Positions 1 to 59,739 of a DNA stretch of 59,739 bases are shown here, in pieces (positions within the stretch are counted from its first letter, which is position 1; every line of letters starts with the position of its first letter). This stretch comes from Actinomycetota bacterium. GTDB lineage: Bacteria; Actinomycetota; Acidimicrobiia; Acidimicrobiales; Ilumatobacteraceae. The position numbers and the translations under genes are program-made. The DNA is taken from the NCBI GenBank assembly GCA_016871395.1, contig VFYV01000012.1, positions 1-59,739 of the forward strand. The letters run 5' to 3'. The notes below the pieces were generated by a model. The model made no database searches, was not told the origin of the DNA, and saw nothing but the letters and a program-made list of their open reading frames with translations.

Positions 1-1
1 G

Positions 2-87
2 TGCCCGGGGTGGGGTTTGAACCCACACTCCCCGTGAGGGGAAGGGGGGTTTAAGCCCCCCGCGTCTGCCAATTCCGCCACCCGGGC
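2..87 (-). tRNA. tRNA-Leu (anticodon UAA)
   Basis: Read on the minus strand, this folds as a class II tRNA. A 7-bp acceptor stem pairs GCCCGGG (81-87) with its complement at 3-9, and there is a D arm, a GGGGG/CCCCC anticodon stem, a variable arm around CCCCTCACGGGG and a TTCAAAC T-loop. The anticodon loop CTTAAAC gives UAA, which reads leucine UUA codons. The discriminator base is A at position 2; the next base is C, so an encoded CCA could continue beyond the left edge of the window. Confidence 0.95.
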
Positions 88-105
88 CCGGGGTCAGGCT
101 ACGAC

Positions 106-444
106 TCAGGCCACCTTGGTTTGCCCGGATTCGGAATCCTGCGCCACGAAGCCCAAAGCCAACCACATCTCGGCGCGCAAGCGGTCGGCCACCGGAGGCA
201 CCAACTGATTGGCCACCACCATTCCCTCGATCATGTCGGCCACCACCGCCACCCACGGTCGACCCTTCACCCGCACCGCCACCGTGGCCCCACCGTCCCA
301 ACGGCGCAACGAGCGATCGACGCCCAAGACGCGCGGCGGACAACGGAAACCGGGCACCAACAAACCCCGCAGCCGGGCCTCGTGGGCCATGGTGCGAGCG
401 GCATGTGCGAAGTTGACGGTGTTCGATTCCATGGGAAGAGTCAT
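106..444 (-). CDS. Small hypothetical protein, actinobacterial type
   Basis: This encodes 112 residues with no domain I can name. It has no signal peptide or membrane segment. The composition is normal for a cytoplasmic protein, with an Arg-rich centre (RCPPRVLGVDRSLRRWDGG) followed by a hydrophobic strand-like stretch VRVKGRPWVAVVADMIEGMVVANQL, given here only to describe its character. An internal Met at 432 is an alternative start. It lies between tRNA-Leu and a divergently transcribed nuclease. Its codon use and sense composition look genuine, but no function can be assigned. Confidence 0.6.
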   Translation of the reverse strand: MTLPMESNTVNFAHAARTMAHEARLRGLLVPGFRCPPRVLGVDRSLRRWDGGATVAVRVKGRPWVAVVADMIEGMVVANQLVPPVADRLRAEMWLALGFVAQDSESGQTKVA

Positions 445-511
445 CTTGCCAATGGGGTGTGGCGAGGAACACCGAAATGCGCACCCGCCTCGGAAACAGG
501 AGCAGACCCCC

Positions 512-517
512 TACAGT
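512..517 (+). promoter_or_regulatory. -10 element TACAGT, leaderless start of the nuclease
   Basis: TACAGT ends 7 nt before the ATG at 525, so the transcription start should coincide with the start codon. No Shine-Dalgarno sequence precedes the ATG. This supports the start at 525 over the longer frame that opens at 459. Confidence 0.5.
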
Positions 518-524
518 CGGCGCC

Positions 525-1463
525 ATGTCCGACGTCTACAACCCGGCCCAACAACGGGTCATCGACCTGTTGGGCCGCTCCGACGAGCGACCCCACATTC
601 CCGATGGACTGGCCGACGAACTGCGCGCCGAGATCGAGGAGGCCCTGAAGCCCTTCCACCCGGTCCTCCCCGACGGGAAGTCCTACGAAACCCGCTTCAC
701 CCTGACCAAGCGCGGCCTGAGCGACGTGCACTCGTGCGAGAAGTACTTCGTCGACGGCACCGGACCCTTCGAATGGTCGACCACCATCGCCAAGGGCACC
801 ATCGTTCACAAGGCCGTCGAAGTGTCCATCAACCTGCGTCACCCGACGCCTCCCGCGGATCTAGTCGAAGAAGCCGTCTCACGACTAGCCAACGACACCT
901 CGAAGGGCATCAGCGACTTCCTCACCACCCTCGACGAGTTCGGACGTGCCGAACTCATCGGCATCTGCACCGCCACCTTCACGCGCTTCACCGAGAACTT
1001 TCCCCCCATCAAGCGCACTTGGATCCCGCAGGTCGAGAGCCCCATCGCCCTGTCGCTGGCCGGTGGACGCGTTCGCATCAGCGGAAAGATCGACATCGCG
1101 CTCGGTCGCCCGCCCGACAAGGTGATTCTCGACATCAAGACCGGTGGGCGCGACCAATCGCACGCCGAGGACCTGCGCTTGTACGCCCTCATCGATCTGC
1201 TGTCCATCGGACACGCGCCGCGCAAAGTGGCCAGTTATTACATCGAAGACTCGGTGATCGAACAGGAAGACATCAACGAGGCGTCGTTGCGTTCCACCAC
1301 CCGACGTCTGCGCGACGGCCTCGTGCGGGCCATCGAGTTGCGAATCGGCAAGGTCGAGCCCGTTCTGCGACCAGGGAACAAGTGCCGGTGGTGTCTGCAC
1401 AACAACGATTGCCAGGCCGGTCTCGACTTCATGGCCGAGTTGGCCGAACGCGACGGTTGGTGA
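525..1463 (+). CDS. RecB-family PD-(D/E)XK nuclease with predicted 4Fe-4S cluster
   Basis: This is a 312-residue stand-alone nuclease domain of the Cas4/AddB-like type. The PD-(D/E)XK core is visible as H95 (TIVHKAVE), D190 (SGKID) and D203-x-K205 (ILDIKTGG), followed by a Q211...Y220 motif. Four cysteines are placed as in iron-sulfur nucleases: C71 before the core, then C287, C290 and C296 at the C-terminus (CRWCLHNNDC). The family cleaves or resects DNA ends in repair. No helicase, cas gene or addA partner is nearby, so its role is open. The start at 525 fits a leaderless promoter. It converges with the VOC gene with no gap between the stop codons. Confidence 0.85.
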   Translation: MSDVYNPAQQRVIDLLGRSDERPHIPDGLADELRAEIEEALKPFHPVLPDGKSYETRFTLTKRGLSDVHSCEKYFVDGTGPFEWSTTIAKGTIVHKAVEVSINLRHPTPPADLVEEAVSRLANDTSKGISDFLTTLDEFGRAELIGICTATFTRFTENFPPIKRTWIPQVESPIALSLAGGRVRISGKIDIALGRPPDKVILDIKTGGRDQSHAEDLRLYALIDLLSIGHAPRKVASYYIEDSVIEQEDINEASLRSTTRRLRDGLVRAIELRIGKVEPVLRPGNKCRWCLHNNDCQAGLDFMAELAERDGW

Positions 1464-2138
1464 TCAGCGAATGTGTGGCGTCATCAACGCCACCGGCAGC
1501 CCCAAGCCCACCTCGCGACGAATCGACGCGATTCGCCGTCCACTCTGAACCGCGTCGCGTGGCGAAGACACGACGTCGGGCCCCAACCACGACACCGTCT
1601 CGTCCAGATCTTCGACGACGAACACCACTCCCCACACCGACGCCGGCGTACTCACATCGACATCTGGTCGTTCGACCACCTCGAGGATGATGTCTCCGAC
1701 CCGGTGGAAGCCCTGACGAACTCCGCCTCCGGCGTCGCGGACACGCTTTCGCGGCGCACCGAGGCACCGGGCGATGCCTTCGCTCGTACGATCGAGCGAA
1801 CCAGTCATGATCACGATGTGATCGATGGCTGACACCCGCAGTCGATGACCAGGGTTCGCGACGGTGGCTGAGGTCGATGTCGACGGCACCAGCAACCATC
1901 GGGTGGCGATTCCGTCGACGTCGGCGGGTCCGACGGAGTCCGAGGCGAGCGTCCATCCCGTGACCGCCGACTCCGACGAGACAGAGATCTCGTCGACGAA
2001 ACGAAAACCCAGTCCGGCGACGGACATAACGGCCTGGGTGGAGGAATCCTCGATGACGAAACCCAACTCGGTCCACGCTTCGAGGGGACTACCGAGCCAC
2101 AGTTCGGCAACTCGGACGAATTCGGCGTGATCGGACAT
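1464..2138 (-). CDS. VOC (glyoxalase/dioxygenase fold) family protein
   Basis: This encodes 224 residues with two glyoxalase-like halves. The N-terminal half runs from the start to about residue 100. The C-terminal half opens with a typical beta strand (SAIDHIVIMTGSLDRTSEGIARCLG) and ends with IRREVGLGLPVALMT. VOC proteins bind a metal between paired modules and act as lyases, dioxygenases or binding proteins; here the N-terminal half looks degenerate and the substrate cannot be predicted. The start at 2138 was chosen because the longer frame up to 2516 runs antisense into neighbouring genes. It may be co-transcribed downstream of bL37 and the surface protein. Confidence 0.75.
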   Translation of the reverse strand: MSDHAEFVRVAELWLGSPLEAWTELGFVIEDSSTQAVMSVAGLGFRFVDEISVSSESAVTGWTLASDSVGPADVDGIATRWLLVPSTSTSATVANPGHRLRVSAIDHIVIMTGSLDRTSEGIARCLGAPRKRVRDAGGGVRQGFHRVGDIILEVVERPDVDVSTPASVWGVVFVVEDLDETVSWLGPDVVSSPRDAVQSGRRIASIRREVGLGLPVALMTPHIR

Positions 2139-2164
2139 GCACCCGTCCGGCCAAGAGGAAGAAC

Positions 2165-2251
2165 TCAGCCGCGACCCATGTTGGGGCGCTTGCCGTGATT
2201 CGCCTTGGAACGGCGGAGTCGGGCTTTGCGCTTCTTGGTCTTCTTCGACAT
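2165..2251 (-). CDS. Ribosomal protein bL37 homologue (28 aa)
   Basis: This micro-gene encodes 28 residues: a Lys/Arg-rich N-terminus (MSKKTKKRKARLRR), the block SKANHGKRPN at residues 15-24, then MGRG. The SKANHGKRPN block is the hallmark of bL37, a tiny large-subunit protein first recognised in mycobacterial ribosome structures. Its net charge is extremely positive, as expected for a peptide threaded through rRNA. The start at 2251 lies 9 nt after a TAGCCT -10 element. It is far below normal ORF-length cut-offs and would usually be missed. It could in principle be chance, but the exact motif match makes that unlikely. Confidence 0.9.
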   Translation of the reverse strand: MSKKTKKRKARLRRSKANHGKRPNMGRG

Positions 2252-2260
2252 AAGTTCCGA

Positions 2261-2266
2261 AGGCTA
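2261..2266 (-). promoter_or_regulatory. -10 element TAGCCT for bL37
   Basis: On the minus strand TAGCCT lies 9 nt before the bL37 ATG, implying a leader of only 2-3 nt. The hexamer's first three bases are the TAG stop codon of the upstream surface-protein gene, so bL37 has its own promoter inside the end of that gene. Confidence 0.45.
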
Positions 2267-2842
2267 CCGCACGATTCGCGGGAAAGGACATGCCGCCGCC
2301 ACGGTCCGCGGACGATCCGCACCGCGCAGACGACGGACGAACCACCCTGCCACCAGCGCCAGAACCGCCGCCACTGGCAGGACCAGAGAAGTCGGCCCGG
2401 TGACCGCCAAGGGCCGCGCCGGATCGGCCGCGGAGAAGGGTTCGGTCATCTCCGACCCCGGTTGCTCCGCGGTGTCGGACACCACGATCACGTCGGAAGC
2501 GTCGCCAGAGGAGCACGGACCCGAGATCGGACTCTCGGCCGCGAACGACACCGCGGTGGCGCCTTCGGGCAACGCAACGGTCGCGATTCCGTCTGGTCCG
2601 GTGACCAAAACCGTCGGTGGATACTCGGCGTCGGTGCCCGAGAAGACGGCGAACACCTGGTGACCGACGAGTGGCTCGTCATCGAGATGCAGACGAGCCG
2701 TAGCCTCACGATCTTCACTCAGGGTTCCGACGATTGAGTAGGTGATACACGGCATCGACTCGGCCGAGGCGGGCGACATCTGACCGAGGAACGACAACGG
2801 CACGAGTGACAGGACGCAGGCGACGAAGACGCGATGATTCAT
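2264..2842 (-). CDS. Secreted cell-wall protein with LAVTG sorting motif
   Basis: This 192-residue exported protein starts with a signal peptide (about residues 1-27, MNHRVFVACVLSLVPLSF...SPASA). A beta-rich ectodomain follows with two cysteines (C32 and C110) that could form a disulfide. At the C-terminus LAVTG (145-149) precedes a hydrophobic span (about 151-168) and a positive RRLRG stop. This is a sortase sorting signal of the LAxTG type, recognised by class E sortases in actinobacteria. No sortase gene is in the window. An unusual further tail of about 20 residues follows the positive cluster. The start at 2842 was chosen for the signal peptide; the frame is open further upstream. Confidence 0.75.
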   Translation of the reverse strand: MNHRVFVACVLSLVPLSFLGQMSPASAESMPCITYSIVGTLSEDREATARLHLDDEPLVGHQVFAVFSGTDAEYPPTVLVTGPDGIATVALPEGATAVSFAAESPISGPCSSGDASDVIVVSDTAEQPGSEMTEPFSAADPARPLAVTGPTSLVLPVAAVLALVAGWFVRRLRGADRPRTVAAACPFPRIVR

Positions 2843-2899
2843 GCAGTCGGGTGTGCGACGAAACGCCCGCACCGACACGGTTCGAGGAGGGCGCGTCGC

Positions 2900-2905
2900 T
2901 AGCCT
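2900..2905 (+). promoter_or_regulatory. -10 element TAGCCT upstream of ychF
   Basis: TAGCCT lies 10 nt before the ychF ATG at 2916. A transcript from here would have a leader of about 3-4 nt and no room for a Shine-Dalgarno sequence. Confidence 0.4.
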
Positions 2906-2915
2906 TCCCCCGGTC

Positions 2916-4004
2916 ATGGAACGTTTCGGCCTGGTCGGCCTCCCGAACGCGGGCAAGAGCTCTCTGTACAACGCGCTCACCGGAGGTGGGGCCTTGGCCG
3001 CCCCCTACGCCTTCGCCACGAAAGACCCCAACATCGGTGTGGCCAAGGTGCCCGACGATCGTCTCGACCGTTTGGGCGTGATGTCGAAATCCAAAAACAT
3101 CATCCACGCCTCCGTTCAGGTGGTGGACATCGGTGGTCTGGTCGAAGGTGCGAGCAAGGGCGAAGGACTGGGCAACAAGTTCCTGGCCAACATCCGCGAG
3201 GTCGACGCCATCGTGTTGGTGCTGCGTGCCTTCGCGGACGACGACGTGCCCGGATCGAGCGACCCCCTCGACCACCTGCGCGTGGTCGAGATCGAATTGG
3301 CCCTCGCCGATCTGGAGACGGTCGAGAAACGCCTCGCGCAGGCCACCCGACAGGCCAAACTCGACAAGGGTGCGGCATCAGAACTCGAGGCTCTGCAGGC
3401 CGCGTACGAGTCGCTCAGCGAGGGTCGGCCCCTGTATCGCGCGGGCCTCAAACCCGAGTGGCGCGAGACGCTGAAGCCGTATTTCCTCCTCACCAATCGT
3501 TCGGTGCTCGCGGTCGTGAACGTGGGTGAGAACGATCTCGACGAGATCCCCGTGGTCGAGCAACGCGTGCGCGAGGAGTTCTCCTCGGCCGGCGACAACG
3601 TCGAGGTCATCGGCATGTGCGTGCAGTTGGAGGCCGAGGCCGCCACCATCGTCGATCCGGTGGAGCGTGCCGAGATGCTCGAGGGCTTCGGATTGGGCGA
3701 GGGGGCGTTGTTCCGCATGGTGCGCAGCGCGTACCACCTCCTCGGATTGCGGACGTACTTCACCACCGGCGAGAAAGAGACGAGGGCCTGGACCTTCTAC
3801 GCGGGTTCCAACGCCCCCGAGTGCGCCGGTCGAATCCACACCGACTTCCAACGTGGTTTCATCAAGGCCGAAGTCATCCGCTGGGACGAGTTGCTCGATA
3901 TCGGCTCGTGGACCAAGGGCAAGGACCTCGGCAAGATCCGCATCGAAGGCAAGGAATACCACCCCGTCGACGGTGACGTGATGGAGTTCCGCTTCAACGT
4001 CTGA
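2916..4004 (+). CDS. ychF: Redox-regulated ATPase YchF (Obg-like)
   Basis: At 362 residues this has the standard YchF length. Residue 1 begins directly with the P-loop region ([12 protein letters not shown]). A G3-like [10 protein letters not shown] follows. In place of the GTPase NKxD motif it has NVGE, the change that makes YchF prefer ATP. A coiled-coil insertion lies around residues 120-190, and the C-terminal TGS domain ends in [11 protein letters not shown]. YchF binds the ribosome and is linked to stress and translation control. It is followed after 19 nt by a DUF192 gene with a GGAGG ribosome-binding site, so the two and rsmI probably form one operon. Confidence 0.97.
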
Positions 4005-4023
4005 GAGCAACGGAGGCAATCGC

Positions 4024-4383
4024 GTGACCGAACCGACGGCATGGTTGATGAGCGAGGGGCGTGTGATGGCCAGTGCCGTCGTCGCCGAATCATCGACCGA
4101 TCGTCGCCGCGGTTTGCGTGGCCGAGGCGAATACGCCGGAGCGTTCGTCCTACCCTCCTGTCGCTGGATACACACGATCGGAATGCGCTTCGATCTCGAC
4201 GTCGCCTACCTGGATTCGGAGGCTCGCGTCGTCAAGACCGTTCGCATGAGACGACACCGACTCGGGGCGCCGGTGCTCAACGCCCGCACCGTGGTCGAGG
4301 CCCAAGGAGGCTCGTTCGCCCGTTGGGGTCTGCGGGTCGGAGACGTGATCGAGATTCGCACGAACAGCAGTGACGCACGATGA
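4024..4383 (+). CDS. DUF192 family protein
   Basis: This encodes 119 residues of the DUF192 family. The central pattern of the family is present: a helix with RRRGLRGR, then GAFVLPSCRWIHTIGMRFDLD and VAYLD, and the C-terminal GSFARWGLRVGDVIEI. The function of the family is unknown; many members are exported, but this one has no signal peptide. Translation starts at GTG 4024, 8 nt after GGAGG. The stop overlaps the rsmI start as ATGA, so the two are translationally coupled. Confidence 0.85.
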   Translation: MTEPTAWLMSEGRVMASAVVAESSTDRRRGLRGRGEYAGAFVLPSCRWIHTIGMRFDLDVAYLDSEARVVKTVRMRRHRLGAPVLNARTVVEAQGGSFARWGLRVGDVIEIRTNSSDAR

Positions 4384-5225
4384 GTCGACTCGTTCTCGTC
4401 GCCACCCCCATCGGGAACATGTCCGATGCCTCGCCGCGAGCGATCAAAGAGTTGACCGCGGCCGGGCTGGTGTGCTGCGAGGACACCCGACGAACCGGGG
4501 TGATGCTCAAGAACCTCGGCATCGACGCCACACTCATGCGCGTCGACGAGCACACCGAGCACGCCTCCATCCCCCGCGTCATCGACGCCCTCGACGAGGG
4601 TCGCGACGTGTGCCTGGTCACCGATGCCGGCACGCCGGGCATCAGCGATCCGGGTGAACGATTGGTACGGGCGGTGTCGCTCACGTCCCACGTCGTCACC
4701 GCCGTCCCCGGTCCCGCCGCCCTCGTGATGGCTCTCGTCATCAGCGGACTTCCCTCCGGTCGCTTCGTCTTCGACGGCTTCCTCCCCCGCGGCGGCCCGG
4801 AACGGCAACGATCCATCGCCGATCTGGCTCGTGAGCGACGAACCACGGTTCTGTACGAAGCACCACATCGGTTGAATCGAACACTCGACGACCTGTTCGT
4901 CACCCTCGGCGGCCAGCGTCGCATCGTGGTCACCCGCGAAATGACGAAGATTCACGAGGAGGTCTGGCGTGGCACCCTGGCCGACGCCGTCACCCATTTC
5001 GCCGGAATCGAACCCAAGGGCGAATTCGTTCTGGTCGTCGATGGTGCCTCCGACGAGCCAGCAGCCTCCGCCGATGACATCGATCGAATGTTGCTGGCCG
5101 AATTGGCCGCGGGCGTGAGCGTGCGTGACGCCACCAGCGTGGTGACCGAACTCACCGGAGCTTCGAAGAAAGTGGTTTACAACCGCGCTCTCGAGTTGTC
5201 CGAGAGCGACGACAACCGCACCTGA
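4380..5225 (+). CDS. rsmI: 16S rRNA 2'-O-ribose C1402 methyltransferase RsmI
   Basis: This 281-residue protein methylates the 2'-OH of C1402 in the decoding centre of 16S rRNA, using SAM. It belongs to the tetrapyrrole-methylase fold, with the typical opening LVLVATPIGNMSD, CEDTRRTGVML, VTDAGTPGISDPG and the mid-domain YEAPHRL. The C-terminal extension ends in ASKKVVYNRALEL, the usual RsmI tail. It overlaps DUF192 by 4 nt. In Bacillus and Mycobacterium rsmI sits just upstream of metG/metS, as here, except that a thioesterase gene on the other strand has come in between. Confidence 0.95.
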   Translation: MSRLVLVATPIGNMSDASPRAIKELTAAGLVCCEDTRRTGVMLKNLGIDATLMRVDEHTEHASIPRVIDALDEGRDVCLVTDAGTPGISDPGERLVRAVSLTSHVVTAVPGPAALVMALVISGLPSGRFVFDGFLPRGGPERQRSIADLARERRTTVLYEAPHRLNRTLDDLFVTLGGQRRIVVTREMTKIHEEVWRGTLADAVTHFAGIEPKGEFVLVVDGASDEPAASADDIDRMLLAELAAGVSVRDATSVVTELTGASKKVVYNRALELSESDDNRT

Positions 5226-5232
5226 ACGACGA

Positions 5233-6072
5233 TCATCCGCGCGGGACCAGGGCCAACTGTCGACTCTGCGCCACCAGTACCCCGTTCGAGTCCCACATCT
5301 CACCGTCCTCCTCGAGCAAGCCGTTCTGCACGAATCGGGTCTCGAAGAAACACGCCACCGGCCCCGGAGCCGGAGTGGCGCGCACGTGGACCGTCAATTC
5401 GACGGTAGGCACCCAGGCCGCGGGTAAATCGATGTTGAATACCGCCGGAGGAAAGGCGTCCGACGCCAGCAGCAGGGCCGTCGAGTCGATCGGTCGATCG
5501 TCGGCGAAGGCGAACCAGCCGCGCATCGTTGCCCGTCCTGACGGTGTGCCAGATCGGAAAGCGATGTCCTCGGCTTGGCCACGGGTGGCCAGTCGCCCGT
5601 GGATGTGAGCGAAGTCGTTCACCGACGTGGCCGACATCAGGATGCATTCATCGAACTTCGCGATGCTCGGCACCGACCGTTGCATCGCCGAGGGGCCGCC
5701 GGGGCCGCCGGCCAGATCGCCGACGGTGGCCAGCACGCGGATGACCTCCTTCTCCCCTCCGACGCCGTCACGAAGGAAGAGGCTCGCGGTCACCGTGGCG
5801 AAACGACGACCCGCCCGCACCGGAACGACTTCGACACGCGCCTCTCCAGCAGGACACGGGGCGAGGTAATGCGCCGTGATCGTGACGCAATCGGGTCGTC
5901 CGGTAGCCATGGAAGTCGCGCGCCCAACGAGCGCCATCAGATATCCCCCGTTGGCGTTACCCGAAATGTCCCACCCCGGATGTACACGCGTGGCGAAGTG
6001 ATGCACTCCGTCGACCACCTCGATCGGTTCCATCGTCGTGGCCACGTCGAACTCGAAGGGACGGTTCTGCAC
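5233..6072 (-). CDS. Acyl-CoA thioesterase family protein (double hot-dog)
   Basis: This 279-residue protein resembles the TesB-like/4HBT_3 double hot-dog thioesterases. The first half carries GWDISGNANGGYLMALVGRA and a TITAHYLAPCPAGEA strand; the second half has the second hot-dog with MRGWFAF and VPTVELTVHVR, then WDSNGVLVAQSRQLALV at the end. The family hydrolyses acyl-CoA to fatty acid and CoA in the cytoplasm; chain preference cannot be read from the sequence. It is a single-gene unit starting at GTG 6072, 6 nt after TAGGTT, and runs divergently from metG. Confidence 0.8.
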   Translation of the reverse strand: MQNRPFEFDVATTMEPIEVVDGVHHFATRVHPGWDISGNANGGYLMALVGRATSMATGRPDCVTITAHYLAPCPAGEARVEVVPVRAGRRFATVTASLFLRDGVGGEKEVIRVLATVGDLAGGPGGPSAMQRSVPSIAKFDECILMSATSVNDFAHIHGRLATRGQAEDIAFRSGTPSGRATMRGWFAFADDRPIDSTALLLASDAFPPAVFNIDLPAAWVPTVELTVHVRATPAPGPVACFFETRFVQNGLLEEDGEMWDSNGVLVAQSRQLALVPRG

Positions 6073-6078
6073 GAGGTC

Positions 6079-6084
6079 AACCTA
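6079..6084 (-). promoter_or_regulatory. -10 element TAGGTT, leaderless thioesterase start
   Basis: On the minus strand TAGGTT is followed by 6 nt and then the GTG start at 6072. No Shine-Dalgarno sequence is present. Confidence 0.5.
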
Positions 6085-6151
6085 GGAACGGGCGGCGTGA
6101 ACAACCAATTCCTGTTCGTTAATGCCACCCGTTCCTCCGGGGGATCGTCGG

Positions 6152-6157
6152 TAGCCT
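6152..6157 (+). promoter_or_regulatory. -10 element TAGCCT, leaderless metG start
   Basis: TAGCCT is followed by 7 nt and then the GTG start of metG at 6165, with no Shine-Dalgarno sequence. It probably drives metG-tatD and perhaps the genes beyond. Confidence 0.55.
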
Positions 6158-6164
6158 GACGGGC

Positions 6165-7679
6165 GTGTCCGACCCCCGCGCTTTCTACGCGACCACTCCC
6201 ATCTATTACGTCAACGCCAAACCACACCTCGGACACGCGTACACCACGATCATCGGCGACGCCCTGTGCCGGTGGCACCGACTTCTCGGAGACGACGTGC
6301 ACTTCCTCACGGGCACCGACGAGCACGGTCTCAAGATCCAGCAGGCCGCCGACGCCGCCGGTATGGCCCCGCAAGCCTTCGCTGATTCCATCGCACCGCT
6401 GTTCGCCGACGCCTGGAAGCGTCTGAAGATCTCCAACAACGACTTCATTCGCACCACCGAGACGCGCCACCGCTCGGGAGTACAGAAGTTGCTCCAGGCC
6501 TGCTACGACAATGGCGACATCGAAATCGACACCTACCGAGGCCTCTACTGCGTGGCCTGCGAGGCCTACTTCACCGAAGACGATCTCGTGGGAGGCAACT
6601 GTCCGATCCACGAGAAGCCCGTCGAACAGGTCGAGGAGGAGAACTACTTCTTCCGACTCAGTCGTTACAGCGACCGCCTGCTGCAGTGGTATGCCGACCA
6701 TCCCGGCGCCATCGTTCCCGACCACCGCATGAACGAGGTCATCGGCTTCATCAAGCAGGGCCTGCTCGACTTCAGTATCAGCCGCACCAGCTTCTCGTGG
6801 GGGATTCCGCTGCCGTGGAACGACGAGCACGTCACCTACGTGTGGTTCGACGCGCTCGCCAACTACATCACGGCAATCGGATACGGAACCGAGCAAGAGA
6901 AATTCGATCGCCATTGGCCGGTCGACTTCCACGTGATCGGCAAGGACATCATCCGATTCCACTGCGTGTACTGGCCCGCCATGCTCATGTCGGCCGGCCT
7001 CGAGCCTCCCAAAGGTTGGGCCGTCGGCGGATGGCTACTCGTGGGTGGCGAGAAGATGTCCAAGACCACCGGCAACGTCGTGAATCCGCTCGATCTCATC
7101 GACGACATCGGCGTCGACGGCCTCCGCTACTACGTGCTGGCCGACACCCCCTTCGGCGCCGACGGTGACTTCACGTACGAGGGACTGATCGGCCGTTACA
7201 ACAGCGACCTCGCCAACAACCTGGGCAATCTGCTCAGCCGGGTGGCCACGGTGGTGGGCAAGAAGTGCACCGGAATCGGTCCGCGTCCCCGTCTCGACAG
7301 CCCTCTGGCCGAGATCGCGGCCAACGCGGTGGCCGAGACCACGGCCCGCTGGAACGAGGTGCAACCCAGTCGCGCACTCGAGGCCACCTGGCAACTCATC
7401 CGCGCCACCAACGCCCACCTGGAGAGCAACGAACCGTGGAAGGCCGAGCCCGGCAACGAAGTGGACGCCGTCATGGGCGACGCACTGGAGGCACTGCGTA
7501 TCGTGGCGATACTCGCATCGCCGGCCGTTCCCGACACCGCTCAGGTGGTGTGGGAACGGATCGGAATGAGTGGTGCCGTGGCCGACCAACGACTTCCCCT
7601 CGCCGCGACGTGGGGTGGGTACCCCGGCGGGGCCTGCGTGACCAAGGGCGAGCCTCTCTTCCCCCGCCGACAACTCTGA
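6165..7679 (+). CDS. metG: Methionyl-tRNA synthetase
   Basis: This 504-residue class I synthetase charges tRNA-Met. The HIGH signature appears as PHLGHAY (residues 20-26) and the KMSKS loop as KMSKT near residue 298. The zinc-knuckle region is reduced: CVAC and, 14 residues on, CPIHEK. The anticodon-binding helical domain follows, and the protein stops before any C-terminal EMAP/tRNA-binding domain, as in the short actinobacterial form. Translation starts at GTG, apparently leaderless. tatD follows after 7 nt. Confidence 0.97.
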   Translation: MSDPRAFYATTPIYYVNAKPHLGHAYTTIIGDALCRWHRLLGDDVHFLTGTDEHGLKIQQAADAAGMAPQAFADSIAPLFADAWKRLKISNNDFIRTTETRHRSGVQKLLQACYDNGDIEIDTYRGLYCVACEAYFTEDDLVGGNCPIHEKPVEQVEEENYFFRLSRYSDRLLQWYADHPGAIVPDHRMNEVIGFIKQGLLDFSISRTSFSWGIPLPWNDEHVTYVWFDALANYITAIGYGTEQEKFDRHWPVDFHVIGKDIIRFHCVYWPAMLMSAGLEPPKGWAVGGWLLVGGEKMSKTTGNVVNPLDLIDDIGVDGLRYYVLADTPFGADGDFTYEGLIGRYNSDLANNLGNLLSRVATVVGKKCTGIGPRPRLDSPLAEIAANAVAETTARWNEVQPSRALEATWQLIRATNAHLESNEPWKAEPGNEVDAVMGDALEALRIVAILASPAVPDTAQVVWERIGMSGAVADQRLPLAATWGGYPGGACVTKGEPLFPRRQL

Positions 7680-7686
7680 TCACCTC

Positions 7687-8472
7687 ATGTGGACCGACAC
7701 TCACTGCCACCTCGACGACGATCGCTATCGCGGAGACTCTGATCCTCGGCGCGATCTCGGAGGAACGAATGGCGTTCTGGATCGCGCCCGGGAAGTCGGA
7801 GTGTCCCGCTTCATCAACATCGGTTGTGATCGGGAGTCATCTTTGCGCGCCATCGACATCGCGAGCACCAACGACGACGTGTGGGCGAGTGTCGGACTTC
7901 ACCCGCACGAAGCGGTCGAGGGCGTGGACACCATCCGAGATCTCTTCGGGTCGCCCCGAGTCGTCGCCGTCGGTGAGACCGGGTTGGACTACTTCTACGA
8001 GCACTCGTCGCGCGAGACGCAACGGGTGGCGTTCGCCCAGCAGATCGAACTCGCCCACCAACTCGACTTGCCACTGATCATCCATACTCGCGACGCTTGG
8101 GATGACACCTTCGCGGTGCTGTCCGAGGTCGGCGTACCGTCGACCGTCGTCTTCCACTGCTTCAGCGGCGGGCCCAACGAGGCCCGTCGGTGCCTCGACA
8201 TCGGAGCCCATCTCAGTTTCTCCGGCATCGTCACCTTCAAGACCGCTGTCGAGATCGCCGAAGCCGCGCGCATCTGCCCACTCGACCGCGTGCTCGTGGA
8301 GACCGACAGTCCATACCTGGCCCCCGTTCCGCACCGAGGTCGCATCAACCAACCCTCGAACGTCGCCGTCGTCGGAACGTTCATCGCCGACATGCGATCG
8401 ATCGCCGTCGACGAGTTCGCCCGTGTCACGACGCGCAACGCCTGCATTGCGTTCCCCACCCTGGTTTCATAG
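7687..8472 (+). CDS. tatD: TatD family metal-dependent hydrolase
   Basis: This 261-residue TIM-barrel protein is a TatD-type DNase or RNA 3'-end exonuclease. The metal-site motifs are in order: DTHCHLDD at the N-terminus, GETGLDY, HTRDAWDD, HCFSGGP and ETDSPYLAPVPHRG near the end. It sits between metG and the DPBB-like gene, as in both Bacillus (yabD) and Mycobacterium (Rv1008). Its TAG stop codon forms the start of a possible -10 element for the next gene. Confidence 0.93.
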   Translation: MWTDTHCHLDDDRYRGDSDPRRDLGGTNGVLDRAREVGVSRFINIGCDRESSLRAIDIASTNDDVWASVGLHPHEAVEGVDTIRDLFGSPRVVAVGETGLDYFYEHSSRETQRVAFAQQIELAHQLDLPLIIHTRDAWDDTFAVLSEVGVPSTVVFHCFSGGPNEARRCLDIGAHLSFSGIVTFKTAVEIAEAARICPLDRVLVETDSPYLAPVPHRGRINQPSNVAVVGTFIADMRSIAVDEFARVTTRNACIAFPTLVS

Positions 8473-8475
8473 CCT
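8470..8475 (+). promoter_or_regulatory. Possible -10 element TAGCCT upstream of the DPBB-like gene
   Basis: TAGCCT overlaps the tatD stop codon and lies 12 nt before the ATG at 8488. The spacing is longer than for the clear leaderless cases, so this is a weak call. Confidence 0.3.
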
Positions 8476-8487
8476 CGACTGGCCGAC

Positions 8488-8976
8488 ATGATGAATCACA
8501 CCGAACGCCGTCGCCTATTCGTCGCCGCCGCGATCACGATCGTCGCCATCCCGGTTCTCATGATCTCGGGGCGGTCTGACGACGAGGGTGACGACGGTGG
8601 CGTCGTCTCGACGGCGCCCACCACCAGCGAGCCCGGCCCCGCCGAACCAGCCTTCCTTCCGCCCGCCGATTCGAGCCCGGCACCCGAGATCATCACGGTG
8701 AACGTGCCCGCTCCTCCGAGCGGAACCGTCATATCGGGCATCGCCTCGTTCATTCGCTGGCCCGAGACCTTGGGTCTTCGCCCCTGCGCCACCCCCAACG
8801 CGCTCATCGGCTCCATCATCACGGTGACGAATCTGAACAACGGTCGCTCGATCGAGTGCAACAACGTCTCCATCGAGCGTCTGCCCGGCGAGGCGATCAT
8901 CATCATCCACACCGACGTGTTCCTCGAACTGGCCGACCTGGTCGACGCCCCGATCCCCGTGCAGATCGCGTTCTGA
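8488..8976 (+). CDS. Membrane-anchored protein with DPBB/RlpA-like domain
   Basis: This 162-residue protein has a single N-terminal membrane segment (about residues 11-27), an acidic then Pro/Ser/Thr-rich linker (about 29-78), and a C-terminal domain (about 83-162). That domain resembles a double-psi beta-barrel: GIASFIRW, then GSIITVTNLNNGRSIEC, then IIIIHTDVFLELADL and PIPVQIAF. RlpA and YabE-type 3D domains share the VTNL.NGRS block, but the catalytic NDRGP-like segment is replaced by NNVS. Cysteines 100 and 124 could form a disulfide outside the cell. Its position between tatD and ksgA is where Bacillus has yabE and Mycobacterium has rpfB, so a cell-wall role is likely. An alternative ATG lies at 8491. 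Confidence 0.65.
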   Translation: MMNHTERRRLFVAAAITIVAIPVLMISGRSDDEGDDGGVVSTAPTTSEPGPAEPAFLPPADSSPAPEIITVNVPAPPSGTVISGIASFIRWPETLGLRPCATPNALIGSIITVTNLNNGRSIECNNVSIERLPGEAIIIIHTDVFLELADLVDAPIPVQIAF

Positions 8977-8984
8977 AAGCAGCG

Positions 8985-9818
8985 ATGACCCACTCGCGCG
9001 CCGAGATCACCCGACTGCTGAAAGAGCACGGTTTGTCACCGCGACGAGCCTTCGGCCAAAACTTCGTGGCCGACCCCAACACCGTGCGGCGCATCGCCCG
9101 CCTCGCCAACGTCGGCCCCTGCGATCACGTGGTCGAGATCGGCGCCGGTTTGGGTTCATTGACCCTTGCCTTGGCCGAATCGGGGGCACGCATCACCGCC
9201 ATCGAGGTCGATCACGCCGTGGCGCCAGTACTTCGAGAGGTGGTGCGCGACCTGCCCAACACCTGTGTGATCGAGGCCGACGCCCGCGACGTGGATTGGA
9301 GTTCCATCGTCCCGCCCGAGACCCGAGCGGTGGTGGTGGCCAACCTGCCCTACAACGTGGCCACGCCGTTGGTGGCAGATCTGCTCGATAACGTGCCGCA
9401 ACTCGAGCGCCTCGTCGTGATGGTGCAAAAGGAGGTCGCGCTTCGTCTGGCCGCGTCCGCCGGCAGTTCCGATTACGGTGCCATCAGCGTGAAGGTGGCG
9501 TATTGGGCCACCGCTCGAATCCTCGGGGACGTGCCCCCCACCGTCTTCGTTCCTCGGCCCAAGGTCGTCTCGTCGGTCATCGAGATTCGTCGTCGCGACC
9601 GACCAGCGCTCGGTTCGCACATCCGTCCCGAGGATCTCTTCCCCATCGTGCGCACCGCGTTCGGTCAGCGCCGCAAGATGCTCCGACGGTCGCTCGCGAC
9701 GATGGCATCACCGGACACCTTCGTGCGGGCCGACGTGTCTCCCGAGGCGCGACCCGAGGATCTCGACCTGACGCAATGGGGTCGATTGGCCGAGGCGATC
9801 ATCGGAGCGCGGCAATGA
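8985..9818 (+). CDS. rsmA: 16S rRNA dimethyladenosine transferase KsgA/RsmA
   Basis: This 277-residue enzyme dimethylates two adjacent adenosines in helix 45 of 16S rRNA. The SAM-binding motif EIGAGLGSLT follows AFGQNFVADP, and the catalytic NLPYN motif is present. The FVPRPKVVSSVIEI strand and the RRKMLRRSLA helix are typical of the C-terminal domain. The ATG at 8985 is preceded by AAAGCAG and follows the DPBB-like gene by 8 nt; the longer frame opening at 8856 was rejected because it overlaps that gene. Its stop overlaps ispE as ATGA. Confidence 0.97.
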   Translation: MTHSRAEITRLLKEHGLSPRRAFGQNFVADPNTVRRIARLANVGPCDHVVEIGAGLGSLTLALAESGARITAIEVDHAVAPVLREVVRDLPNTCVIEADARDVDWSSIVPPETRAVVVANLPYNVATPLVADLLDNVPQLERLVVMVQKEVALRLAASAGSSDYGAISVKVAYWATARILGDVPPTVFVPRPKVVSSVIEIRRRDRPALGSHIRPEDLFPIVRTAFGQRRKMLRRSLATMASPDTFVRADVSPEARPEDLDLTQWGRLAEAIIGARQ

Positions 9819-10558
9819 CCTCCTCCACCATCATCGCACCGGCCAAACTCACCCTGTCGTTACGAGTCGTTGGTGTGCGCGAAGACGGCTATCACCTGAT
9901 CGATGCCGAGATGACCACCCTCGACCTCCATGACGAGATCACGCTGACGCCCGTCGAGGCCGGCGTCGAATTGTCCTTCCGTGGACCCTTCTCCCACGAC
10001 ATTCCCACCGACTCCACCAATCTCATCTCCCGAGCGCTGGCGTTGGTTGGTCGCACCGCCCGGGTGAGTGTCGTCAAGAACATCCCGCCCGGGGGCGGAC
10101 TCGCGGGAGGATCCGCCGACGCGGCGGCCGTGCTCCGCTGGGCCGGGTTCGACGACCTGTCGGCAGCATCACGACTGGGTGCGGACATTCCCTTCTGCAT
10201 GGTGAGGGGACGGGCCCGAGTTCGCGGCATCGGCGAATGGATCGAACCCCTCGAAGAGGAACACGCCGAATACACGCTGGTGATTCCGCCTCTGTCGGTG
10301 AGCACGCCGGCCGTCTACCAGATGTGGGACCGACTCGGCGGACCCCGGAGCGCGCGTCACTCGAACCCGAACGACTTGGAGGCGGCGGCAGTCATGGTCG
10401 AGCCGGAACTGGCTCGGTGGCGTGAGCGCATTCGAGATGCCAGCGGAGCCGATCCGGTGCTGGCCGGTAGCGGAGCCACCTGGTTCCTGAAAGGACGCCA
10501 CCACGGCCTGGCACGGCACCTTTCGGGGGCCACGGTCATCGAAACGACCGGATGCTGA
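9815..10558 (+). CDS. ispE: 4-diphosphocytidyl-2-C-methyl-D-erythritol kinase
   Basis: This 247-residue GHMP kinase phosphorylates CDP-ME in the non-mevalonate isoprenoid pathway. It starts with APAKLTLSLRVVGVREDGYH and carries the ATP-binding PPGGGLAGGSADAA loop; the third GHMP motif is represented by LAGSGATWF near the C-terminus. At 247 residues it is shorter than the usual 280-310, with the deletion in the central part rather than in the motifs. It overlaps ksgA by 4 nt, an association seen across actinobacteria. Confidence 0.93.
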   Translation: MTSSTIIAPAKLTLSLRVVGVREDGYHLIDAEMTTLDLHDEITLTPVEAGVELSFRGPFSHDIPTDSTNLISRALALVGRTARVSVVKNIPPGGGLAGGSADAAAVLRWAGFDDLSAASRLGADIPFCMVRGRARVRGIGEWIEPLEEEHAEYTLVIPPLSVSTPAVYQMWDRLGGPRSARHSNPNDLEAAAVMVEPELARWRERIRDASGADPVLAGSGATWFLKGRHHGLARHLSGATVIETTGC

Positions 10559-10579
10559 CGAAGGGGTGCTGGCGGGTAA

Positions 10580-10669
10580 TCAGCGACGCTGGTGGCGCGT
10601 ACGCCGAAGCATCTTTTTGTGCTTCTTCTTTCGCATCCGCTTGCGACGCTTTTTGATCAACGAACCCAT
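10580..10669 (-). CDS. Ribosomal protein bS22 homologue (29 aa)
   Basis: This micro-gene encodes 29 residues, of which about 20 are Lys or Arg. It begins MGSLIKKRRKRM and continues KKKHKKMLRRTRHQRR, matching the mycobacterial bS22 pattern (GSVIKKRRKRM...KKKHRKLLRRTR). bS22 is a tiny small-subunit protein related to the AURKAIP1/COX24 mitoribosomal segment. The usual C-terminal lysine tail is a few residues shorter here. The start at 10669 is preceded by GAAGAGG at suitable spacing. It lies alone between ispE and tRNA-Gln on the opposite strand, and would be missed by normal gene finders. Confidence 0.93.
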   Translation of the reverse strand: MGSLIKKRRKRMRKKKHKKMLRRTRHQRR

Positions 10670-10695
10670 AGGACCTCTTCCACCACAGACCCTGA

Positions 10696-10701
10696 ACGCT
10701 A
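10696..10701 (-). promoter_or_regulatory. -10 element TAGCGT for bS22
   Basis: On the minus strand TAGCGT lies 26 nt before the bS22 ATG, giving a leader of about 20 nt that contains the GAAGAGG ribosome-binding site. The rest of the 10,670-10,797 gap holds nothing else that I can recognise. Confidence 0.4.
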
Positions 10702-10797
10702 GCGAGCCCGAGGCGCCATCACCAACGGCACCGGGATTCTGGAGCCGTTTTCCGATACCGTTGCGTCGTCGTTCGACCCGAAATGGACGAGCGTCGA

Positions 10798-10871
10798 TCC
10801 GGGGTCGTCCAATGGTAGGACAGCTGATTTTGGTTCAGAGAATAGGGGTTCGAGCCCTCTCCCCGGAGCCA
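10798..10871 (+). tRNA. tRNA-Gln (anticodon UUG), CCA encoded
   Basis: A 7-bp acceptor stem (TCCGGGG with CCCCGGA) encloses a D arm, an anticodon stem CTGA/TCAG, the loop TTTTGGT and a GGTTCGAGCC T-arm. The anticodon UUG is at 10830-10832. The discriminator G at 10868 is followed by an encoded CCA. The outer pair of the anticodon stem (G10823 with A) is a mismatch. Confidence 0.95.
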
Positions 10872-10912
10872 AACAGCCCGTGGCGAAGGAGTCGGTTCGC
10901 GGGTCGCCGTGC

Positions 10913-10918
10913 TAGGAC
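10913..10918 (+). promoter_or_regulatory. Possible -10 element TAGGAC, leaderless glmU start
   Basis: TAGGAC lies 6 nt before the ATG at 10925, the same geometry as the clear leaderless genes, though the last base is C instead of T. It favours ATG 10925 over the in-frame GTG at 10922. Confidence 0.35.
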
Positions 10919-10924
10919 TTCGTG

Positions 10925-12046
10925 ATGCCCGTGTACGCCGTCGTCCTCGCCGCCGGTGAAGGCACCCGAATGCGGTCGCAACGTCCCAAGCCCCTGCATC
11001 TCATCTGCGGACGCCCGATGATCATGCACGTGTTGCACACGCTCGAGAACGTGCGCCCCGATCGAGTCGTCGTCGTGGTCGGGCACGGGGCCGACAAGGT
11101 GATCTCCCGCGTCGGTTCTGATCCTCCGGCTTGGCTGAGACCCCTGTTCGCCGAGCAAACGGTACAACGAGGTACCGGCGACGCCGCGATGGTCGGACTC
11201 GACGCCCTCGACCTCGAACTCGGGCGACTGGAAGGCGGCACCGACGAACTCGACGACACCTCGACCATCATCGTGCTCCCGGGCGACACTCCGTTGTTGC
11301 TTCGCGAGACCATCGATGATCTCGTGACCGCCCACGAATCACAGGGCCACGCGGCAACGGTTCTCGTCTCCCACGTCGAGGATCCGAGCGGGTATGGCCG
11401 TGTGGTGCGCGGTCGAGACGGTCGGGTGCAGCGAATCGTCGAACAACGTGACGCCACCGACGACGAGCGGCGCATCACCGAGATCAACACCTCGATCTAC
11501 GCCTTTCGTCGCGACCTCCTCGCGCCGGTCCTGCGCCATCTGTCTCCCGACAACGCCCAGGGCGAGTTGTACCTCACCGACGTCATCGCCGTCCTCGCGG
11601 GAATGGGTCATCGAGTCGGGGCTTTGGAGGCGCCGGCCCCCGAAACCCAGGGCGTGAACGACCGTTGGCAGTTGTCGTTGGCCGAACGGGAACTCCGATC
11701 GCGCACCAACCGTCATTGGCTGCTGAACGGGGTGACGATGATCGATCCGCGACAAACCTTCATCGACATCGGCGTGCGCATCGGGCGCGACGTCACCCTC
11801 TTCCCCGGGACCATGCTCCAGGGCGACACGAGCATCGGCGATGGTTGCGAGATCGGGCCGCACACCCGGCTCGTCGATTGCCGAGTGGGCCGCTCGTCGC
11901 GCGTCGAGAATTCGGTGGGGCGCCTTGCGACCATCGGCGATGACTGCCACGTGGGCCCCTTCGCTCATCTGGCCCCGGGCGCTTCGGTGGCTGACGGCCA
12001 GAGGACCGGTGCGTTCTATGATTCCGACGGAACGCCGTCGTCGTGA
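10925..12046 (+). CDS. glmU: GlmU uridylyltransferase, lacking the acetyltransferase half
   Basis: This 373-residue protein has a complete pyrophosphorylase domain (about 1-235) making UDP-GlcNAc from GlcNAc-1-P and UTP. The motif AAGEGTRMRS, the PKPLH segment, QRGTGDAAM, LPGDTPLL, GYGRVV, EINTSIYAF and NDRWQLS are all present. The left-handed beta-helix starts normally (IGRDVTLFPGTMLQGDTSIG) but ends at about the fourth coil with VGPFAHLAPGASVADG and a short non-helical tail. Normal GlmU is about 455-495 residues; the missing part carries the catalytic histidine and acetyl-CoA site that make GlcNAc-1-P from GlcN-1-P. Only 38 nt separate it from prs, so no lost fragment lies downstream. Confidence 0.9.
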   Translation: MPVYAVVLAAGEGTRMRSQRPKPLHLICGRPMIMHVLHTLENVRPDRVVVVVGHGADKVISRVGSDPPAWLRPLFAEQTVQRGTGDAAMVGLDALDLELGRLEGGTDELDDTSTIIVLPGDTPLLLRETIDDLVTAHESQGHAATVLVSHVEDPSGYGRVVRGRDGRVQRIVEQRDATDDERRITEINTSIYAFRRDLLAPVLRHLSPDNAQGELYLTDVIAVLAGMGHRVGALEAPAPETQGVNDRWQLSLAERELRSRTNRHWLLNGVTMIDPRQTFIDIGVRIGRDVTLFPGTMLQGDTSIGDGCEIGPHTRLVDCRVGRSSRVENSVGRLATIGDDCHVGPFAHLAPGASVADGQRTGAFYDSDGTPSS

Positions 12047-12084
12047 CGGCCCCATGATCAGACTTCAGACGGGAGGGCAACGAC

Positions 12085-13086
12085 GTGAGCCAGGTGGACA
12101 AGGTCACGACCAAGCGGATGGTTTTGTATTCCGGCCGCACCCATCTGGCTCTCGCCAACGAGGTCTCCACTTACCTCGGAGTCGATCTGGGCGAACCGAA
12201 CCTCGTCGAGTTCGCCAATGGCGAAGTACGCCCACGATTCGGTGAGAGCGTCCGCGGATCCGATGTCTTCATCATGCAGAGCCATTTCGGGTGCGACGGT
12301 CGCTCCATCAACGACTCCATCATGGAACAACTGATCATGATCGACGCCGCACAACGCGCATCGGCCAAGCGCATCACGGCGGTCTGTCCTTTCTACGGAT
12401 ACGCCCGTCAGGACCGCAAAGCCGAGGGTCGCGAGCCCATCACGGCGCGCCTCATTGCCGATCTCTTCAAAGCCGCCGGAGCCAAGCGCATGGTGTCCAT
12501 CGACCTGCACAGTGGTCAGATCCAAGGATTCTTCGACGGTCCCGTCGACCACCTCACCGCGATGCCCGTGATCGAGCAGTACATCCGCGACAACGCCAAG
12601 AACCCCGTGATCGTCTCCCCCGACGCCGGACGAATCAAGGTTGCCGAACGCATGCAACAGCACCTCGGTGAGGACCTGGGCGCCGACCTCGCCTTCGTCT
12701 ACAAACGACGTCCCAAAGGCAGCACCAACGTGACTCAGCCCCTCGACGTGATCGGTGAGGTGGAGGGGCGTTTGTGCATCCTCACCGACGACATGATCGA
12801 CACCGGCGGCACCATCGTGTCGGCCGCCAATCTGCTGCTCGACAAGGGTGCCAACGCGGTCTGGGCGGCGGCCACTCATGGCGTGCTGTCGGGCCCGGCT
12901 GTCGAGCGCCTGTCGAACTCCCGCATCGAGCGGGTCGTGCTCACCAACACCTTGCCACTGCCCTCCGCGGCCCGCATCGACAAGATCGAGGTGCTCTCGG
13001 TCGGACGAATCATCGCCGACGCCCTGGCCGCCGTCTTCGACGACACCAGCGTCAGTGAGATTTTCGGCGGCGAGAACCAAGCCTGA
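12085..13086 (+). CDS. prs: Ribose-phosphate pyrophosphokinase
   Basis: This 333-residue enzyme makes PRPP from ribose-5-phosphate and ATP, feeding nucleotide, His and Trp synthesis. The PRPP synthase signature DLHSGQIQGFFDGPVDH is near residue 140, and the PRPP-binding loop LTDDMIDTGGT is near residue 235. The start is GTG 12085 with GGGAGGG about 8 nt upstream; it adds an 11-residue extension before the usual opening (MVLYSGRTHLALANE), whose own ATG at 12118 is the alternative. It follows glmU as in most Gram-positive genomes. Confidence 0.96.
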   Translation: MSQVDKVTTKRMVLYSGRTHLALANEVSTYLGVDLGEPNLVEFANGEVRPRFGESVRGSDVFIMQSHFGCDGRSINDSIMEQLIMIDAAQRASAKRITAVCPFYGYARQDRKAEGREPITARLIADLFKAAGAKRMVSIDLHSGQIQGFFDGPVDHLTAMPVIEQYIRDNAKNPVIVSPDAGRIKVAERMQQHLGEDLGADLAFVYKRRPKGSTNVTQPLDVIGEVEGRLCILTDDMIDTGGTIVSAANLLLDKGANAVWAAATHGVLSGPAVERLSNSRIERVVLTNTLPLPSAARIDKIEVLSVGRIIADALAAVFDDTSVSEIFGGENQA

Positions 13087-13147
13087 GGCCTCCCTCGTCG
13101 GGCCGGCGCAAACCTCATCGGAGTAGTGAACCGACCCCGATCACCCC

Positions 13148-13153
13148 TAGGCT
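13148..13153 (+). promoter_or_regulatory. -10 element TAGGCT upstream of rplY
   Basis: TAGGCT lies 51 nt before the rplY start. A transcript would begin near 13,160 with a leader of about 45 nt that contains a strong hairpin and a GAAAGG ribosome-binding site. This is one of the few clearly leadered promoters in the window. Confidence 0.4.
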
Positions 13154-13172
13154 TCCCGTGCGTTTGTGATCC

Positions 13173-13188
13173 CCGGGCGCCCGCCCGG
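13173..13188 (+). promoter_or_regulatory. GC-rich hairpin in the rplY leader
   Basis: CCGGGCG-CC-CGCCCGG forms a perfect 7-bp stem with a 2-nt loop (or a 6-bp stem with a 4-nt loop). It ends 2 nt before the GAAAGG ribosome-binding site of rplY, so it could affect ribosome access. No T-run follows, so it is not a classical terminator. Confidence 0.4.
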
Positions 13189-13204
13189 CACGAAAGGTCT
13201 CGTC

Positions 13205-13828
13205 ATGCCCACCACTCTTGTTGCCACCTCCGGCCGAATATCGGGTAGTTCACAAGCCCGTCGAATCCGTCGTGACGAGCAGATTCCCGCGGTCATCTAC
13301 GGCCAGGGCATGGAGCCGGTGTCGGTCGTCGTCGACCGTCGCGAGTTGCGCTTGGCCCTGTCGGGAGCCGCCGGAACGAACACCATCCTCGACATCGAGG
13401 TCGACGGAAACGTCTATCCGGCCGTCGTCAAGGATTTGCAGCGTCATCCCGTACGGCGCACCGTCGCTCACGTCGACTTCCTGCGCATCAACATGAGCGA
13501 GGAACTCACCATCGCCGTTCCGGTGCGTCTCGTGGGCGAGGCCAAAGCCGTCGTCGCCGAGGGCGGCCTCGTGGACCCGTCGCAGGACACCATCGACATC
13601 GTCACCACACCGACCAACATGCCGAGCGAGATCTCCATCGACATCTCGGCAATGCAGCCCGGCGACGTCATCCGTCTCGGACAGATCACGTTGCCCGCGG
13701 GCACGCGCGCACTGGGCGATGCGGATCTTGCGATCGTCACCGCCATCGCTGGCTCCAAGGTCGAGGTCGCTCCGGTGGTCGCCGCCGAGGCGGCGCCGGC
13801 CGATGTCGACGCCAAGCCCAAGCCCTGA
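13205..13828 (+). CDS. rplY: 50S ribosomal protein bL25 (CTC form)
   Basis: This 207-residue protein binds 5S rRNA. It has the long two-domain CTC form: the N-terminal L25 barrel (about 1-95, with RRDEQIPAVIYGQG and HPVRRTVAHVDFLRI) and the C-terminal beta domain (about 100-185, with VPVRLVGEAKAV and LPAGTRAL). An Ala/Val/Pro-rich tail follows. The start at ATG 13205 has GAAAGG at about 8 nt; the in-frame upstream codon at 13,166 lies in the leader and was rejected. pth follows after 8 nt, the usual order. Confidence 0.96.
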   Translation: MPTTLVATSGRISGSSQARRIRRDEQIPAVIYGQGMEPVSVVVDRRELRLALSGAAGTNTILDIEVDGNVYPAVVKDLQRHPVRRTVAHVDFLRINMSEELTIAVPVRLVGEAKAVVAEGGLVDPSQDTIDIVTTPTNMPSEISIDISAMQPGDVIRLGQITLPAGTRALGDADLAIVTAIAGSKVEVAPVVAAEAAPADVDAKPKP

Positions 13829-13836
13829 ACCGACTC

Positions 13837-14457
13837 ATGGGCCTCCTCGGCCGTTCGGGTGATTCCGCCCGCTCCCAGACCTCGGTCTTCGACGCTCTCG
13901 TCGTCGGACTCGGCAACCCCGGTTCGCCCTACGCCCGCACGCGCCACAACGTGGGCCAAGAGGTCGTCGTCGAACTGGCTCGCCGCGCCGGTGAGTCACT
14001 CAAGGCCGGTCGGGACAAGGCTCTGGTGGCTGAGATCCGCCTGGGCGCCAAGCGGGCGGTGCTGGCGTTTCCCACCACGTTCATGAACGAGAGCGGACTG
14101 GCGGTACGCAAGTTGGTCAAGCGGTACGGATTCGCCGGCCACGAGGGATTGATCGTGGTGCAGGACGAACTCGACCTCGAGCCGGGGACCGTTCGACTCA
14201 AGGTCGGTGGTGGACTCGGTGGGCACAACGGGCTGCGCTCGATCACCGATCACATGGGAACCCAGGACTACGTCCGCGTGCGCATCGGAGTCGGCAAACC
14301 GCCGCACAAGGATCGAGGTGCGGATCACGTGCTGAGGAAGGTGCCCGCTGCCGAGCGTCAGGTGCTCGACGTTGCCGTGAACGTGGCCGCCGATGCCGTC
14401 GAGTCGATTCTCGACATCGGGATCGACGCTGCCATGAACGTGTTCAACTCTCGGTGA
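13837..14457 (+). CDS. pth: Peptidyl-tRNA hydrolase
   Basis: This 206-residue enzyme recycles peptidyl-tRNA released by stalled ribosomes. Catalytic His is in TRHNVG, the Asp in VVQDELDLEPG, and the Asn pair in TFMNESG and GGHNGLRS. An N-terminal extension of about 17 residues (GLLGRSGDSARSQTS) precedes the usual VVGLGNPG opening. It follows rplY and precedes mfd, as in Bacillus (ctc-spoVC-mfd). Confidence 0.96.
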   Translation: MGLLGRSGDSARSQTSVFDALVVGLGNPGSPYARTRHNVGQEVVVELARRAGESLKAGRDKALVAEIRLGAKRAVLAFPTTFMNESGLAVRKLVKRYGFAGHEGLIVVQDELDLEPGTVRLKVGGGLGGHNGLRSITDHMGTQDYVRVRIGVGKPPHKDRGADHVLRKVPAAERQVLDVAVNVAADAVESILDIGIDAAMNVFNSR

Positions 14458-14464
14458 TCGACCG

Positions 14465-17400
14465 ATGACCGTCGTCGACCCGAGCCTCCACGCCGGAGTG
14501 CTGGCCTCTCTACCGGCCGCCCTGCGCGACGACCCGGCACTCACCTCCCTGCTCGGAACCGTCGACGGTACGGTGGCCGTTCCCGAGGTCGCCCGCGCGG
14601 TGGCCATCGCCGCTCTCGCCGAACTCTCCGGACGTCGACCGATCGTCGTCGCCTGCCCCACCGGAACCCTGGCCTCGCAGTTGGCCGACGATCTTGTGGC
14701 GCTCGTTCCACCCGACGATGTCGCCCTGTTTCCGGCCTGGGAGACGTTGCCGTTCGAGCGCGTCAGCCCGTCGGTCGAGACCATGGGCCGACGACTGGAG
14801 GTGCTGTGGCGTCTGAGCAACGAAACTCGCGCACCACGCATCGTCGTAGCCAGCATGCGAGCCTTGCTGCAACAACTTGGCCCCGACACGCCCGCGGTGT
14901 CACCGGTGATCATCCGCAAGGGTGACACTCTCGACCCCGAAATGCTGCTGAGTTCGTTGGTGAAGGGGGGGTACCGACGCGAAGAACTGGTCGAGCATCG
15001 TGGCGAGGTGGCCAAGCGGGGCGCGATCATCGACGTCTTCCCCTCCACGGCCGACGTGCCCATCCGAATCGACCTGTGGGGCGACGAGGTCGATCGACTG
15101 ACCACCTTCTCGGTGCACGATCAACGCAGCGACGTCGACCTCGACGAGGCGATCATCTTCCCCGCTCGCGAGTTGGTGTTGTCCGATGCGGTGCGCGCCC
15201 GCGCGCGCGGCCTCGTCGCCTCCGAGCCATGGGGACGGGAGCAATGGGAGCGACTCGCAGAAGGGGCCCTCTTCGATGGCATGGAGAGTTGGCTGCCTTG
15301 GCTCACCGAGACCGCGTTGCTTCTGAGTGACGTGTTACCCCGAGGCTCGAAGATGATCTTGCTCGAGCCCCGTCGCATGCGCGACCGCGCCATCGACCTC
15401 CTCGCCGAGGAGGCCGATCTCGCGCGAACGTTGGCGTCCACTTGGGCCAGCGACACCGACCGCGAGTTCCCCCGCCTCTACCAACAACCCGATCGCCTCC
15501 TCAGCGAAACCCGTGGTTCATGGAATCTCATTCCGGTCGCTGACGGTCCTGACGTCGCTCTCCTCGAGGCCTCGGGCTGGGGCGCCATGGCTACCGATGC
15601 CGACGGTTTGACGAACCGCATCGAGCAACTGCTCTCCGATCACTACCGCGTCGTCATCGCCGCCGACAGCGACGTCTCGGCCGCACGACTGTTCGACAGT
15701 TTCGCCAACGCCGGATTGCAATTGGATCTCTGGCCCGCGGGAGTCCGACCCGAACTCCGGGGCCACGGTGGCTCCATCGTGGTGGCCCGACTCCATCGTG
15801 GTGTCACCATTCCCTCGGCCAAGTTCGCCATCATCACCGAGGCCGACATCACCGGACGTCGAACCTCGCATCGCCGGCCACGCGCCAAACGCCGTGGGAG
15901 CAACACGGTCTTCGACGACTTGAAGCCCGGCAACTACGTCGTGCACTACATACACGGTGTCGCCCGGTACGAGGGCATGACGAAACTGACCGTCGCCGGA
16001 GTAGAACGCGACTATCTCGTGCTCGCCTACAAGGGCAGTGACAAGTTGTACCTGCCCTCCGACCAGATCGATGCCGTGCGCCACTACGTCGGTGGCGAGA
16101 CCCCCACGTTGAACAAATTGGGATCGGGCGACTTTGCCCGAGCCAAAGCCAGGGTACGCAGCGCCGTCCGGGCCATCGCGCAGGAACTCGTGGTGCTCTA
16201 CCAAAAGCGCGTGAACGCCCCGGGACACGCGTTCGCTTCGGACACGCCGTGGCAACACGAAATGGAGCAAGCGTTCCCCTTCGTCGAGACGCCCGACCAG
16301 AAAAAAGCCATCGAAGAAATCAAGTCCGACATGGAACGACCGTTCCCGATGGACCGACTGGTGTGTGGCGACGTCGGATTCGGAAAAACCGAGGTCGCGA
16401 TTCGCGCCGCGTTCAAGGCCATTCAGGACGGCAAACAGGTGGCGGTCCTGGTGCCCACGACGTTGTTGGCATCGCAACACGGCAACACCTTCGCCGACCG
16501 ATTCGCCGGCTATCCCATTCGGGTCGAGGTGCTGTCACGCTTCCTCACCAACGCCGAGGCCGCCAAGGTGGTCGCCGGACTGGCCAGCGGCGAGATCGAC
16601 TGTGTGGTCGGAACCCACCGTCTGTTGTCGAAGGGGATCACCTTCAGGAATCTCGGACTACTGATCGTCGACGAGGAACAGCGCTTCGGTGTGCAGCACA
16701 AAGAGACGATGAAACATCTGAAAAATGACGTCGACGTTCTCACCCTCACCGCCACTCCCATACCGCGCACGCTCGAGATGAGCCTCGTCGGTATTCGCGA
16801 TCTCAGCTTGCTGCAGACCCCACCGGCCGATCGCCAACCGATCCTCACCTTCGTCGGCCAGTACGACGAGCGGGTGGCCATCGAGTCGATCCGTCGCGAG
16901 TTGTTGCGCGAGGGCCAGGTGTTCTGGGTTCACAATCGAGTTCAGTCCATCGAGGAATGTGCGACGCGACTGCGCGAGTTGGTCCCCGAGGCCCGTATCG
17001 CCGTCGCTCACGGTCAGATGGACGAGGACGCGCTCGAACAAGAGGTGATGGACTTCTGGGAAGGAAAATTCGACGTCCTCGTGTGCACCACCATCATCGA
17101 AAGTGGCATCGACATGCCTACCGTGAACACCCTCGTCGTCGAGCGCGCCGACTTGCTCGGACTCGGCCAGATGCATCAGTTGCGCGGTCGGGTCGGACGT
17201 AGTGGTCAACGTGCGTACGCCTACTTGTTCCATCCGCGCGACAAGTCCCTCAGCGAAGAGGCGTACGAACGTCTGCGAACGATCGGCGAGTCGACCGAAC
17301 TGGGGAGCGGTTTCAAGATCGCCATGCGTGACCTCGAGATTCGTGGCGCCGGGAACCTGCTCGGAGAAGCCCAAAGTGGACACATCGCCGCAGTCGGCTA

Positions 17401-17917
17401 CGACCTCTACTGCCAAATGGTCACCGAGGCCGTGGGCGAGATGAAGGGTGAGGCGGTGCGCGAGCCGTCGGAAATTCGCCTCGACGTTCCCACCACCGCC
17501 AATCTCCCCAAGGACTACATCGCCAAGGAGGAACTGCGTCTCGAGGCCTACCGACGCCTGGCTCAGGTGACCACGCCCGCCGAGGTCGATGACATTCGCG
17601 ACGAGTGGCTCGACCGTTACGGCCCTTTGCCCGCACCGGCCGAGGCCCTGCTCGACGTGGCGTTGCTGCGCGCCGAATGTCAACGGTTGGGTCTGAACGA
17701 GTTGTCGATTTCGACGTCGCAGGCCCGTATCGGACCGCTCGATCTGAAAACGAGCGAGTCGATACGCCTGAAACGCCTCAGTCGGGACGCGATCCACAAA
17801 GAAGCCGCGCGCCAACTGGTCATCCCCATTCCCCGCGCCGAGCCGCCGGCCCCTTTCCTCGTCCGCTTCCTGCGCGAGCTGGTGCCACCACCGTCGGATC
17901 AGGGACCGGTCAAGTAG
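14465..17917 (+). CDS. mfd: Transcription-repair coupling factor Mfd
   Basis: This 1150-residue ATP-dependent translocase removes stalled RNA polymerase and recruits UvrA. The UvrB-like N-terminal part covers about 1-330. The CarD-like polymerase-interacting domain starts near residue 485 (LKPGNYVVHYIHGVARYEG). Walker A GDVGFGKTE is near 636 and the DEEQ box near 736. SAT-type TATPIPRTLEMSL and the helicase motif VGRSGQRAYAY follow, then the TRCF C-terminal domain. Length and order are standard. It starts 7 nt after pth, and its stop codon overlaps the -10 element of the next gene. Confidence 0.98.
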   Translation: MTVVDPSLHAGVLASLPAALRDDPALTSLLGTVDGTVAVPEVARAVAIAALAELSGRRPIVVACPTGTLASQLADDLVALVPPDDVALFPAWETLPFERVSPSVETMGRRLEVLWRLSNETRAPRIVVASMRALLQQLGPDTPAVSPVIIRKGDTLDPEMLLSSLVKGGYRREELVEHRGEVAKRGAIIDVFPSTADVPIRIDLWGDEVDRLTTFSVHDQRSDVDLDEAIIFPARELVLSDAVRARARGLVASEPWGREQWERLAEGALFDGMESWLPWLTETALLLSDVLPRGSKMILLEPRRMRDRAIDLLAEEADLARTLASTWASDTDREFPRLYQQPDRLLSETRGSWNLIPVADGPDVALLEASGWGAMATDADGLTNRIEQLLSDHYRVVIAADSDVSAARLFDSFANAGLQLDLWPAGVRPELRGHGGSIVVARLHRGVTIPSAKFAIITEADITGRRTSHRRPRAKRRGSNTVFDDLKPGNYVVHYIHGVARYEGMTKLTVAGVERDYLVLAYKGSDKLYLPSDQIDAVRHYVGGETPTLNKLGSGDFARAKARVRSAVRAIAQELVVLYQKRVNAPGHAFASDTPWQHEMEQAFPFVETPDQKKAIEEIKSDMERPFPMDRLVCGDVGFGKTEVAIRAAFKAIQDGKQVAVLVPTTLLASQHGNTFADRFAGYPIRVEVLSRFLTNAEAAKVVAGLASGEIDCVVGTHRLLSKGITFRNLGLLIVDEEQRFGVQHKETMKHLKNDVDVLTLTATPIPRTLEMSLVGIRDLSLLQTPPADRQPILTFVGQYDERVAIESIRRELLREGQVFWVHNRVQSIEECATRLRELVPEARIAVAHGQMDEDALEQEVMDFWEGKFDVLVCTTIIESGIDMPTVNTLVVERADLLGLGQMHQLRGRVGRSGQRAYAYLFHPRDKSLSEEAYERLRTIGESTELGSGFKIAMRDLEIRGAGNLLGEAQSGHIAAVGYDLYCQMVTEAVGEMKGEAVREPSEIRLDVPTTANLPKDYIAKEELRLEAYRRLAQVTTPAEVDDIRDEWLDRYGPLPAPAEALLDVALLRAECQRLGLNELSISTSQARIGPLDLKTSESIRLKRLSRDAIHKEAARQLVIPIPRAEPPAPFLVRFLRELVPPPSDQGPVK

Positions 17918-17920
17918 TTT
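17915..17920 (+). promoter_or_regulatory. -10 element TAGTTT, leaderless start of the parvulin-like gene
   Basis: TAGTTT, whose first three bases are the mfd stop codon, is followed by 6 nt and the GTG at 17927. Confidence 0.45.
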
Positions 17921-17926
17921 GACGCC

Positions 17927-18847
17927 GTGATCGAACTTCGTTTCCCTCGGCTCATCGCTCCGCTGGCTCTCACCCTGGTGTCCGTCGTCTCCTCGTGTTC
18001 ATCGGTCAACAATGACGCCGTGCGAGTCGGCGATCGCCACCTCTCCGCGGCTGACTTCGACGACCTGATCATCGGCTACGTCGAATCCGGTGGTGCCGAG
18101 GACTCGCCAAACGATGGTCCGCAGTCAGGCGACTTGGCTCGCGCCTTGCTCTCGTCCTGGATTTCCACCGCGGTCACGCTCGATCTCATCTCCGAGGCCG
18201 GCAGCGACGTGACCGCCGAGGATCTGAGCGCCAGCGAGAACTTGCTGAGTGCCCAAACGGGGTTCGCCGAAACCGATGAGAGGTTACGCAAATTCTTCAT
18301 CTTGAGTGCCGCCGCTTCGGCGAAACTGGCGAGTCTCTCGACCCCCACCGAATCAGAATTGGCGAACGCCTACCAAGCAGGCGCGGCCGAATCGGGTGTC
18401 ATGTGCGTGCGAGCGATCCTGGTCGCCGATCGCGAAACCATCGACTTGGCAGCGTTCCGCATCGCTGCCGGTGAATCGTTCGCCGATGTCGCCTCGGAAG
18501 TGTCGATCGATCCGACTGCGACCAACGGGGGCGAGCTTTCCGGCGTGGGAGGAAGCGCCTGCATCGATTACGAATCGGTGATCGAATCGGTGGGCGAAGA
18601 GTTCGCCACGGCCCTCGACACCGCCACGATCGGCGAGACGTCGGCTCCGTTCGAGATCCCCGGAGCGGGTTGGGCCGTCCTGCTGCCTCGCCCGTTCGAT
18701 GAAGTGGCCGATGATGTCAGCCGACTGATCGGTGGGGCGGCCGCGACGGCGGCGATCGACGGGGCGTTGTCCCGAGCGTCGATTCGGGTGTCGGCCGAGT
18801 ACGGCGTTTGGAGCCCCGCGACCGGCACCGTCGTCCCCGCGGGCTGA
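17927..18847 (+). CDS. Parvulin/SurA-like foldase lipoprotein
   Basis: This 306-residue protein has a lipoprotein-type signal: a hydrophobic run to VSVVSSC, with C24 as the likely lipidated residue. A helical N-terminal domain like SurA/PrsA follows, then a divergent PpiC-type rotamase domain (about residues 150-265: VMCVRAILVADRETIDLAAFRIAAGESFADVASEVSID is the typical helix pattern, then GGELSGVGG). It would assist folding of exported proteins at the membrane. The family assignment rests on pattern, so prolyl isomerase activity is uncertain. It starts at GTG, leaderless, and overlaps the MazG gene (TGATG). Confidence 0.75.
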   Translation: MIELRFPRLIAPLALTLVSVVSSCSSVNNDAVRVGDRHLSAADFDDLIIGYVESGGAEDSPNDGPQSGDLARALLSSWISTAVTLDLISEAGSDVTAEDLSASENLLSAQTGFAETDERLRKFFILSAAASAKLASLSTPTESELANAYQAGAAESGVMCVRAILVADRETIDLAAFRIAAGESFADVASEVSIDPTATNGGELSGVGGSACIDYESVIESVGEEFATALDTATIGETSAPFEIPGAGWAVLLPRPFDEVADDVSRLIGGAAATAAIDGALSRASIRVSAEYGVWSPATGTVVPAG

Positions 18848-20181
18848 TGTCGACGAGCCGTCCACCCGTGGTGGAGATCGTCGGACTCGGTCCGGCGGGT
18901 TCGCAGTACGTGTCGCAACACACCCTCCATCGCATCGCCGCCCACCGACACCGATGGTTGCGAACTGCGATCCACCCCAGCGCCCACCTGGTCGGCGACG
19001 CCTCCACTTTCGATCATCTGTACGAAGCGTCCGATTCGTTCGACGACGTCTACGCCTCCATCGTGGAGTCATTGATCGATGCGGCACACGAGCACGGCGA
19101 GATCCTCTACGCGGTTCCTGGTTCGCCCCTCGTCCTCGAGCGAACCGTTCGGGAACTGATCGTGAACCCCCGTGTCCGATGTGTGGTCAACCCGTCCATC
19201 GGCTTCCTCGAGTTGGCTTGGGCCCGTCTCGGGATCGACCCCATCGAGGAGCGCGTCACCTTGGTCGACGGACACGCCTTTGCCGAATCGGCCACGGATC
19301 TGAGCGGACCGATGCTGGTGGCTCATTGCCATGCGAACTGGGTTTTGTCGGAGATCAAGTTGGCCTGTGAGGACACCATCGATGCATCGAACGACGACTG
19401 CGAGGTGGTGCTGCTCCACCACCTCGGTTTGGCCGACGAGCGCGTCGTCATCGTTCGTTGGAGCGACTTGGATCGCACCCTCGAGGCCGATCACCTCACC
19501 TCCATCTACGTCCCGCGGCTGGCGGTTCCGGTCGGCACGGAGCTCGTTTCGTTCCACCGACTCGCTCGCACACTGCGCGAACAGTGCCCCTGGGACCGCG
19601 AGCAAACCCACCGTTCACTCATCACCTACCTGTTAGAGGAGACCCACGAGGTGGTCGACGCCATTCTCGCTCTCGATCCCGACGACCCCTCGACCGATGA
19701 TCACTTGTTGGAGGAACTCGGAGATCTGCTCTACCAAATCGAATTCCATGCCGCCATCGCCGAAGAGGAAGGTCGCTTCACCATGGGTGACGTGGCCCGA
19801 GCAATCAACGACAAGTTGGTGCACCGTCATCCGCACGTGTTCGGTGGCGAGACGTCCGACGACCTCGTCGCCTCGTGGGATGCCATCAAGATGGCCGAGA
19901 GGCAGGCCAAGGGACTCGACGACGGTCCCTTCGCGGGGGTTCCGGTGTCGTCGGGATCCCTCGGCTACGCCGACGCCGTGTTGAAGAAAGCCGAAAAGGC
20001 CGGAGTTCCACTGTCACCGGACCCCACGACCGCCGCAGACCTCGAACGACTCACCGACATCGGTGAACACCTGCTGGCGGTGGTCGCCGAGTGCCGGCGA
20101 CGGGGCCTGGACCCCGAGATGATCCTGAGGGAAGTGACCAACGTGCATCGCGCGAACGCCGAACAACGATTCCGCCTTTGA
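18847..20181 (+). CDS. mazG: Tetrapyrrole-methylase-like/MazG fusion (YabN type)
   Basis: This 444-residue fusion has an N-terminal SAM-methylase-like domain of the tetrapyrrole methylase fold (about 1-220; VVEIVGLGPAGSQYVS, then YAVPGSPLVLERTV and LVDGHAF). A MazG nucleotide pyrophosphohydrolase domain follows (about 235-440). MazG metal ligands are seen in EETHE (E264, E265, E268) and EELGDLLYQ. MazG hydrolyses non-canonical or excess NTPs to NMP and PPi. The same fusion is YabN in Bacillus, at the same position after mfd. The role of the methylase-like half is unknown. Confidence 0.92.
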   Translation: MSTSRPPVVEIVGLGPAGSQYVSQHTLHRIAAHRHRWLRTAIHPSAHLVGDASTFDHLYEASDSFDDVYASIVESLIDAAHEHGEILYAVPGSPLVLERTVRELIVNPRVRCVVNPSIGFLELAWARLGIDPIEERVTLVDGHAFAESATDLSGPMLVAHCHANWVLSEIKLACEDTIDASNDDCEVVLLHHLGLADERVVIVRWSDLDRTLEADHLTSIYVPRLAVPVGTELVSFHRLARTLREQCPWDREQTHRSLITYLLEETHEVVDAILALDPDDPSTDDHLLEELGDLLYQIEFHAAIAEEEGRFTMGDVARAINDKLVHRHPHVFGGETSDDLVASWDAIKMAERQAKGLDDGPFAGVPVSSGSLGYADAVLKKAEKAGVPLSPDPTTAADLERLTDIGEHLLAVVAECRRRGLDPEMILREVTNVHRANAEQRFRL

Positions 20182-20203
20182 GGGAGAGAACCTGTTCACT
20201 CAC

Positions 20204-21496
<1,293 letters not shown>

Positions 21497-21527
21497 GCGG
21501 TTCCGCCAAAGATGACACCACCATCTG

Positions 21528-22100
21528 ATGTCGAACCGGCAGAATGTGAGCATGGCCCGGGGCAACAAGACCAGCAGCATTCCGCGGGCCCGGGGGAAGA
21601 AGTCGTCCAAGCGCTCCCGGTTGAGCAAGGCCGTCGCCGATCGCACGCGTCCGACGCCACGCGCCGAGCGTCTGCTCCCCCGATTGCTCGGTCGCACCCT
21701 GATGCTCATCGGTGCAGTGGTGGTCGTCATCTCGTTCGGGAACTCTTTCCTCGTCCTGCCCACTACGTCCTGGCTCGGTCAACGCGAGGAAGTCGACGCC
21801 CGCACCACGGAGTTGGAGACCATCAAGCGGGCCACCGACGAACTGCAGACCGAGGTCGATCGACTGAACACCCCGGAAGGTATCGAAGATGCCGCCCGTG
21901 AGGAGTTGGGGTACGTCATGGCCGGCGAACAGCGCCGCCAGATCGTCGGAGACTCCCGCGCACCCATCGAACTCCCCACGGGATGGCCGTACGACTTGGT
22001 GACCCAGATCGTCTCGATCCGCATGAACGAGGCCGCCGCCGAGAATCCGCCGCCCGCGAACCCGGATCCGGTAACGCCGGTCACGGCTCTTCTTCCCTGA
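21528..22100 (+). CDS. Septum formation initiator FtsB/DivIC family protein
   Basis: This 190-residue bitopic membrane protein has a long basic cytoplasmic tail (residues 1-65, rich in Lys/Arg/Ser), one membrane span (about 68-90, LMLIGAVVVVISFGNSFLV) and an extracytoplasmic coiled coil (about 98-130, REEVDARTTELETIKRATDEL). The FtsB/DivIC hallmark RLNTPEGIEDAAREELGYV follows, then a Pro-rich C-terminus. It belongs to the divisome subcomplex with FtsL and FtsQ. Starts at 21,528 or 21,552 are both possible. It follows eno by 31 nt. Confidence 0.9.
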   Translation: MSNRQNVSMARGNKTSSIPRARGKKSSKRSRLSKAVADRTRPTPRAERLLPRLLGRTLMLIGAVVVVISFGNSFLVLPTTSWLGQREEVDARTTELETIKRATDELQTEVDRLNTPEGIEDAAREELGYVMAGEQRRQIVGDSRAPIELPTGWPYDLVTQIVSIRMNEAAAENPPPANPDPVTPVTALLP

Positions 22101-22149
22101 CCGACGACTATCACTCGGTCCGATCGTGAGGGGGTACCCGGTCGGGGGC

Positions 22150-22155
22150 TACGCT
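22150..22155 (+). promoter_or_regulatory. Possible -10 element TACGCT upstream of coxL-like gene
   Basis: TACGCT sits in the 128-bp gap between divIC and the hydroxylase gene. It would give a leader of about 65 nt that includes TAAGGGGG ahead of the ATG at 22229. Just after the divIC stop is a weak 6-bp inverted repeat (GACCGA...TCGGTC, 22,099-22,120) without a T-run. Confidence 0.3.
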
Positions 22156-22228
22156 CATCTCGTCGGTCCAGTTCCGACTCCCTCGTCATCCAGATTCCAC
22201 GCAACCACTCCACGTAAGGGGGCCCACC

Positions 22229-24517
22229 ATGACCGGTGGCAGCATTCTCGGCAACCGGGTTCTTCGCAAGGAAGACCCCAAATTTCTCACGTCCGGCGGC
22301 AAGTACGTCGACGACTTGCTCGATGAGCCGATGTTGCAGGGGGCGGTTCACGTCACCTACGTACGCTCCTCGGTCGCCCACGGTCGCATTTTGTCGATCG
22401 ACACCAGTGACGCCGCGTCCATGCCCGGCGTGATCGCGATTTTCACCGCCGAGTCGCTCGACCTGCAGCAAGTGCCAGCCACGTTCAACCCCATGGTGAC
22501 CCACACGCTTCTGGCCAGTGACAAAGTGCGTTACGTCGGTGAGCCAGTAGCCGCCGTCGTCACCGAAACCCGCGAGCAGGGGGTCGACGCCGTCGAGGCA
22601 GTGATCGTCGATATCGATCCGCTCGAGGCTCTCATCGACGTCGAAGCGGCCATGATGTCCTCGACGCTGATCTACGAAGGCGCCGGCAGCAACGTGGTGT
22701 TCGACACCACGGCGCTCGGTATCCCCGAGAACACCGGCGCGGCGTTCTTCGAGGGCTGCGAGGTGGTCGTGACGGGTCGATTCATGAACCAGCGCGTCGC
22801 CCCGTGCCCACTCGAGGTGCGCGGAGCGGCGGCGGTCTGGGACAGCGACGGTCGTCTGAATCAGTGGTTGTCCACCCAGCACGCGCAGGGCACCATCGAT
22901 CCGCTGGCCGCCGCCAACGGCATCGACCGGACGGCTATCCGAGTGCGGACCCCCGACGTGGGCGGCGGATTCGGGGCCAAGATCGGCGCGTACGGCGAGG
23001 AATTGTTGCTGGGTGTCATTTCGAAAAGAGTCGGTCGTCCGGTGAAGTGGCGCGAGACCCGTAGCGAGTCGATGGTGGCTCTCGGTCACGGACGCGCCCA
23101 GTTGCAGTACGTCACCATCGGTGGCACCAAGGCCGGCAAGGTCACGCACTATCAGCTGCACGCCATCCAGGACGCCGGCGGCTTCGCCGACATGGGAACC
23201 ATCCTCGCACCGTTCATGACTCGGCCGATGTCGAGTGGCGTGTACGCGATTCCCAATATCGAATGTCGCACCACGTCGGTCGTCACCAACACCACGCCGA
23301 TCGTCGCCTATCGAGGCGCGGGCCGCCCCGAGGCCACCGCGGCGATCGAGCGGGCCATGGACCTGTTCGCTCTCGAGGTGGGAATGGACGCCGCCGAGGT
23401 GCGCCGTCTCAATCTCATCCCCAAGTTCATGGAGCCGCACACCACCGTGGTCGGTCAGACCTACGACGTGGGCGACTACGAGACCGCCCTCGACAAGGCT
23501 TTGGCGGCCTCCGACTACACGGCCCTTCGCGCCGAGCAGGCCAAGCGTCGCGCCAGTGGTGACGTGAAGCAGATTGGTATCGGCGTGTGTGTGTACGTCG
23601 AGATCACCGGTGGCGTCGGCAACGGTGAGTCGGCCAAGGTCGAGGTCACCGACGACGGACGGGCCATCGTCTACACCGGCACCTCGCCCCACGGTCAAGG
23701 CCACGACACCGCATGGTCGATGCTCGTCCAAGAGCAGACCGGCATCCCGATGGACCGAGTCGAATTGGTCTGGGGCGACACCGACCTCGTGCCGATCGGC
23801 ACCGGCACCATGGGTTCGCGTTCGTTGCAGCAAGGTGGCAACGCCGTCTTCCAGGTGGCCGGCACTCTCACCGAGAAGGCCAAGGCTGTGGCGGCCCGCT
23901 TGCTCGAGGCCAACGAGGCCGACGTCGTACTCGACAAGGGTCGTGGTGTGTTCCACGTCGCCGGCACTCCGGCCATGTCCAAGTCGTGGTCCGATCTGGC
24001 CCGGGCCGAGAAGGGCAACGGCGGCTTGATGCACGACGAGGTCATTGGTGTTCCCGGCGCCACGTTCCCTTTCGGTGCCCACGTTGCGGTCGTCGAGGTG
24101 GACACCGAGACCGGTCGAGTAAAGCATCTGCGCCAGGTGGCCTGCGACGACGCCGGCAAGGTGCTCAACCCGCTGTTGCTCGACGGTCAGATTCATGGCG
24201 GTATCGCCCAAGGCGTGGCCCAAGCCCTTCTCGAAGAGGTGCTCTACGACGCCGACGGCAACCCCACCACGTCGAACCTGGCCGACTACGGCTTCATCTC
24301 AGCGGTCGAGCTTCCGAGCGTCGAGGTGGTCCACATGGAGACCCCCACACCGTTGAATGCCATCGGTGCCAAGGGCATCGGCGAGTCGGGAACCATCGGC
24401 TCGACCCCGGCCATTCAGTCGGCCGTCGTCGATGCCGTGTCGCACCTCGGCGTGCGCCACATCGAAATGCCCTGCACCGCCGAGCGGGTGTGGCAGGCCA
24501 TCAACGCCGCCGGGTGA
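22229..24517 (+). CDS. Molybdenum hydroxylase large subunit, form II CoxL-like
   Basis: This 762-residue protein is the catalytic subunit of the xanthine dehydrogenase/CO dehydrogenase superfamily, holding the molybdopterin cytosine dinucleotide cofactor. The active-site loop reads AYRGAGR (residues 360-366), the form II type; true CO dehydrogenases (form I) have AYRCSFR, so CO oxidation is not implied. GGGFGAKIGAYGEE binds the cofactor, and the catalytic Glu is in AKGIGESGTIG near the C-terminus. The substrate is unknown (purines, nicotinate-like heterocycles or aldehydes). Its usual small and medium partners are 5 kb downstream. A strong GGGGG ribosome-binding site precedes ATG 22229. Confidence 0.92.
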   Translation: MTGGSILGNRVLRKEDPKFLTSGGKYVDDLLDEPMLQGAVHVTYVRSSVAHGRILSIDTSDAASMPGVIAIFTAESLDLQQVPATFNPMVTHTLLASDKVRYVGEPVAAVVTETREQGVDAVEAVIVDIDPLEALIDVEAAMMSSTLIYEGAGSNVVFDTTALGIPENTGAAFFEGCEVVVTGRFMNQRVAPCPLEVRGAAAVWDSDGRLNQWLSTQHAQGTIDPLAAANGIDRTAIRVRTPDVGGGFGAKIGAYGEELLLGVISKRVGRPVKWRETRSESMVALGHGRAQLQYVTIGGTKAGKVTHYQLHAIQDAGGFADMGTILAPFMTRPMSSGVYAIPNIECRTTSVVTNTTPIVAYRGAGRPEATAAIERAMDLFALEVGMDAAEVRRLNLIPKFMEPHTTVVGQTYDVGDYETALDKALAASDYTALRAEQAKRRASGDVKQIGIGVCVYVEITGGVGNGESAKVEVTDDGRAIVYTGTSPHGQGHDTAWSMLVQEQTGIPMDRVELVWGDTDLVPIGTGTMGSRSLQQGGNAVFQVAGTLTEKAKAVAARLLEANEADVVLDKGRGVFHVAGTPAMSKSWSDLARAEKGNGGLMHDEVIGVPGATFPFGAHVAVVEVDTETGRVKHLRQVACDDAGKVLNPLLLDGQIHGGIAQGVAQALLEEVLYDADGNPTTSNLADYGFISAVELPSVEVVHMETPTPLNAIGAKGIGESGTIGSTPAIQSAVVDAVSHLGVRHIEMPCTAERVWQAINAAG

Positions 24518-24574
24518 TCGACGCTGTCTGCGGTTGACGGCGAGTCTCTTCCTCTGTCGAGCCCGAATCACTTG

Positions 24575-24580
24575 TACCGT
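24575..24580 (+). promoter_or_regulatory. -10 element TACCGT, near-leaderless ABC operon start
   Basis: TACCGT is followed by 8 nt and then GTG 24589. There is no Shine-Dalgarno sequence. Confidence 0.4.
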
Positions 24581-24588
24581 ACGATCTC

Positions 24589-25542
24589 GTGACTTCGTCT
24601 CCGATCGTCGCCGCCCAACTGGTTCGTCACTTCGGCTCGGGAGACGATGTCGTCAAGGCCGTCGACGGCGTCGACCTCGAAGTGAACGCTGGCGAGATCT
24701 TCGGACTTCTGGGGCCCAATGGTGCCGGAAAGAGCACCATCGTGCGCGTGTTCACCACTCTTTTGAAACCCACCTCTGGCTCGGCGAGAGTGGCCGGCTT
24801 CGACGTGGTGAGAGACGCTGACAAGGTGCGTCGCTCCATCGGCGTGGCCTTGCAGGACGCGGCCATCGACCCATTGATGACTGGACGCGAACTGCTCAAC
24901 CTTCAAGCGGTCCTCTACGGTCTTACCAAGGGTGCCGGCCGGACCCGCGGTGATGAACTGCTCGAGCGAGTTGGTCTCACCGCCGCCGCCGAACGTCGCG
25001 TGGGCACCTATTCCGGTGGCATGCGTCGCCGCCTCGACCTGGCATTGTCCCTGGTGCACGAACCGACGGTGTTGTTCCTCGACGAGCCCACCACCGGCCT
25101 CGACCCGATGAGTCGCCTCACCTTGTGGGAAGAGGTACGTCGCTTGAACAAGTCCGGCACCACCGTGCTGCTCACGACGCAATACCTCGAGGAGGCCGAC
25201 CAATTGGCCGATCGCATCGCCATCGTCGATCACGGCCGCATCGTTCGCGCCGGAGTTCCCCGGGATCTCAAGGCCCAGGTTGGCTCGCCCACCTTGTTCA
25301 TCGACGTCGACCAATCCCACATCGAGTCGGCCCGCTCCACCTTGGCTCGCTTCGGAGAACTGCGACCCTCGGCCGAGGGGACTCTCGGTGTCGGACTCGT
25401 CCGCGGCGCCGAGGACGTGGCCCTTGTCGTGCGAGCCCTCGATGCGGCGGGCATCAAGGTGCGCCACCTCGAGTTGAACGAACCCAGCCTCGACGACGTG
25501 TTCGCCGAGGCCACCGGACATCGACTAGAGGGCGCACAGTGA
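24589..25542 (+). CDS. ABC-2 type exporter, ATP-binding subunit (DrrA-like)
   Basis: This 317-residue ATPase has Walker A GPNGAGKST, signature YSGGMRRR, Walker B LFLDEPTTGLDP and the switch His in LTTQYLEEAD. The C-terminal 80 residues form the extra domain found in daunorubicin-resistance-type ATPases (EPSLDDVFAEATG). It powers export by the two membrane proteins encoded next, which overlap in a chain (GTGA at 25,539 and again at 26,324). Cargo cannot be predicted; drugs, lipids and glycoconjugates are known for the family. Confidence 0.92.
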   Translation: MTSSPIVAAQLVRHFGSGDDVVKAVDGVDLEVNAGEIFGLLGPNGAGKSTIVRVFTTLLKPTSGSARVAGFDVVRDADKVRRSIGVALQDAAIDPLMTGRELLNLQAVLYGLTKGAGRTRGDELLERVGLTAAAERRVGTYSGGMRRRLDLALSLVHEPTVLFLDEPTTGLDPMSRLTLWEEVRRLNKSGTTVLLTTQYLEEADQLADRIAIVDHGRIVRAGVPRDLKAQVGSPTLFIDVDQSHIESARSTLARFGELRPSAEGTLGVGLVRGAEDVALVVRALDAAGIKVRHLELNEPSLDDVFAEATGHRLEGAQ

Positions 25543-26327
25543 GCATCGCCACCACGGTCGCTCACAGTGCCCAACTGACCAAACGCAGCGTCCGCGGGCG
25601 TTTGCGACAGCCGGCCGCTCTCGCTCCGGCGTTCATCTTTCCGCTCTTCTTCGCCGCACTCGGCTCGGCCAGCTTCAATCGGCTGGCCCGGGATCCGTAC
25701 TTCAGCGAGAACATCGCCTCGTCTTTTCTCGACTACGCGGTTGCTGGTGCCGTCGTGCAGGGCGTTCTCTTCGGTGCCACCTCGGCCGCGGGCGACCTGG
25801 CCACCGACATCGAACAGGGCTTCTTCGAGCGGTTGTTGGCTTCGCCCATCTCGAGGGTGTCGATCGTGCTCGGACGCTTGGCGGCCAGCATGGTGGTCGG
25901 AGTCTCCCAAGTGGTGGTGTTCATCTCGCTCTTCGTCGCCTTCGGTGCTCGCGTCACGAGCGGAGCGGTGGGTGTGATCGGTTTGATCGTGTCCGGTGCG
26001 CTGCTCGGACTCGCCATGGCGGGCCTCATGGCCGCCATCGCCATCAAGTCCGGAAGTCCAGAGGTGGTGCAAGGCTCGTTCCCCCTCGTCTTCGTGTTGC
26101 TCTTCCTCTCGTCGGCCTTCTTCCCCCGTCACTACATGACGGGCTGGTACCGCACGGTCGCCGACTGGAACCCCATGTCCCACATCGTCGAGGGCATGCA
26201 GGGATTCATGAATCACGAGTTGAACGTCGACCAATTCGTGAAGGCCTGGCTCGTTCCCCTGGGCATCTCGATCGTGGGCATCGCCTTCGCCCTACGCTCG
26301 CTGAACAGGCGATTGGCTGCATCGTGA
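25539..26327 (+). CDS. ABC-2 type exporter, permease subunit 1
   Basis: This 262-residue integral membrane protein has about six predicted spans (including PAALAPAFIFPLFFAALG, VVGVSQVVVFISLFVAF, VIGLIVSGALLGLAMAG and SIVGIAFAL). The mid-protein FFERLLASPISRVSIVLGRLA is the ABC2_membrane pattern. Translation starts at GTG 25539, overlapping the ATPase stop. It probably forms a heterodimeric channel with the next gene product. Confidence 0.88.
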   Translation: MSIATTVAHSAQLTKRSVRGRLRQPAALAPAFIFPLFFAALGSASFNRLARDPYFSENIASSFLDYAVAGAVVQGVLFGATSAAGDLATDIEQGFFERLLASPISRVSIVLGRLAASMVVGVSQVVVFISLFVAFGARVTSGAVGVIGLIVSGALLGLAMAGLMAAIAIKSGSPEVVQGSFPLVFVLLFLSSAFFPRHYMTGWYRTVADWNPMSHIVEGMQGFMNHELNVDQFVKAWLVPLGISIVGIAFALRSLNRRLAAS

Positions 26328-27118
26328 GCGCCGTCGTCGAAACGCGTCGACACGACGCGAACGCCCGCTCCCTCGACGTGATTGTCGCCCTCGTTCGTCG
26401 CTCGTTGCTCCGCGTGCGACGTTTGCCCTCGGCCTTCATCCCGTCGCTCATCATGCCGGTGTTCCAGTTAGTCACGTTCAGCGGTGCCTTCGGAGCCGCG
26501 GTGCGCTTCCTCGGTATCGACCCCATGAACTGGTACATGCCCCTCAACGCCATCCAAGGTGCCAGCTTCGGTGCCCTCGGCGTCAGCTTCGGCCTGCTCA
26601 ACGACATGGAGACCGGCTTCTTCGATCGCGTGTTGATGGCGCCCGCGCGCCGATCGATCATCGTGTTCGGTTCGTACGCCGCCGCCATCGCACGCAGTGT
26701 CGTGCCGGTGACCTTCGTGATCCTCGTCAGCTTTCTTGGTGGGCTGCACACCCCCGGCGGACCAGTGGCGATCGCGATGGTGATCATGGCCTCGGTGATG
26801 GTCGCCTTGAGCGCCTGCGGTCTCGCCCTGGGACTCACTTTGCGCCTGCGCAACCTGGGCGCGGCAACGCTCACACAGTTCGCCATCTTCTTCGGTATCT
26901 TCCTGTCGACCTCTCAGGTTCCCTTGTCCGAGATGAGTGGTTGGTTACAGGCCTGCGCTCGGGTGAACCCGATGACCAACATCCTCCGCTTCGCCCGTCA
27001 GGGCTTCCTCGGCGACATCACGTGGGCTCAAACGTGGGGAGGCCTCGTGGCGATGGTGGCCCTGCTGGCCGCGAGCACGATTTTCGCTCTGACGGGTCTA
27101 CGTCGCTTCGAGCGCTGA
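26324..27118 (+). CDS. ABC-2 type exporter, permease subunit 2
   Basis: This 264-residue membrane protein is paralogous to the preceding one. It has the same ABC2 pattern (METGFFDRVLMAPARRSIIVFGSY) and about six spans, with a C-terminal cytoplasmic RRFER. It starts at GTG 26324 overlapping the previous stop, and ends abutting the converging LarA-like gene with no spacer. Confidence 0.88.
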   Translation: MSAVVETRRHDANARSLDVIVALVRRSLLRVRRLPSAFIPSLIMPVFQLVTFSGAFGAAVRFLGIDPMNWYMPLNAIQGASFGALGVSFGLLNDMETGFFDRVLMAPARRSIIVFGSYAAAIARSVVPVTFVILVSFLGGLHTPGGPVAIAMVIMASVMVALSACGLALGLTLRLRNLGAATLTQFAIFFGIFLSTSQVPLSEMSGWLQACARVNPMTNILRFARQGFLGDITWAQTWGGLVAMVALLAASTIFALTGLRRFER

Positions 27119-28396
27119 TCAACCCACGAGGGTCGCACCGGGCGGCAACTCGCCCAGCAACGACTCGCTCACCCAACAAGAGGTGAGATGGAGTGTCGAG
27201 CGAATGCGTACCACGCGCTTGGGCTCGCTCACCCCTCGACCGCACATGCTGAGGGCGGCCTTCACACATGATCCCTCGTCGGGCAGCACCATCGGCATAC
27301 GGGCCCTTCGAACCCCGGATGGTCCGGCGGTGAAACAGTTGAGATAGGTCTTCTGCCAATCGATACGCTCGGCCACCGCGACCGGGATGAAGTCGGCCAG
27401 TCCGATTCCCAACACGTTTCCCGCCGACACCTCGGTGATCCCCAACAACACGATGGTCGCCACCCGCGGACGCGCCAGATCATCGAGTCCGTGCACCCAG
27501 TAGCGACCCGTGACGTTGGGGTCCATGGTGGTGCCCGAGACGTCTTTGCCCCCGCGCTCGATGATCAGTACGTCGATCTCGTCGAAAGGAAGCGGCGGCA
27601 CTAATTCGCGGGCCCGCTCGGTCAGTCGACGCTCGATCTCTCCACCGACGTCGTCGGACGTGAGACCACTCACCTCGACCACGTTCCCGCCGGCGGACTC
27701 CAGTGACGAGACCCCACCGAGCAGACGCCCCGTGGAGCGCAGCGCCTCGATTCCATCCATCAATCGCTGACGCATCTCGACCGGGCCACACGAGTGAATC
27801 TGCGCGGCTCCGGGTTGCTTGCCGAAGCCGACCACGGCCATCTTCGTACAACCGCTCTCGATGGGTCCTTTGAAGCACGTGTGTGGCTTGATGCGATTCA
27901 CCGGCAGGATGCGATCGGCCGAGGCGGCGTATTCGTCGAGATAAACAGGCATGCCCGACGAAGTGCGCGCCACCTCCACCGTGGCCATGGTGGCGCGAAT
28001 CTCGGCACCCACCGATTCCTCGGTCATCCCGAGTGACGCCAACAGCTCGACCTGCCCCTCGGCCGTTCCCCCACCGTGGCTTCCCATGGCCGGCACGACG
28101 AAAGGTTCGGCGCCGAGATCACGCAGTCCCTCGATCGTTCCTCGCAACAAGTCGACGCGTTGGGAGAGACCACGACTTCCACCGCCCACCGCCACGGTCA
28201 TCCCCGGTCTCACCGCCGGTCCCAAGGTGCGCGTGACGGCCGAACGCGCCGCCTCGACCACGTCGGCCACCGCCGCGGGGTTCGGGATGGCCAAACGCAC
28301 CTCGCGCAACGTCGGCACCTCGAGATCACGATGGAACGGAAGATCGACACCATCGATCAACTGTTGCCATCCCGCCGAAATCCCAGACCTGCCCAT
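27119..28396 (-). CDS. LarA-like (DUF2088) nickel-pincer racemase family protein
   Basis: This 425-residue protein has the lactate racemase LarA N-terminal domain (GGGSRGLSQRVDLLRG, PAMGSHGGGTAEGQ). Residues matching the LarA catalytic set are present: H107, H172, K185 and H201; the K-to-H spacing of 16 equals that of K184-H200 in LarA, where the lysine carries the nickel-pincer cofactor. The C-terminal third is less conserved and Cys-containing. The substrate need not be lactate; the family includes other 2-hydroxyacid racemases and epimerases. No larB, larC or larE is in the window. It runs divergently from the BtuF-like gene with only 34 bp between. Confidence 0.8.
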   Translation of the reverse strand: MGRSGISAGWQQLIDGVDLPFHRDLEVPTLREVRLAIPNPAAVADVVEAARSAVTRTLGPAVRPGMTVAVGGGSRGLSQRVDLLRGTIEGLRDLGAEPFVVPAMGSHGGGTAEGQVELLASLGMTEESVGAEIRATMATVEVARTSSGMPVYLDEYAASADRILPVNRIKPHTCFKGPIESGCTKMAVVGFGKQPGAAQIHSCGPVEMRQRLMDGIEALRSTGRLLGGVSSLESAGGNVVEVSGLTSDDVGGEIERRLTERARELVPPLPFDEIDVLIIERGGKDVSGTTMDPNVTGRYWVHGLDDLARPRVATIVLLGITEVSAGNVLGIGLADFIPVAVAERIDWQKTYLNCFTAGPSGVRRARMPMVLPDEGSCVKAALSMCGRGVSEPKRVVRIRSTLHLTSCWVSESLLGELPPGATLVG

Positions 28397-28418
28397 GCCT
28401 CCATCGTGGCAGATCGCC

Positions 28419-28424
28419 TACTGT
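28419..28424 (+). promoter_or_regulatory. -10 element TACTGT, leaderless start of the BtuF-like gene
   Basis: TACTGT is followed by 6 nt and GTG 28431. It lies in the 34-bp divergent gap, so its -35 region must fall inside the start of the LarA-like gene. Confidence 0.5.
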
Positions 28425-28430
28425 CGAGGC

Positions 28431-29339
28431 GTGCGCATCGTGAGCTTGTTGCCCTCGACCACCGAGATCATCTTCGACCTCGGACTGGCTGACGACCTTC
28501 TCGGGGTGACCTTCGAGTGCAACTTCCCACCGGCGGCGCGTGTCGGTCGCGAGATCGTCGTCGGCGGCATGGATACCAAACATCTCACGCCACTCGAGAT
28601 CGACGAACTGGTACGTCGTCGATTGGTCGCCGGCGACGAGTTGTATCGACTCGACGAGGACGCATTGTCACGTTGCGATCCAGACCTCATCCTCAGTCAG
28701 GATCTCTGTCGCGTTTGCGCGGTGCCGAGCGGCGACGTCGACGAAGCGGTCGCCCGCTTGAAGTGCCACGCCAACGTTTTACAGATCGATCCCCAGACTC
28801 TCGACGAGGTCATCGACTCCGTGCAGACGGTCGCCGATGCCGCGGGGGTCCCCGAGCGCGGACGGCGTCTCGTCGAGTCACTGCGTGGACGACTGGCCGA
28901 CCTCGCCACCTCGACCGACCGCGCTCGCGGGGACCGCGCGCGTCCCACGGTGTTCGTCCTCGAATGGGTGGATCCGCCGTATGTCGGCGGTCATTGGGTG
29001 CCCGACGTCGTGCGGGCCGCTGGCGCCGAACCGGTGTTGGCGATTCCCGGCGGGCGTTCGGTCCCCACCGATTGGGACGCCATCGTCACCATTGACCCGG
29101 ATCACATCATCATCGCACCGTGCGGGTACGACCTTGCCGGGGCAATGGAACAGGCTCGAGCCATCATCGACCGACTGCCCGCGCGAGCGAGCGTCTGGGC
29201 TATCGACGCCGATGCGGTGGTGGTTCGGCCGGGGCCCCGTCTGGTGGAAGGTGCCGAGGCCATCGCCAGCGCTCTGTTCGGACCCGATGTGGCCGGACTT
29301 TCGGCACTTCCTGAGAGGGTCATCCAGCGTCTACGGTGA
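28431..29339 (+). CDS. BtuF/FepB-type substrate-binding domain protein, no signal peptide
   Basis: This 302-residue protein has the helical-backbone metal/cobalamin-binding fold. It opens with [30 protein letters not shown] and continues with the typical [23 protein letters not shown], and a second lobe with ALEW-like [20 protein letters not shown]. Such proteins normally deliver vitamin B12 or ferric siderophores to an ABC importer. This one starts directly at the domain with no signal peptide or lipobox, and no BtuC/BtuD is nearby, so it is probably cytoplasmic. Several Cys residues (including CRVCAV) stand out. Confidence 0.8.
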
Positions 29340-29425
29340 AGGTCTCCGATGAGTCGCGAAGTTCCTCGATCGGGCAGAATGAAGGTAGACGAGGTGGTCG
29401 ACTTCGGCCGTCAAGGGGGTACATC

Positions 29426-29884
29426 GTGGAAATCCACGTCACTGTCAACGGAACGCAGCACGTGAGCGACGTCGAGCCGCGAACATTGTTGGTCCACTAC
29501 ATCCGCGAAGTCCTCGGTCTCACCGGCACCAATGTTGGCTGCGACACCTCGTCGTGTGGAGCGTGCAGCATTCACCTGGACGGTCGAGCCGCCAAGAGTT
29601 GCACCGTGTTGGCGGTTCAAGCCGACGGTTCGACCGTCACGACCATCGAGGGCATGGCCGCCGCCGACGGAACGTTGCATCCCATGCAGAAAGCCTTCAT
29701 GGAGAATCACGGCCTGCAGTGCGGCTACTGCACACCCGGCATGGTCATGGCCGCGACCAGCCTGCTCGAGGACAACCCCAACCTCACCGAGGACGACATT
29801 CGTCTCGGTCTCGAAGGCAATCTGTGCCGGTGCACCGGTTATCACAACATCGTCAAGTCCGTGCTCGCCGCGGCCGGCAAGTGA
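29426..29884 (+). CDS. Molybdenum hydroxylase small subunit (2Fe-2S), CoxS-like
   Basis: This 152-residue protein carries two [2Fe-2S] clusters. The ferredoxin-type cluster is bound by C39, C44, C47 and C59, and the alpha-helical one by C99, C102, C134 and C136 (CGYC and CRCTGYHNI). It passes electrons from the molybdenum site to FAD. GTG 29426 follows AAGGGGG at good spacing and was preferred over the frame opening at 29,336. It starts a two-gene unit with the FAD subunit. Confidence 0.93.
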
Positions 29885-29893
29885 GGGCCTGAG

Positions 29894-30718
29894 ATGATTC
29901 CTGCTTCCTTCGACTACGTTCGCGCCGGATCGGCCGCCGAGGCCATCTCGCTCATTGCCGAGTACGGCGACGAGGCCAAATTCCTTGCTGGCGGACACAG
30001 CCTGTTACCCATGATGAAGTTGCGTCTGGCCCAGCCGACCGTGCTGGTCGACATCGCGCGCGTCGAGGACCTGTCCTACATCCGCGACGCCGGTGACCAC
30101 ATCGCCATTGGCGCTCTCACGCGCCACATGGACGTCGAGAAGTCAACGGTGCTGGCTCAGCACGTTCCGCTGTTGGCTCACGCTGCCGGGCACGTCGGTG
30201 ACCCCCAAGTACGTCACCGTGGCACCATCGGGGGCAGCATCGCCCACGCCGACCCCGCATCGGATCTTCCGGCCACCACGCTCGCGCTCGGTGCCACCTA
30301 CGTGGTCCAGGGACCCAACGGCACCCGCGAGATTCGAGCCGCCGACTTCTACAAGGGCTTCCTCGAGTCCGACCTGGCCGCTGATGAGATGATCACCGAG
30401 ATACGAGTTCCCAAGATGAACGGGGCCGGTTGGAGTTTCCAGAAGTTCAATCGTCGCGCGCAGGACTGGGCGATCGTCGGTGTGGCGGCATGGCGAGGGT
30501 CGAACGACTCGGGAGTGGCTCTCGTGAACATGGGATCGACCCCGGTGTTGGCCTCCAGCGTCAGTAAGGCGCTGGCCGGCGGCGCATCGATCGCCGATGC
30601 CGCCGCTCTGGCGGTCACCGAGGCATCGCCGTCCAAGGACAACAACGCCAGCGTGGAGTACCGCACGCATCTGGCCAAGGTCCTCGTGCGTCGCGCACTC
30701 GAAGAGTCCTCCAAGTAA
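29894..30718 (+). CDS. Molybdenum hydroxylase medium subunit (FAD), CoxM-like
   Basis: This 274-residue FAD-binding subunit completes the hydroxylase. The two flavin motifs are AGGHSLLPMMKLRLAQP (about residues 33-49) and TIGGSIAHADPASD (about 109-122). The C-terminal CO-dehydrogenase-flavoprotein domain follows. It lies 9 nt after the small subunit with GAGGGCC upstream. The large subunit that should complete the L-S-M complex is 5 kb upstream. Confidence 0.93.
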   Translation: MIPASFDYVRAGSAAEAISLIAEYGDEAKFLAGGHSLLPMMKLRLAQPTVLVDIARVEDLSYIRDAGDHIAIGALTRHMDVEKSTVLAQHVPLLAHAAGHVGDPQVRHRGTIGGSIAHADPASDLPATTLALGATYVVQGPNGTREIRAADFYKGFLESDLAADEMITEIRVPKMNGAGWSFQKFNRRAQDWAIVGVAAWRGSNDSGVALVNMGSTPVLASSVSKALAGGASIADAAALAVTEASPSKDNNASVEYRTHLAKVLVRRALEESSK

Positions 30719-30719
30719 G

Positions 30720-30738
30720 GCGACGCACGGTGCGTCGC
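30720..30738 (+). terminator. Perfect 8-bp hairpin after coxM-like gene
   Basis: GCGACGCA-CGG-TGCGTCGC is a perfect inverted repeat just after the TAA stop. No T-run follows, so it would be a U-less terminator, an mRNA-stabilising hairpin or an operator for the gene at 30753. Confidence 0.35.
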
Positions 30739-30752
30739 GCACCGGAACTCCC

Positions 30753-31685
30753 ATGACGCTGGCGAAGGCACGTGCCGTCGCGCTCGTCTCGTACGGGGCG
30801 ATCTTCGTCTGGTCGTTCCAAACCAACGGCCTTCCCGTGGCCCGTTTGGCTGTACTCGGTTGGGTCGGAGGCGCGTTCCTCGTCGGCAACATCGGCCAGC
30901 CGCTCGCCAAGCAACGACAGATGGTCGTGGACCTGGTCCTCTATGCGTCCATGTGGTTGGCGTATGACTACAGCCGAGGTGTCGCCGATTCCTTCGGTTT
31001 TCCCCTGCAGGTGGAGGCACCGCGCAACATCGATCGGGCGATGTTTCTCGGTACCGACCCGAACATCTGGATGCAGGAGAGATTCCTGGAGACCTCGGTT
31101 CGTTGGTACGACGTGCTCGGCTCTTTGGTGTACTTCACCCATTTCTTCGTGCCCGTGGCCACGTCGGTGTACCTCTGGATTCGTTTTCGCGATCGATGGC
31201 TGCGGTACATCCGACGTTTCGCCACGGTTCTTTTCGCCGGCGTTCTCACCTACGTGGTGCTGCCGACTGCTCCCCCATGGATGGCCTCGAGCACCAAGCA
31301 CCCGTACCAGATCATGGAGCCCCTCTCGCGACCCACCGGCCGGGGATGGAACGAACTCGGACTGGAGACAGTGAGCAGTGTCTTGCTCAAGGGTCAGCAA
31401 TGGGCCAACCCCACCGCGGCCATTCCCTCATTGCACGCCGCGTTCGCGTTGTTCGTCGTGGTTTTTTTCTGGACGCGAATGCCCAATTCGTGGTGGCGTG
31501 GGATCTCTCTGCTCTTCCCCTTCGCTATGGCTGTCACCCTCGTCTATTTCGCCGAGCACTACGTCATCGACATCGTGGCCGGGTGGCTGTTCGTTGCTGG
31601 GTCGTTCTGGTTCTGGGGACGATGGGAATCCCGTCGCTCTGTGGCGACTGTGACACCGATCCCAACCGATTCTGCGGTAGCCTGA
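30753..31685 (+). CDS. PAP2/inositol-phosphoceramide-synthase-like membrane enzyme
   Basis: This 310-residue polytopic protein has about six to eight membrane spans. It carries a PAP2-type active site: VLPTAPPWMA, then PTAAIPSLHAAFALF with the catalytic His, and AEHYVIDIVAGWL with the second His. The arrangement is that of the AUR1/IPC synthase-like family, whose actinobacterial members transfer phospho-inositol or phosphoryl groups between lipids. Acceptor and donor are unknown. It starts 34 nt after the hydroxylase FAD subunit, beyond a hairpin, so it may or may not be in that operon. Confidence 0.8.
   Translation: MTLAKARAVALVSYGAIFVWSFQTNGLPVARLAVLGWVGGAFLVGNIGQPLAKQRQMVVDLVLYASMWLAYDYSRGVADSFGFPLQVEAPRNIDRAMFLGTDPNIWMQERFLETSVRWYDVLGSLVYFTHFFVPVATSVYLWIRFRDRWLRYIRRFATVLFAGVLTYVVLPTAPPWMASSTKHPYQIMEPLSRPTGRGWNELGLETVSSVLLKGQQWANPTAAIPSLHAAFALFVVVFFWTRMPNSWWRGISLLFPFAMAVTLVYFAEHYVIDIVAGWLFVAGSFWFWGRWESRRSVATVTPIPTDSAVA
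31678..31683 (+). promoter_or_regulatory. -10 element TAGCCT upstream of the FAD oxidoreductase
   Basis: TAGCCT gives a predicted leader of about 17 nt containing GAAAGGG, which is 8 nt from GTG 31707. This spacing favours 31707 over the other in-frame GTG at 31698. Confidence 0.4.
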
Positions 31686-31706
31686 CGATCCGAAAGGGTG
31701 ATTTTT

Positions 31707-33137
31707 GTGTCAACCAAGGGCGACTCGGAGTTCGACCCGTTGAGCCTCGAGGCGATCGCCGACGCCGACCCGTATCCATACTGGTTCGAGGACGCTGACG
31801 AACCGCTCGCGAATCCAACCCTCGTGCGAACCGAGACATGCGATCTCTGCATCGTGGGCGGTGGCTTCACCGGACTCTGGACCGCGATCATCGCCAAGGA
31901 GCGCGACCCGTCGCGCGACATCGTCTTGATCGACGCCCACGAGGTGGGTTCAGCGGCCAGCGGTCGCAACGGCGGTTTCATGGACGCCTCGCTCACCCAC
32001 GGTGTCGCCAACGGTCAAGCCCGTTTCGGCGACGAACTTCCGCTGCTCGAGGAACTGGGTCTCGAGAACCTCAACGAGATCGAGGCCGCCATCAAGCGCT
32101 ACGGCATCGACTGTGACTACGAACGTACCGGCGTCATCGACGTGGCCTACGAGAGCCATGCCCCCGGTTACCTCGACGAATTGCGGGACGACTTCCAGCA
32201 GTTGCGATCGCTGGGCCAGAAGGTCTCGTGGCTCGACGCCGAACAGATGCGAGCCGAGGTGAATTCGCCCACCTACACCGGTGGGCTCTGGAGCCACGAC
32301 CGAGCCGCCATAGTCGATCCGGCTCGATTGGGCTGGGGACTGAAGGCTGCCGCCGAATCACTGGGTGTGCGCATTTACGAGGACACCAAGGCAACTTCCA
32401 TCGAGCGTGACGGTGTGGGTGTCGTGATTGAGACGCCATTGGGACGTGTTCGCTCGTGCAAGGTGGCGCTGGCCACCAACGCGTTCAAACCACTCCTACG
32501 ACGATTGAACAATTACATCATCCCGGTGTACGACTACTGCATGGTCACCGAGCCTCTCACCGACGAGCAGTTGGCGCGGATCGGCTGGAGGAATCGTCAA
32601 GGGCTAAGCGACGTTCCGAATCAGTTCCACTACTACCGGCTCACTGGAGACAACCGCATTCTCTGGGGCGGTTACGACGCCATCTACTACTTCCGAGGAA
32701 AGATGAACTCCGAGCTCGAGAGTCGACCCGAGAGTTGGGCCCGGCTGAGCACCCACTTCTTCCGTACCTTCCCGCAACTCGACGACGTCAAGTTCTCACA
32801 CTTGTGGGGCGGGGCCATCGACACCTGTTCGAGATTCTGTGTCTTTTGGGGCCAAGCCATGAACGATCGGGTGGGGTATGCGTTGGGTTACACCGGACTC
32901 GGCGTCGGGTCATCACGATTCGGAGCCGAGGTGATGCTCGACCTCATCGACGGCCGACGCTCGCGCGCCACCGAAACCCGCTTCGTCAAGGAAAAGCCCA
33001 TTCCCTTCCCGCCCGAACCGTTCAAGTACATGGGGGTTCAAGCCACACGCTGGAGTCTCGATCGCGAGGACAGAACCGGCAAGCGCAACCTGTGGCTGAA
33101 GACGTTGGACCGCTTGGGACTCGGCTTCGACACCTGA
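31707..33137 (+). CDS. FAD-dependent oxidoreductase (DAO family)
   Basis: This 476-residue flavoprotein has the dinucleotide-binding motif CIVGGGFTGLWTAIIAK after about 45 residues, and GSAASGRNGGF, which is typical of glycine/sarcosine/putrescine-type oxidases (DadA/PuuB-like). The C-terminal LWGGAIDTCSRFCVFWG and GYTGLGVGSSRFGAE complete the FAD site. It should oxidise an amine or amino acid; the substrate is not readable. No neighbours share a clear pathway. Confidence 0.85.
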   Translation: MSTKGDSEFDPLSLEAIADADPYPYWFEDADEPLANPTLVRTETCDLCIVGGGFTGLWTAIIAKERDPSRDIVLIDAHEVGSAASGRNGGFMDASLTHGVANGQARFGDELPLLEELGLENLNEIEAAIKRYGIDCDYERTGVIDVAYESHAPGYLDELRDDFQQLRSLGQKVSWLDAEQMRAEVNSPTYTGGLWSHDRAAIVDPARLGWGLKAAAESLGVRIYEDTKATSIERDGVGVVIETPLGRVRSCKVALATNAFKPLLRRLNNYIIPVYDYCMVTEPLTDEQLARIGWRNRQGLSDVPNQFHYYRLTGDNRILWGGYDAIYYFRGKMNSELESRPESWARLSTHFFRTFPQLDDVKFSHLWGGAIDTCSRFCVFWGQAMNDRVGYALGYTGLGVGSSRFGAEVMLDLIDGRRSRATETRFVKEKPIPFPPEPFKYMGVQATRWSLDREDRTGKRNLWLKTLDRLGLGFDT

Positions 33138-33194
33138 TCGTCTCCCCGATGGGACATCACTTGCTGTCGCGTCAGGAACCGACCCCGGTTGCCG

Positions 33195-34355
33195 TCAGAG
33201 TCGTTCGATGATGGTGACGTTGGCCTGACCGCCACCCTCGCACATCGTCTGCAGACCGTAACGACCACCAGTGCGCTCGAGTTCGTGCAGCAGCGTGGTC
33301 ATCAACCGGGCACCGGTGGCACCCAGCGGATGCCCGAGGGCGATCGCACCTCCGTTCACGTTCACCTTGGCGCGGTCGAAGCCGGTCTCGCGCATCCACG
33401 CCATCACGACGGGCGCGAAGGCCTCGTTGATCTCCACCAAATCGATGTCGTCGATCGTCATGCCGGTCTTGGCCAGGGCGCGCTTGGTCGCCGGGATCGG
33501 AGCCGACAACATCATGATCGGGTCGTCGGCCAACACACTCATGTGATGTATGCGCGCGCGGGGCTTCAAGCCGTGAGTCTTCACGGCGGCCTCGTTGGCG
33601 ATCAACAAGGCCGCCGAGCCGTCGGAAATCTGACTGGCGCAGGCCGCGGTGAGACGACCGTCGGGGGTGAGCGTGGGCAACGAACGGATCTTGTCCCAGT
33701 TCGGCTCGCGCGGGCCCTCGTCGTGCTGAACGCCATTCAATGGTTCGATCTCGGCCTCGAAACGACCCTCGGAGCGGGCCTTGATGGCGCGCAGGTGCGA
33801 CTCGACGGCGAACTCCTCCATCTCGTCGCGCGACAGGTTCCACTTCGTGACCATCATCTCGGCCCCGACGAACTGGCTCACCTCGCCGTTGCCGTAACGA
33901 GAGGTCCAACCCGGCGAACCAGTGAAGGGATCCTCGAAGCCAAGGGCCTGACCGGCGGTCATGGCCGACGAGATCGGGATCATGCTCATGTTCTGCACAC
34001 CGCCGGCCACCACCAGATCCATGGTGCCGCTCATGACGGCTTGCGCGGCGAAGTGCACCGACTGTTGCGCCGAGCCGCACTGACGATCGATGGTGGTCCC
34101 GGGCACGTGCTCGGGCAGTCCGGCGGTCAACCAGCACGTGCGGGCGATGCAACCGGCCTGCGGACCGACGGAATCCACGTTTCCGAACACCACGTCGTCG
34201 ACGGCGTCGGGGTCGACGCCGGTGCGGTCCATCAAGGCCTTGATGCTGTGCGCGCCGAGGTCGGCCGGGTGAACGGTGGACAATCCGCCACCGCGACGAC
34301 CGACCGGGGTTCGGACCGCATCGACGATGTACGCGGTAGGAATGTTGGAAGACAT
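33195..34355 (-). CDS. Thiolase (acetyl-CoA C-acyltransferase)
   Basis: This 386-residue thiolase has all catalytic residues: the nucleophilic Cys in DRQCGSAQQS, His in GGAIALGHPLGATG and the second Cys in MCEGGGQANVTI. NEAFAPV is also present. It cleaves 3-ketoacyl-CoA to acetyl-CoA in beta-oxidation or condenses in reverse. It is paralogous to the gene at 55,156. The ATG at 34355 lies 6 nt after TAGGGT, which suggests its own leaderless promoter even though the Ltp-like/DUF35 pair lies 26 nt upstream on the same strand. Confidence 0.93.
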   Translation of the reverse strand: MSSNIPTAYIVDAVRTPVGRRGGGLSTVHPADLGAHSIKALMDRTGVDPDAVDDVVFGNVDSVGPQAGCIARTCWLTAGLPEHVPGTTIDRQCGSAQQSVHFAAQAVMSGTMDLVVAGGVQNMSMIPISSAMTAGQALGFEDPFTGSPGWTSRYGNGEVSQFVGAEMMVTKWNLSRDEMEEFAVESHLRAIKARSEGRFEAEIEPLNGVQHDEGPREPNWDKIRSLPTLTPDGRLTAACASQISDGSAALLIANEAAVKTHGLKPRARIHHMSVLADDPIMMLSAPIPATKRALAKTGMTIDDIDLVEINEAFAPVVMAWMRETGFDRAKVNVNGGAIALGHPLGATGARLMTTLLHELERTGGRYGLQTMCEGGGQANVTIIERL

Positions 34356-34361
34356 GAGTGA

Positions 34362-34367
34362 ACCCTA
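34362..34367 (-). promoter_or_regulatory. -10 element TAGGGT, leaderless thiolase start
   Basis: On the minus strand TAGGGT is followed by 6 nt and the ATG at 34355. Confidence 0.45.
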
Positions 34368-34381
34368 TCCGTGAGTGATTT

Positions 34382-35581
34382 TCAGACCGAGACGATGACC
34401 GCGGAACCGTTGCCGAACAGGCCCTGATTGGCGGTGATGCCGGCCTTGGCGCCTTCCACCTGGCGACCTTGGGCCTGTCCACGCAATTGCCAGGTGAGTT
34501 CGCACACCTGGGCGATCGCCTGGGCGGGGATGGCCTCTCCGAAGCACGACAAGCCACCGCTCGGGTTCACGGGCACGCGACCACCGATGGTGGTCGCACC
34601 CGAACGCAGCAATCCCTCGGCCTCTCCTGGCGCGCACAATCCGAGATGCTCGTACCAATCGAGTTCGAGCGCCGTGGAAAGGTCGTACACCTCGGCCATG
34701 TTCATGTCAGAAGGCGACATACCGGCCTCCTCGAACGCCGCCCAACACAGGGAGTCCTTGAAGCCCCGCGCGGGCGCAGCGACGACCGCCGTGGAGTCAG
34801 TGGCGAAGTCCGGCAACTCCAAAATCGTCTGCGGGTAGGTGGGAGTCACCGTACTCACCGCGCGAATGCGTGGAATTCCGTTCAGCGAGCCCAATTTCTT
34901 CTCGGCGTAGGCCCGGCTGGTGACGATCATGGCCGCCGCCCCGTCGGAGGTCGCGCAGATGTCGAGCAATCGCAAGGGATCGCTGACGATCGGGCTGTTC
35001 AACACGTCCTCGATCGCGTTCTCCTTGCGGAACCGCGCGTAGGGGTTGTGTACTCCGTGCCGCGAGTTCTTCACCTTCACCTGCGCGAAATCCTCGGCCG
35101 TCGCCCCGTACAGGTCCATGCGACGGCGAGCGAACATGGCGAAGTACACCGGGTTCGTCGCGCCGAGAAGATGGAACCGTAACCAGTCCGGATCGGTCTT
35201 GCGCTCGCCCCCCACCGGGGCGAAGAACCCCTTGGGTGTGGTGTCGGCCCCGATCACCATCGCCACGTCACAAAAGCCGGCCAAGATCGAGGCGCGGGCG
35301 GACTGCAGACTGTGGGCGCCGCTGGCGCAGGCGGCGTAACTCGACGAGATGCTGGCGCCGTTCCATCCCAATTTCTGCGCGAAGGTCGAACCAGCGATGA
35401 AACCGGGGTATCCGTTGCGGATCGTGTCGGCCCCGGCGACGTACTCGACGTCCTTCCATTCGATGCCGGCATCTTTCAGCGCCGCGCGGGCGGCGACCAT
35501 TCCGTACTCGGTGAAATCGCGACCCCACTTGCCCCAGGGATGCATGCCCACTCCGAGCACCACGAGATCACGATCGCTCAT
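34382..35581 (-). CDS. Thiolase-fold lipid-transfer protein, Ltp2-like
   Basis: This 399-residue protein has the SCP-x/Ltp thiolase fold. A Cys lies at the usual nucleophile loop (YAACASGAHS), but the canonical GHP histidine is replaced: NPSGGLSCFGEAIPAQ. The NEAF element is NMAEVYDLST. These changes resemble Ltp2-type proteins, which act as retro-aldolases on branched steroid side-chain CoA esters together with a DUF35 partner, rather than as true thiolases. The DUF35 gene overlaps its start by ATGA, which strongly supports that pairing. The start at 35581 was chosen over the longer frame reaching 36,019, which overlaps DUF35. Confidence 0.8.
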   Translation of the reverse strand: MSDRDLVVLGVGMHPWGKWGRDFTEYGMVAARAALKDAGIEWKDVEYVAGADTIRNGYPGFIAGSTFAQKLGWNGASISSSYAACASGAHSLQSARASILAGFCDVAMVIGADTTPKGFFAPVGGERKTDPDWLRFHLLGATNPVYFAMFARRRMDLYGATAEDFAQVKVKNSRHGVHNPYARFRKENAIEDVLNSPIVSDPLRLLDICATSDGAAAMIVTSRAYAEKKLGSLNGIPRIRAVSTVTPTYPQTILELPDFATDSTAVVAAPARGFKDSLCWAAFEEAGMSPSDMNMAEVYDLSTALELDWYEHLGLCAPGEAEGLLRSGATTIGGRVPVNPSGGLSCFGEAIPAQAIAQVCELTWQLRGQAQGRQVEGAKAGITANQGLFGNGSAVIVSV

Positions 35582-36069
35582 GACCGGTCTCTGATCGACT
35601 CGGCGGCGGTGGGTCCGGCGGGTGCCCACACGTAGACCATGAACTCGGTGTCGACGCCATCGACCACTTCGCGGTACAACACGTCGGTCTCCAATTGCAT
35701 CGGCATGCCCACCTTCAGATCGGCGGCCATGATTCCCTTGGGCACCTGACCGAGGACGATGATGCCTTCCTTCTCCAGTTGGACCGCGGCAAGCGCGTAC
35801 GGCTCGAAGGGTTCGGCGGCGCGATACGGCGCTGGCGGCGCGTAACGATTCTCGGTGTAACTCCACACCGTGCCGACCCGCGACAGTGGCGTCGACACCA
35901 TGTTCTCGCCGTCGCAATTCGGGTTGGGACAGGCGCCGGAGCGAGGGGGAAAAACGAAGGTGCCGCAGGTGGCACAACGACAACCGATCAGATGTGGCTC
36001 GTGGTCGAGGGTGAACCACCCCTCGACGGCGGGGACCCGAACGACCTGTCCAGTGGCGGGAATCGACAC
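35578..36069 (-). CDS. DUF35 OB-fold/zinc-ribbon acyl-CoA partner protein
   Basis: This 163-residue protein has a rubredoxin-like zinc ribbon at the N-terminus (GCRCATCGTFVFPPRSGACPNPNC) followed by an OB-fold (about 60-150, VGTVWSYTENRY...GTVWS type). DUF35 proteins bind acyl-CoA and partner with thiolase-fold enzymes or acyl-CoA hydratases; ChsH2 and its relatives in steroid degradation are examples. It is translationally coupled to the Ltp2-like gene. It starts at GTG 36069, 6 nt after TAATCT. Confidence 0.88.
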   Translation of the reverse strand: MSIPATGQVVRVPAVEGWFTLDHEPHLIGCRCATCGTFVFPPRSGACPNPNCDGENMVSTPLSRVGTVWSYTENRYAPPAPYRAAEPFEPYALAAVQLEKEGIIVLGQVPKGIMAADLKVGMPMQLETDVLYREVVDGVDTEFMVYVWAPAGPTAAESIRDRS

Positions 36070-36075
36070 GTGGTC

Positions 36076-36081
36076 AGATTA
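36076..36081 (-). promoter_or_regulatory. -10 element TAATCT, leaderless DUF35 start
   Basis: On the minus strand TAATCT is followed by 6 nt and the GTG at 36069. The bases from this hexamer into the start codon read TCTGAC-CACGT-GTC, a partial match to the operator found at three other promoters. Confidence 0.5.
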
Positions 36082-36082
36082 C

Positions 36083-38485
36083 TCACGGCGCGACGGTGGG
36101 GCTCGTTTCGCGTTCGACCAACACCTCTCGGAGTCGCGGGACCACACTCTCGACGACGATTCGGTCGAGAACGGGCTGTTCAATGTGCACTCCGTCGGCA
36201 CGGAGCTCCCCGGGAGTCGATTCGGCGGCGGCCACGACGACCGACCACTCCAGCCGGCGGATCTCGGGCCAACGCTGAATCCACGACCCCATCAGTGAGT
36301 TCCACGCATCCACCCGTGCTTCGTCGGCGAACGGCGCTCCACCCAGTGCCCCACCATGAATGTACGGGCTGTCGAACATCACGAGCGTGGCTTGCGCTTC
36401 ATCGATCGCCGTCATCAACGACGACATCACGAGTTCGTGGCGTGCGAGGAACTCCTCGTCCTCGACCGTGTACCAAATCGGATCACCCGGGTACCGCTGC
36501 GCCGACTGCTCGGGCACCGAGGCAATCTCCAGAACGAGATGCGGCTCGAACTCGGCGATCATGTCGCGCCAGACGGCCTCGAAAGTCGGGCAATAACTCA
36601 TGTCGAAGTCCATGTCGGCCCACCATTGGATTCGCTCCACCTCGACCAGAGGACAATTGCGCCCGCCGGCCCACACCACCCTGAATTGATCGGCAGCCAC
36701 GTTGTGTAGCGCCTGCGCCACACCGAATGACGAGGAGTCGCCAATCACCATCACTCGGATCAGGTCTGCTCGGGATGCGGAAAGCGCCTCGTCGATCATC
36801 GCACCCAGTCGCTCGGGATTTCCCCCGACCAACACCACGGTCGAATCCGAGCGAAGGTCGAAGTCCTGCAGAGAGGAACGAAATATGTCGGGCCCTCCGT
36901 AGTCGACGACGATGATCGGGCGGTCGGCGAAACCGTTCAACAAGGCGTCAACCATCTCTCCGGACTGGGTGATCGTCACGGCCGCTCGATCGTCATCGGT
37001 CACGGGGGCCAAAGCCGCGACACGCTCGCGCAACACACGACGTTCGATGAGTCCCACGCCGACCAGGATCACATCGGGCTCAAGGCTGTCGATCGCCTCC
37101 ACGGCGTCGACGATCGTCGGACAGTCGCGGAACACCTCGAGGCTCAAAGCGCAACCCGGTGCGCTCACATCCACCGACTCCACTTCGACCCCCGAGCGGG
37201 CGAGATCGACACCCGTGCGTAACTGTGAACCCAACACCAGCACACGCGGCGACGGCTGGGCGATCGTCGTCACGTCGGTGGGCCCACCTATCGTGGCGAA
37301 ATCGACCACCACCTCCGGCGCATCGAGGCCGGCCAGAACCACCGACTGCTGGGTGTCGACGAGCACCGTCAACGTCGCGACGCTGACCATGGAAGCGATC
37401 AACGCAATGCCGGCGATCATGGGACGCTTGAGCACGCGCCGCGTTCGCACCGGGCTTTCGATCACCCGGTACGAGACGAACCCGAGCGACACGCTGACGA
37501 CGATCCGCACGAGATCCAATGACCAGCCGTCGAATCCCATGCGATCCGGGCTCATCACCACGATCACCGGCCAGTGAACGAGATAAATGGAGTAACTGGC
37601 CCGACCGACCACCACCAGCGGACGACGCGCGAACAACCAGGCCAGCGGCCCGGTCCCACTCGCGGCGTGAATCACGATCGACGATCCCACCGCGACCGCT
37701 GCCAATCCTCCGCGATAGAGCCAGGCGTCCGACGCCGTGGCCAGAACCATTGCCAGCACCAACGCGCCGAACGCGGTGACCCCCGCGATCGAGGTCGCAA
37801 TTCGAGAATGCGATGACGTACTCGTCGGCACACGGCGAGCGACGACGAGCGCCAGGACACAGCCGATCAGCAACTCGGCGGCCCGCACGTGGGTGCCGTA
37901 GTAGCCGAGATTTCGCGAGTCGGTGAAGAGTGACGTAACGACGCTGACCCCGATGAGGGCCACCAGACCCGGCAACAAAAACGCCCGTTTTTTCGACAAC
38001 ACGACGAACACCACGGGGAAAAGCAAATAGAACTGTTCCTCGATGGCCAGGCTCCAGAAATGGATCACTGGTGACGGTGTCGACGTGAAGAGTTCGGCGT
38101 AGGTGGACTGGGCGGTGGCAAAACGCCAGTTGGCCAGGTATCCGAGCGAGGCACCGAGGTCCCCGCGCAACCGAGCCCCGTCGAAAAGGCCCCATAGCGA
38201 CGCGATCGTGACGACGGCCAGCACCACCAGCGCTGCCGGGGTCAGACGACGCAATCGTCGAGCCCAAAAGACCCGCAGCGCCACCCGTCCGTCCCGATCC
38301 GTCTCTGCCAACAGGAGCCGGGTGATGAGGAATCCGGACAACGTGAAAAACAACGACACCCCGAGGAAACCACCCGACATCCACGCGAGGTCGAGGTGGA
38401 ACAACAACACGCCCACCACCGCCACGGCCCTCAGGCCGTCCAGAGCGTCGATGCGCGACGGGCCGACGCCCGATGTGTCCCCCAC
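36083..38485 (-). CDS. AT3 O-acyltransferase with tandem SGNH domains, first degenerate
   Basis: This 800-residue protein has an acyltransferase-3 membrane domain (about 10-345; RIDALDGLRAVAVVGVLLFH at the start, then FWSLAIEEQFYLLFP and YSIYLVHWP), an extra span at about 355-375, and a large extracytoplasmic part. AT3-SGNH proteins such as OatA acetylate cell-wall or surface polysaccharides. The outer part seems duplicated. Residues 414-530 look like an SGNH domain with GSQ (419-421) instead of GDS, and residues 577-790 form an intact one with GDS (582-584) and DGVH (764-767). It starts at GTG 38485, leaderless. Confidence 0.85.
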   Translation of the reverse strand: MGDTSGVGPSRIDALDGLRAVAVVGVLLFHLDLAWMSGGFLGVSLFFTLSGFLITRLLLAETDRDGRVALRVFWARRLRRLTPAALVVLAVVTIASLWGLFDGARLRGDLGASLGYLANWRFATAQSTYAELFTSTPSPVIHFWSLAIEEQFYLLFPVVFVVLSKKRAFLLPGLVALIGVSVVTSLFTDSRNLGYYGTHVRAAELLIGCVLALVVARRVPTSTSSHSRIATSIAGVTAFGALVLAMVLATASDAWLYRGGLAAVAVGSSIVIHAASGTGPLAWLFARRPLVVVGRASYSIYLVHWPVIVVMSPDRMGFDGWSLDLVRIVVSVSLGFVSYRVIESPVRTRRVLKRPMIAGIALIASMVSVATLTVLVDTQQSVVLAGLDAPEVVVDFATIGGPTDVTTIAQPSPRVLVLGSQLRTGVDLARSGVEVESVDVSAPGCALSLEVFRDCPTIVDAVEAIDSLEPDVILVGVGLIERRVLRERVAALAPVTDDDRAAVTITQSGEMVDALLNGFADRPIIVVDYGGPDIFRSSLQDFDLRSDSTVVLVGGNPERLGAMIDEALSASRADLIRVMVIGDSSSFGVAQALHNVAADQFRVVWAGGRNCPLVEVERIQWWADMDFDMSYCPTFEAVWRDMIAEFEPHLVLEIASVPEQSAQRYPGDPIWYTVEDEEFLARHELVMSSLMTAIDEAQATLVMFDSPYIHGGALGGAPFADEARVDAWNSLMGSWIQRWPEIRRLEWSVVVAAAESTPGELRADGVHIEQPVLDRIVVESVVPRLREVLVERETSPTVAP

Positions 38486-38491
38486 GGCGTG

Positions 38492-38497
38492 AGATTA
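38492..38497 (-). promoter_or_regulatory. -10 element TAATCT, leaderless acyltransferase start
   Basis: On the minus strand TAATCT is followed by 6 nt and the GTG at 38485. Confidence 0.5.
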
Positions 38498-38536
38498 CTT
38501 CTGGTTCCCACGAGGCGACGTACCCGTCAGTCGATT

Positions 38537-38554
38537 TCTGACACAGCGTCAGAT
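38537..38554 (+). promoter_or_regulatory. TetR-type operator, site 1 (acyl-CoA dehydrogenase operon)
   Basis: TCTGACACAGCGTCAGAT is an inverted repeat with 6-bp arms (TCTGAC/GTCAGA) and a 5-bp spacer. It lies 17 bp upstream of the -10 element at 38,572, over the expected -35 region. A further GTCAG at 38,526-38,530 makes an overlapping second repeat. Sites 2 and 3 are at 44,520 and 48,181. Confidence 0.65.
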
Positions 38555-38571
38555 CTCTCGGGGGTGGCGAC

Positions 38572-38577
38572 TAACGT
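38572..38577 (+). promoter_or_regulatory. -10 element TAACGT for the acyl-CoA dehydrogenase operon
   Basis: TAACGT is followed by 9 nt and the ATG at 38587, giving a leader of 2-3 nt at most. Confidence 0.4.
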
Positions 38578-38586
38578 CAATCCCTT

Positions 38587-39735
38587 ATGGATCTGCGCGA
38601 GACCGCCGACGAGTCCACGTTCCGACTCGAAGCCCGCACGTGGTTGGAAGCCAATGTTCCCGCCGAACCTCTCGCGAGCTTCGACACTGCCGAAGGCTTC
38701 ACCCAGCATCGGCGTTGGGAGAAAAAGTTGTACGACGGTCGCTGGTCGGCGGTGTCGTGGCCGGAACAATACGGAGGTCGCGGAGCCGACTACATCAAAT
38801 GGCTCATCTTCGAAGAGGAGTACTACCGCGCCGGCGCGCCCGGTCGCGTGAATCAGAACGGCATCTTCCTCCTCGGGCCCACCATCATGGAAGTGGGCAC
38901 CGACGCGCAGAAAGAGAAATTCCTCCCCAGCATGGCCTCGTCGGAGATCGTGTGGGGGCAAGCATGGAGTGAACCGAACGCGGGCAGCGACCTAGCGGGG
39001 ATCAAGAGCAAGGCCACGCGTGACGGCGACGACTGGATCCTGAACGGTCAGAAGATCTGGGCCAGTCGTGCCGTGTGGGCCGACTGGTGTTTCGGAATCT
39101 TCCGCACCGACCCCGAGGCCGAGCGACACCGCGGGCTCACCTTCATCCTGAGCCCGCTCGATCTGCCCGGAATCACTGTGCGCCCCATCGCTCAACTCGA
39201 TGGTGACACCGGCTTCGCCGAGATCTTCTTCGACGACGTGCGTGTACCGGTCGAAAACACCCTGGGCGAGGTGAACAAGGGATGGGGCGTCGCCATGGCC
39301 ACGGCCGGCTTCGAACGCGGAGTCAGCCTGCGTAGTCCGGCACGATTCAGCGAAGCCGTCAATCGACTCGTGGCTTTGTGGAAGCGACTCGGCGACAAGT
39401 CCGACACCGCGCTCGCCGATGCCGTCACCGACGTTTGGATGCAGGCGGAGGGCTACCGCCTGCACACGTACCAGACGGTCACCGGGATGTTGGAGGGACG
39501 TCCCATCGGTGCCGAGGCCAGTTTGAACAAGATCTTCTGGAGCGAGATGGACGTCCGCATCCACGAGATCGCACTGCAGATCATCGGACCGGAGGCCGAA
39601 CGCATGGAGGGCCCGCTCGAACGCTGGGTGGACGGATTCCTCTTTTCTTTGAGCGGCCCCATCTACGCCGGCACCAACGAGATTCAGCGCAACATCATCG
39701 CCGACCGTGTCTTGCAGTTGCCCCGGGGGATGTGA
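38587..39735 (+). CDS. Acyl-CoA dehydrogenase, larger subunit of a pair
   Basis: This 382-residue flavoprotein introduces a double bond into an acyl-CoA. It has the FAD/substrate motifs WGQAWSEPNAGSDLAGI and DWILNGQKIWASRA, and ends IYAGTNEIQRNIIADRVLQLPRG. The YEGT glutamate that is the base in medium-chain enzymes is Ala here, so the base, if any, must be elsewhere. The neighbouring shorter ACAD gene begins 3 nt downstream. Such pairs form alpha2-beta2 enzymes in actinobacterial steroid side-chain degradation. It is expressed from a promoter with the shared operator. Confidence 0.9.
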   Translation: MDLRETADESTFRLEARTWLEANVPAEPLASFDTAEGFTQHRRWEKKLYDGRWSAVSWPEQYGGRGADYIKWLIFEEEYYRAGAPGRVNQNGIFLLGPTIMEVGTDAQKEKFLPSMASSEIVWGQAWSEPNAGSDLAGIKSKATRDGDDWILNGQKIWASRAVWADWCFGIFRTDPEAERHRGLTFILSPLDLPGITVRPIAQLDGDTGFAEIFFDDVRVPVENTLGEVNKGWGVAMATAGFERGVSLRSPARFSEAVNRLVALWKRLGDKSDTALADAVTDVWMQAEGYRLHTYQTVTGMLEGRPIGAEASLNKIFWSEMDVRIHEIALQIIGPEAERMEGPLERWVDGFLFSLSGPIYAGTNEIQRNIIADRVLQLPRGM

Positions 39736-39738
39736 ATC

Positions 39739-40698
39739 ATGAGATTCGCTTTCACCGACGACCAGCGACTCTTCGCCGAGGGCCTTCGGGACCTTCTCGC
39801 CAAAGAGTGTCCGCCAGCACTGGTGCGCGACGTTTGGGAGAACGGCACCGGACACTCCCCCGAGTTGTGGGCGCACCTGTCGGGAATGGGGGTGCTATCG
39901 ATGCTCGCGCCCGAGGCTGACGGGGGTATGGGTGGCTCGTTCGTCGATGCCATCTTGCTCTTCCAAGAACTCGGTCGCGCCGCAGTGCCCGGCCCAGTGC
40001 TCGAACACATGGCGGTCGCCGTACCGGCTTTGGCCTCGACACCGTTCGGCGCGTCGCTGATCGCCGGCGAATCCATCGCCACGTTGTGGGTGGACGACTC
40101 TCCCTACGTGGCTCACGGCGGTGTGGCCGACCTGATCGTGCGCAGGGATTGCGTGCTCCGATCCTTCAAGTCGACTGATGCCCACGGCATGGACGGAGGT
40201 CGTCGATTGTTCACCGTCACCGGCGGCGAGCGCACGGACACCGACGTCAGCGTCGCCGGCCTGGACCCGTTCGATGCCATGGCTCTTGCCGTGGCCGCAT
40301 ACCTCATCGGGCTCTCGGAGCGAATGATCGAGATCGCCGCCGAGTACGCCCGAGTGCGCGAGCAGTTCGGCAAGCCGATTGGGTCGTTCCAAGCGGTCAA
40401 ACATCTCATGTCCGATGCGCTGCTCAAGGTCGAGTTCGCCAAGGCCCCCACCTATCGAGCAGCCTTCTCCGCCTCGACCGGCGCCACCACGATCGCCCGT
40501 GACATCAGCATGGCCAAGGCTCTCGCAGGTGAAGCCGCCTACCGCAGCAGTCGCAGCACCATGCAGGTGCACGGTGGAATCGGCTATACGTGGGAAGCCG
40601 ACTTGCAACTCTTCATGAAAAAGGCGTGGGCGCTCATGCGCTCGTACGGTGACGCCAACTTCCACCGTCGTCGCGTCTCCGGAGTCGTTCTGGCCTGA
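39739..40698 (+). CDS. Acyl-CoA dehydrogenase, shorter subunit of a pair
   Basis: This 319-residue ACAD is about 60 residues shorter than normal, with a reduced middle beta-domain (the segment between FGASLIAGESIATLW and DPFDAMALAVAAY). The C-terminal FAD-binding part is intact: REQFGKPIGSFQAVKH and QVHGGIGYTWEADLQLF. The length and adjacency to the preceding ACAD fit the beta subunit of an alpha2-beta2 heterotetramer. Which subunit keeps the catalytic base is not certain from sequence alone. Confidence 0.9.
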   Translation: MRFAFTDDQRLFAEGLRDLLAKECPPALVRDVWENGTGHSPELWAHLSGMGVLSMLAPEADGGMGGSFVDAILLFQELGRAAVPGPVLEHMAVAVPALASTPFGASLIAGESIATLWVDDSPYVAHGGVADLIVRRDCVLRSFKSTDAHGMDGGRRLFTVTGGERTDTDVSVAGLDPFDAMALAVAAYLIGLSERMIEIAAEYARVREQFGKPIGSFQAVKHLMSDALLKVEFAKAPTYRAAFSASTGATTIARDISMAKALAGEAAYRSSRSTMQVHGGIGYTWEADLQLFMKKAWALMRSYGDANFHRRRVSGVVLA

Positions 40699-40703
40699 TC
40701 GGC

Positions 40704-40709
40704 TAGAAC
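40704..40709 (+). promoter_or_regulatory. Possible -10 element TAGAAC, leaderless tauE-like start
   Basis: TAGAAC lies 6 nt before ATG 40716. The last base is C instead of T, as for glmU, so this is a weaker match. Confidence 0.3.
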
Positions 40710-40715
40710 TCTCCT

Positions 40716-41495
40716 ATGACATCCGAAGTCGCCCGGTATTCGATCGGACGCGTCATCGCCATCGGCATCGGGGCGGGGCTCTTGTCGGGCATGTTCGGCG
40801 TCGGAGGGGGTATCCTCGTCGTCCCCGCCCTCATGATGGTGTTGCGGTTCGATCAACGGCTGGCGAACGGCACGTCGCTCGGAGCGCTGCTTCCGATTTC
40901 GGTGGCCAGCCTCATCACCTATTGGAACCGTGACAACGTGGATTGGGCCATGGCCGCATGGTTGATCGCCGGCGCGCTGGGTGGCGCCGTACTCGGAACC
41001 AGATTGATCCACATCCTTCCGCGCAGGGTGCTCGGCTATCTGTTCGCAGCCACGTTGATCATCACCGCCATTCGTCTGTACGTCCCTATGACGGCCGATG
41101 GTCGCGATGCCATCACGGCGTCTACGGCGATCTCCTTGTTGATCATCGGACTGGTCGCCGGAACACTCGCCGGCCTGCTGGGAATCGGTGGAGGCATCGT
41201 GATGGTGCCGGCGATGGTGGTCCTCTTCAGCGAACTGAACGTGGTGGCCAAAGGCACGTCGGTCGCCGTCATCATCCCCACCTCGATCATGGGTACCTGG
41301 CGCAACTGGAAGGCCGACAACATCGACCTGAAGGTGGCCGCCATCGTCGGATTCGGTGGCATCGTCTCGGCGGTGGCCGGAGGCGTGATCGCCGACCACA
41401 TGTCGGAGGACCTGTCGAACGTGCTGTTCGCCTCACTGGTGTTGGTGGTGGCCGCGCGCATGATCGTCGATCTGCGCCGCGACACGTCGAGCTGA
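40716..41495 (+). CDS. TauE/SafE-type sulfite/organic anion exporter
   Basis: This 259-residue polytopic protein has seven to eight predicted spans and the two internal repeats of the family. Each repeat carries a glycine motif: GAGLLSGMFGVGGGILVVPAL near the start and LVAGTLAGLLGIGGGIVMVP in the middle. The family moves sulfite, sulfonates or related organic anions across the membrane. It follows the dehydrogenase pair by 17 nt but may have its own promoter. It converges with the copper-chaperone gene. Confidence 0.88.
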   Translation: MTSEVARYSIGRVIAIGIGAGLLSGMFGVGGGILVVPALMMVLRFDQRLANGTSLGALLPISVASLITYWNRDNVDWAMAAWLIAGALGGAVLGTRLIHILPRRVLGYLFAATLIITAIRLYVPMTADGRDAITASTAISLLIIGLVAGTLAGLLGIGGGIVMVPAMVVLFSELNVVAKGTSVAVIIPTSIMGTWRNWKADNIDLKVAAIVGFGGIVSAVAGGVIADHMSEDLSNVLFASLVLVVAARMIVDLRRDTSS

Positions 41496-41517
41496 GCCGT
41501 CGACGCGGCCGACGCTC
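41494..41517. terminator. Imperfect hairpin between convergent genes
   Basis: GAGC-C-GTCG...CGAC-GCTC spans the 20-bp gap between two converging stop codons. The stem is 8 bp with one bulge and a 7-nt loop. It could serve both strands, but there is no T-run on either side. Confidence 0.3.
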
Positions 41518-42001
41518 ACCCGTTCGGGTCGTTGGTCGCAACCTCGACGACCAGGCGGACCTCGCCCGCTTCGAGGAAGGTGAGAATCAATTCGAACGTG
41601 TCTCCCTCGACCAATGGTTCGACGAGACCTTCCAGCATCAGGTGTCGGCCACCGGGCACCAGGTCCACGCGGGAATTCGGCTCGAGCACCAAGTCGACGG
41701 CCTCCATCGTCGATTCCGTACCAGCCGCACCATGATTCTCGTGTCCCGCACCGTCATCGACTTTCGCTCCACTGGTGACGTGCAGCGAGGTCGACTCGGC
41801 ACGATCCGTCGACACTTCGACCAACTCGTCGGCCACCGGCGAGACGATGCTCATGTACACCGCGGCGACGTCGGACTGGGCGGGCGTCGGCCGGGCCCAC
41901 ACATTCGAGACCTTCAGTTCGTCGACGCCTGACGGTCCTGCACAAGCGACCAGAAGTGCCGCAACCAATGCGAACGTTCCGGTCCGGCTCTTCACGACCA
42001 C
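41516..42001 (-). CDS. PCu(A)C-type periplasmic copper chaperone lipoprotein
   Basis: This 161-residue protein has a lipoprotein signal (ALVAALLVAC, C20) and the PCu(A)C domain: VSNVWARPTPAQSDVAAVYMSI at the start, a Met/His site in TSLHVT and GGRHLMLEGL. The family delivers Cu(I) to the CuA centre of cytochrome oxidase or to other outer-face targets. A His-rich insertion (GHENHGAAG) between the two ligand groups is notable. It starts at GTG 42001 (or 41,995), one base after the stop of the PepSY gene, so the two and the LLM gene form one operon. Confidence 0.88.
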   Translation of the reverse strand: MVVKSRTGTFALVAALLVACAGPSGVDELKVSNVWARPTPAQSDVAAVYMSIVSPVADELVEVSTDRAESTSLHVTSGAKVDDGAGHENHGAAGTESTMEAVDLVLEPNSRVDLVPGGRHLMLEGLVEPLVEGDTFELILTFLEAGEVRLVVEVATNDPNG

Positions 42002-42002
42002 A

Positions 42003-43499
42003 TCATGACCGCTGCCCGAAGGCCACCTTCAACCGGCGGTTTCGCTGGATCACGAACTTGTCGAAAGCCAGGATGAGCAGGGCGCTGGCCCCCCATTGGG
42101 GGTACACGACTCCCACCACGACGGCGATGACGACGAGACCGCGTCCGAGATGGACTTCGGCCGGGCGACGCGGCAAACCGAGTGTTCCCCGGCGACGGCG
42201 CTTCGAATACATCACGACGGCCGAGATGACCGACCACAGCGTGAGGACACAGGTGAGCGTCATCAGAATTCGCGACACGATGCCCCATTGGGTCCCCATG
42301 TGGATGCTCACCGTGGTGTCGACCGCCTGCGACACCGAGCCGTATCCATAGACGTCTTGTTGTCCCAACGTCGCGCCGCTGAACTGGTCGATGAAGACGT
42401 CCTTGGCTTCACCGGTCTTGCGAGGCCACGAGTTCGACACGGTGAAGCTTCCGTACAAAGGATTGCCGGCGTCGTCCACGCCGTTCGACGGGAAGTGGAT
42501 CGTGTAGTTCGGCTTCATGCCCTCTTCGCTCGCGATCTGCACCACCGAATCGAGCGAGAGCGGCGTCGGCGTCTCGGCGCCCGACTCCGGACGGTACGAA
42601 GCGGGAATCGGAACGTCTCCGGTGTTCCAGTTGATCTGATTCCCGAGACGATCGAGGTCTCCCTTCACGCCGACGGCACTGGCCGGCGCATCGGTCCACG
42701 TGTTCGGACTGATCTCGTTGGCGAGCGCCGTGAAGTTCGGCCCCCAATATGTCGACCACGGCAATCCGGAAGCGGCGACGAACAGCAACATGATGAACAG
42801 CACCGCACCGGGAAGAGCGTGCAGGTCGCGCCACCTGGCGCGGCCCTTCTTGCCGAGTCGGAACGACCACATGCGCTTGCCGTTGACTTCGGATTTCGCT
42901 TCGCGGGACGTGCGGGGCCAGAACAGATAGAGCCCGGTCAGAGCGAGGATGACCAACCACGTGCCGGCCAGTTCCAGAATCAAGTCGCCCACGACGTAGT
43001 CGCGCATCACCTTGTCTCCGTCCCACAATGCGGAAACGGCGGGCAAAGACACGGTCAGGCTGTCGTTGTTCAAGTGGCCGTGGAAAGTGTTCGCCCATCG
43101 GACCAGAGTGGTCTGAGACTCGTCAGCGCCGAGGAACTCCCCCGTGTAGGGGTTCACGTACGCCGAGCGGCCGCTGTCCAGTCCGAAAACGGTCGAGGAG
43201 CCCGCGTCACGCGGAGGCGTCAGCGACACGATCATGTCGTCACCAATGTCGCTCTCCACCGTCTCGGCCTGAACGTCGAACGACACCATCTCCGATCCCG
43301 CTTCCACTCGACGCAGATCCGATTGAAGCCCGTCTTGGATCGGTTGGGTGTACAGGATCACCAAGCCGGTGATGGCGAACATCACCAGAAAGGGTGCGAC
43401 GATGATTCCGGAGTAGAAGTGGACTCGCCAGAGATTGCGCCACCTCTTGCTGGCCTCGGCCTGCTGGCGTTCGATCGTTTCGATTTCCTCGACCCTCAT
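42003..43499 (-). CDS. PepSY-associated transmembrane protein
   Basis: This 498-residue membrane protein has the PepSY-TM layout: an N-terminal span (about 25-45, SGIIVAPFLVMFAITGLVIL) then a large outer segment with an ANTFHGHL His motif, paired spans around 170-190 and 240-260, another outer PepSY-like stretch, and C-terminal spans. The last third has VDTTVSIHMGTQWG. Members of this family are linked to metal, heme or siderophore-iron reduction at the membrane. ATG 43499 overlaps the stop of the upstream LLM gene (ATGA). Confidence 0.87.
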   Translation of the reverse strand: MRVEEIETIERQQAEASKRWRNLWRVHFYSGIIVAPFLVMFAITGLVILYTQPIQDGLQSDLRRVEAGSEMVSFDVQAETVESDIGDDMIVSLTPPRDAGSSTVFGLDSGRSAYVNPYTGEFLGADESQTTLVRWANTFHGHLNNDSLTVSLPAVSALWDGDKVMRDYVVGDLILELAGTWLVILALTGLYLFWPRTSREAKSEVNGKRMWSFRLGKKGRARWRDLHALPGAVLFIMLLFVAASGLPWSTYWGPNFTALANEISPNTWTDAPASAVGVKGDLDRLGNQINWNTGDVPIPASYRPESGAETPTPLSLDSVVQIASEEGMKPNYTIHFPSNGVDDAGNPLYGSFTVSNSWPRKTGEAKDVFIDQFSGATLGQQDVYGYGSVSQAVDTTVSIHMGTQWGIVSRILMTLTCVLTLWSVISAVVMYSKRRRRGTLGLPRRPAEVHLGRGLVVIAVVVGVVYPQWGASALLILAFDKFVIQRNRRLKVAFGQRS

Positions 43500-44473
43500 G
43501 CAACGCCCTTCGCTCGACACCTGTCGTCGGTTCCCGAACATCCACCGGAACTCCGACGGGCGGACACCACCTCGGAGAGTCGGTCGAGCATGCGCGGATC
43601 ACTGGTGGCGGGAACCACGATGAACTCGTCGGCACCGGCTTCTTCGACCGCGTCCAGGAGGTCGCTCAGAGCGGAGGCGTCGTGCAGAGGCATGGCCTCG
43701 GCGAGCCCCTTGGCCAACTCGGGCGAGAACACCTTCAGGTACGCCTCGGCGAAGCCGCGCAGCGTCGGTTTGGCATCCTCGCCCAGGGCCACGAACGAAC
43801 CGGTCACCAGACGGGGCGCATCGGCTCGACCAGCCTCGCGCCATGCGGATTCCGTGGCGCGAAACAGCCTGGCCGCCTCGGCGGCGTCACCGAGCAGGGT
43901 GAAGCCGCTGACACCGACCGCCCACCTGGCCGCACGGGCCAACGACTTGGGCCCCATCGCCGACGCCATGACGGGCGGACCACCGGCTTGTAGGGGTGCG
44001 GGCCCCACGCGTTCGCCGTCGGCCGCTGGGCCCCCGGCCCACAAACGCTTCATCTCGACCACCGCCTCGTCGAGTCGACGGTGGCGACCCGCGAACGGTG
44101 ATCCCAACGCGGCGTAGTCCTGCTGGCGGCCACCGACTCCGACCGCCACCTCCACGCGACCTGCCGACACCACGTCCATCGACGCCAATTCCTTGGCCAC
44201 CAACGCCGGTGCGTGCCACGGCAGCACCGCGACGTTCACCAGCACCCGCACCCGCTCGGTCAGAGCCGCCGCCGCCGTGCACAGGGTGAAGCCGTCGAGG
44301 TTGTGAAACGTGATCCGCTCTCCGGCCGACACGCTCGAATACGGACCGACGTCGATACCCCGACACCAGGCCAACAGCCGACTCCGGTCGAGGCCCTCGG
44401 CCATTTGAGGTAGAGCCACACCCACGGTCATCCGACGGGGCGGGGCCGGGGAGGATGTCGAGGTCGCGACCAT
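43496..44473 (-). CDS. LLM-class flavin/F420-dependent oxidoreductase
   Basis: This 325-residue TIM-barrel protein belongs to the luciferase-like monooxygenase superfamily. The opening VGVALPQMAEG, the middle VAVLPWHAPALVAKELASMD and GRVEVAVGVGGRQQDY are typical of F420-using members. The substrate is not known. Its ATG at 44473 lies 6 nt after TATTCT, so it leads a three-gene operon with PepSY and PCu(A)C; a functional link to these is not obvious. Confidence 0.85.
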   Translation of the reverse strand: MVATSTSSPAPPRRMTVGVALPQMAEGLDRSRLLAWCRGIDVGPYSSVSAGERITFHNLDGFTLCTAAAALTERVRVLVNVAVLPWHAPALVAKELASMDVVSAGRVEVAVGVGGRQQDYAALGSPFAGRHRRLDEAVVEMKRLWAGGPAADGERVGPAPLQAGGPPVMASAMGPKSLARAARWAVGVSGFTLLGDAAEAARLFRATESAWREAGRADAPRLVTGSFVALGEDAKPTLRGFAEAYLKVFSPELAKGLAEAMPLHDASALSDLLDAVEEAGADEFIVVPATSDPRMLDRLSEVVSARRSSGGCSGTDDRCRAKGVA

Positions 44474-44479
44474 CCCCGA

Positions 44480-44485
44480 AGAATA
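44480..44485 (-). promoter_or_regulatory. -10 element TATTCT, leaderless LLM start
   Basis: On the minus strand TATTCT is followed by 6 nt and the ATG at 44473. Confidence 0.5.
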
Positions 44486-44519
44486 CTCTCAGCCCTGCTC
44501 AGACCGATCAGGCGCAGAA

Positions 44520-44537
44520 TCTGACACACCGTCAGAT
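44520..44537 (+). promoter_or_regulatory. TetR-type operator, site 2 (amidohydrolase operon)
   Basis: TCTGACACACCGTCAGAT differs from site 1 only at the tenth base, inside the spacer. It ends 7 bp before the -10 element at 44,545, so it covers the -35 to -17 region of this promoter. It is in the gap shared with the divergent LLM gene. Confidence 0.7.
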
Positions 44538-44544
44538 ACCGGTG

Positions 44545-44550
44545 TAACCT
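44545..44550 (+). promoter_or_regulatory. -10 element TAACCT, leaderless amidohydrolase start
   Basis: TAACCT is followed by 7 nt and the ATG at 44558. Confidence 0.5.
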
Positions 44551-44557
44551 CGCTGGC

Positions 44558-45766
44558 ATGCGTGAACTGCCCAAGATCATTTCCGTCGACGATCACGTCA
44601 CCGAGCCGGCCACCGTCTGGACCGACCGCCTGCCGAAGAAGTACCACGACGTGGGCCCGCGCATCGAGCGCTTGCCCGTCAAGGAAATGACGTTCATCGG
44701 CGGCAAGTTCACCGCCGTTCCGGGGGACAAGGGCGACGAGGGTCCCTTGGCCGACTGGTGGTTCTACGAGGATCTGCGTCGCCCACTCACCCGCCTCGAC
44801 ACCGCCGTCGGTTTCGAACGCGACGAGGTCACCGTCACCGGCATCACCTACGACGAGATGCGTCAGGGCAGTTACAAATTGACGGATCGCCTCGCGGACA
44901 TGGACGTGGCCGGTATCGAAGCCTCGCTCTGCTTCCCCACGTTCCCGCGTTTCTGCGGCCAGACGTTCTACGAGGCGCAGGACAAGGAACTTGCCATGCT
45001 CAGCGTGCATGCCTACAACGACTGGATGCACGACGAGTGGTGCGGCGAATCCGGCGGACGCATGTTGCCGTTGGGTCTCATCCCGCTGTGGGATCCACAG
45101 GCGGCCGCCGACGAGATTCGTCGCAACGCCGCGCGGGGCTTTCGCGCCGTGGCGTTCAGCGAGATCCCCTCGAACCTCAACCTGCCCAGCATCCACGACG
45201 CCGACGGCTACTGGTTGCCGTTCTTCGAGGCCTGCAACGACACGGGGACCGTCATCTGCATGCACATCGGGTCCGGATCCAAGATGCCCAGCACGTCGCC
45301 CGACGCCCCGGCCGCGGTGGGCTCGACGCTCACGTTCGCCAACTGTTGCTTCAGCATGGTCGACTGGTTGATGAGCGGTCACTTCACCCAGTTCCCCGAT
45401 CTGAAGATCGCCTACAGCGAGGGCCAGATCGGCTGGATTCCCTACATCCTCGAGCGGGCCGACCGTGTGTGGGAGGACAACCGGGGCTGGGGCGGAATCG
45501 CCGACAAGGTGCTCGAGCCACCGAGCGAGTTGTTCAAGAAGCACGTCTACGGATGTTTCTTCGACGACCCGCACGGTCTGCGCTCCCTCGTCGAGATCGG
45601 TGAGGACAACGTCACCTACGAGTGCGACTACCCGCACTCGGACTCCACCTGGCCACACACCGCCAAGATCGCGTACGAGCAGACCCTCGGTCTCACCGAC
45701 GAGCAGGTGTACAAGGTGATCCGCGGCAATGCCATCAAGATGCTCGGCATCACTCACCTGAAGTAG
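44558..45766 (+). CDS. Amidohydrolase-2 family metal-dependent hydrolase
   Basis: This 402-residue TIM-barrel hydrolase begins IISVDDHVTEPATVW, the metal-site strand of the amidohydrolase-2 group (decarboxylases and C-C or C-N hydrolases such as ACMSD). CMHIGSGSKMPSTSP and CDYPHSDSTWP carry further metal or active-site residues. Relatives are common in actinobacterial steroid and aromatic degradation clusters, where many may act on ring-opened CoA intermediates. It is followed after 2 nt by an acyl-CoA ligase, so they are co-expressed under the shared operator. Confidence 0.85.
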   Translation: MRELPKIISVDDHVTEPATVWTDRLPKKYHDVGPRIERLPVKEMTFIGGKFTAVPGDKGDEGPLADWWFYEDLRRPLTRLDTAVGFERDEVTVTGITYDEMRQGSYKLTDRLADMDVAGIEASLCFPTFPRFCGQTFYEAQDKELAMLSVHAYNDWMHDEWCGESGGRMLPLGLIPLWDPQAAADEIRRNAARGFRAVAFSEIPSNLNLPSIHDADGYWLPFFEACNDTGTVICMHIGSGSKMPSTSPDAPAAVGSTLTFANCCFSMVDWLMSGHFTQFPDLKIAYSEGQIGWIPYILERADRVWEDNRGWGGIADKVLEPPSELFKKHVYGCFFDDPHGLRSLVEIGEDNVTYECDYPHSDSTWPHTAKIAYEQTLGLTDEQVYKVIRGNAIKMLGITHLK

Positions 45767-45768
45767 TC

Positions 45769-47301
45769 GTGCTCACCATCCCGCAGGTCGTGCGGGCGGC
45801 CGCCGAGTTCGGCGACCGAGAGGCCTTGATCGCCGGCGATCGACGTTGGACGTTCTGCGAACTCGTCGGCGAAATCGAGCGGTGCGCGCGATCCTTCATC
45901 GCCCAAGGTCTTCGTCCCCACGACCGTGTGGCCGTGTGGGCCCCCAACTCGCCCGAGTGGATCTTCGCCGCTCTCGGCGCGCAAATGGTCGGGGGTGTGC
46001 TCGTGCCCATCAACACCCGCTTCAGAGGTGCCGAGGCCGCCCACGTGATCGAACGAAGTGGCGCCTCGCTCCTCTTCGTCCAGAACGGCTTCCTCGACGT
46101 CGACTACTCGTCCGAGGTCAGCGATCATGAGACTCCGTCGTTGGCTCGTGTCGTCGACATGGCCGGATTCTCCTGGGACGAGTTCGTTCACGCCGGAGAG
46201 CACGTCCCCTCGTCGGTGCTGGCCGAACGCGAGGGCGCCGTTCGGCCCGATGACCTCTCGGACATCATCTTCACCTCCGGTACCACCGGTCGCCCCAAAG
46301 GCGTGATGTCGCGTCACGATCAAACGATTCGGGTGTTCCAGGAATGGTCGACGATCGTCGGACTCGGCGCCGACGATCGCTACCTCATCGTCAATCCCTT
46401 TTTCCACACCTTCGGCTACAAGGCCGGATTCCTCGCCTGTCTTCTTCGCGGAGCGACCATGTTGCCGTTGGCGGTGTTCGACGTCCCCACGGTGTTGCGC
46501 ACGGTGAGCGACGAACGCGTGACCACCCTTCCCGGGCCACCGACGTTGTACCTCAGCATCCTGAATCATCCCGCCCGAGACTCCCATGATCTCTCCTCGT
46601 TGCGCCTCGCCGTCACCGGGGCCGCCGCCGTGCCGGTCGAGATGATCCGGCGCATGCGCCAGGAACTGTGCTTCGAGGTGATCCTCACGGCCTACGGACT
46701 CACCGAGTCCACCGGCACCATCACCATGTGTCGTCGCGACGACGATCCCGAGACCATCTCGTCCACCAGTGGTCGAGCCATCGACGGTGTCGAAGTGCGC
46801 ATCGTCGATGAGAACGACGTCGAGGTCCCGCGGGGAACAGCCGGCGAGATCGTGTGTCGCGGTTACAACGTCATGCCCGGATACTTCGACGACCCCACGT
46901 CCACGGCCGAGACCATCGACGAACGAGGTTGGCTGCACACGGGCGACATCGGGGTGATGGACGAGCGCGGCTACCTGACCATCACCGACCGACTGAAGGA
47001 CATGTTCATCGTCGGGGGGTTCAACGCCTATCCGGCCGAGATCGAGAACGCTTTGCTGGGCCATCCCGCGGTGGCCCAGGTGGCGGTCATCGGCCGACCC
47101 GACGAACGGATGGGCGAGGTCGGACACGCCTTCGTGGTCCGGCGCGAGGGTCGGTCCGTCGACGAGAACGAGATCATCGAGTGGGCACGAGTCCGTATGG
47201 CCAACTACAAGGTGCCCCGCGCCGTCACCTTCGTGAAGTCACTCCCGTCGAATGCCAGCGGAAAGGTGTTGAAGTTCGAATTGCGCGCGCTCTTGAGGTG
47301 A
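45769..47301 (+). CDS. Acyl-CoA ligase, FadD3-like
   Basis: This 510-residue AMP-forming ligase activates a carboxylic acid to its CoA ester. ATP/AMP motifs are IIFTSGTTGRPKGV, the adenine-binding AYGLTESTG, the hinge TGDIGVMDERGYLTITDRLKD and the C-terminal catalytic Lys in PSNASGKVLKFELR. Among FadD types its length and sequence feel closest to FadD3, which activates the C/D-ring remnant of steroids (HIP), but that is inference. The start is GTG 45769, immediately after the amidohydrolase stop. Confidence 0.88.
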   Translation: MLTIPQVVRAAAEFGDREALIAGDRRWTFCELVGEIERCARSFIAQGLRPHDRVAVWAPNSPEWIFAALGAQMVGGVLVPINTRFRGAEAAHVIERSGASLLFVQNGFLDVDYSSEVSDHETPSLARVVDMAGFSWDEFVHAGEHVPSSVLAEREGAVRPDDLSDIIFTSGTTGRPKGVMSRHDQTIRVFQEWSTIVGLGADDRYLIVNPFFHTFGYKAGFLACLLRGATMLPLAVFDVPTVLRTVSDERVTTLPGPPTLYLSILNHPARDSHDLSSLRLAVTGAAAVPVEMIRRMRQELCFEVILTAYGLTESTGTITMCRRDDDPETISSTSGRAIDGVEVRIVDENDVEVPRGTAGEIVCRGYNVMPGYFDDPTSTAETIDERGWLHTGDIGVMDERGYLTITDRLKDMFIVGGFNAYPAEIENALLGHPAVAQVAVIGRPDERMGEVGHAFVVRREGRSVDENEIIEWARVRMANYKVPRAVTFVKSLPSNASGKVLKFELRALLR

Positions 47302-47318
47302 CGCCGTTCGATCCGAAT

Positions 47319-48140
47319 TCAGTCGTAGATGGTCGCCCGGCGCACTCGTCGATGTTGGCTGCCGTAATCCGCCACCGCGTAGTGCATGGTGTAACGATTG
47401 TCCCACAATGCACCGTCGCCGCTGGTCCACTTCCAGCGCACGATGTTCTCGGGGCGCTCGGAAACGGCGAAAACCGCCTCGAGAACGTGGCGACTCTCGA
47501 CCTCGCTCATCCCCACGATGCTGCGGGTCCAACCCCGATTGGCGAAGATCGACTTCTCCCCCGACGAGTGATGTCGACGCACGAAGGGATGAACGAACGT
47601 GGCGGTCTGGGGCGGCGAACCCATGACCACCTGGAGATCATCCACGAGCCTCTGCATGGGTGCGCTGAGTCGACGGTACGCCGCGATCTGATTGCTCCAC
47701 ATCGTGTCACCCGCACCCACCGCCGAGATCTCGCAGTAGAACAACGATGCCTTGGGCGGATTCTCTATGAAGGGCACGTCGGTGTGCCACACCGCCGTGA
47801 GGTTCGGGTTGAAACCGGGAGCATGCGAATCGATCAGCAGGATCTCGGGGAATCCCTCGTCGCGCAGCGTGGGAATCTTGCGATTGTCCGACGCGGTCTC
47901 GGTGGTCGCCGCCACGTGCGAACCGAAACAACGCGCCAATCGCGACTGATCCGACGGCGTGAAGTGGGCACCGGGGAAGAACAACACCAATCGTTCGTCC
48001 CACCACCCGAGCAACGAGTCGGCGAGCTCCCGTAGGTCCTCATCGGAGTAGTCGCTGACTCGCAGACCCCGGACCACGGCCCCCAAGGCGCCGTCCAGTC
48101 GCTCGACCGACACCCGTGAGGACACCTTCGGTACCGACAT
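47319..48140 (-). CDS. TauD/TfdA-family Fe(II)/2-oxoglutarate dioxygenase
   Basis: This 273-residue dioxygenase has the facial triad HxD at H119/D121 (VWHTDVPF) and the distal His at about 253 (TMHYAVADY), with the 2-oxoglutarate Arg in QHRRVRRATI. The family hydroxylates sulfonates, herbicide-like phenoxyacids or other acids, often releasing sulfite or phenol. It is a single gene starting at ATG 48140, leaderless, divergent from the alcohol dehydrogenase operon and sharing the intergenic region that holds operator site 3. Confidence 0.9.
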   Translation of the reverse strand: MSVPKVSSRVSVERLDGALGAVVRGLRVSDYSDEDLRELADSLLGWWDERLVLFFPGAHFTPSDQSRLARCFGSHVAATTETASDNRKIPTLRDEGFPEILLIDSHAPGFNPNLTAVWHTDVPFIENPPKASLFYCEISAVGAGDTMWSNQIAAYRRLSAPMQRLVDDLQVVMGSPPQTATFVHPFVRRHHSSGEKSIFANRGWTRSIVGMSEVESRHVLEAVFAVSERPENIVRWKWTSGDGALWDNRYTMHYAVADYGSQHRRVRRATIYD

Positions 48141-48146
48141 GGTGCC

Positions 48147-48152
48147 AACCTA
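48147..48152 (-). promoter_or_regulatory. -10 element TAGGTT, leaderless TauD-type start
   Basis: On the minus strand TAGGTT is followed by 6 nt and the ATG at 48140. Confidence 0.5.
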
Positions 48153-48180
48153 CCCCTCGAGGGGACGGACGTCGTTCGAT

Positions 48181-48198
48181 TCTGACTGGCCGTCAGAT
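48181..48198 (+). promoter_or_regulatory. TetR-type operator, site 3 (ADH-ligase-SDR-TetR operon)
   Basis: TCTGACTGGCCGTCAGAT keeps both arms of sites 1 and 2; only spacer bases differ. It lies about 18 bp upstream of a TAGAGT -10 at 48,216 and in the gap shared with the divergent TauD-type gene. The operon it controls ends with a TetR gene, which makes autoregulation likely. Confidence 0.7.
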
Positions 48199-48215
48199 TG
48201 ACCGGGCTCCGGTAC

Positions 48216-48221
48216 TAGAGT
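48216..48221 (+). promoter_or_regulatory. Possible -10 element TAGAGT for the ADH operon
   Basis: TAGAGT would start a transcript near 48,228, leaving a leader of about 27 nt with GAAGGGGG before ATG 48256. Confidence 0.35.
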
Positions 48222-48255
48222 TCGAGGGGTTCGTCGGGTGGATGAAGGGGGCTCC

Positions 48256-49359
48256 ATGAAGGGAATCGTGTACGACGGGAAGACCACCTCGTTGGTCGAC
48301 GGGCTCACCCTGCGCGAACCCGGTCCCCGCGAGGTGATCGTGCAGATCGCCGCCGCCGGGTTGTGTCACAGCGACATCTCGTACATGAACGGCCTCTACC
48401 CGGTTCCGTCGCCCGGTGTCTGTGGTCATGAGGCAGCCGGCGTCGTGTCCGAGGTGGGCAATGCTGTCACCCACGTTCAGCCGGGTGATCACGTGATCGT
48501 GGCCACTCTGGCCGCCTGCGGCTTCTGCAAGTTCTGCATGGACGGTCTACCGACGCTGTGTCGCTCCACATTGGCCAACTGGAGCCAGCCCTTCACCCTC
48601 GACGGCGAGCCCATCTACAACTTCGCCGCCACCAGTGCGTTCGCCGAGCGAACCGTGGTGCGCGACGTGCAGTGCGTGAAGATCCCCAAGGACGTCCCCC
48701 TCACGTCGGCGGCCCTCGTCGGCTGCGGCGTGGTGACTGGCATGGGTGCGGTGTTCAATCGCGCCAATGTGAAACGCGGTCAATCGGCTCTCGTGTTCGG
48801 TGTCGGTGGTGTCGGCCTCAACGTCATCCAAGCCCTCCGGGTGCAGGGGGCCACCACCATCATCGCCGTCGACACCGTCATGGAGAAAGAACCGTTGGCC
48901 AAGCAGTTCGGCGCCACGCATTTCCTCGACGGTCGTCGCGAGGACTTGGTGGCCGCCGTGGGCGAGATCATGCCGTACTCGAACACCGCGCCCCGCGGAC
49001 CCTTCAACGCCGGCGGAGTGAACTGGTCGTTCGACTGTGTCGCCCACCCGACCGTCACCTACAACGCGCTCGAGTGCCTCGATTGGGGTGGAACCGTCGT
49101 CATCATCGGCGTCGCCGGTCAGACCGCCGAGTTCAAGGGTCTGTACGGACGCCTGACCCAGGTCGATCGCGGCATCATCGGTTGTCGCTACGGAACTATC
49201 AGCCCCCAGCGCGACATCCCCTACATCATCGATTTGTATCGTCGCGGCGAGGTGCTACTCGATGAATTGGTGAGCGCCACGTTCCCCGTCGTCGATTGGG
49301 AGGACGCCGTCCACGGCCTCGAGGGCGGAACGATCGCCCGTGCGGTCATCACTTTCTGA
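48256..49359 (+). CDS. Zinc-dependent alcohol dehydrogenase
   Basis: This 367-residue medium-chain dehydrogenase has the catalytic zinc ligands C37 (GLCHSD) and H58-E59 (CGHEAAG), and a complete structural zinc site C88, C91, C94, C102. The NAD-binding GVGGVGLNVIQ follows. It oxidises an alcohol to aldehyde or ketone with NAD(P). Start ATG 48256 has GAAGGGGG just upstream; GTG 48238 in the same frame is the alternative. It heads a five-gene operon with a CoA ligase, two SDRs and TetR, which reads as an alcohol-to-acid-to-CoA-ester route. Confidence 0.92.
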   Translation: MKGIVYDGKTTSLVDGLTLREPGPREVIVQIAAAGLCHSDISYMNGLYPVPSPGVCGHEAAGVVSEVGNAVTHVQPGDHVIVATLAACGFCKFCMDGLPTLCRSTLANWSQPFTLDGEPIYNFAATSAFAERTVVRDVQCVKIPKDVPLTSAALVGCGVVTGMGAVFNRANVKRGQSALVFGVGGVGLNVIQALRVQGATTIIAVDTVMEKEPLAKQFGATHFLDGRREDLVAAVGEIMPYSNTAPRGPFNAGGVNWSFDCVAHPTVTYNALECLDWGGTVVIIGVAGQTAEFKGLYGRLTQVDRGIIGCRYGTISPQRDIPYIIDLYRRGEVLLDELVSATFPVVDWEDAVHGLEGGTIARAVITF

Positions 49360-49375
49360 ACCGGGGACCCCGAAC

Positions 49376-50938
49376 ATGGCTCGTGATCTCTCGACGAACA
49401 TCGACACCTCTGGCAAGACCCTCTGGCAGTTGATATGCGAGCGGGCCATCACCACCCCGGAAAAACGAATGGCGTTCGACGAACACGGACGTTCCATGTC
49501 CTACAGCGAGTACAAGAATCGTTGCGAGCGAGTCGCTGCGGGGCTGTCGCAGATCGGCATCGGCGAGGGCACGAACGTTTCGTGGATCCTCCCGTCGCGT
49601 TTCGAGTCGCTGGTTCTCACCGGAGCCCTTTCGCGACTCGGAACAATTCAGAACCCGATTCTCCCGATTTACCGCCATCGAGAGATCTCCTTCATCACCG
49701 CGCAATCGGACTGCAAGGTCCTGATCGTCCCGGGAGTCTTCCGCGGTTTCGACTTCCCCCCGATGGCCCGCGAGATCGTGGAGGCGGGTGGCCGCGAGGT
49801 GCGCATCATCGTCGCCGACCCCGATCTTCCCGAGGCTGACCCCGATGCGGTGGGCTTACCCCCGTATCGCGCCGACCTGCACGGTCTACGTTGGTTGTTC
49901 TACTCCTCGGGCACGACCGCGGATCCCAAGGGGGCCAAACACAGTGACGCCACCATGGGCGCGGCCAACCTCGGAATGCAGTGGAGCATGCAGGTCGGTC
50001 CGGACGACAAGGCGGCGGTGGTGTTCCCGATCACGCACGTGGGCGGGCTCATCTGGTTGTTCAACGCCATGGAGACCGGTGTCGAACTGTTGATGGTCGA
50101 GACCTTCGACCCTGTGAACACGCCACGGTGGCTCGGTGAGAACGGGTGCACGTGCGCCGGTGCCGGCACCGTGTTCTGGTTGACCTACCTGAACGCACAA
50201 CGACAACTGCCGTCGGAGGCGAAGTTGTTGCCGAACGTGCGGATCTTCAACGGTGGTGGCTCTCCGAAGCCACGATCTCTCCACGCCGAGATGATGGACG
50301 CGTTCAGTGCGCCACTGATCGGTGGATGGGGACTCACCGAGTCCCCCATCAACACGATGGTCCACATCGACGATCCCGACGACAAGAAGGCCAACACCGA
50401 CGGACGGGCCTGTCCCGGAGTGACGATTCGCACCGTGATGGACGGCGTCGAGACGGGCCGCGGTGTCGAGGGGGAATTGCGCGTGAAAGGCGGCCAGGTG
50501 TGTCTGGGATACCTGGACTCCAACCTCGACGCGGATGCTTTCGACGAAGACGGCTGGTTTCGCACCGGTGATCTCGGTGTGATCGACGCCGAGGGCTACA
50601 TCAGCATCACCGGACGTCTGAAAGACATCATCATCCGAAAGGGCGAGAACATCTCGGCCAAGGAGATCGAGGACCTGTTGTTCACGCACCCGGCCGTCGC
50701 CGATGCCGCGGTAATCGGGCTACCCGATGCAACCAGCGGCGAACGCGCCTGCGCGGTGGTCGTACTGAAGGCCAACGGGACACTGACCTTGGTCGACATG
50801 GTGTCCCATCTGAAGAGCGCCCAATTGTCAGTACACAAGATCCCCGAACAATTGGAGATCGTCGAAGCCCTGCCCCGCAATCCCAGTGGCAAGGTGCTGA
50901 AAAAGGATCTTCGGGCCACCTACGGCAAGAATTCGTGA
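49376..50938 (+). CDS. AMP-dependent acyl-CoA synthetase
   Basis: This 520-residue ligase has the P-loop-like FYSSGTTADPKGAKHSD, the GWGLTESPIN adenine motif, RTGDLGVIDAEGYISITGRLKDIIIRKG and the C-terminal Lys in RNPSGKVLKKDLR. It resembles cyclohexanecarboxylate- or FadD-type ligases; the acid is unknown. GTG-free start ATG 49376, 17 nt after the dehydrogenase. In operon context it should activate the acid made after the alcohol dehydrogenase step, or a parallel one. Confidence 0.9.
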   Translation: MARDLSTNIDTSGKTLWQLICERAITTPEKRMAFDEHGRSMSYSEYKNRCERVAAGLSQIGIGEGTNVSWILPSRFESLVLTGALSRLGTIQNPILPIYRHREISFITAQSDCKVLIVPGVFRGFDFPPMAREIVEAGGREVRIIVADPDLPEADPDAVGLPPYRADLHGLRWLFYSSGTTADPKGAKHSDATMGAANLGMQWSMQVGPDDKAAVVFPITHVGGLIWLFNAMETGVELLMVETFDPVNTPRWLGENGCTCAGAGTVFWLTYLNAQRQLPSEAKLLPNVRIFNGGGSPKPRSLHAEMMDAFSAPLIGGWGLTESPINTMVHIDDPDDKKANTDGRACPGVTIRTVMDGVETGRGVEGELRVKGGQVCLGYLDSNLDADAFDEDGWFRTGDLGVIDAEGYISITGRLKDIIIRKGENISAKEIEDLLFTHPAVADAAVIGLPDATSGERACAVVVLKANGTLTLVDMVSHLKSAQLSVHKIPEQLEIVEALPRNPSGKVLKKDLRATYGKNS

Positions 50939-50951
50939 GCGAGGAAACGAC

Positions 50952-51815
50952 ATGACCGAAAAGAAAATCACTGCTCGTTCCTTGGCCGGCGAGGCCCAAG
51001 CCGGGCGCAAACCGGCCAAGAAGAAGCCGGCACGCAAGGTGGCTCCGACCTACAAGCGACTTCGGGGCAGCCGGGTGTTCATCACCGGCGCTGGCTCGGG
51101 TATCGGACGGGCGACCGCCATCCGCTTCGCCGCCGAGGGAGCCAACGTGGCCATCGCCGACCTGCGTGGCGCCAAAGAGACCGCAGCCGAGATCAGCGGG
51201 GGCGGCGGCCAAGCGGTCGCCTACGACCTCGATGTCACCGACGCCGCCGCGGTGCACAGGGTCGTCGACAAGGCGGCCAAAACCCTCGGTGGGCTCGACA
51301 TCGTCTGCAACATCGCCGGCATCGGGCATTTCGCCAATAGCCACGAAGAGACACCCGAGTGGTTCGACCGCATCGTCTCGGTCAATCTCAACGGGACGTT
51401 CTACGTCTCGCGATACGCCCTGCCCCACCTCTTGAAGGCCTACGAGGAGACCGGTGTCGACGGGGTCATCGTGAACACCGCCTCGACGTCGGGACTCATG
51501 GGTGCGCCGTGGAGTGCCGCGTACTGCGCGAGCAAGGGCGGGGTCGTCAATCTCACCCGCGCCCTCGCCTACGAGTACCGGGGCAAAGGTGTGCGGGTGA
51601 ACGCCATCGCCCCCGGCGGCACCAACACCAACATCGTCACCTCGTTCATGAATCTGCCCCCCAACGCCGACTACAAACTCATGGGCAAGATCATGACCCC
51701 GATGGACCAGGCCGAGCCCGACGAGATGGCGAACCTCTTCGCGTTCATCGCGTCGAACGAGGGTCGATACATGACCGGCTCCGTCGTCGTGCTCGACGGT
51801 GGCATCACCTGCTGA
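50952..51815 (+). CDS. SDR-family oxidoreductase with Lys/Pro-rich N-terminal extension
   Basis: This 287-residue short-chain dehydrogenase has the NAD(P) motif [10 protein letters not shown] after an unusually long N-terminus. Residues 1-37 are basic and low-complexity ([16 protein letters not shown]). The catalytic Ser, Tyr and Lys are in NTASTSG and YCASK. It likely interconverts a hydroxyl and a keto group on a CoA ester or alcohol in the operon's pathway. GAGGAAAC precedes ATG 50952. The extension's role is unknown. Confidence 0.9.
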
Positions 51816-51840
51816 CAGTTCGGCGAGAGGAATCGAAACA

Positions 51841-52740
51841 ATGGGAATCTGCGACGGACGAGTCGTCATCATCACCGGTGCCGGCCGAGGTCTCGGGCGG
51901 GCCCATGCTCTGGCCTTCGCCGCCGACGGTGCAAAGGTGGTCGTGAACGATCTCGGTGCCAGCCTCAGCGGCGAAGGTCGCGACGAGGGTCCGGCCGCCG
52001 AGGTGGTCGCCGAAATCGTGGCCATGGGTGGCGAGGCCATCGTCAACGGTGACGACGTGAGTGACTGGGACGGCGCGGGTCGGTTGATCCGTCAGGCCAT
52101 CGACACCTTCGGTGGGCTCGACACCCTGGTGTGCAACGCCGGAATCGTGCGCGATCGCATGATCGTCAACATGTCGGTCGACGAGTGGGACGCCGTCATG
52201 AGGGTGCACCTGCGCGGAATGTTCTGCCCGGTGCGCCACGCCATCGATCACTGGCGCGCCATGAGCAAAGCCGGTACACCGGTGGATGCCCGGGTGGTCA
52301 CCACGTCGTCGGGTGCCGGGCTGTTCGGCAGCGTGTCCCAGGGCAACTATTCGGCCGCCAAGGCCGGTATCGCTGCGTTCACGATCGTCGGTGCCGCCGA
52401 GCTCGGTCGCTACAACATCAAGGTGAACGGCATCGCTCCGTCGGCACGTAGCCGCATGACCGAAGAGGCTTTCGCCGACATGATGAAAAAGCCCGACACT
52501 GGCTTTGACGCCATGGACCCGGCCAACGTCAGCCCGCTCGTCGTATGGCTCGGTTCGGCGCGGTGCGAGATCTCCGGGCGTATGTTCGAGATCGCCGGTG
52601 GTCAGATCTCGCTGGCCGACGGCTGGCAGCACGGTCACGTCTTCGACAAGGGTGCCCGACTCGAACCTCACGAGATCGGCTCGATCGTCGCCGACCTCAT
52701 GCGCGAAGCCCCCGTCCCCGCGCCGGTGTACGGAGCCTGA
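51841..52740 (+). CDS. SDR-family oxidoreductase, 3-hydroxyacyl-CoA dehydrogenase-like
   Basis: This 299-residue SDR has TGAGRGLGRAHALAF, NDLGASLSGEG and the catalytic YSAAK (after TTSSGAGLFGS). The NDLG-plus-insertion pattern between the cofactor loop and the next helix is typical of the multifunctional-enzyme-2/HSD17B4-like group, which oxidises 3-hydroxyacyl-CoA. A C-terminal extension (about 40 residues, from GWQHGHVFDKGARL) is also typical. GAGAGGAATCG precedes the ATG. Confidence 0.9.
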   Translation: MGICDGRVVIITGAGRGLGRAHALAFAADGAKVVVNDLGASLSGEGRDEGPAAEVVAEIVAMGGEAIVNGDDVSDWDGAGRLIRQAIDTFGGLDTLVCNAGIVRDRMIVNMSVDEWDAVMRVHLRGMFCPVRHAIDHWRAMSKAGTPVDARVVTTSSGAGLFGSVSQGNYSAAKAGIAAFTIVGAAELGRYNIKVNGIAPSARSRMTEEAFADMMKKPDTGFDAMDPANVSPLVVWLGSARCEISGRMFEIAGGQISLADGWQHGHVFDKGARLEPHEIGSIVADLMREAPVPAPVYGA

Positions 52741-52741
52741 G

Positions 52742-53377
52742 ATGACCGACGATATTTTTGCCGTCGACGGACGCGTCATCGGATCGCGCGCCCTGGCCAC
52801 CCGGCGCAAATTGTTGGACGCCACCGCGAAGTTACTCGCCGAGCAAGGCATTCTCGACCTGCGCGTCGTCGACATCTCGCGCGAGATCAAGACGTCGCCA
52901 GCGACCTTCTACCACTACTTCAACGACGTCAATGAGGCCATCCTCGAGTTGGCCAGCGAGGCCACCGAGGACGAAAAACCATTGGTCGATCACCTGAAAC
53001 CGGGCTGGACCGAGGCCGATGGCTTGAGACGCGCCGGTGAGTTCGTCGAGGCCTACATGACGTTCTGGGACACCCACCATGCCGTGTTGCGCGTGCGCAA
53101 CCTCAAGGCCGAGGAGGGCGACCGCCATTTCCGCAAGGTGCGCACCGAGGCCAACCTGTTGTTGATGGACGCCCTGCAGGACATGATCCGCGACGGCGTG
53201 GCGGCCGGTCGCCTACCGAAGACTCTCGATCCCTTCACCACCGCCGCCGCAGTGGTGGCCATGTGCGAACGTCTGCTCGGGTATCAGCCCGAGATGGCCA
53301 AGCGCGGATCGAACAAATCGACCATCCGCGACACGCTCGCCACCTTGATTTTCGGAATCATCACCGGTCACGTCTGA
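52742..53377 (+). CDS. TetR-family transcriptional regulator
   Basis: This 211-residue regulator has the N-terminal TetR helix-turn-helix (about 18-65: ATRRKLLDATAKLLAEQG, then DISREIKTSPATFYHYFNDVNEAIL). The C-terminal ligand-binding domain (about 75-211) is helical and lacks a recognisable match. It is the last gene of the ADH-ligase-SDR operon, starting 1 nt after the previous stop. It is the obvious candidate to bind the TCTGAC-N4-CGTCAGAT sites upstream of its own and two other operons; the ligand may be a CoA ester or the alcohol/acid. The binding link is inference. Confidence 0.92.
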   Translation: MTDDIFAVDGRVIGSRALATRRKLLDATAKLLAEQGILDLRVVDISREIKTSPATFYHYFNDVNEAILELASEATEDEKPLVDHLKPGWTEADGLRRAGEFVEAYMTFWDTHHAVLRVRNLKAEEGDRHFRKVRTEANLLLMDALQDMIRDGVAAGRLPKTLDPFTTAAAVVAMCERLLGYQPEMAKRGSNKSTIRDTLATLIFGIITGHV

Positions 53378-53386
53378 CGACCGGCG

Positions 53387-54292
53387 TCACAACTGGGGGA
53401 TGAGAGACGCGAGTTCGCGGAACTCGTTCATCGTCACTGCCGTCGGATTCGCCGACAGCACCTGAACGCACACGTGATCGGCCCCACCGTCGAGATGCGC
53501 CTTGATGCGGGCGTGAATGTCGTCGAGCGTTCCCCACGCCACGATGGCGTCCACCAACTTGTCCGACGGGCCGTTGTCGGTGGCGAGGTCCTCGTCACCC
53601 CAACCGAGACGGCGCAGGTTGTTGGTGTAGTTGGGCAACCCCATGTACGTGGACATGAAACCGCGAGCGATGGCGCGAGCCTCGGTGGGATCGGTGTTGA
53701 ACACCACCGCCTGCTCGGGAGCCAACAACGCGTCGGGACCCATGGCCGCCCGGGCGATCGGCGTGTGCTCGACGGGAACGAAATAGGGGTGGGCCCCCAA
53801 CGTGCGATCGGCGGCCAACTTCAACATCTTCGGACCGAGCGCCGCCAGACAGCGCACCGGTACGCGAGACGGTCCGGCCGCGAAGAAAAGGCTGCGATCC
53901 ATCGCGTCGAGGTACGACACCATGTTGGAGTACGGCTTGCCGTACGACGCGCCGTGGAACCCCTCGGCGGCGGGCTGATGACTGACGCCGATGCCGAGCA
54001 GGAAACGATCGGGGAACGCCTCGCTGAGGGTCTTGTGACCCGCCGCCATGGTCATGGCCGACCGGGCGTGCAACGACGCGATGCCCGTGGCCATGATCAG
54101 TTTCTCGGTGGCCGACAACAGCAATCCACACGACGCGAAGGGTTCACGACCGACGGCTTCGGGAACCCACACCGCTCCGAATCCCAGCTCCTCGATCGTG
54201 GCGGCGACCCGCTGCGCTTCCTTCATCGGTTGCATGTCGAGTTGGAAGGTCCAGAGACCCAATTTGCCGAGCGAGTTCTTGGTGAAAGTCAT
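53387..54292 (-). CDS. LLM-class F420-dependent oxidoreductase
   Basis: This 301-residue protein is a second luciferase-like-fold enzyme. LGLWTFQLDMQPMKEAQRVA near the start, GFGAVWVPEAVGREPFA and GIGVSHQPAAEGFHG are typical of the Rv2161c/MSMEG-type F420 enzymes. It has no evident pathway link to its neighbours. Its ATG at 54292 lies 6 nt after TAGGTT. It is only distantly similar to the other LLM gene at 43,496. Confidence 0.87.
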   Translation of the reverse strand: MTFTKNSLGKLGLWTFQLDMQPMKEAQRVAATIEELGFGAVWVPEAVGREPFASCGLLLSATEKLIMATGIASLHARSAMTMAAGHKTLSEAFPDRFLLGIGVSHQPAAEGFHGASYGKPYSNMVSYLDAMDRSLFFAAGPSRVPVRCLAALGPKMLKLAADRTLGAHPYFVPVEHTPIARAAMGPDALLAPEQAVVFNTDPTEARAIARGFMSTYMGLPNYTNNLRRLGWGDEDLATDNGPSDKLVDAIVAWGTLDDIHARIKAHLDGGADHVCVQVLSANPTAVTMNEFRELASLIPQL

Positions 54293-54298
54293 GAGCCG

Positions 54299-54304
54299 AA
54301 CCTA
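54299..54304 (-). promoter_or_regulatory. -10 element TAGGTT, leaderless LLM start
   Basis: On the minus strand TAGGTT is followed by 6 nt and the ATG at 54292. It lies in the 26-bp gap after the nudC stop. Confidence 0.5.
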
Positions 54305-54318
54305 CTCGCCGCTCCGAG

Positions 54319-55131
54319 TCACTCACTCAACCAGGCATCGATCAGTTTGCGGGCGATGGAGATCCCCGGGGGGATGCTCGGCAAGTCATCCTTGCGATAC
54401 CAGTTGGCGTCCATGATCTCTGAGGGATCGCACACGATGTCCCCGCTGACCCACTGGGCGCGAAAACCGAGCATCAAACTGTGCGGGAAGGGCCACGGCT
54501 GGCTTCCCACGTACCGCACCGAGCCAACCTTCACGCCCACTTCTTCGCGCACCTCACGGATGACCGCGCCTTCGAGGGTCTCACCGGGCTCCACGAATCC
54601 GGCGAGACAGCTGTACATCGGCGCGCGAAACTGCACCCCGCGAGCCAACAGCGCCTCTTGATCCGGACCCGGTTCGCCCCGAGTAACCAGAGTGATCATC
54701 GCCGGCGCGAGGCGCGGGAAGCTCATCAAGTTACAGCGAGGACATTTCATGGCTCGCTCGTTCGCCGCCATCACTGTGGTCTCTCCGCATCGACCGCAGT
54801 ACCGGTGCGTGCGTGCCCACTCGACCAATTGCACGGCTCGGCCGGCCACCAACCAATCGTCCTCACTGGTACGACCAAAGAGGCTGAACAAGTCGACCGC
54901 CGCTCCATCGGAGGGATCGCTCCCGTGGGGGACGTCGACGCCCCAACACGCGTGCCCATCGAGGGTGCCCAAGAAATGCACCAGGAAATCCGGGTCGGCG
55001 GGCTCGTGGTGCACCCAGACCGAGGCTCCCACCACGTGGAAATAGCGATGTCCGACGGTGTCTTCGGGGGCGATCGCTCCCGGCTCGAATCGGCTGATGC
55101 GGGAAATCGACGTCTCATGGGAAGAGCTCAT
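54319..55131 (-). CDS. nudC: NAD+ diphosphatase/RNA decapping NUDIX hydrolase NudC
   Basis: This 270-residue enzyme hydrolyses NAD(H) and removes NAD caps from RNA. The four-Cys zinc ribbon is CGRCGE...CPRC (about residues 117-140). The Nudix box GFVEPGETLEGAVIREVREE follows (about 172-194), and the NudC-specific SQPWPFPHSLM just after it. The start at 55131 was chosen because it is 7 nt after TAAGGT and the longer frame to 55,356 would overlap the divergent thiolase. Confidence 0.93.
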   Translation of the reverse strand: MSSSHETSISRISRFEPGAIAPEDTVGHRYFHVVGASVWVHHEPADPDFLVHFLGTLDGHACWGVDVPHGSDPSDGAAVDLFSLFGRTSEDDWLVAGRAVQLVEWARTHRYCGRCGETTVMAANERAMKCPRCNLMSFPRLAPAMITLVTRGEPGPDQEALLARGVQFRAPMYSCLAGFVEPGETLEGAVIREVREEVGVKVGSVRYVGSQPWPFPHSLMLGFRAQWVSGDIVCDPSEIMDANWYRKDDLPSIPPGISIARKLIDAWLSE

Positions 55132-55138
55132 GCCTTCG

Positions 55139-55144
55139 ACCTTA
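55139..55144 (-). promoter_or_regulatory. -10 element TAAGGT, leaderless nudC start
   Basis: On the minus strand TAAGGT is followed by 7 nt and the nudC ATG at 55131. It shares bases 55,143-55,144 with the -10 element of the divergent thiolase. Confidence 0.5.
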
Positions 55145-55148
55145 TGAT
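55143..55148 (+). promoter_or_regulatory. -10 element TATGAT, leaderless thiolase start
   Basis: TATGAT, close to the bacterial consensus, is followed by 7 nt and ATG 55156. It overlaps the divergent nudC -10 by 2 bp, so polymerase can hardly occupy both at once. Confidence 0.55.
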
Positions 55149-55155
55149 GAGCGAC

Positions 55156-56376
55156 ATGTCCAATTACAGCCCTCGCACCGTGGTCATCGTCGATGCCGTC
55201 CGCACGCCGGTCGGACGTAAGAACGGTGGACTCTCCACCTTGCATCCCGCCGACCTTCTCGGCCTGGTTCAAAAGGCGGTCATCGATCGTACCGGCATCG
55301 ATCCCGCCACGATCGAGCAGGTCGTCGGCGGCAATGTCAGCCAGGTCGGCGCCCAATCGTTCAACATCACCCGCACCGCTTGGCTGTCGGCCGGTTTACC
55401 GATGACCACCGCGTGCACCACGGTCGATACTCAGTGCGGTTCCAGCCAGCAGGCCACCGGTCTGGCCGCTTCGCTCATCGCATCGGGTGTGGTCGACGTC
55501 GCGATGGCCTGTGGCGTGGAGTCGATGAGCACCGTTCCGATCGGCAGCAACTCCAACGCCTATACGAAGAACCCCAAGACCAAGGAGTTCGAGTCGCTCG
55601 GCAAGGCCGTCAGCAAAAGCTACTTCGAACACTTCGAGTTCACCTCGCAGTTCGAGGGGGCCGAGCGCATCGCCGACCAGTGGGGCATCACGCGCGCCGA
55701 CACCGACGCTTTCGGTCTCGAATCCCAACAGCGCGCGGCCCGCGCCTGGGCCGAGGATCGTTTCGCCGGCCAGTACATCGTGGTCGACGCGCCCGACCTC
55801 GGTGACGACGGCAAACCCACCGGGACCACCCACCGTGTCGCTCGCGACGAGGGCATTCGCGAGACCACGCTCGAGAAACTGCAGACCCTGAACCCGGTGG
55901 CGCGCGAGAACGGCGTGCACACCGCGGGCAATTCGTCGCAGATCAGCGACGGTGCGGGCGCCGTGTTGATGATGACCCTCGAGAAGGCCAACGAGCTCGG
56001 TCTGAAGCCGCGGGCCAAGGTGGTCGACAGTTGTCTCGTCGGCGTGGATCCGGTGCTCATGCTCACCGGCCCGATCGACGCCACGCAGCGTCTGCTCGAG
56101 CGCAACAACCTCACCGTCGACCAGATCGACACCTTCGAGATCAACGAGGCGTTCGCCTCGGTCGTGTTGGCGTGGGCCAAAGAGGTCGGCGCCGATCTGG
56201 CCAAAACCAATCCCAACGGGGGCGCGGTGGCCCTCGGTCACCCGCTGGGTGGTACCGGGGTGATTCTCACCACCAAAGCGCTCTACGAGCTCGAGCGCAC
56301 CGGTGGCAAGTACGGCATCATCTCGATGTGCTGCGGAGGTGGTCTCGGTACCGGCACCCTCATCGAACGCCTCTGA
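55156..56376 (+). CDS. Thiolase (acetyl-CoA C-acetyltransferase family)
   Basis: This 406-residue thiolase has the nucleophile in DTQCGSSQQA, NEAFAS, the His in GGAVALGHPLGGTG and the second Cys in MCCGGGLGTG. It is paralogous to the gene at 33,195 and belongs to the same steroid/fatty acid thiolase group. Three in-frame ATGs lie close together (55,144, 55,147, 55,156); the last is chosen because it is 7 nt after a good -10 element. It should perform the last step of beta-oxidation of an acyl-CoA. Confidence 0.94.
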   Translation: MSNYSPRTVVIVDAVRTPVGRKNGGLSTLHPADLLGLVQKAVIDRTGIDPATIEQVVGGNVSQVGAQSFNITRTAWLSAGLPMTTACTTVDTQCGSSQQATGLAASLIASGVVDVAMACGVESMSTVPIGSNSNAYTKNPKTKEFESLGKAVSKSYFEHFEFTSQFEGAERIADQWGITRADTDAFGLESQQRAARAWAEDRFAGQYIVVDAPDLGDDGKPTGTTHRVARDEGIRETTLEKLQTLNPVARENGVHTAGNSSQISDGAGAVLMMTLEKANELGLKPRAKVVDSCLVGVDPVLMLTGPIDATQRLLERNNLTVDQIDTFEINEAFASVVLAWAKEVGADLAKTNPNGGAVALGHPLGGTGVILTTKALYELERTGGKYGIISMCCGGGLGTGTLIERL

Positions 56377-56414
56377 TCACGTCGACGCGGCCGTCGATCC
56401 GCCCACCCCGTCGG

Positions 56415-56939
56415 ATGCTTCACCGCTTCGAACCGTTATTCGTCGTGGCATCGATGCTCGCGACTGCGGCGGTTTCATTCGGTTGCGGCCCCGACGACGT
56501 CGAACTACCGACCGATGCCAACGCCGTCATCGAACGCGTGGTCGACGGTGACACCGTCGACGTGATCATCGATGGGCGTGGTGACACCGTCAGACTCATC
56601 GGCATCGACACCCCCGAGACGAAGAAGCCCGACACACCCATCGAGTGTTTCGGCCCCGAAGCATCGGCTCGACTCTCCGAACTGCTCCCGCCCGGTACTC
56701 CCGTGCGTCTCGAACGCGACATCGATTCGCGTGACCAGTTCGGACGACTCTTGGCCTACGTCCATCGCGAGCCCGATGACCTCTTCGTCAACGCCGTGCT
56801 CATCGACGAGGGCCTGGCCCACCCGTATCCCTTCGAGCCCAACACCACTTACTCGGACCAGTTTGCCGCGGCTGCCGAAAGAGCGCGTACGAACGGCCTT
56901 GGCCTATGGTCCGCGTGTCCCGACGAGCCCTCTCCGTGA
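56415..56939 (+). CDS. Secreted thermonuclease (SNase) domain protein
   Basis: This 174-residue protein has a hydrophobic N-terminus ending in FGC (C24), so it is either a lipoprotein with an imperfect lipobox or a secreted protein. The staphylococcal-nuclease OB-fold follows: ERVVDGDTVDVIIDG, VRLIGIDTPETKKP, FGRLLAYVHRE and LIDEGLAHPYPFEP. Catalytic Asp/Arg/Glu positions (D in GIDTPE, R in VRL, R in RLLAYV) are kept. It would digest extracellular nucleic acids. ATG 56415 gives the signal peptide; the frame is open far upstream but overlaps the thiolase. Confidence 0.87.
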   Translation: MLHRFEPLFVVASMLATAAVSFGCGPDDVELPTDANAVIERVVDGDTVDVIIDGRGDTVRLIGIDTPETKKPDTPIECFGPEASARLSELLPPGTPVRLERDIDSRDQFGRLLAYVHREPDDLFVNAVLIDEGLAHPYPFEPNTTYSDQFAAAAERARTNGLGLWSACPDEPSP

Positions 56940-56973
56940 GCCCGTCGCGACCTCTTCGCGCGGGTCGCGCCGG

Positions 56974-56979
56974 TATCGT
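56974..56979 (+). promoter_or_regulatory. -10 element TATCGT, leaderless start of the YdjC-like gene
   Basis: TATCGT is followed by 6 nt and GTG 56986. Confidence 0.5.
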
Positions 56980-56985
56980 GACGAC

Positions 56986-57834
56986 GTGGGCGACACCGTG
57001 AGCGACAACTTGGCCGAGCGACTCGGATACGACGCGAACACCAAGTTGGTCATCATCTCCTGTGACGACCTGGGCTCGTGCCATGCCGCGAACCTCGGGG
57101 TGTACTCGGCCATCCGAGATGGTGTCGCCACCTGTGCGTCGGTCATGGTCCCGGCTCCCTGGGCCCGACACGCGGCCAAAATGTACGCCGGAGAGGACAT
57201 CGGTGTGCACATCACCCTCAACGCCGAGCACCCCCTCTACCGCTGGGGACCGATCACCCACGCTCCGTCGTTGTTGTCGGGAGACGGTGGCTTCCCGCGC
57301 AGTGTCGACGATCTCTGGGAACACGCCGACCCGACCGAGGTGTTACGCGAGTGTCGGGCCCAGATCGAGCGAGCCATCGTGTGGGGCTTCGATGTTTCGC
57401 ACCTCGCCCCGCACCTCAGCGTCATCACCTTGCGCCCAGAATTCTTCGACATCTACCTCGAGATGGCCGCCGAGTTCCGACTGCCTATTCGACTGCCCTC
57501 GACGCTCACCGCGGAGCAGGCCGGATTCCCATTCCGCTCACTCGCCGCCGACGAGGGGATCGTCTTCCCCGATCACTTCGACCACGATTGGCGAGCCGGT
57601 AGTCGCGAGCGTGTCCACTCGGCGATTCGCGAGTTGAAGCCCGGAGTCACCGAGATCCACATTCAGCCCAGCGTGGACACCCCCGAAGTGCGAGCCCTGA
57701 CCGACGATGCCGCGCAATGGATCGACGACCTCGACTTGGCGGTGAATGACACTCGACTGCGTGATCTGCTGAACGAATCCGGTGCCATCCTCATCGGCTA
57801 TCGCGAACTTCGTGATGCCATGCGCAAAGGCTGA
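56986..57834 (+). CDS. ChbG/HpnK (YdjC-like) carbohydrate deacetylase family protein
   Basis: This 282-residue protein has the YdjC deacetylase layout: the metal motif CDDLGSCHAANLGVYSA near the N-terminus, GVHITLNAEHPLY in the next strand and GVTEIHIQPSVD near the C-terminus (D, H and H metal ligands). The family removes N-acetyl groups from chito-oligosaccharides, hopanoid-linked sugars and similar glycans. GTG 56986 is leaderless. The neighbouring Mca/LmbE-type gene is also a sugar N-deacetylase, though on the other strand and in its own unit. Confidence 0.85.
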   Translation: MGDTVSDNLAERLGYDANTKLVIISCDDLGSCHAANLGVYSAIRDGVATCASVMVPAPWARHAAKMYAGEDIGVHITLNAEHPLYRWGPITHAPSLLSGDGGFPRSVDDLWEHADPTEVLRECRAQIERAIVWGFDVSHLAPHLSVITLRPEFFDIYLEMAAEFRLPIRLPSTLTAEQAGFPFRSLAADEGIVFPDHFDHDWRAGSRERVHSAIRELKPGVTEIHIQPSVDTPEVRALTDDAAQWIDDLDLAVNDTRLRDLLNESGAILIGYRELRDAMRKG

Positions 57835-57843
57835 GACGCGGGC

Positions 57844-58080
57844 TCAACCGGCCGACAGTCGGGCGAGCACCTCGCTGGCGCGACCGCTCGACAGAGCGTC
57901 GAACAACGGGCCGGTCGGACCGGTTATCTTCAGTTTTCCACGCATGAACGCCACGGTGGGATCCATCCCGGCATCGGCCTTGGCGATGATGGCCACGGTG
58001 TCGGCACCATCGGGACCGTCGACGCGCTCATCGTTCTTGCCCATCACGACGCGGAACTGGATGGTGCGACCGTCACTCAC
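57844..58080 (-). CDS. SCP2-like mini-protein
   Basis: This 78-residue protein matches the C-terminal two-thirds of the sterol carrier protein-2 domain: TIQFRVVMGKNDERV, then AIIAKADAGMDPTVAFMRGKLKITGPTG (its PTVAFMRGKLKI strand-helix is the SCP2 hallmark). It lacks the usual first helix, so it is shorter than the roughly 100-residue domain. SCP2 domains bind lipids or acyl-CoA. The ATG overlaps the stop of the Mca-like gene (ATGA), so the two are co-translated. Confidence 0.7.
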   Translation of the reverse strand: MSDGRTIQFRVVMGKNDERVDGPDGADTVAIIAKADAGMDPTVAFMRGKLKITGPTGPLFDALSSGRASEVLARLSAG

Positions 58081-59048
58081 TGCGTCACTCCGACGGCCTC
58101 GGGGCTGACGAGACGACCCGGGTGGGACACCCCGGCGGGAAGGGCCACCACGTCGGTGATTCCCGCGAACAGATCGATCTCCACATCGTCATCGGCGGGT
58201 CCACCCACGGTCGAGCGCGCCAAGATCCAGTCCTCCCACGGGTACACCTCGCTCAATTGATCATCGTCGAGACCGAACCACCACGGCTCGGTGGGATTGA
58301 CTTGCGTGGCGTGCGCCCGCAACGCACCGGACCGAACCGACATGTGCGAGGCCACGTGCGTGCGGGTGGTGATGCGCTCGTCCTGCGACGGGCGATTCAA
58401 CCAACGTTCGTCGTAGGGCGAGGAACCGTTCAGTCGCAACATGGCCTCGTGTACCGCCACCAATCGGGTGCGCGACCACGCGGAGTAATACATCTTCGAG
58501 GGTTGCCACACCGGACCAGCCCACGGATACCACGTGGGGTCACCGGCGCGAGCGAAGGCCACCACCGACATGTCGTGCACCTTCACATGATCGGGGTGCG
58601 GATAACCGCGTTGATCGTCGCCGTAGGTGATGAGGACCTGGGGCTTGGCTCGACGAATGACGGTGACCAGTCGACCCACGGCCTCGTCGTGATCCGCGCG
58701 ATGAAAACAATCGGGATGGTCGTTGGCCGCTGAGCCCAACATCCCCGAATCCCGGTATCCCAACATGACGACCTCGTCGAAGCCGATGATGTGCGCCGAC
58801 TCGGCCAATTCGCGGGGCCGAACCCGGGCCAAAGCCGCTTTCACGCCGGCATCGTCCAGCCCAGCGAGGATCCCGCCCGGCTCGCGCAGTGCCGGGTTCT
58901 GCAGGTCGCCCTCTTCCCCGCCCGTGCAGCACACCAGCACCGTGCGCACCCCGAGATCGTGGTACATCGCCAACGTGGGCGCACCTTTGGAGGCTTCATC
59001 ATCGGGGTGCGCGTGCACCGTGAGGATGCACAAGTCCGCCACCGACAT
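58077..59048 (-). CDS. mca: LmbE-family deacetylase, mycothiol conjugate amidase (Mca)-like
   Basis: This 323-residue protein has the zinc site HAHPDDEASKG (about 12-22) and the distal His in YPHPDHVKVHD (about 146-156). Length and the C-terminal VNPTEPWWFGL and EVYPWEDWILA are those of mycothiol S-conjugate amidase or its paralogue MshB, which cut the GlcN-cysteine amide in mycothiol conjugates or deacetylate GlcNAc-Ins. Mca is favoured because of the tryptophan-rich C-terminus. It supports a mycothiol-using actinobacterium. Start ATG 59048 lies 6 nt after TAGCGT. Confidence 0.88.
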   Translation of the reverse strand: MSVADLCILTVHAHPDDEASKGAPTLAMYHDLGVRTVLVCCTGGEEGDLQNPALREPGGILAGLDDAGVKAALARVRPRELAESAHIIGFDEVVMLGYRDSGMLGSAANDHPDCFHRADHDEAVGRLVTVIRRAKPQVLITYGDDQRGYPHPDHVKVHDMSVVAFARAGDPTWYPWAGPVWQPSKMYYSAWSRTRLVAVHEAMLRLNGSSPYDERWLNRPSQDERITTRTHVASHMSVRSGALRAHATQVNPTEPWWFGLDDDQLSEVYPWEDWILARSTVGGPADDDVEIDLFAGITDVVALPAGVSHPGRLVSPEAVGVTQ

Positions 59049-59054
59049 ACGACC

Positions 59055-59060
59055 ACGCTA
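59055..59060 (-). promoter_or_regulatory. -10 element TAGCGT, leaderless mca-like start
   Basis: On the minus strand TAGCGT is followed by 6 nt and the ATG at 59048. Confidence 0.5.
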
Positions 59061-59098
59061 CTTCGCTTGAGCACGCCCACCCCATCTGTCACCACCCC

Positions 59099-59104
59099 TA
59101 ACAT
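59099..59104 (+). promoter_or_regulatory. -10 element TAACAT, leaderless start of the PEBP-like gene
   Basis: TAACAT is followed by 6 nt and ATG 59111. Confidence 0.45.
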
Positions 59105-59110
59105 GAACCC

Positions 59111-59739
59111 ATGCGCCGATTCGCTCTGTCGATCAAGGCGGCTCTGCTGGGCGCGTCGACGTTGCTCGGTTGCGCCGACGACGGACGCGACATGACCCCG
59201 CCGCGCGGCGGACAGTACGAGTCGATCATCGTCCCCTCCGAGTCCTCGGCGCCGCTCGACATCACGGCACCGCTCGAAGCCGAGCCGATGACCCTGTACG
59301 GGCCGTGGCTCGACGGCGACGCCATCCCCACCGCCAACACGTGCGCTGCCAACGAATCGTTTCCCAACATCGGTTGGACCGGGGTCCCCGAAGGAACGGT
59401 GTCGCTGGCCATCGTGATGCTCGACACCACCGACACTTCCGTCGACCCCGTCGGTCGAGCCCACTGGATCGTGCTCGGCATCGACCCCACGGTCACCGGC
59501 ATCGAGGCCGGCGGTCTGCCACCGGGGGCGATGGTGGCCGCCAACGCCTTCGGCACTCCGGAGGCCCCCGAATTGGCATGGCGGGCCCCGTGTCCGCCCG
59601 CGGGCGAGGTGCACACCTACGTGTTCGAAATCCACGCTCTCGACCAACAGATCGAGCTGCCGCCCGAGACCCCGGCGGCCGACATGGTGCGGGCCATCGA
59701 CTTCGCCACCATCGCCACCGCCAGCCTGTCGGGCACCGT
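59111..59739 (+). CDS. PEBP (YbhB/YbcL)-like lipoprotein, 3' end cut by window
   Basis: The frame is open from ATG 59111 to the window end (209 codons), so it has no stop here. A lipoprotein signal ends in LLGC (C21). A short linker follows, then the phosphatidylethanolamine-binding-protein fold: NTCAANESFPNIGWTGVPEG, AHWIVLGIDP and WRAPCPPAGEVHTYVFEIHAL. These match the conserved DPDAP/GIHR-type regions of YbhB/YbcL proteins in degenerate form (LDTTDTS and AHWIV). Cysteines in NTCAA and APCPP may pair. The role of bacterial PEBP lipoproteins is unclear. At the visible end the domain is nearly complete. Confidence 0.8.
   Translation, partial: MRRFALSIKAALLGASTLLGCADDGRDMTPPRGGQYESIIVPSESSAPLDITAPLEAEPMTLYGPWLDGDAIPTANTCAANESFPNIGWTGVPEGTVSLAIVMLDTTDTSVDPVGRAHWIVLGIDPTVTGIEAGGLPPGAMVAANAFGTPEAPELAWRAPCPPAGEVHTYVFEIHALDQQIELPPETPAADMVRAIDFATIATASLSGT

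Follow-up and report, generated by a model that had tools for sequence, protein, structure and literature searches.

The regulators closest to the system described here are KstR2, KstR, EthR and EdcR. The gene fadD3 is a member of the KstR2 regulon; the operator motif of KstR differs from the TCTGAC-N5-GTCAGA palindrome presented below, and the target genes of EthR differ from those found here. In the passages of the published studies drawn on here, KstR2 of mycobacteria and Rhodococcus is described as a TetR repressor that controls itself and C/D-ring (HIP) genes, with echA20, ipdAB, ipdC and the Rv3548c SDR gene as targets and with sites between divergent genes (PMC3068626, PMC5380842). In the corresponding passages on the other three, KstR is a TetR repressor of sterol side-chain degradation that covers the A/B rings as well (PMC8399759), the EthR operator exceeds a simple palindrome in size and complexity (PMC4482099), and EdcR of Caenibius is a TetR repressor of the estrogen pathway, with proposed autoregulation and the operator TnnCnnTACnAnTnGTAnnGnnA (PMC8700777). 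The palindrome TCTGAC-N5-GTCAGA was not found in the published passages, a comparison from which the motifs of PMC4482099, given as logos, are left out.

The window, i.e., the whole stretch of 59,739 nucleotides analysed, belongs to an incomplete Ilumatobacteraceae genome (1.95 Mb, 87% complete). Three near-identical inverted repeats had been predicted in it, and they are indeed present as three exact matches to TCTGAC-N5-GTCAGA (38537-38553, 44520-44536 and 48181-48197), with no exact match in any of 100 dinucleotide shuffles of the window. The frame in which they were predicted, TCTGAC-N4-CGTCAGAT, denotes the same sequence but is asymmetric; in the logo of 83 sites the symmetric unit has N5, usually with a flanking A/T. 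Allowing up to three mismatches, the window gave 8 matches versus 8.2 expected by chance, so the motif is informative only in its tight form.

Each of the three sites separates a pair of divergent genes, and the downstream units are those originally described. Operator 1 (TCTGACACAGCGTCAGA, 38537-38553) separates the gene of an acyltransferase-3 protein (36083-38485, minus strand) from a plus-strand acyl-CoA dehydrogenase pair, consisting of a Pfam-assigned dehydrogenase (38587-39735) whose best PDB relatives are 4X28 and 6WY8/6WY9, and an IpdE2-like partner (39739-40698) that scores 170.9 bits, under the NCBIfam cut-off of 450. Operator 2 (TCTGACACACCGTCAGA, 44520-44536) is found between a luciferase-like monooxygenase gene (43496-44473, minus strand) and the plus-strand genes of an Amidohydro_2 protein (44558-45766, Pfam) and a FadD3-family acyl-CoA ligase (45763-47301; NF005801, 758.6 bits versus a cut-off of 657). 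Operator 3 (TCTGACTGGCCGTCAGA, 48181-48197) has on one side a TauD/TfdA-type dioxygenase gene (47319-48140, minus strand), kept next to the site in relatives, and on the other a plus-strand operon encoding a zinc alcohol dehydrogenase (ADH; 48256-49359, alternative start GTG at 48238), an acyl-CoA ligase (49340-50938), an SDR oxidoreductase (50952-51815), an SDR of the PRK07791 subfamily (51799-52740; 469 bits versus a cut-off of 373) and, as last gene, a TetR regulator of 211 aa (52742-53377), the likely cognate repressor. This is the only TetR of the window, as predicted, with one TetR_N match there and 10 in the genome. A -10 element had been proposed near each site as well: by eye, -10-like hexamers can be seen 8-18 bp past the sites (TAACGT at 38572, TAACCT at 44545 and TACTAG at 48213), but a sigma-70 scan of 38400-48400 lent no support, with 0 consensus promoters versus a shuffle mean of 1.4.

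The description of the regulon as local, restricted to these three sites, had to be rejected: four of the seven exact copies in the source genome lie outside the window, on other contigs, and the regulon is therefore genome-wide. The suggested whole-genome scan with up to two mismatches returned 63 matches versus 24 for a control pattern, but single two-mismatch matches are unusable one by one; given these counts, and the near-chance number in the window at three mismatches, matches with two or three mismatches were rejected as individual operators. Two one-mismatch sites of the genome (C14:2081 and C19:1566) were not counted as operators either, both being inside ORFs.

The exact sites adjoin acyl-CoA dehydrogenases, FadD3, an EchA20/IpdA/NMO-type operon, a ChsH/Ltp2/FadA5-type operon and a transporter. 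Genes behind exact sites include FadD3, the PRK07791 SDR and a PRK07938 hydratase, all above their NCBIfam cut-offs, together with an NMO protein and a CoA-transferase alpha chain that matches PDB 6CON (E 3e-97) and that we take to be IpdA. Also above the cut-offs are the steroid 3-ketoacyl-CoA thiolase PRK07850, the lipid-transfer protein PRK07855 and a PRK07831 SDR, the latter behind a one-mismatch site, and a ChsH1/ChsH2-type fusion, with ChsH1/ChsH2 as solved relatives, is present in the source genome. EchA20, IpdA, IpdC, IpdF and Rv3548c are presumably the equivalents of regulon genes here; no gene was identified as IpdB. As judged by these gene families, steroid side-chain and C/D-ring catabolism is supported as the predicted pathway of the regulon.

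The genes for opening rings A and B present a different picture. KshA_C reached 22.8 bits in the source genome (87% complete), under the cut-off of 23.3; a strong KshA was found in none of six sampled genomes of the same genus (best E 1.5e-4; 23.6 bits in G004 with neighbouring stretches), and the HsaC model stayed below its cut-off in all 13 genomes searched, with weak matches in the genus. The KshA and HsaC combination of a 9,10-seco steroid degrader was thus not found. KstD is doubtful as well, since the source genome has only one full-length FAD_binding_2 match. Given the lack of strong KshA and HsaC in the sampled genus, its substrate may be partly degraded rather than intact steroids. 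These absences, along with the breadth of the ACAD and SDR families, would also fit a regulon for the catabolism of fatty acids or other isoprenoid acids to which steroid names were transferred by homology. We consider this unlikely, because steroid-specific models (FadD3, steroid 3-ketoacyl-CoA thiolase) pass their cut-offs, the solved relatives include ChsH1/ChsH2 and the 6CON CoA-transferase, and the co-regulated gene set resembles the KstR2 regulon as given in the published passages (PMC3068626, PMC5380842).

The likeness to KstR2 extends to placement, with sites before fadD3, echA20-ipdA and Rv3548c-type SDR genes, whose control is predicted. It does not extend to the operator, which for KstR2 is AnCAAGnnCTTGnT (PMC3068626). 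The palindrome had originally not been recognized as the operator of KstR, KstR2 or another characterised repressor, and with regard to the published KstR2 motif this holds. Unlike in the KstR2 system, side-chain genes and a transporter share the same operator here, and a search for KstR2-type operators in 259 kb of the source genome gave two matches, one of them inside a thiolase ORF. Membership of the TetR in KstR2 was therefore rejected on its operator (compared with the published motif of PMC3068626) and on its sequence, the latter as judged by the names of PDB matches. With KstR, as far as its published description goes (PMC8399759), the system shares a TetR and side-chain genes, but no site was found within 1.5 kb of the KshA loci (five strong and one weak; three further strong KshA matches were left out). 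With EdcR it shares a TetR repressor for a steroid pathway, but differs from the published account in operator (TnnCnnTACnAnTnGTAnnGnnA) and in the estrogen genes controlled (PMC8700777).

The TetR itself matches TetR_N (34.9 bits) and TetR_C_38 (82.4 bits) above the cut-offs, and its structural model (pLDDT 92.9) has nine helices and an all-helical C-terminal domain. The recognition helix, (S/A)(P/A)ATFY(Q/H)YF, is conserved. The closest solved structure is EthR (TM by query 0.73-0.77), also the best full-length match of a profile search against the PDB (E 1.4e-12), yet the identity is only ~19%; with this identity and a TetR that ends an ADH-ligase-SDR-SDR operon, the reading as an EthR ortholog next to an ethA monooxygenase gene was rejected. 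Among the 56 distinct PDB sequences matched at E<=0.01, some of them generically named, no chain is named KstR2 or KstR, and the codes that we take to be those of KstR and KstR2 are absent among the profile matches listed.

The co-occurrence of TetR and palindrome was examined in 61 related genomes from 25 families (ortholog in 11 families). Of the 31 genomes with a TetR ortholog, 29 contain at least two exact sites, versus 2 of the 30 that lack an ortholog (Fisher P = 9e-13); outside the genus the counts are 9 of 11 versus 1 of 26. Within the genus, an exact site precedes the ADH-to-TetR operon in all 12 assessable loci (in seven further loci, left out, the contig ends before that DNA). In other lineages, G051 has an exact site 37 bp ahead of an SDR-TetR pair, G031 has one at the 5' end predicted for such a pair, and in G037 one lies 17 bp ahead of tetR itself. 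Near-matches with one mismatch (G054) or two (G060) overlap the predicted start of tetR, and in G041 a one-mismatch site stands in front of a chain of genes of which tetR is the last. In 5 of the 11 ortholog-bearing genomes outside the genus (G038, G039, G047, G055 and G058), no clear site was found directly before tetR.

Some of these observations would agree with a real regulon whose sites are bound by another transcription factor, the TetR being merely a member gene. G040 has three sites by pathway-type genes and no ortholog even by profile search, and G047 lacks an exact site although its ortholog carries the same helix (two one-mismatch matches versus one for the control). A third case, G021, has five sites and no ortholog was found, in a genome that is 60% complete. 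In addition, the source genome encodes nine other TetRs, one of which (C9:23934) has a two-mismatch match near its start, at C9:23832. However, none of the nine is near an exact or one-mismatch site, the nearest being 18.9 kb away. Binding by another factor is further made improbable by the co-occurrence across 25 families, by sites or near-matches kept at the tetR start despite changing gene orders (G037, G054 and G060), and by TetR relatives of ~36-45% identity that still have a site with 0-1 mismatches in their 6-kb flanks, at 14 of 23 loci in Streptomyces and 6 of 12 proteobacterial/myxococcal loci. Against NCBIfam, where the presence of a KstR model is uncertain, none of the nine other TetRs was KstR-like at E<=1e-8 (two of the nine were also compared with the PDB).

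Across 13 genomes, 70 of 83 distinct sites lie near a gene 5' end (at most 150 bp before the longest ORF or within its first 250 bp) versus 27% of random positions, and 10 lie deep in an ORF versus 66%. Genes were called by longest ORF and GC3 scoring, which places their starts only roughly, and some of the 10 deep sites are in ORFs called too long (e.g., L017, where the ECH domain starts past the site). The low copy number is all that would suit a chance or mobile repeat without regulatory meaning, which the shuffles, a reversed pattern with 0 exact matches in each of the 61 genomes, the location at gene starts and a logo conserved only in the palindrome and one flanking A/T reduce to a negligible probability.

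Co-occurrence, placement before the TetR operon and enrichment at gene starts support the original proposal of one TetR that controls a split pathway through one operator and also itself. Most likely, the TetR encoded at 52742-53377 acts as a dimer to repress a scattered regulon for steroid-type (side-chain and C/D-ring) catabolism; its binding, repression, dimeric state, promoter overlap and ligand are what we infer from the pattern. Without inducer, a TetR dimer would bind the near-perfect palindrome (A/T)TCTGAC-R-N3-Y-GTCAGA(A/T), in the window ~20-60 bp upstream of start codons, and would keep RNA polymerase from using one or both of the divergent promoters. The TetR would be freed when a pathway intermediate, for which a steroid-derived acyl-CoA is the likeliest candidate, enters the C-terminal pocket. 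As tetR is the last gene behind operator 3, the protein would be made only while its own operon is on, giving negative feedback.

More tentatively, and with rather less than even confidence, a TetR lineage near EthR and distinct in sequence from KstR/KstR2 could act as master repressor of a steroid regulon in which C/D rings, side chain and uptake are merged, with one near-invariant operator across Acidimicrobiia families and forms with 0-1 mismatches beside part of the Streptomyces and proteobacterial/myxococcal MAG relatives. Since the regulon is kept though the genes for opening rings A and B seem missing, the genus would then scavenge partly degraded steroids, e.g., HIP released by others. 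The named relatives of the genus are freshwater Ilumatobacteraceae. For uncultured Acidimicrobiia, the finding provides a testable regulatory code, as a scan for the 17-bp pattern can reveal the regulon of an ortholog-bearing genome. Missing steps may be found among the unnamed genes behind the same operator, such as those for amidohydrolases and for luciferase-like and TauD-type oxygenases. The finding also suggests that steroid catabolism in actinobacteria is not always under KstR/KstR2 control, and hints at possible cross-feeding in lakes, with steroid fragments as the shared substrate.

The inverted repeat is present, with no mismatch in its arms, at positions 38537, 44520 and 48181 of the window and in none of 100 shuffles, and its natural framing is TCTGAC-N5-GTCAGA, not the N4 form in which the original prediction had described this otherwise real pattern. 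As had been claimed, all three copies lie between divergent genes, and the right-hand start codon follows at 33 bp (38537), 21 bp (44520) and 40 or 58 bp (48181). Only the tight motif is informative, since the window holds eight matches at three mismatches for 8.2 expected. The three exact sites stand, but the regulon is not local: a scan of the whole genome (1.95 Mb in 43 contigs, 87% complete, the window being contig C12) identified four more at C3:6395, C6:36409, C10:31778 and C10:38859, seven in total. Five further sites carry one mismatch, with C3:86566, C10:23061 and C10:36384 at acyl-CoA dehydrogenase (ACAD) or luciferase-like genes and C14:2081 and C19:1566 within ORFs.

The units downstream of the window sites are those predicted, namely an ACAD pair (the first nearest to the dehydrogenases 4X28 and 6WY8/6WY9), an amidohydrolase with FadD3 (758.6 bits, cut-off 657) and the ADH-ligase-SDR-SDR(PRK07791)-TetR operon. 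At the C6 site, the genes encode a hydratase of PRK07938, the alpha chain of a CoA-transferase, which matches 6CON at 3e-97, and an NMO protein. On its minus strand, C10 has an uninterrupted series of genes for an ACAD, a ChsH1/ChsH2-type fusion, a second ACAD, a PRK07855 lipid-transfer protein, a P450 and a steroid 3-ketoacyl-CoA thiolase (PRK07850); apart from it, C10:38859 has an ALDH on one side and an Amidohydro_3 protein on the other. On C3, a binding protein stands opposite an MFS-ABC fusion, a Liv-type permease fusion and an FMN oxidoreductase, and the one-mismatch site has an ACAD opposite an ACAD-PRK07831 SDR pair. These genes would correspond to EchA20, IpdA, IpdC, IpdF, Ltp2, FadA5 and ChsE, in part judging by gene order; IpdB was not identified among the site-linked genes of this genome. 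The MFS-ABC fusion is a single 739-aa protein (C3 locus L016:6472-8691) with an MFS transporter domain and an ABC ATPase, followed by the Liv-type permease-permease-ATPase fusion, and relatives of similar length have exact sites upstream in G008, G040 and G051.

Across 61 related genomes, TetR orthologs were defined as matches of at least 116 bits covering almost the full length of the protein, which gives 30 genomes, and the fragmented ortholog of G014 was counted with them; the next-best match reaches 43 bits. Exact sites number 277 in the 31 ortholog genomes (median 11) and 13 in the 30 others (median 0), while the reversed pattern gave none in all 61. Two or more exact sites occur in 29/31 genomes with and 2/30 without the ortholog (P = 9e-13), and outside the genus in 9/11 versus 1/26 (P = 4e-6), P values that are only indicative because the genomes share kinship. 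The exceptions are G021 (60% complete) and G040, with sites and no ortholog, and G047 and G060, with the ortholog and zero and one exact site, respectively. The lone exact matches of G001, G019 and G026, which lack the ortholog, look like chance, given that their spacers end in G, unlike the usual R-N3-Y; G043 and G057 also have one site each. With one mismatch allowed, the ortholog genomes G055 and G039 have 16 and 13 sites (controls 2 and 0), but this level is noisier, since G034 (11 vs 2), G059 (10 vs 1) and G033 (6 vs 1), without ortholog, also exceed the control.

Random scatter inside genes had been named as evidence against regulation; among 83 distinct exact sites from 13 genomes, 70 lie close to the 5' end of a gene, where 27% of random positions fall, and 10 are far inside an ORF, where 66% of random positions fall. 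In ten non-genus genomes (nine with ortholog, and G040), 27/58 sites head a gene chain in which some protein shares 40% identity or more with one from the own-genome set, or 37/58 at any identity, and relatives of the set make up 41/133 chain genes versus 19/145 other nearby genes. Conservation before the orthologous operon holds in the genus, where an exact site precedes the TetR operon in 12/12 assessable loci, seven more being cut by contig ends. Among the 11 ortholog genomes outside it, the tetR unit is headed by an exact site in three (G031, G037, G051), a near-match in three (G041, G054, G060) and no clear site in five (G038, G039, G047, G055, G058). Upstream of an MFS-ABC gene of G008 (L124:2467-2525), three tandem operators (two exact, one with one mismatch) are spaced by 21 bp, as are exact pairs in G003, G004, G007, G010 and G017, a spacing of two helical turns that suggests cooperative binding.

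A TetR-alignment search of genome contigs confirmed at least 593 loci, of which the best 80 (822 kb) were scanned for sites. The closest of these 80 are labelled Ilumatobacteraceae, Acidimicrobiales or Actinomycetota, including an acIV bin; 25/80 have an exact site (control 0 in 822 kb) and 48/80 one with at most one mismatch. Within the same 80, Streptomycetaceae loci have exact sites in 0/23 and one-mismatch sites in 14/23, and proteobacterial or myxococcal-labelled loci exact sites in 3/12 and at most one mismatch in 6/12. Three Streptomyces loci (L276:8622, L257:8893, L278:8687) share the one-mismatch site TCTGATGTACCGTCAGA at a distance of roughly 2 kb from the TetR relative; in L276 the site is flanked by an ORF and a thiolase-like gene. 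Four MAG records from this search (L205, L206, L233, L235), with orthologs at 45-78% identity, are labelled Bifidobacterium breve and look mislabelled.

The recognition helix is conserved in a 17-sequence TetR alignment. Among solved structures, the model (pLDDT 92.9) is nearest to EthR, and an acyl-CoA ligand is plausible because FasR and FadR, solved with acyl-CoA, appear lower among the structural matches. The KstR2 operator motif, AnCAAGnnCTTGnT (PMC3068626), differs from TCTGAC-N5-GTCAGA, and the operators of BkaR, EdcR and MftR are also unlike it. A AnCAAGnnCTTGnT match at window position 34231, inside the thiolase ORF 33195-34355, is probably due to chance.

No KshA exceeds the cut-off in this genome and no strong one was found in six relatives sampled from the genus, of which all but G019 have the TetR; in G004 it is marginally above cut-off once neighbouring stretches are included. 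Strong KshA is present in G031, G054, G038, G041 and G058, and the HsaC model is strong in G038 and G041 only, under cut-off even there. Six KshA-match loci (five strong, one weak; three more strong matches are not among them) have no site at two or fewer mismatches within 1.5 kb. Thus the regulon probably excludes ring A/B opening. It would cover much of the KstR2 remit together with side-chain genes, and the system is best classed as a likely TetR-controlled steroid regulon, KstR2-like in its proposed working and not a KstR2 member.
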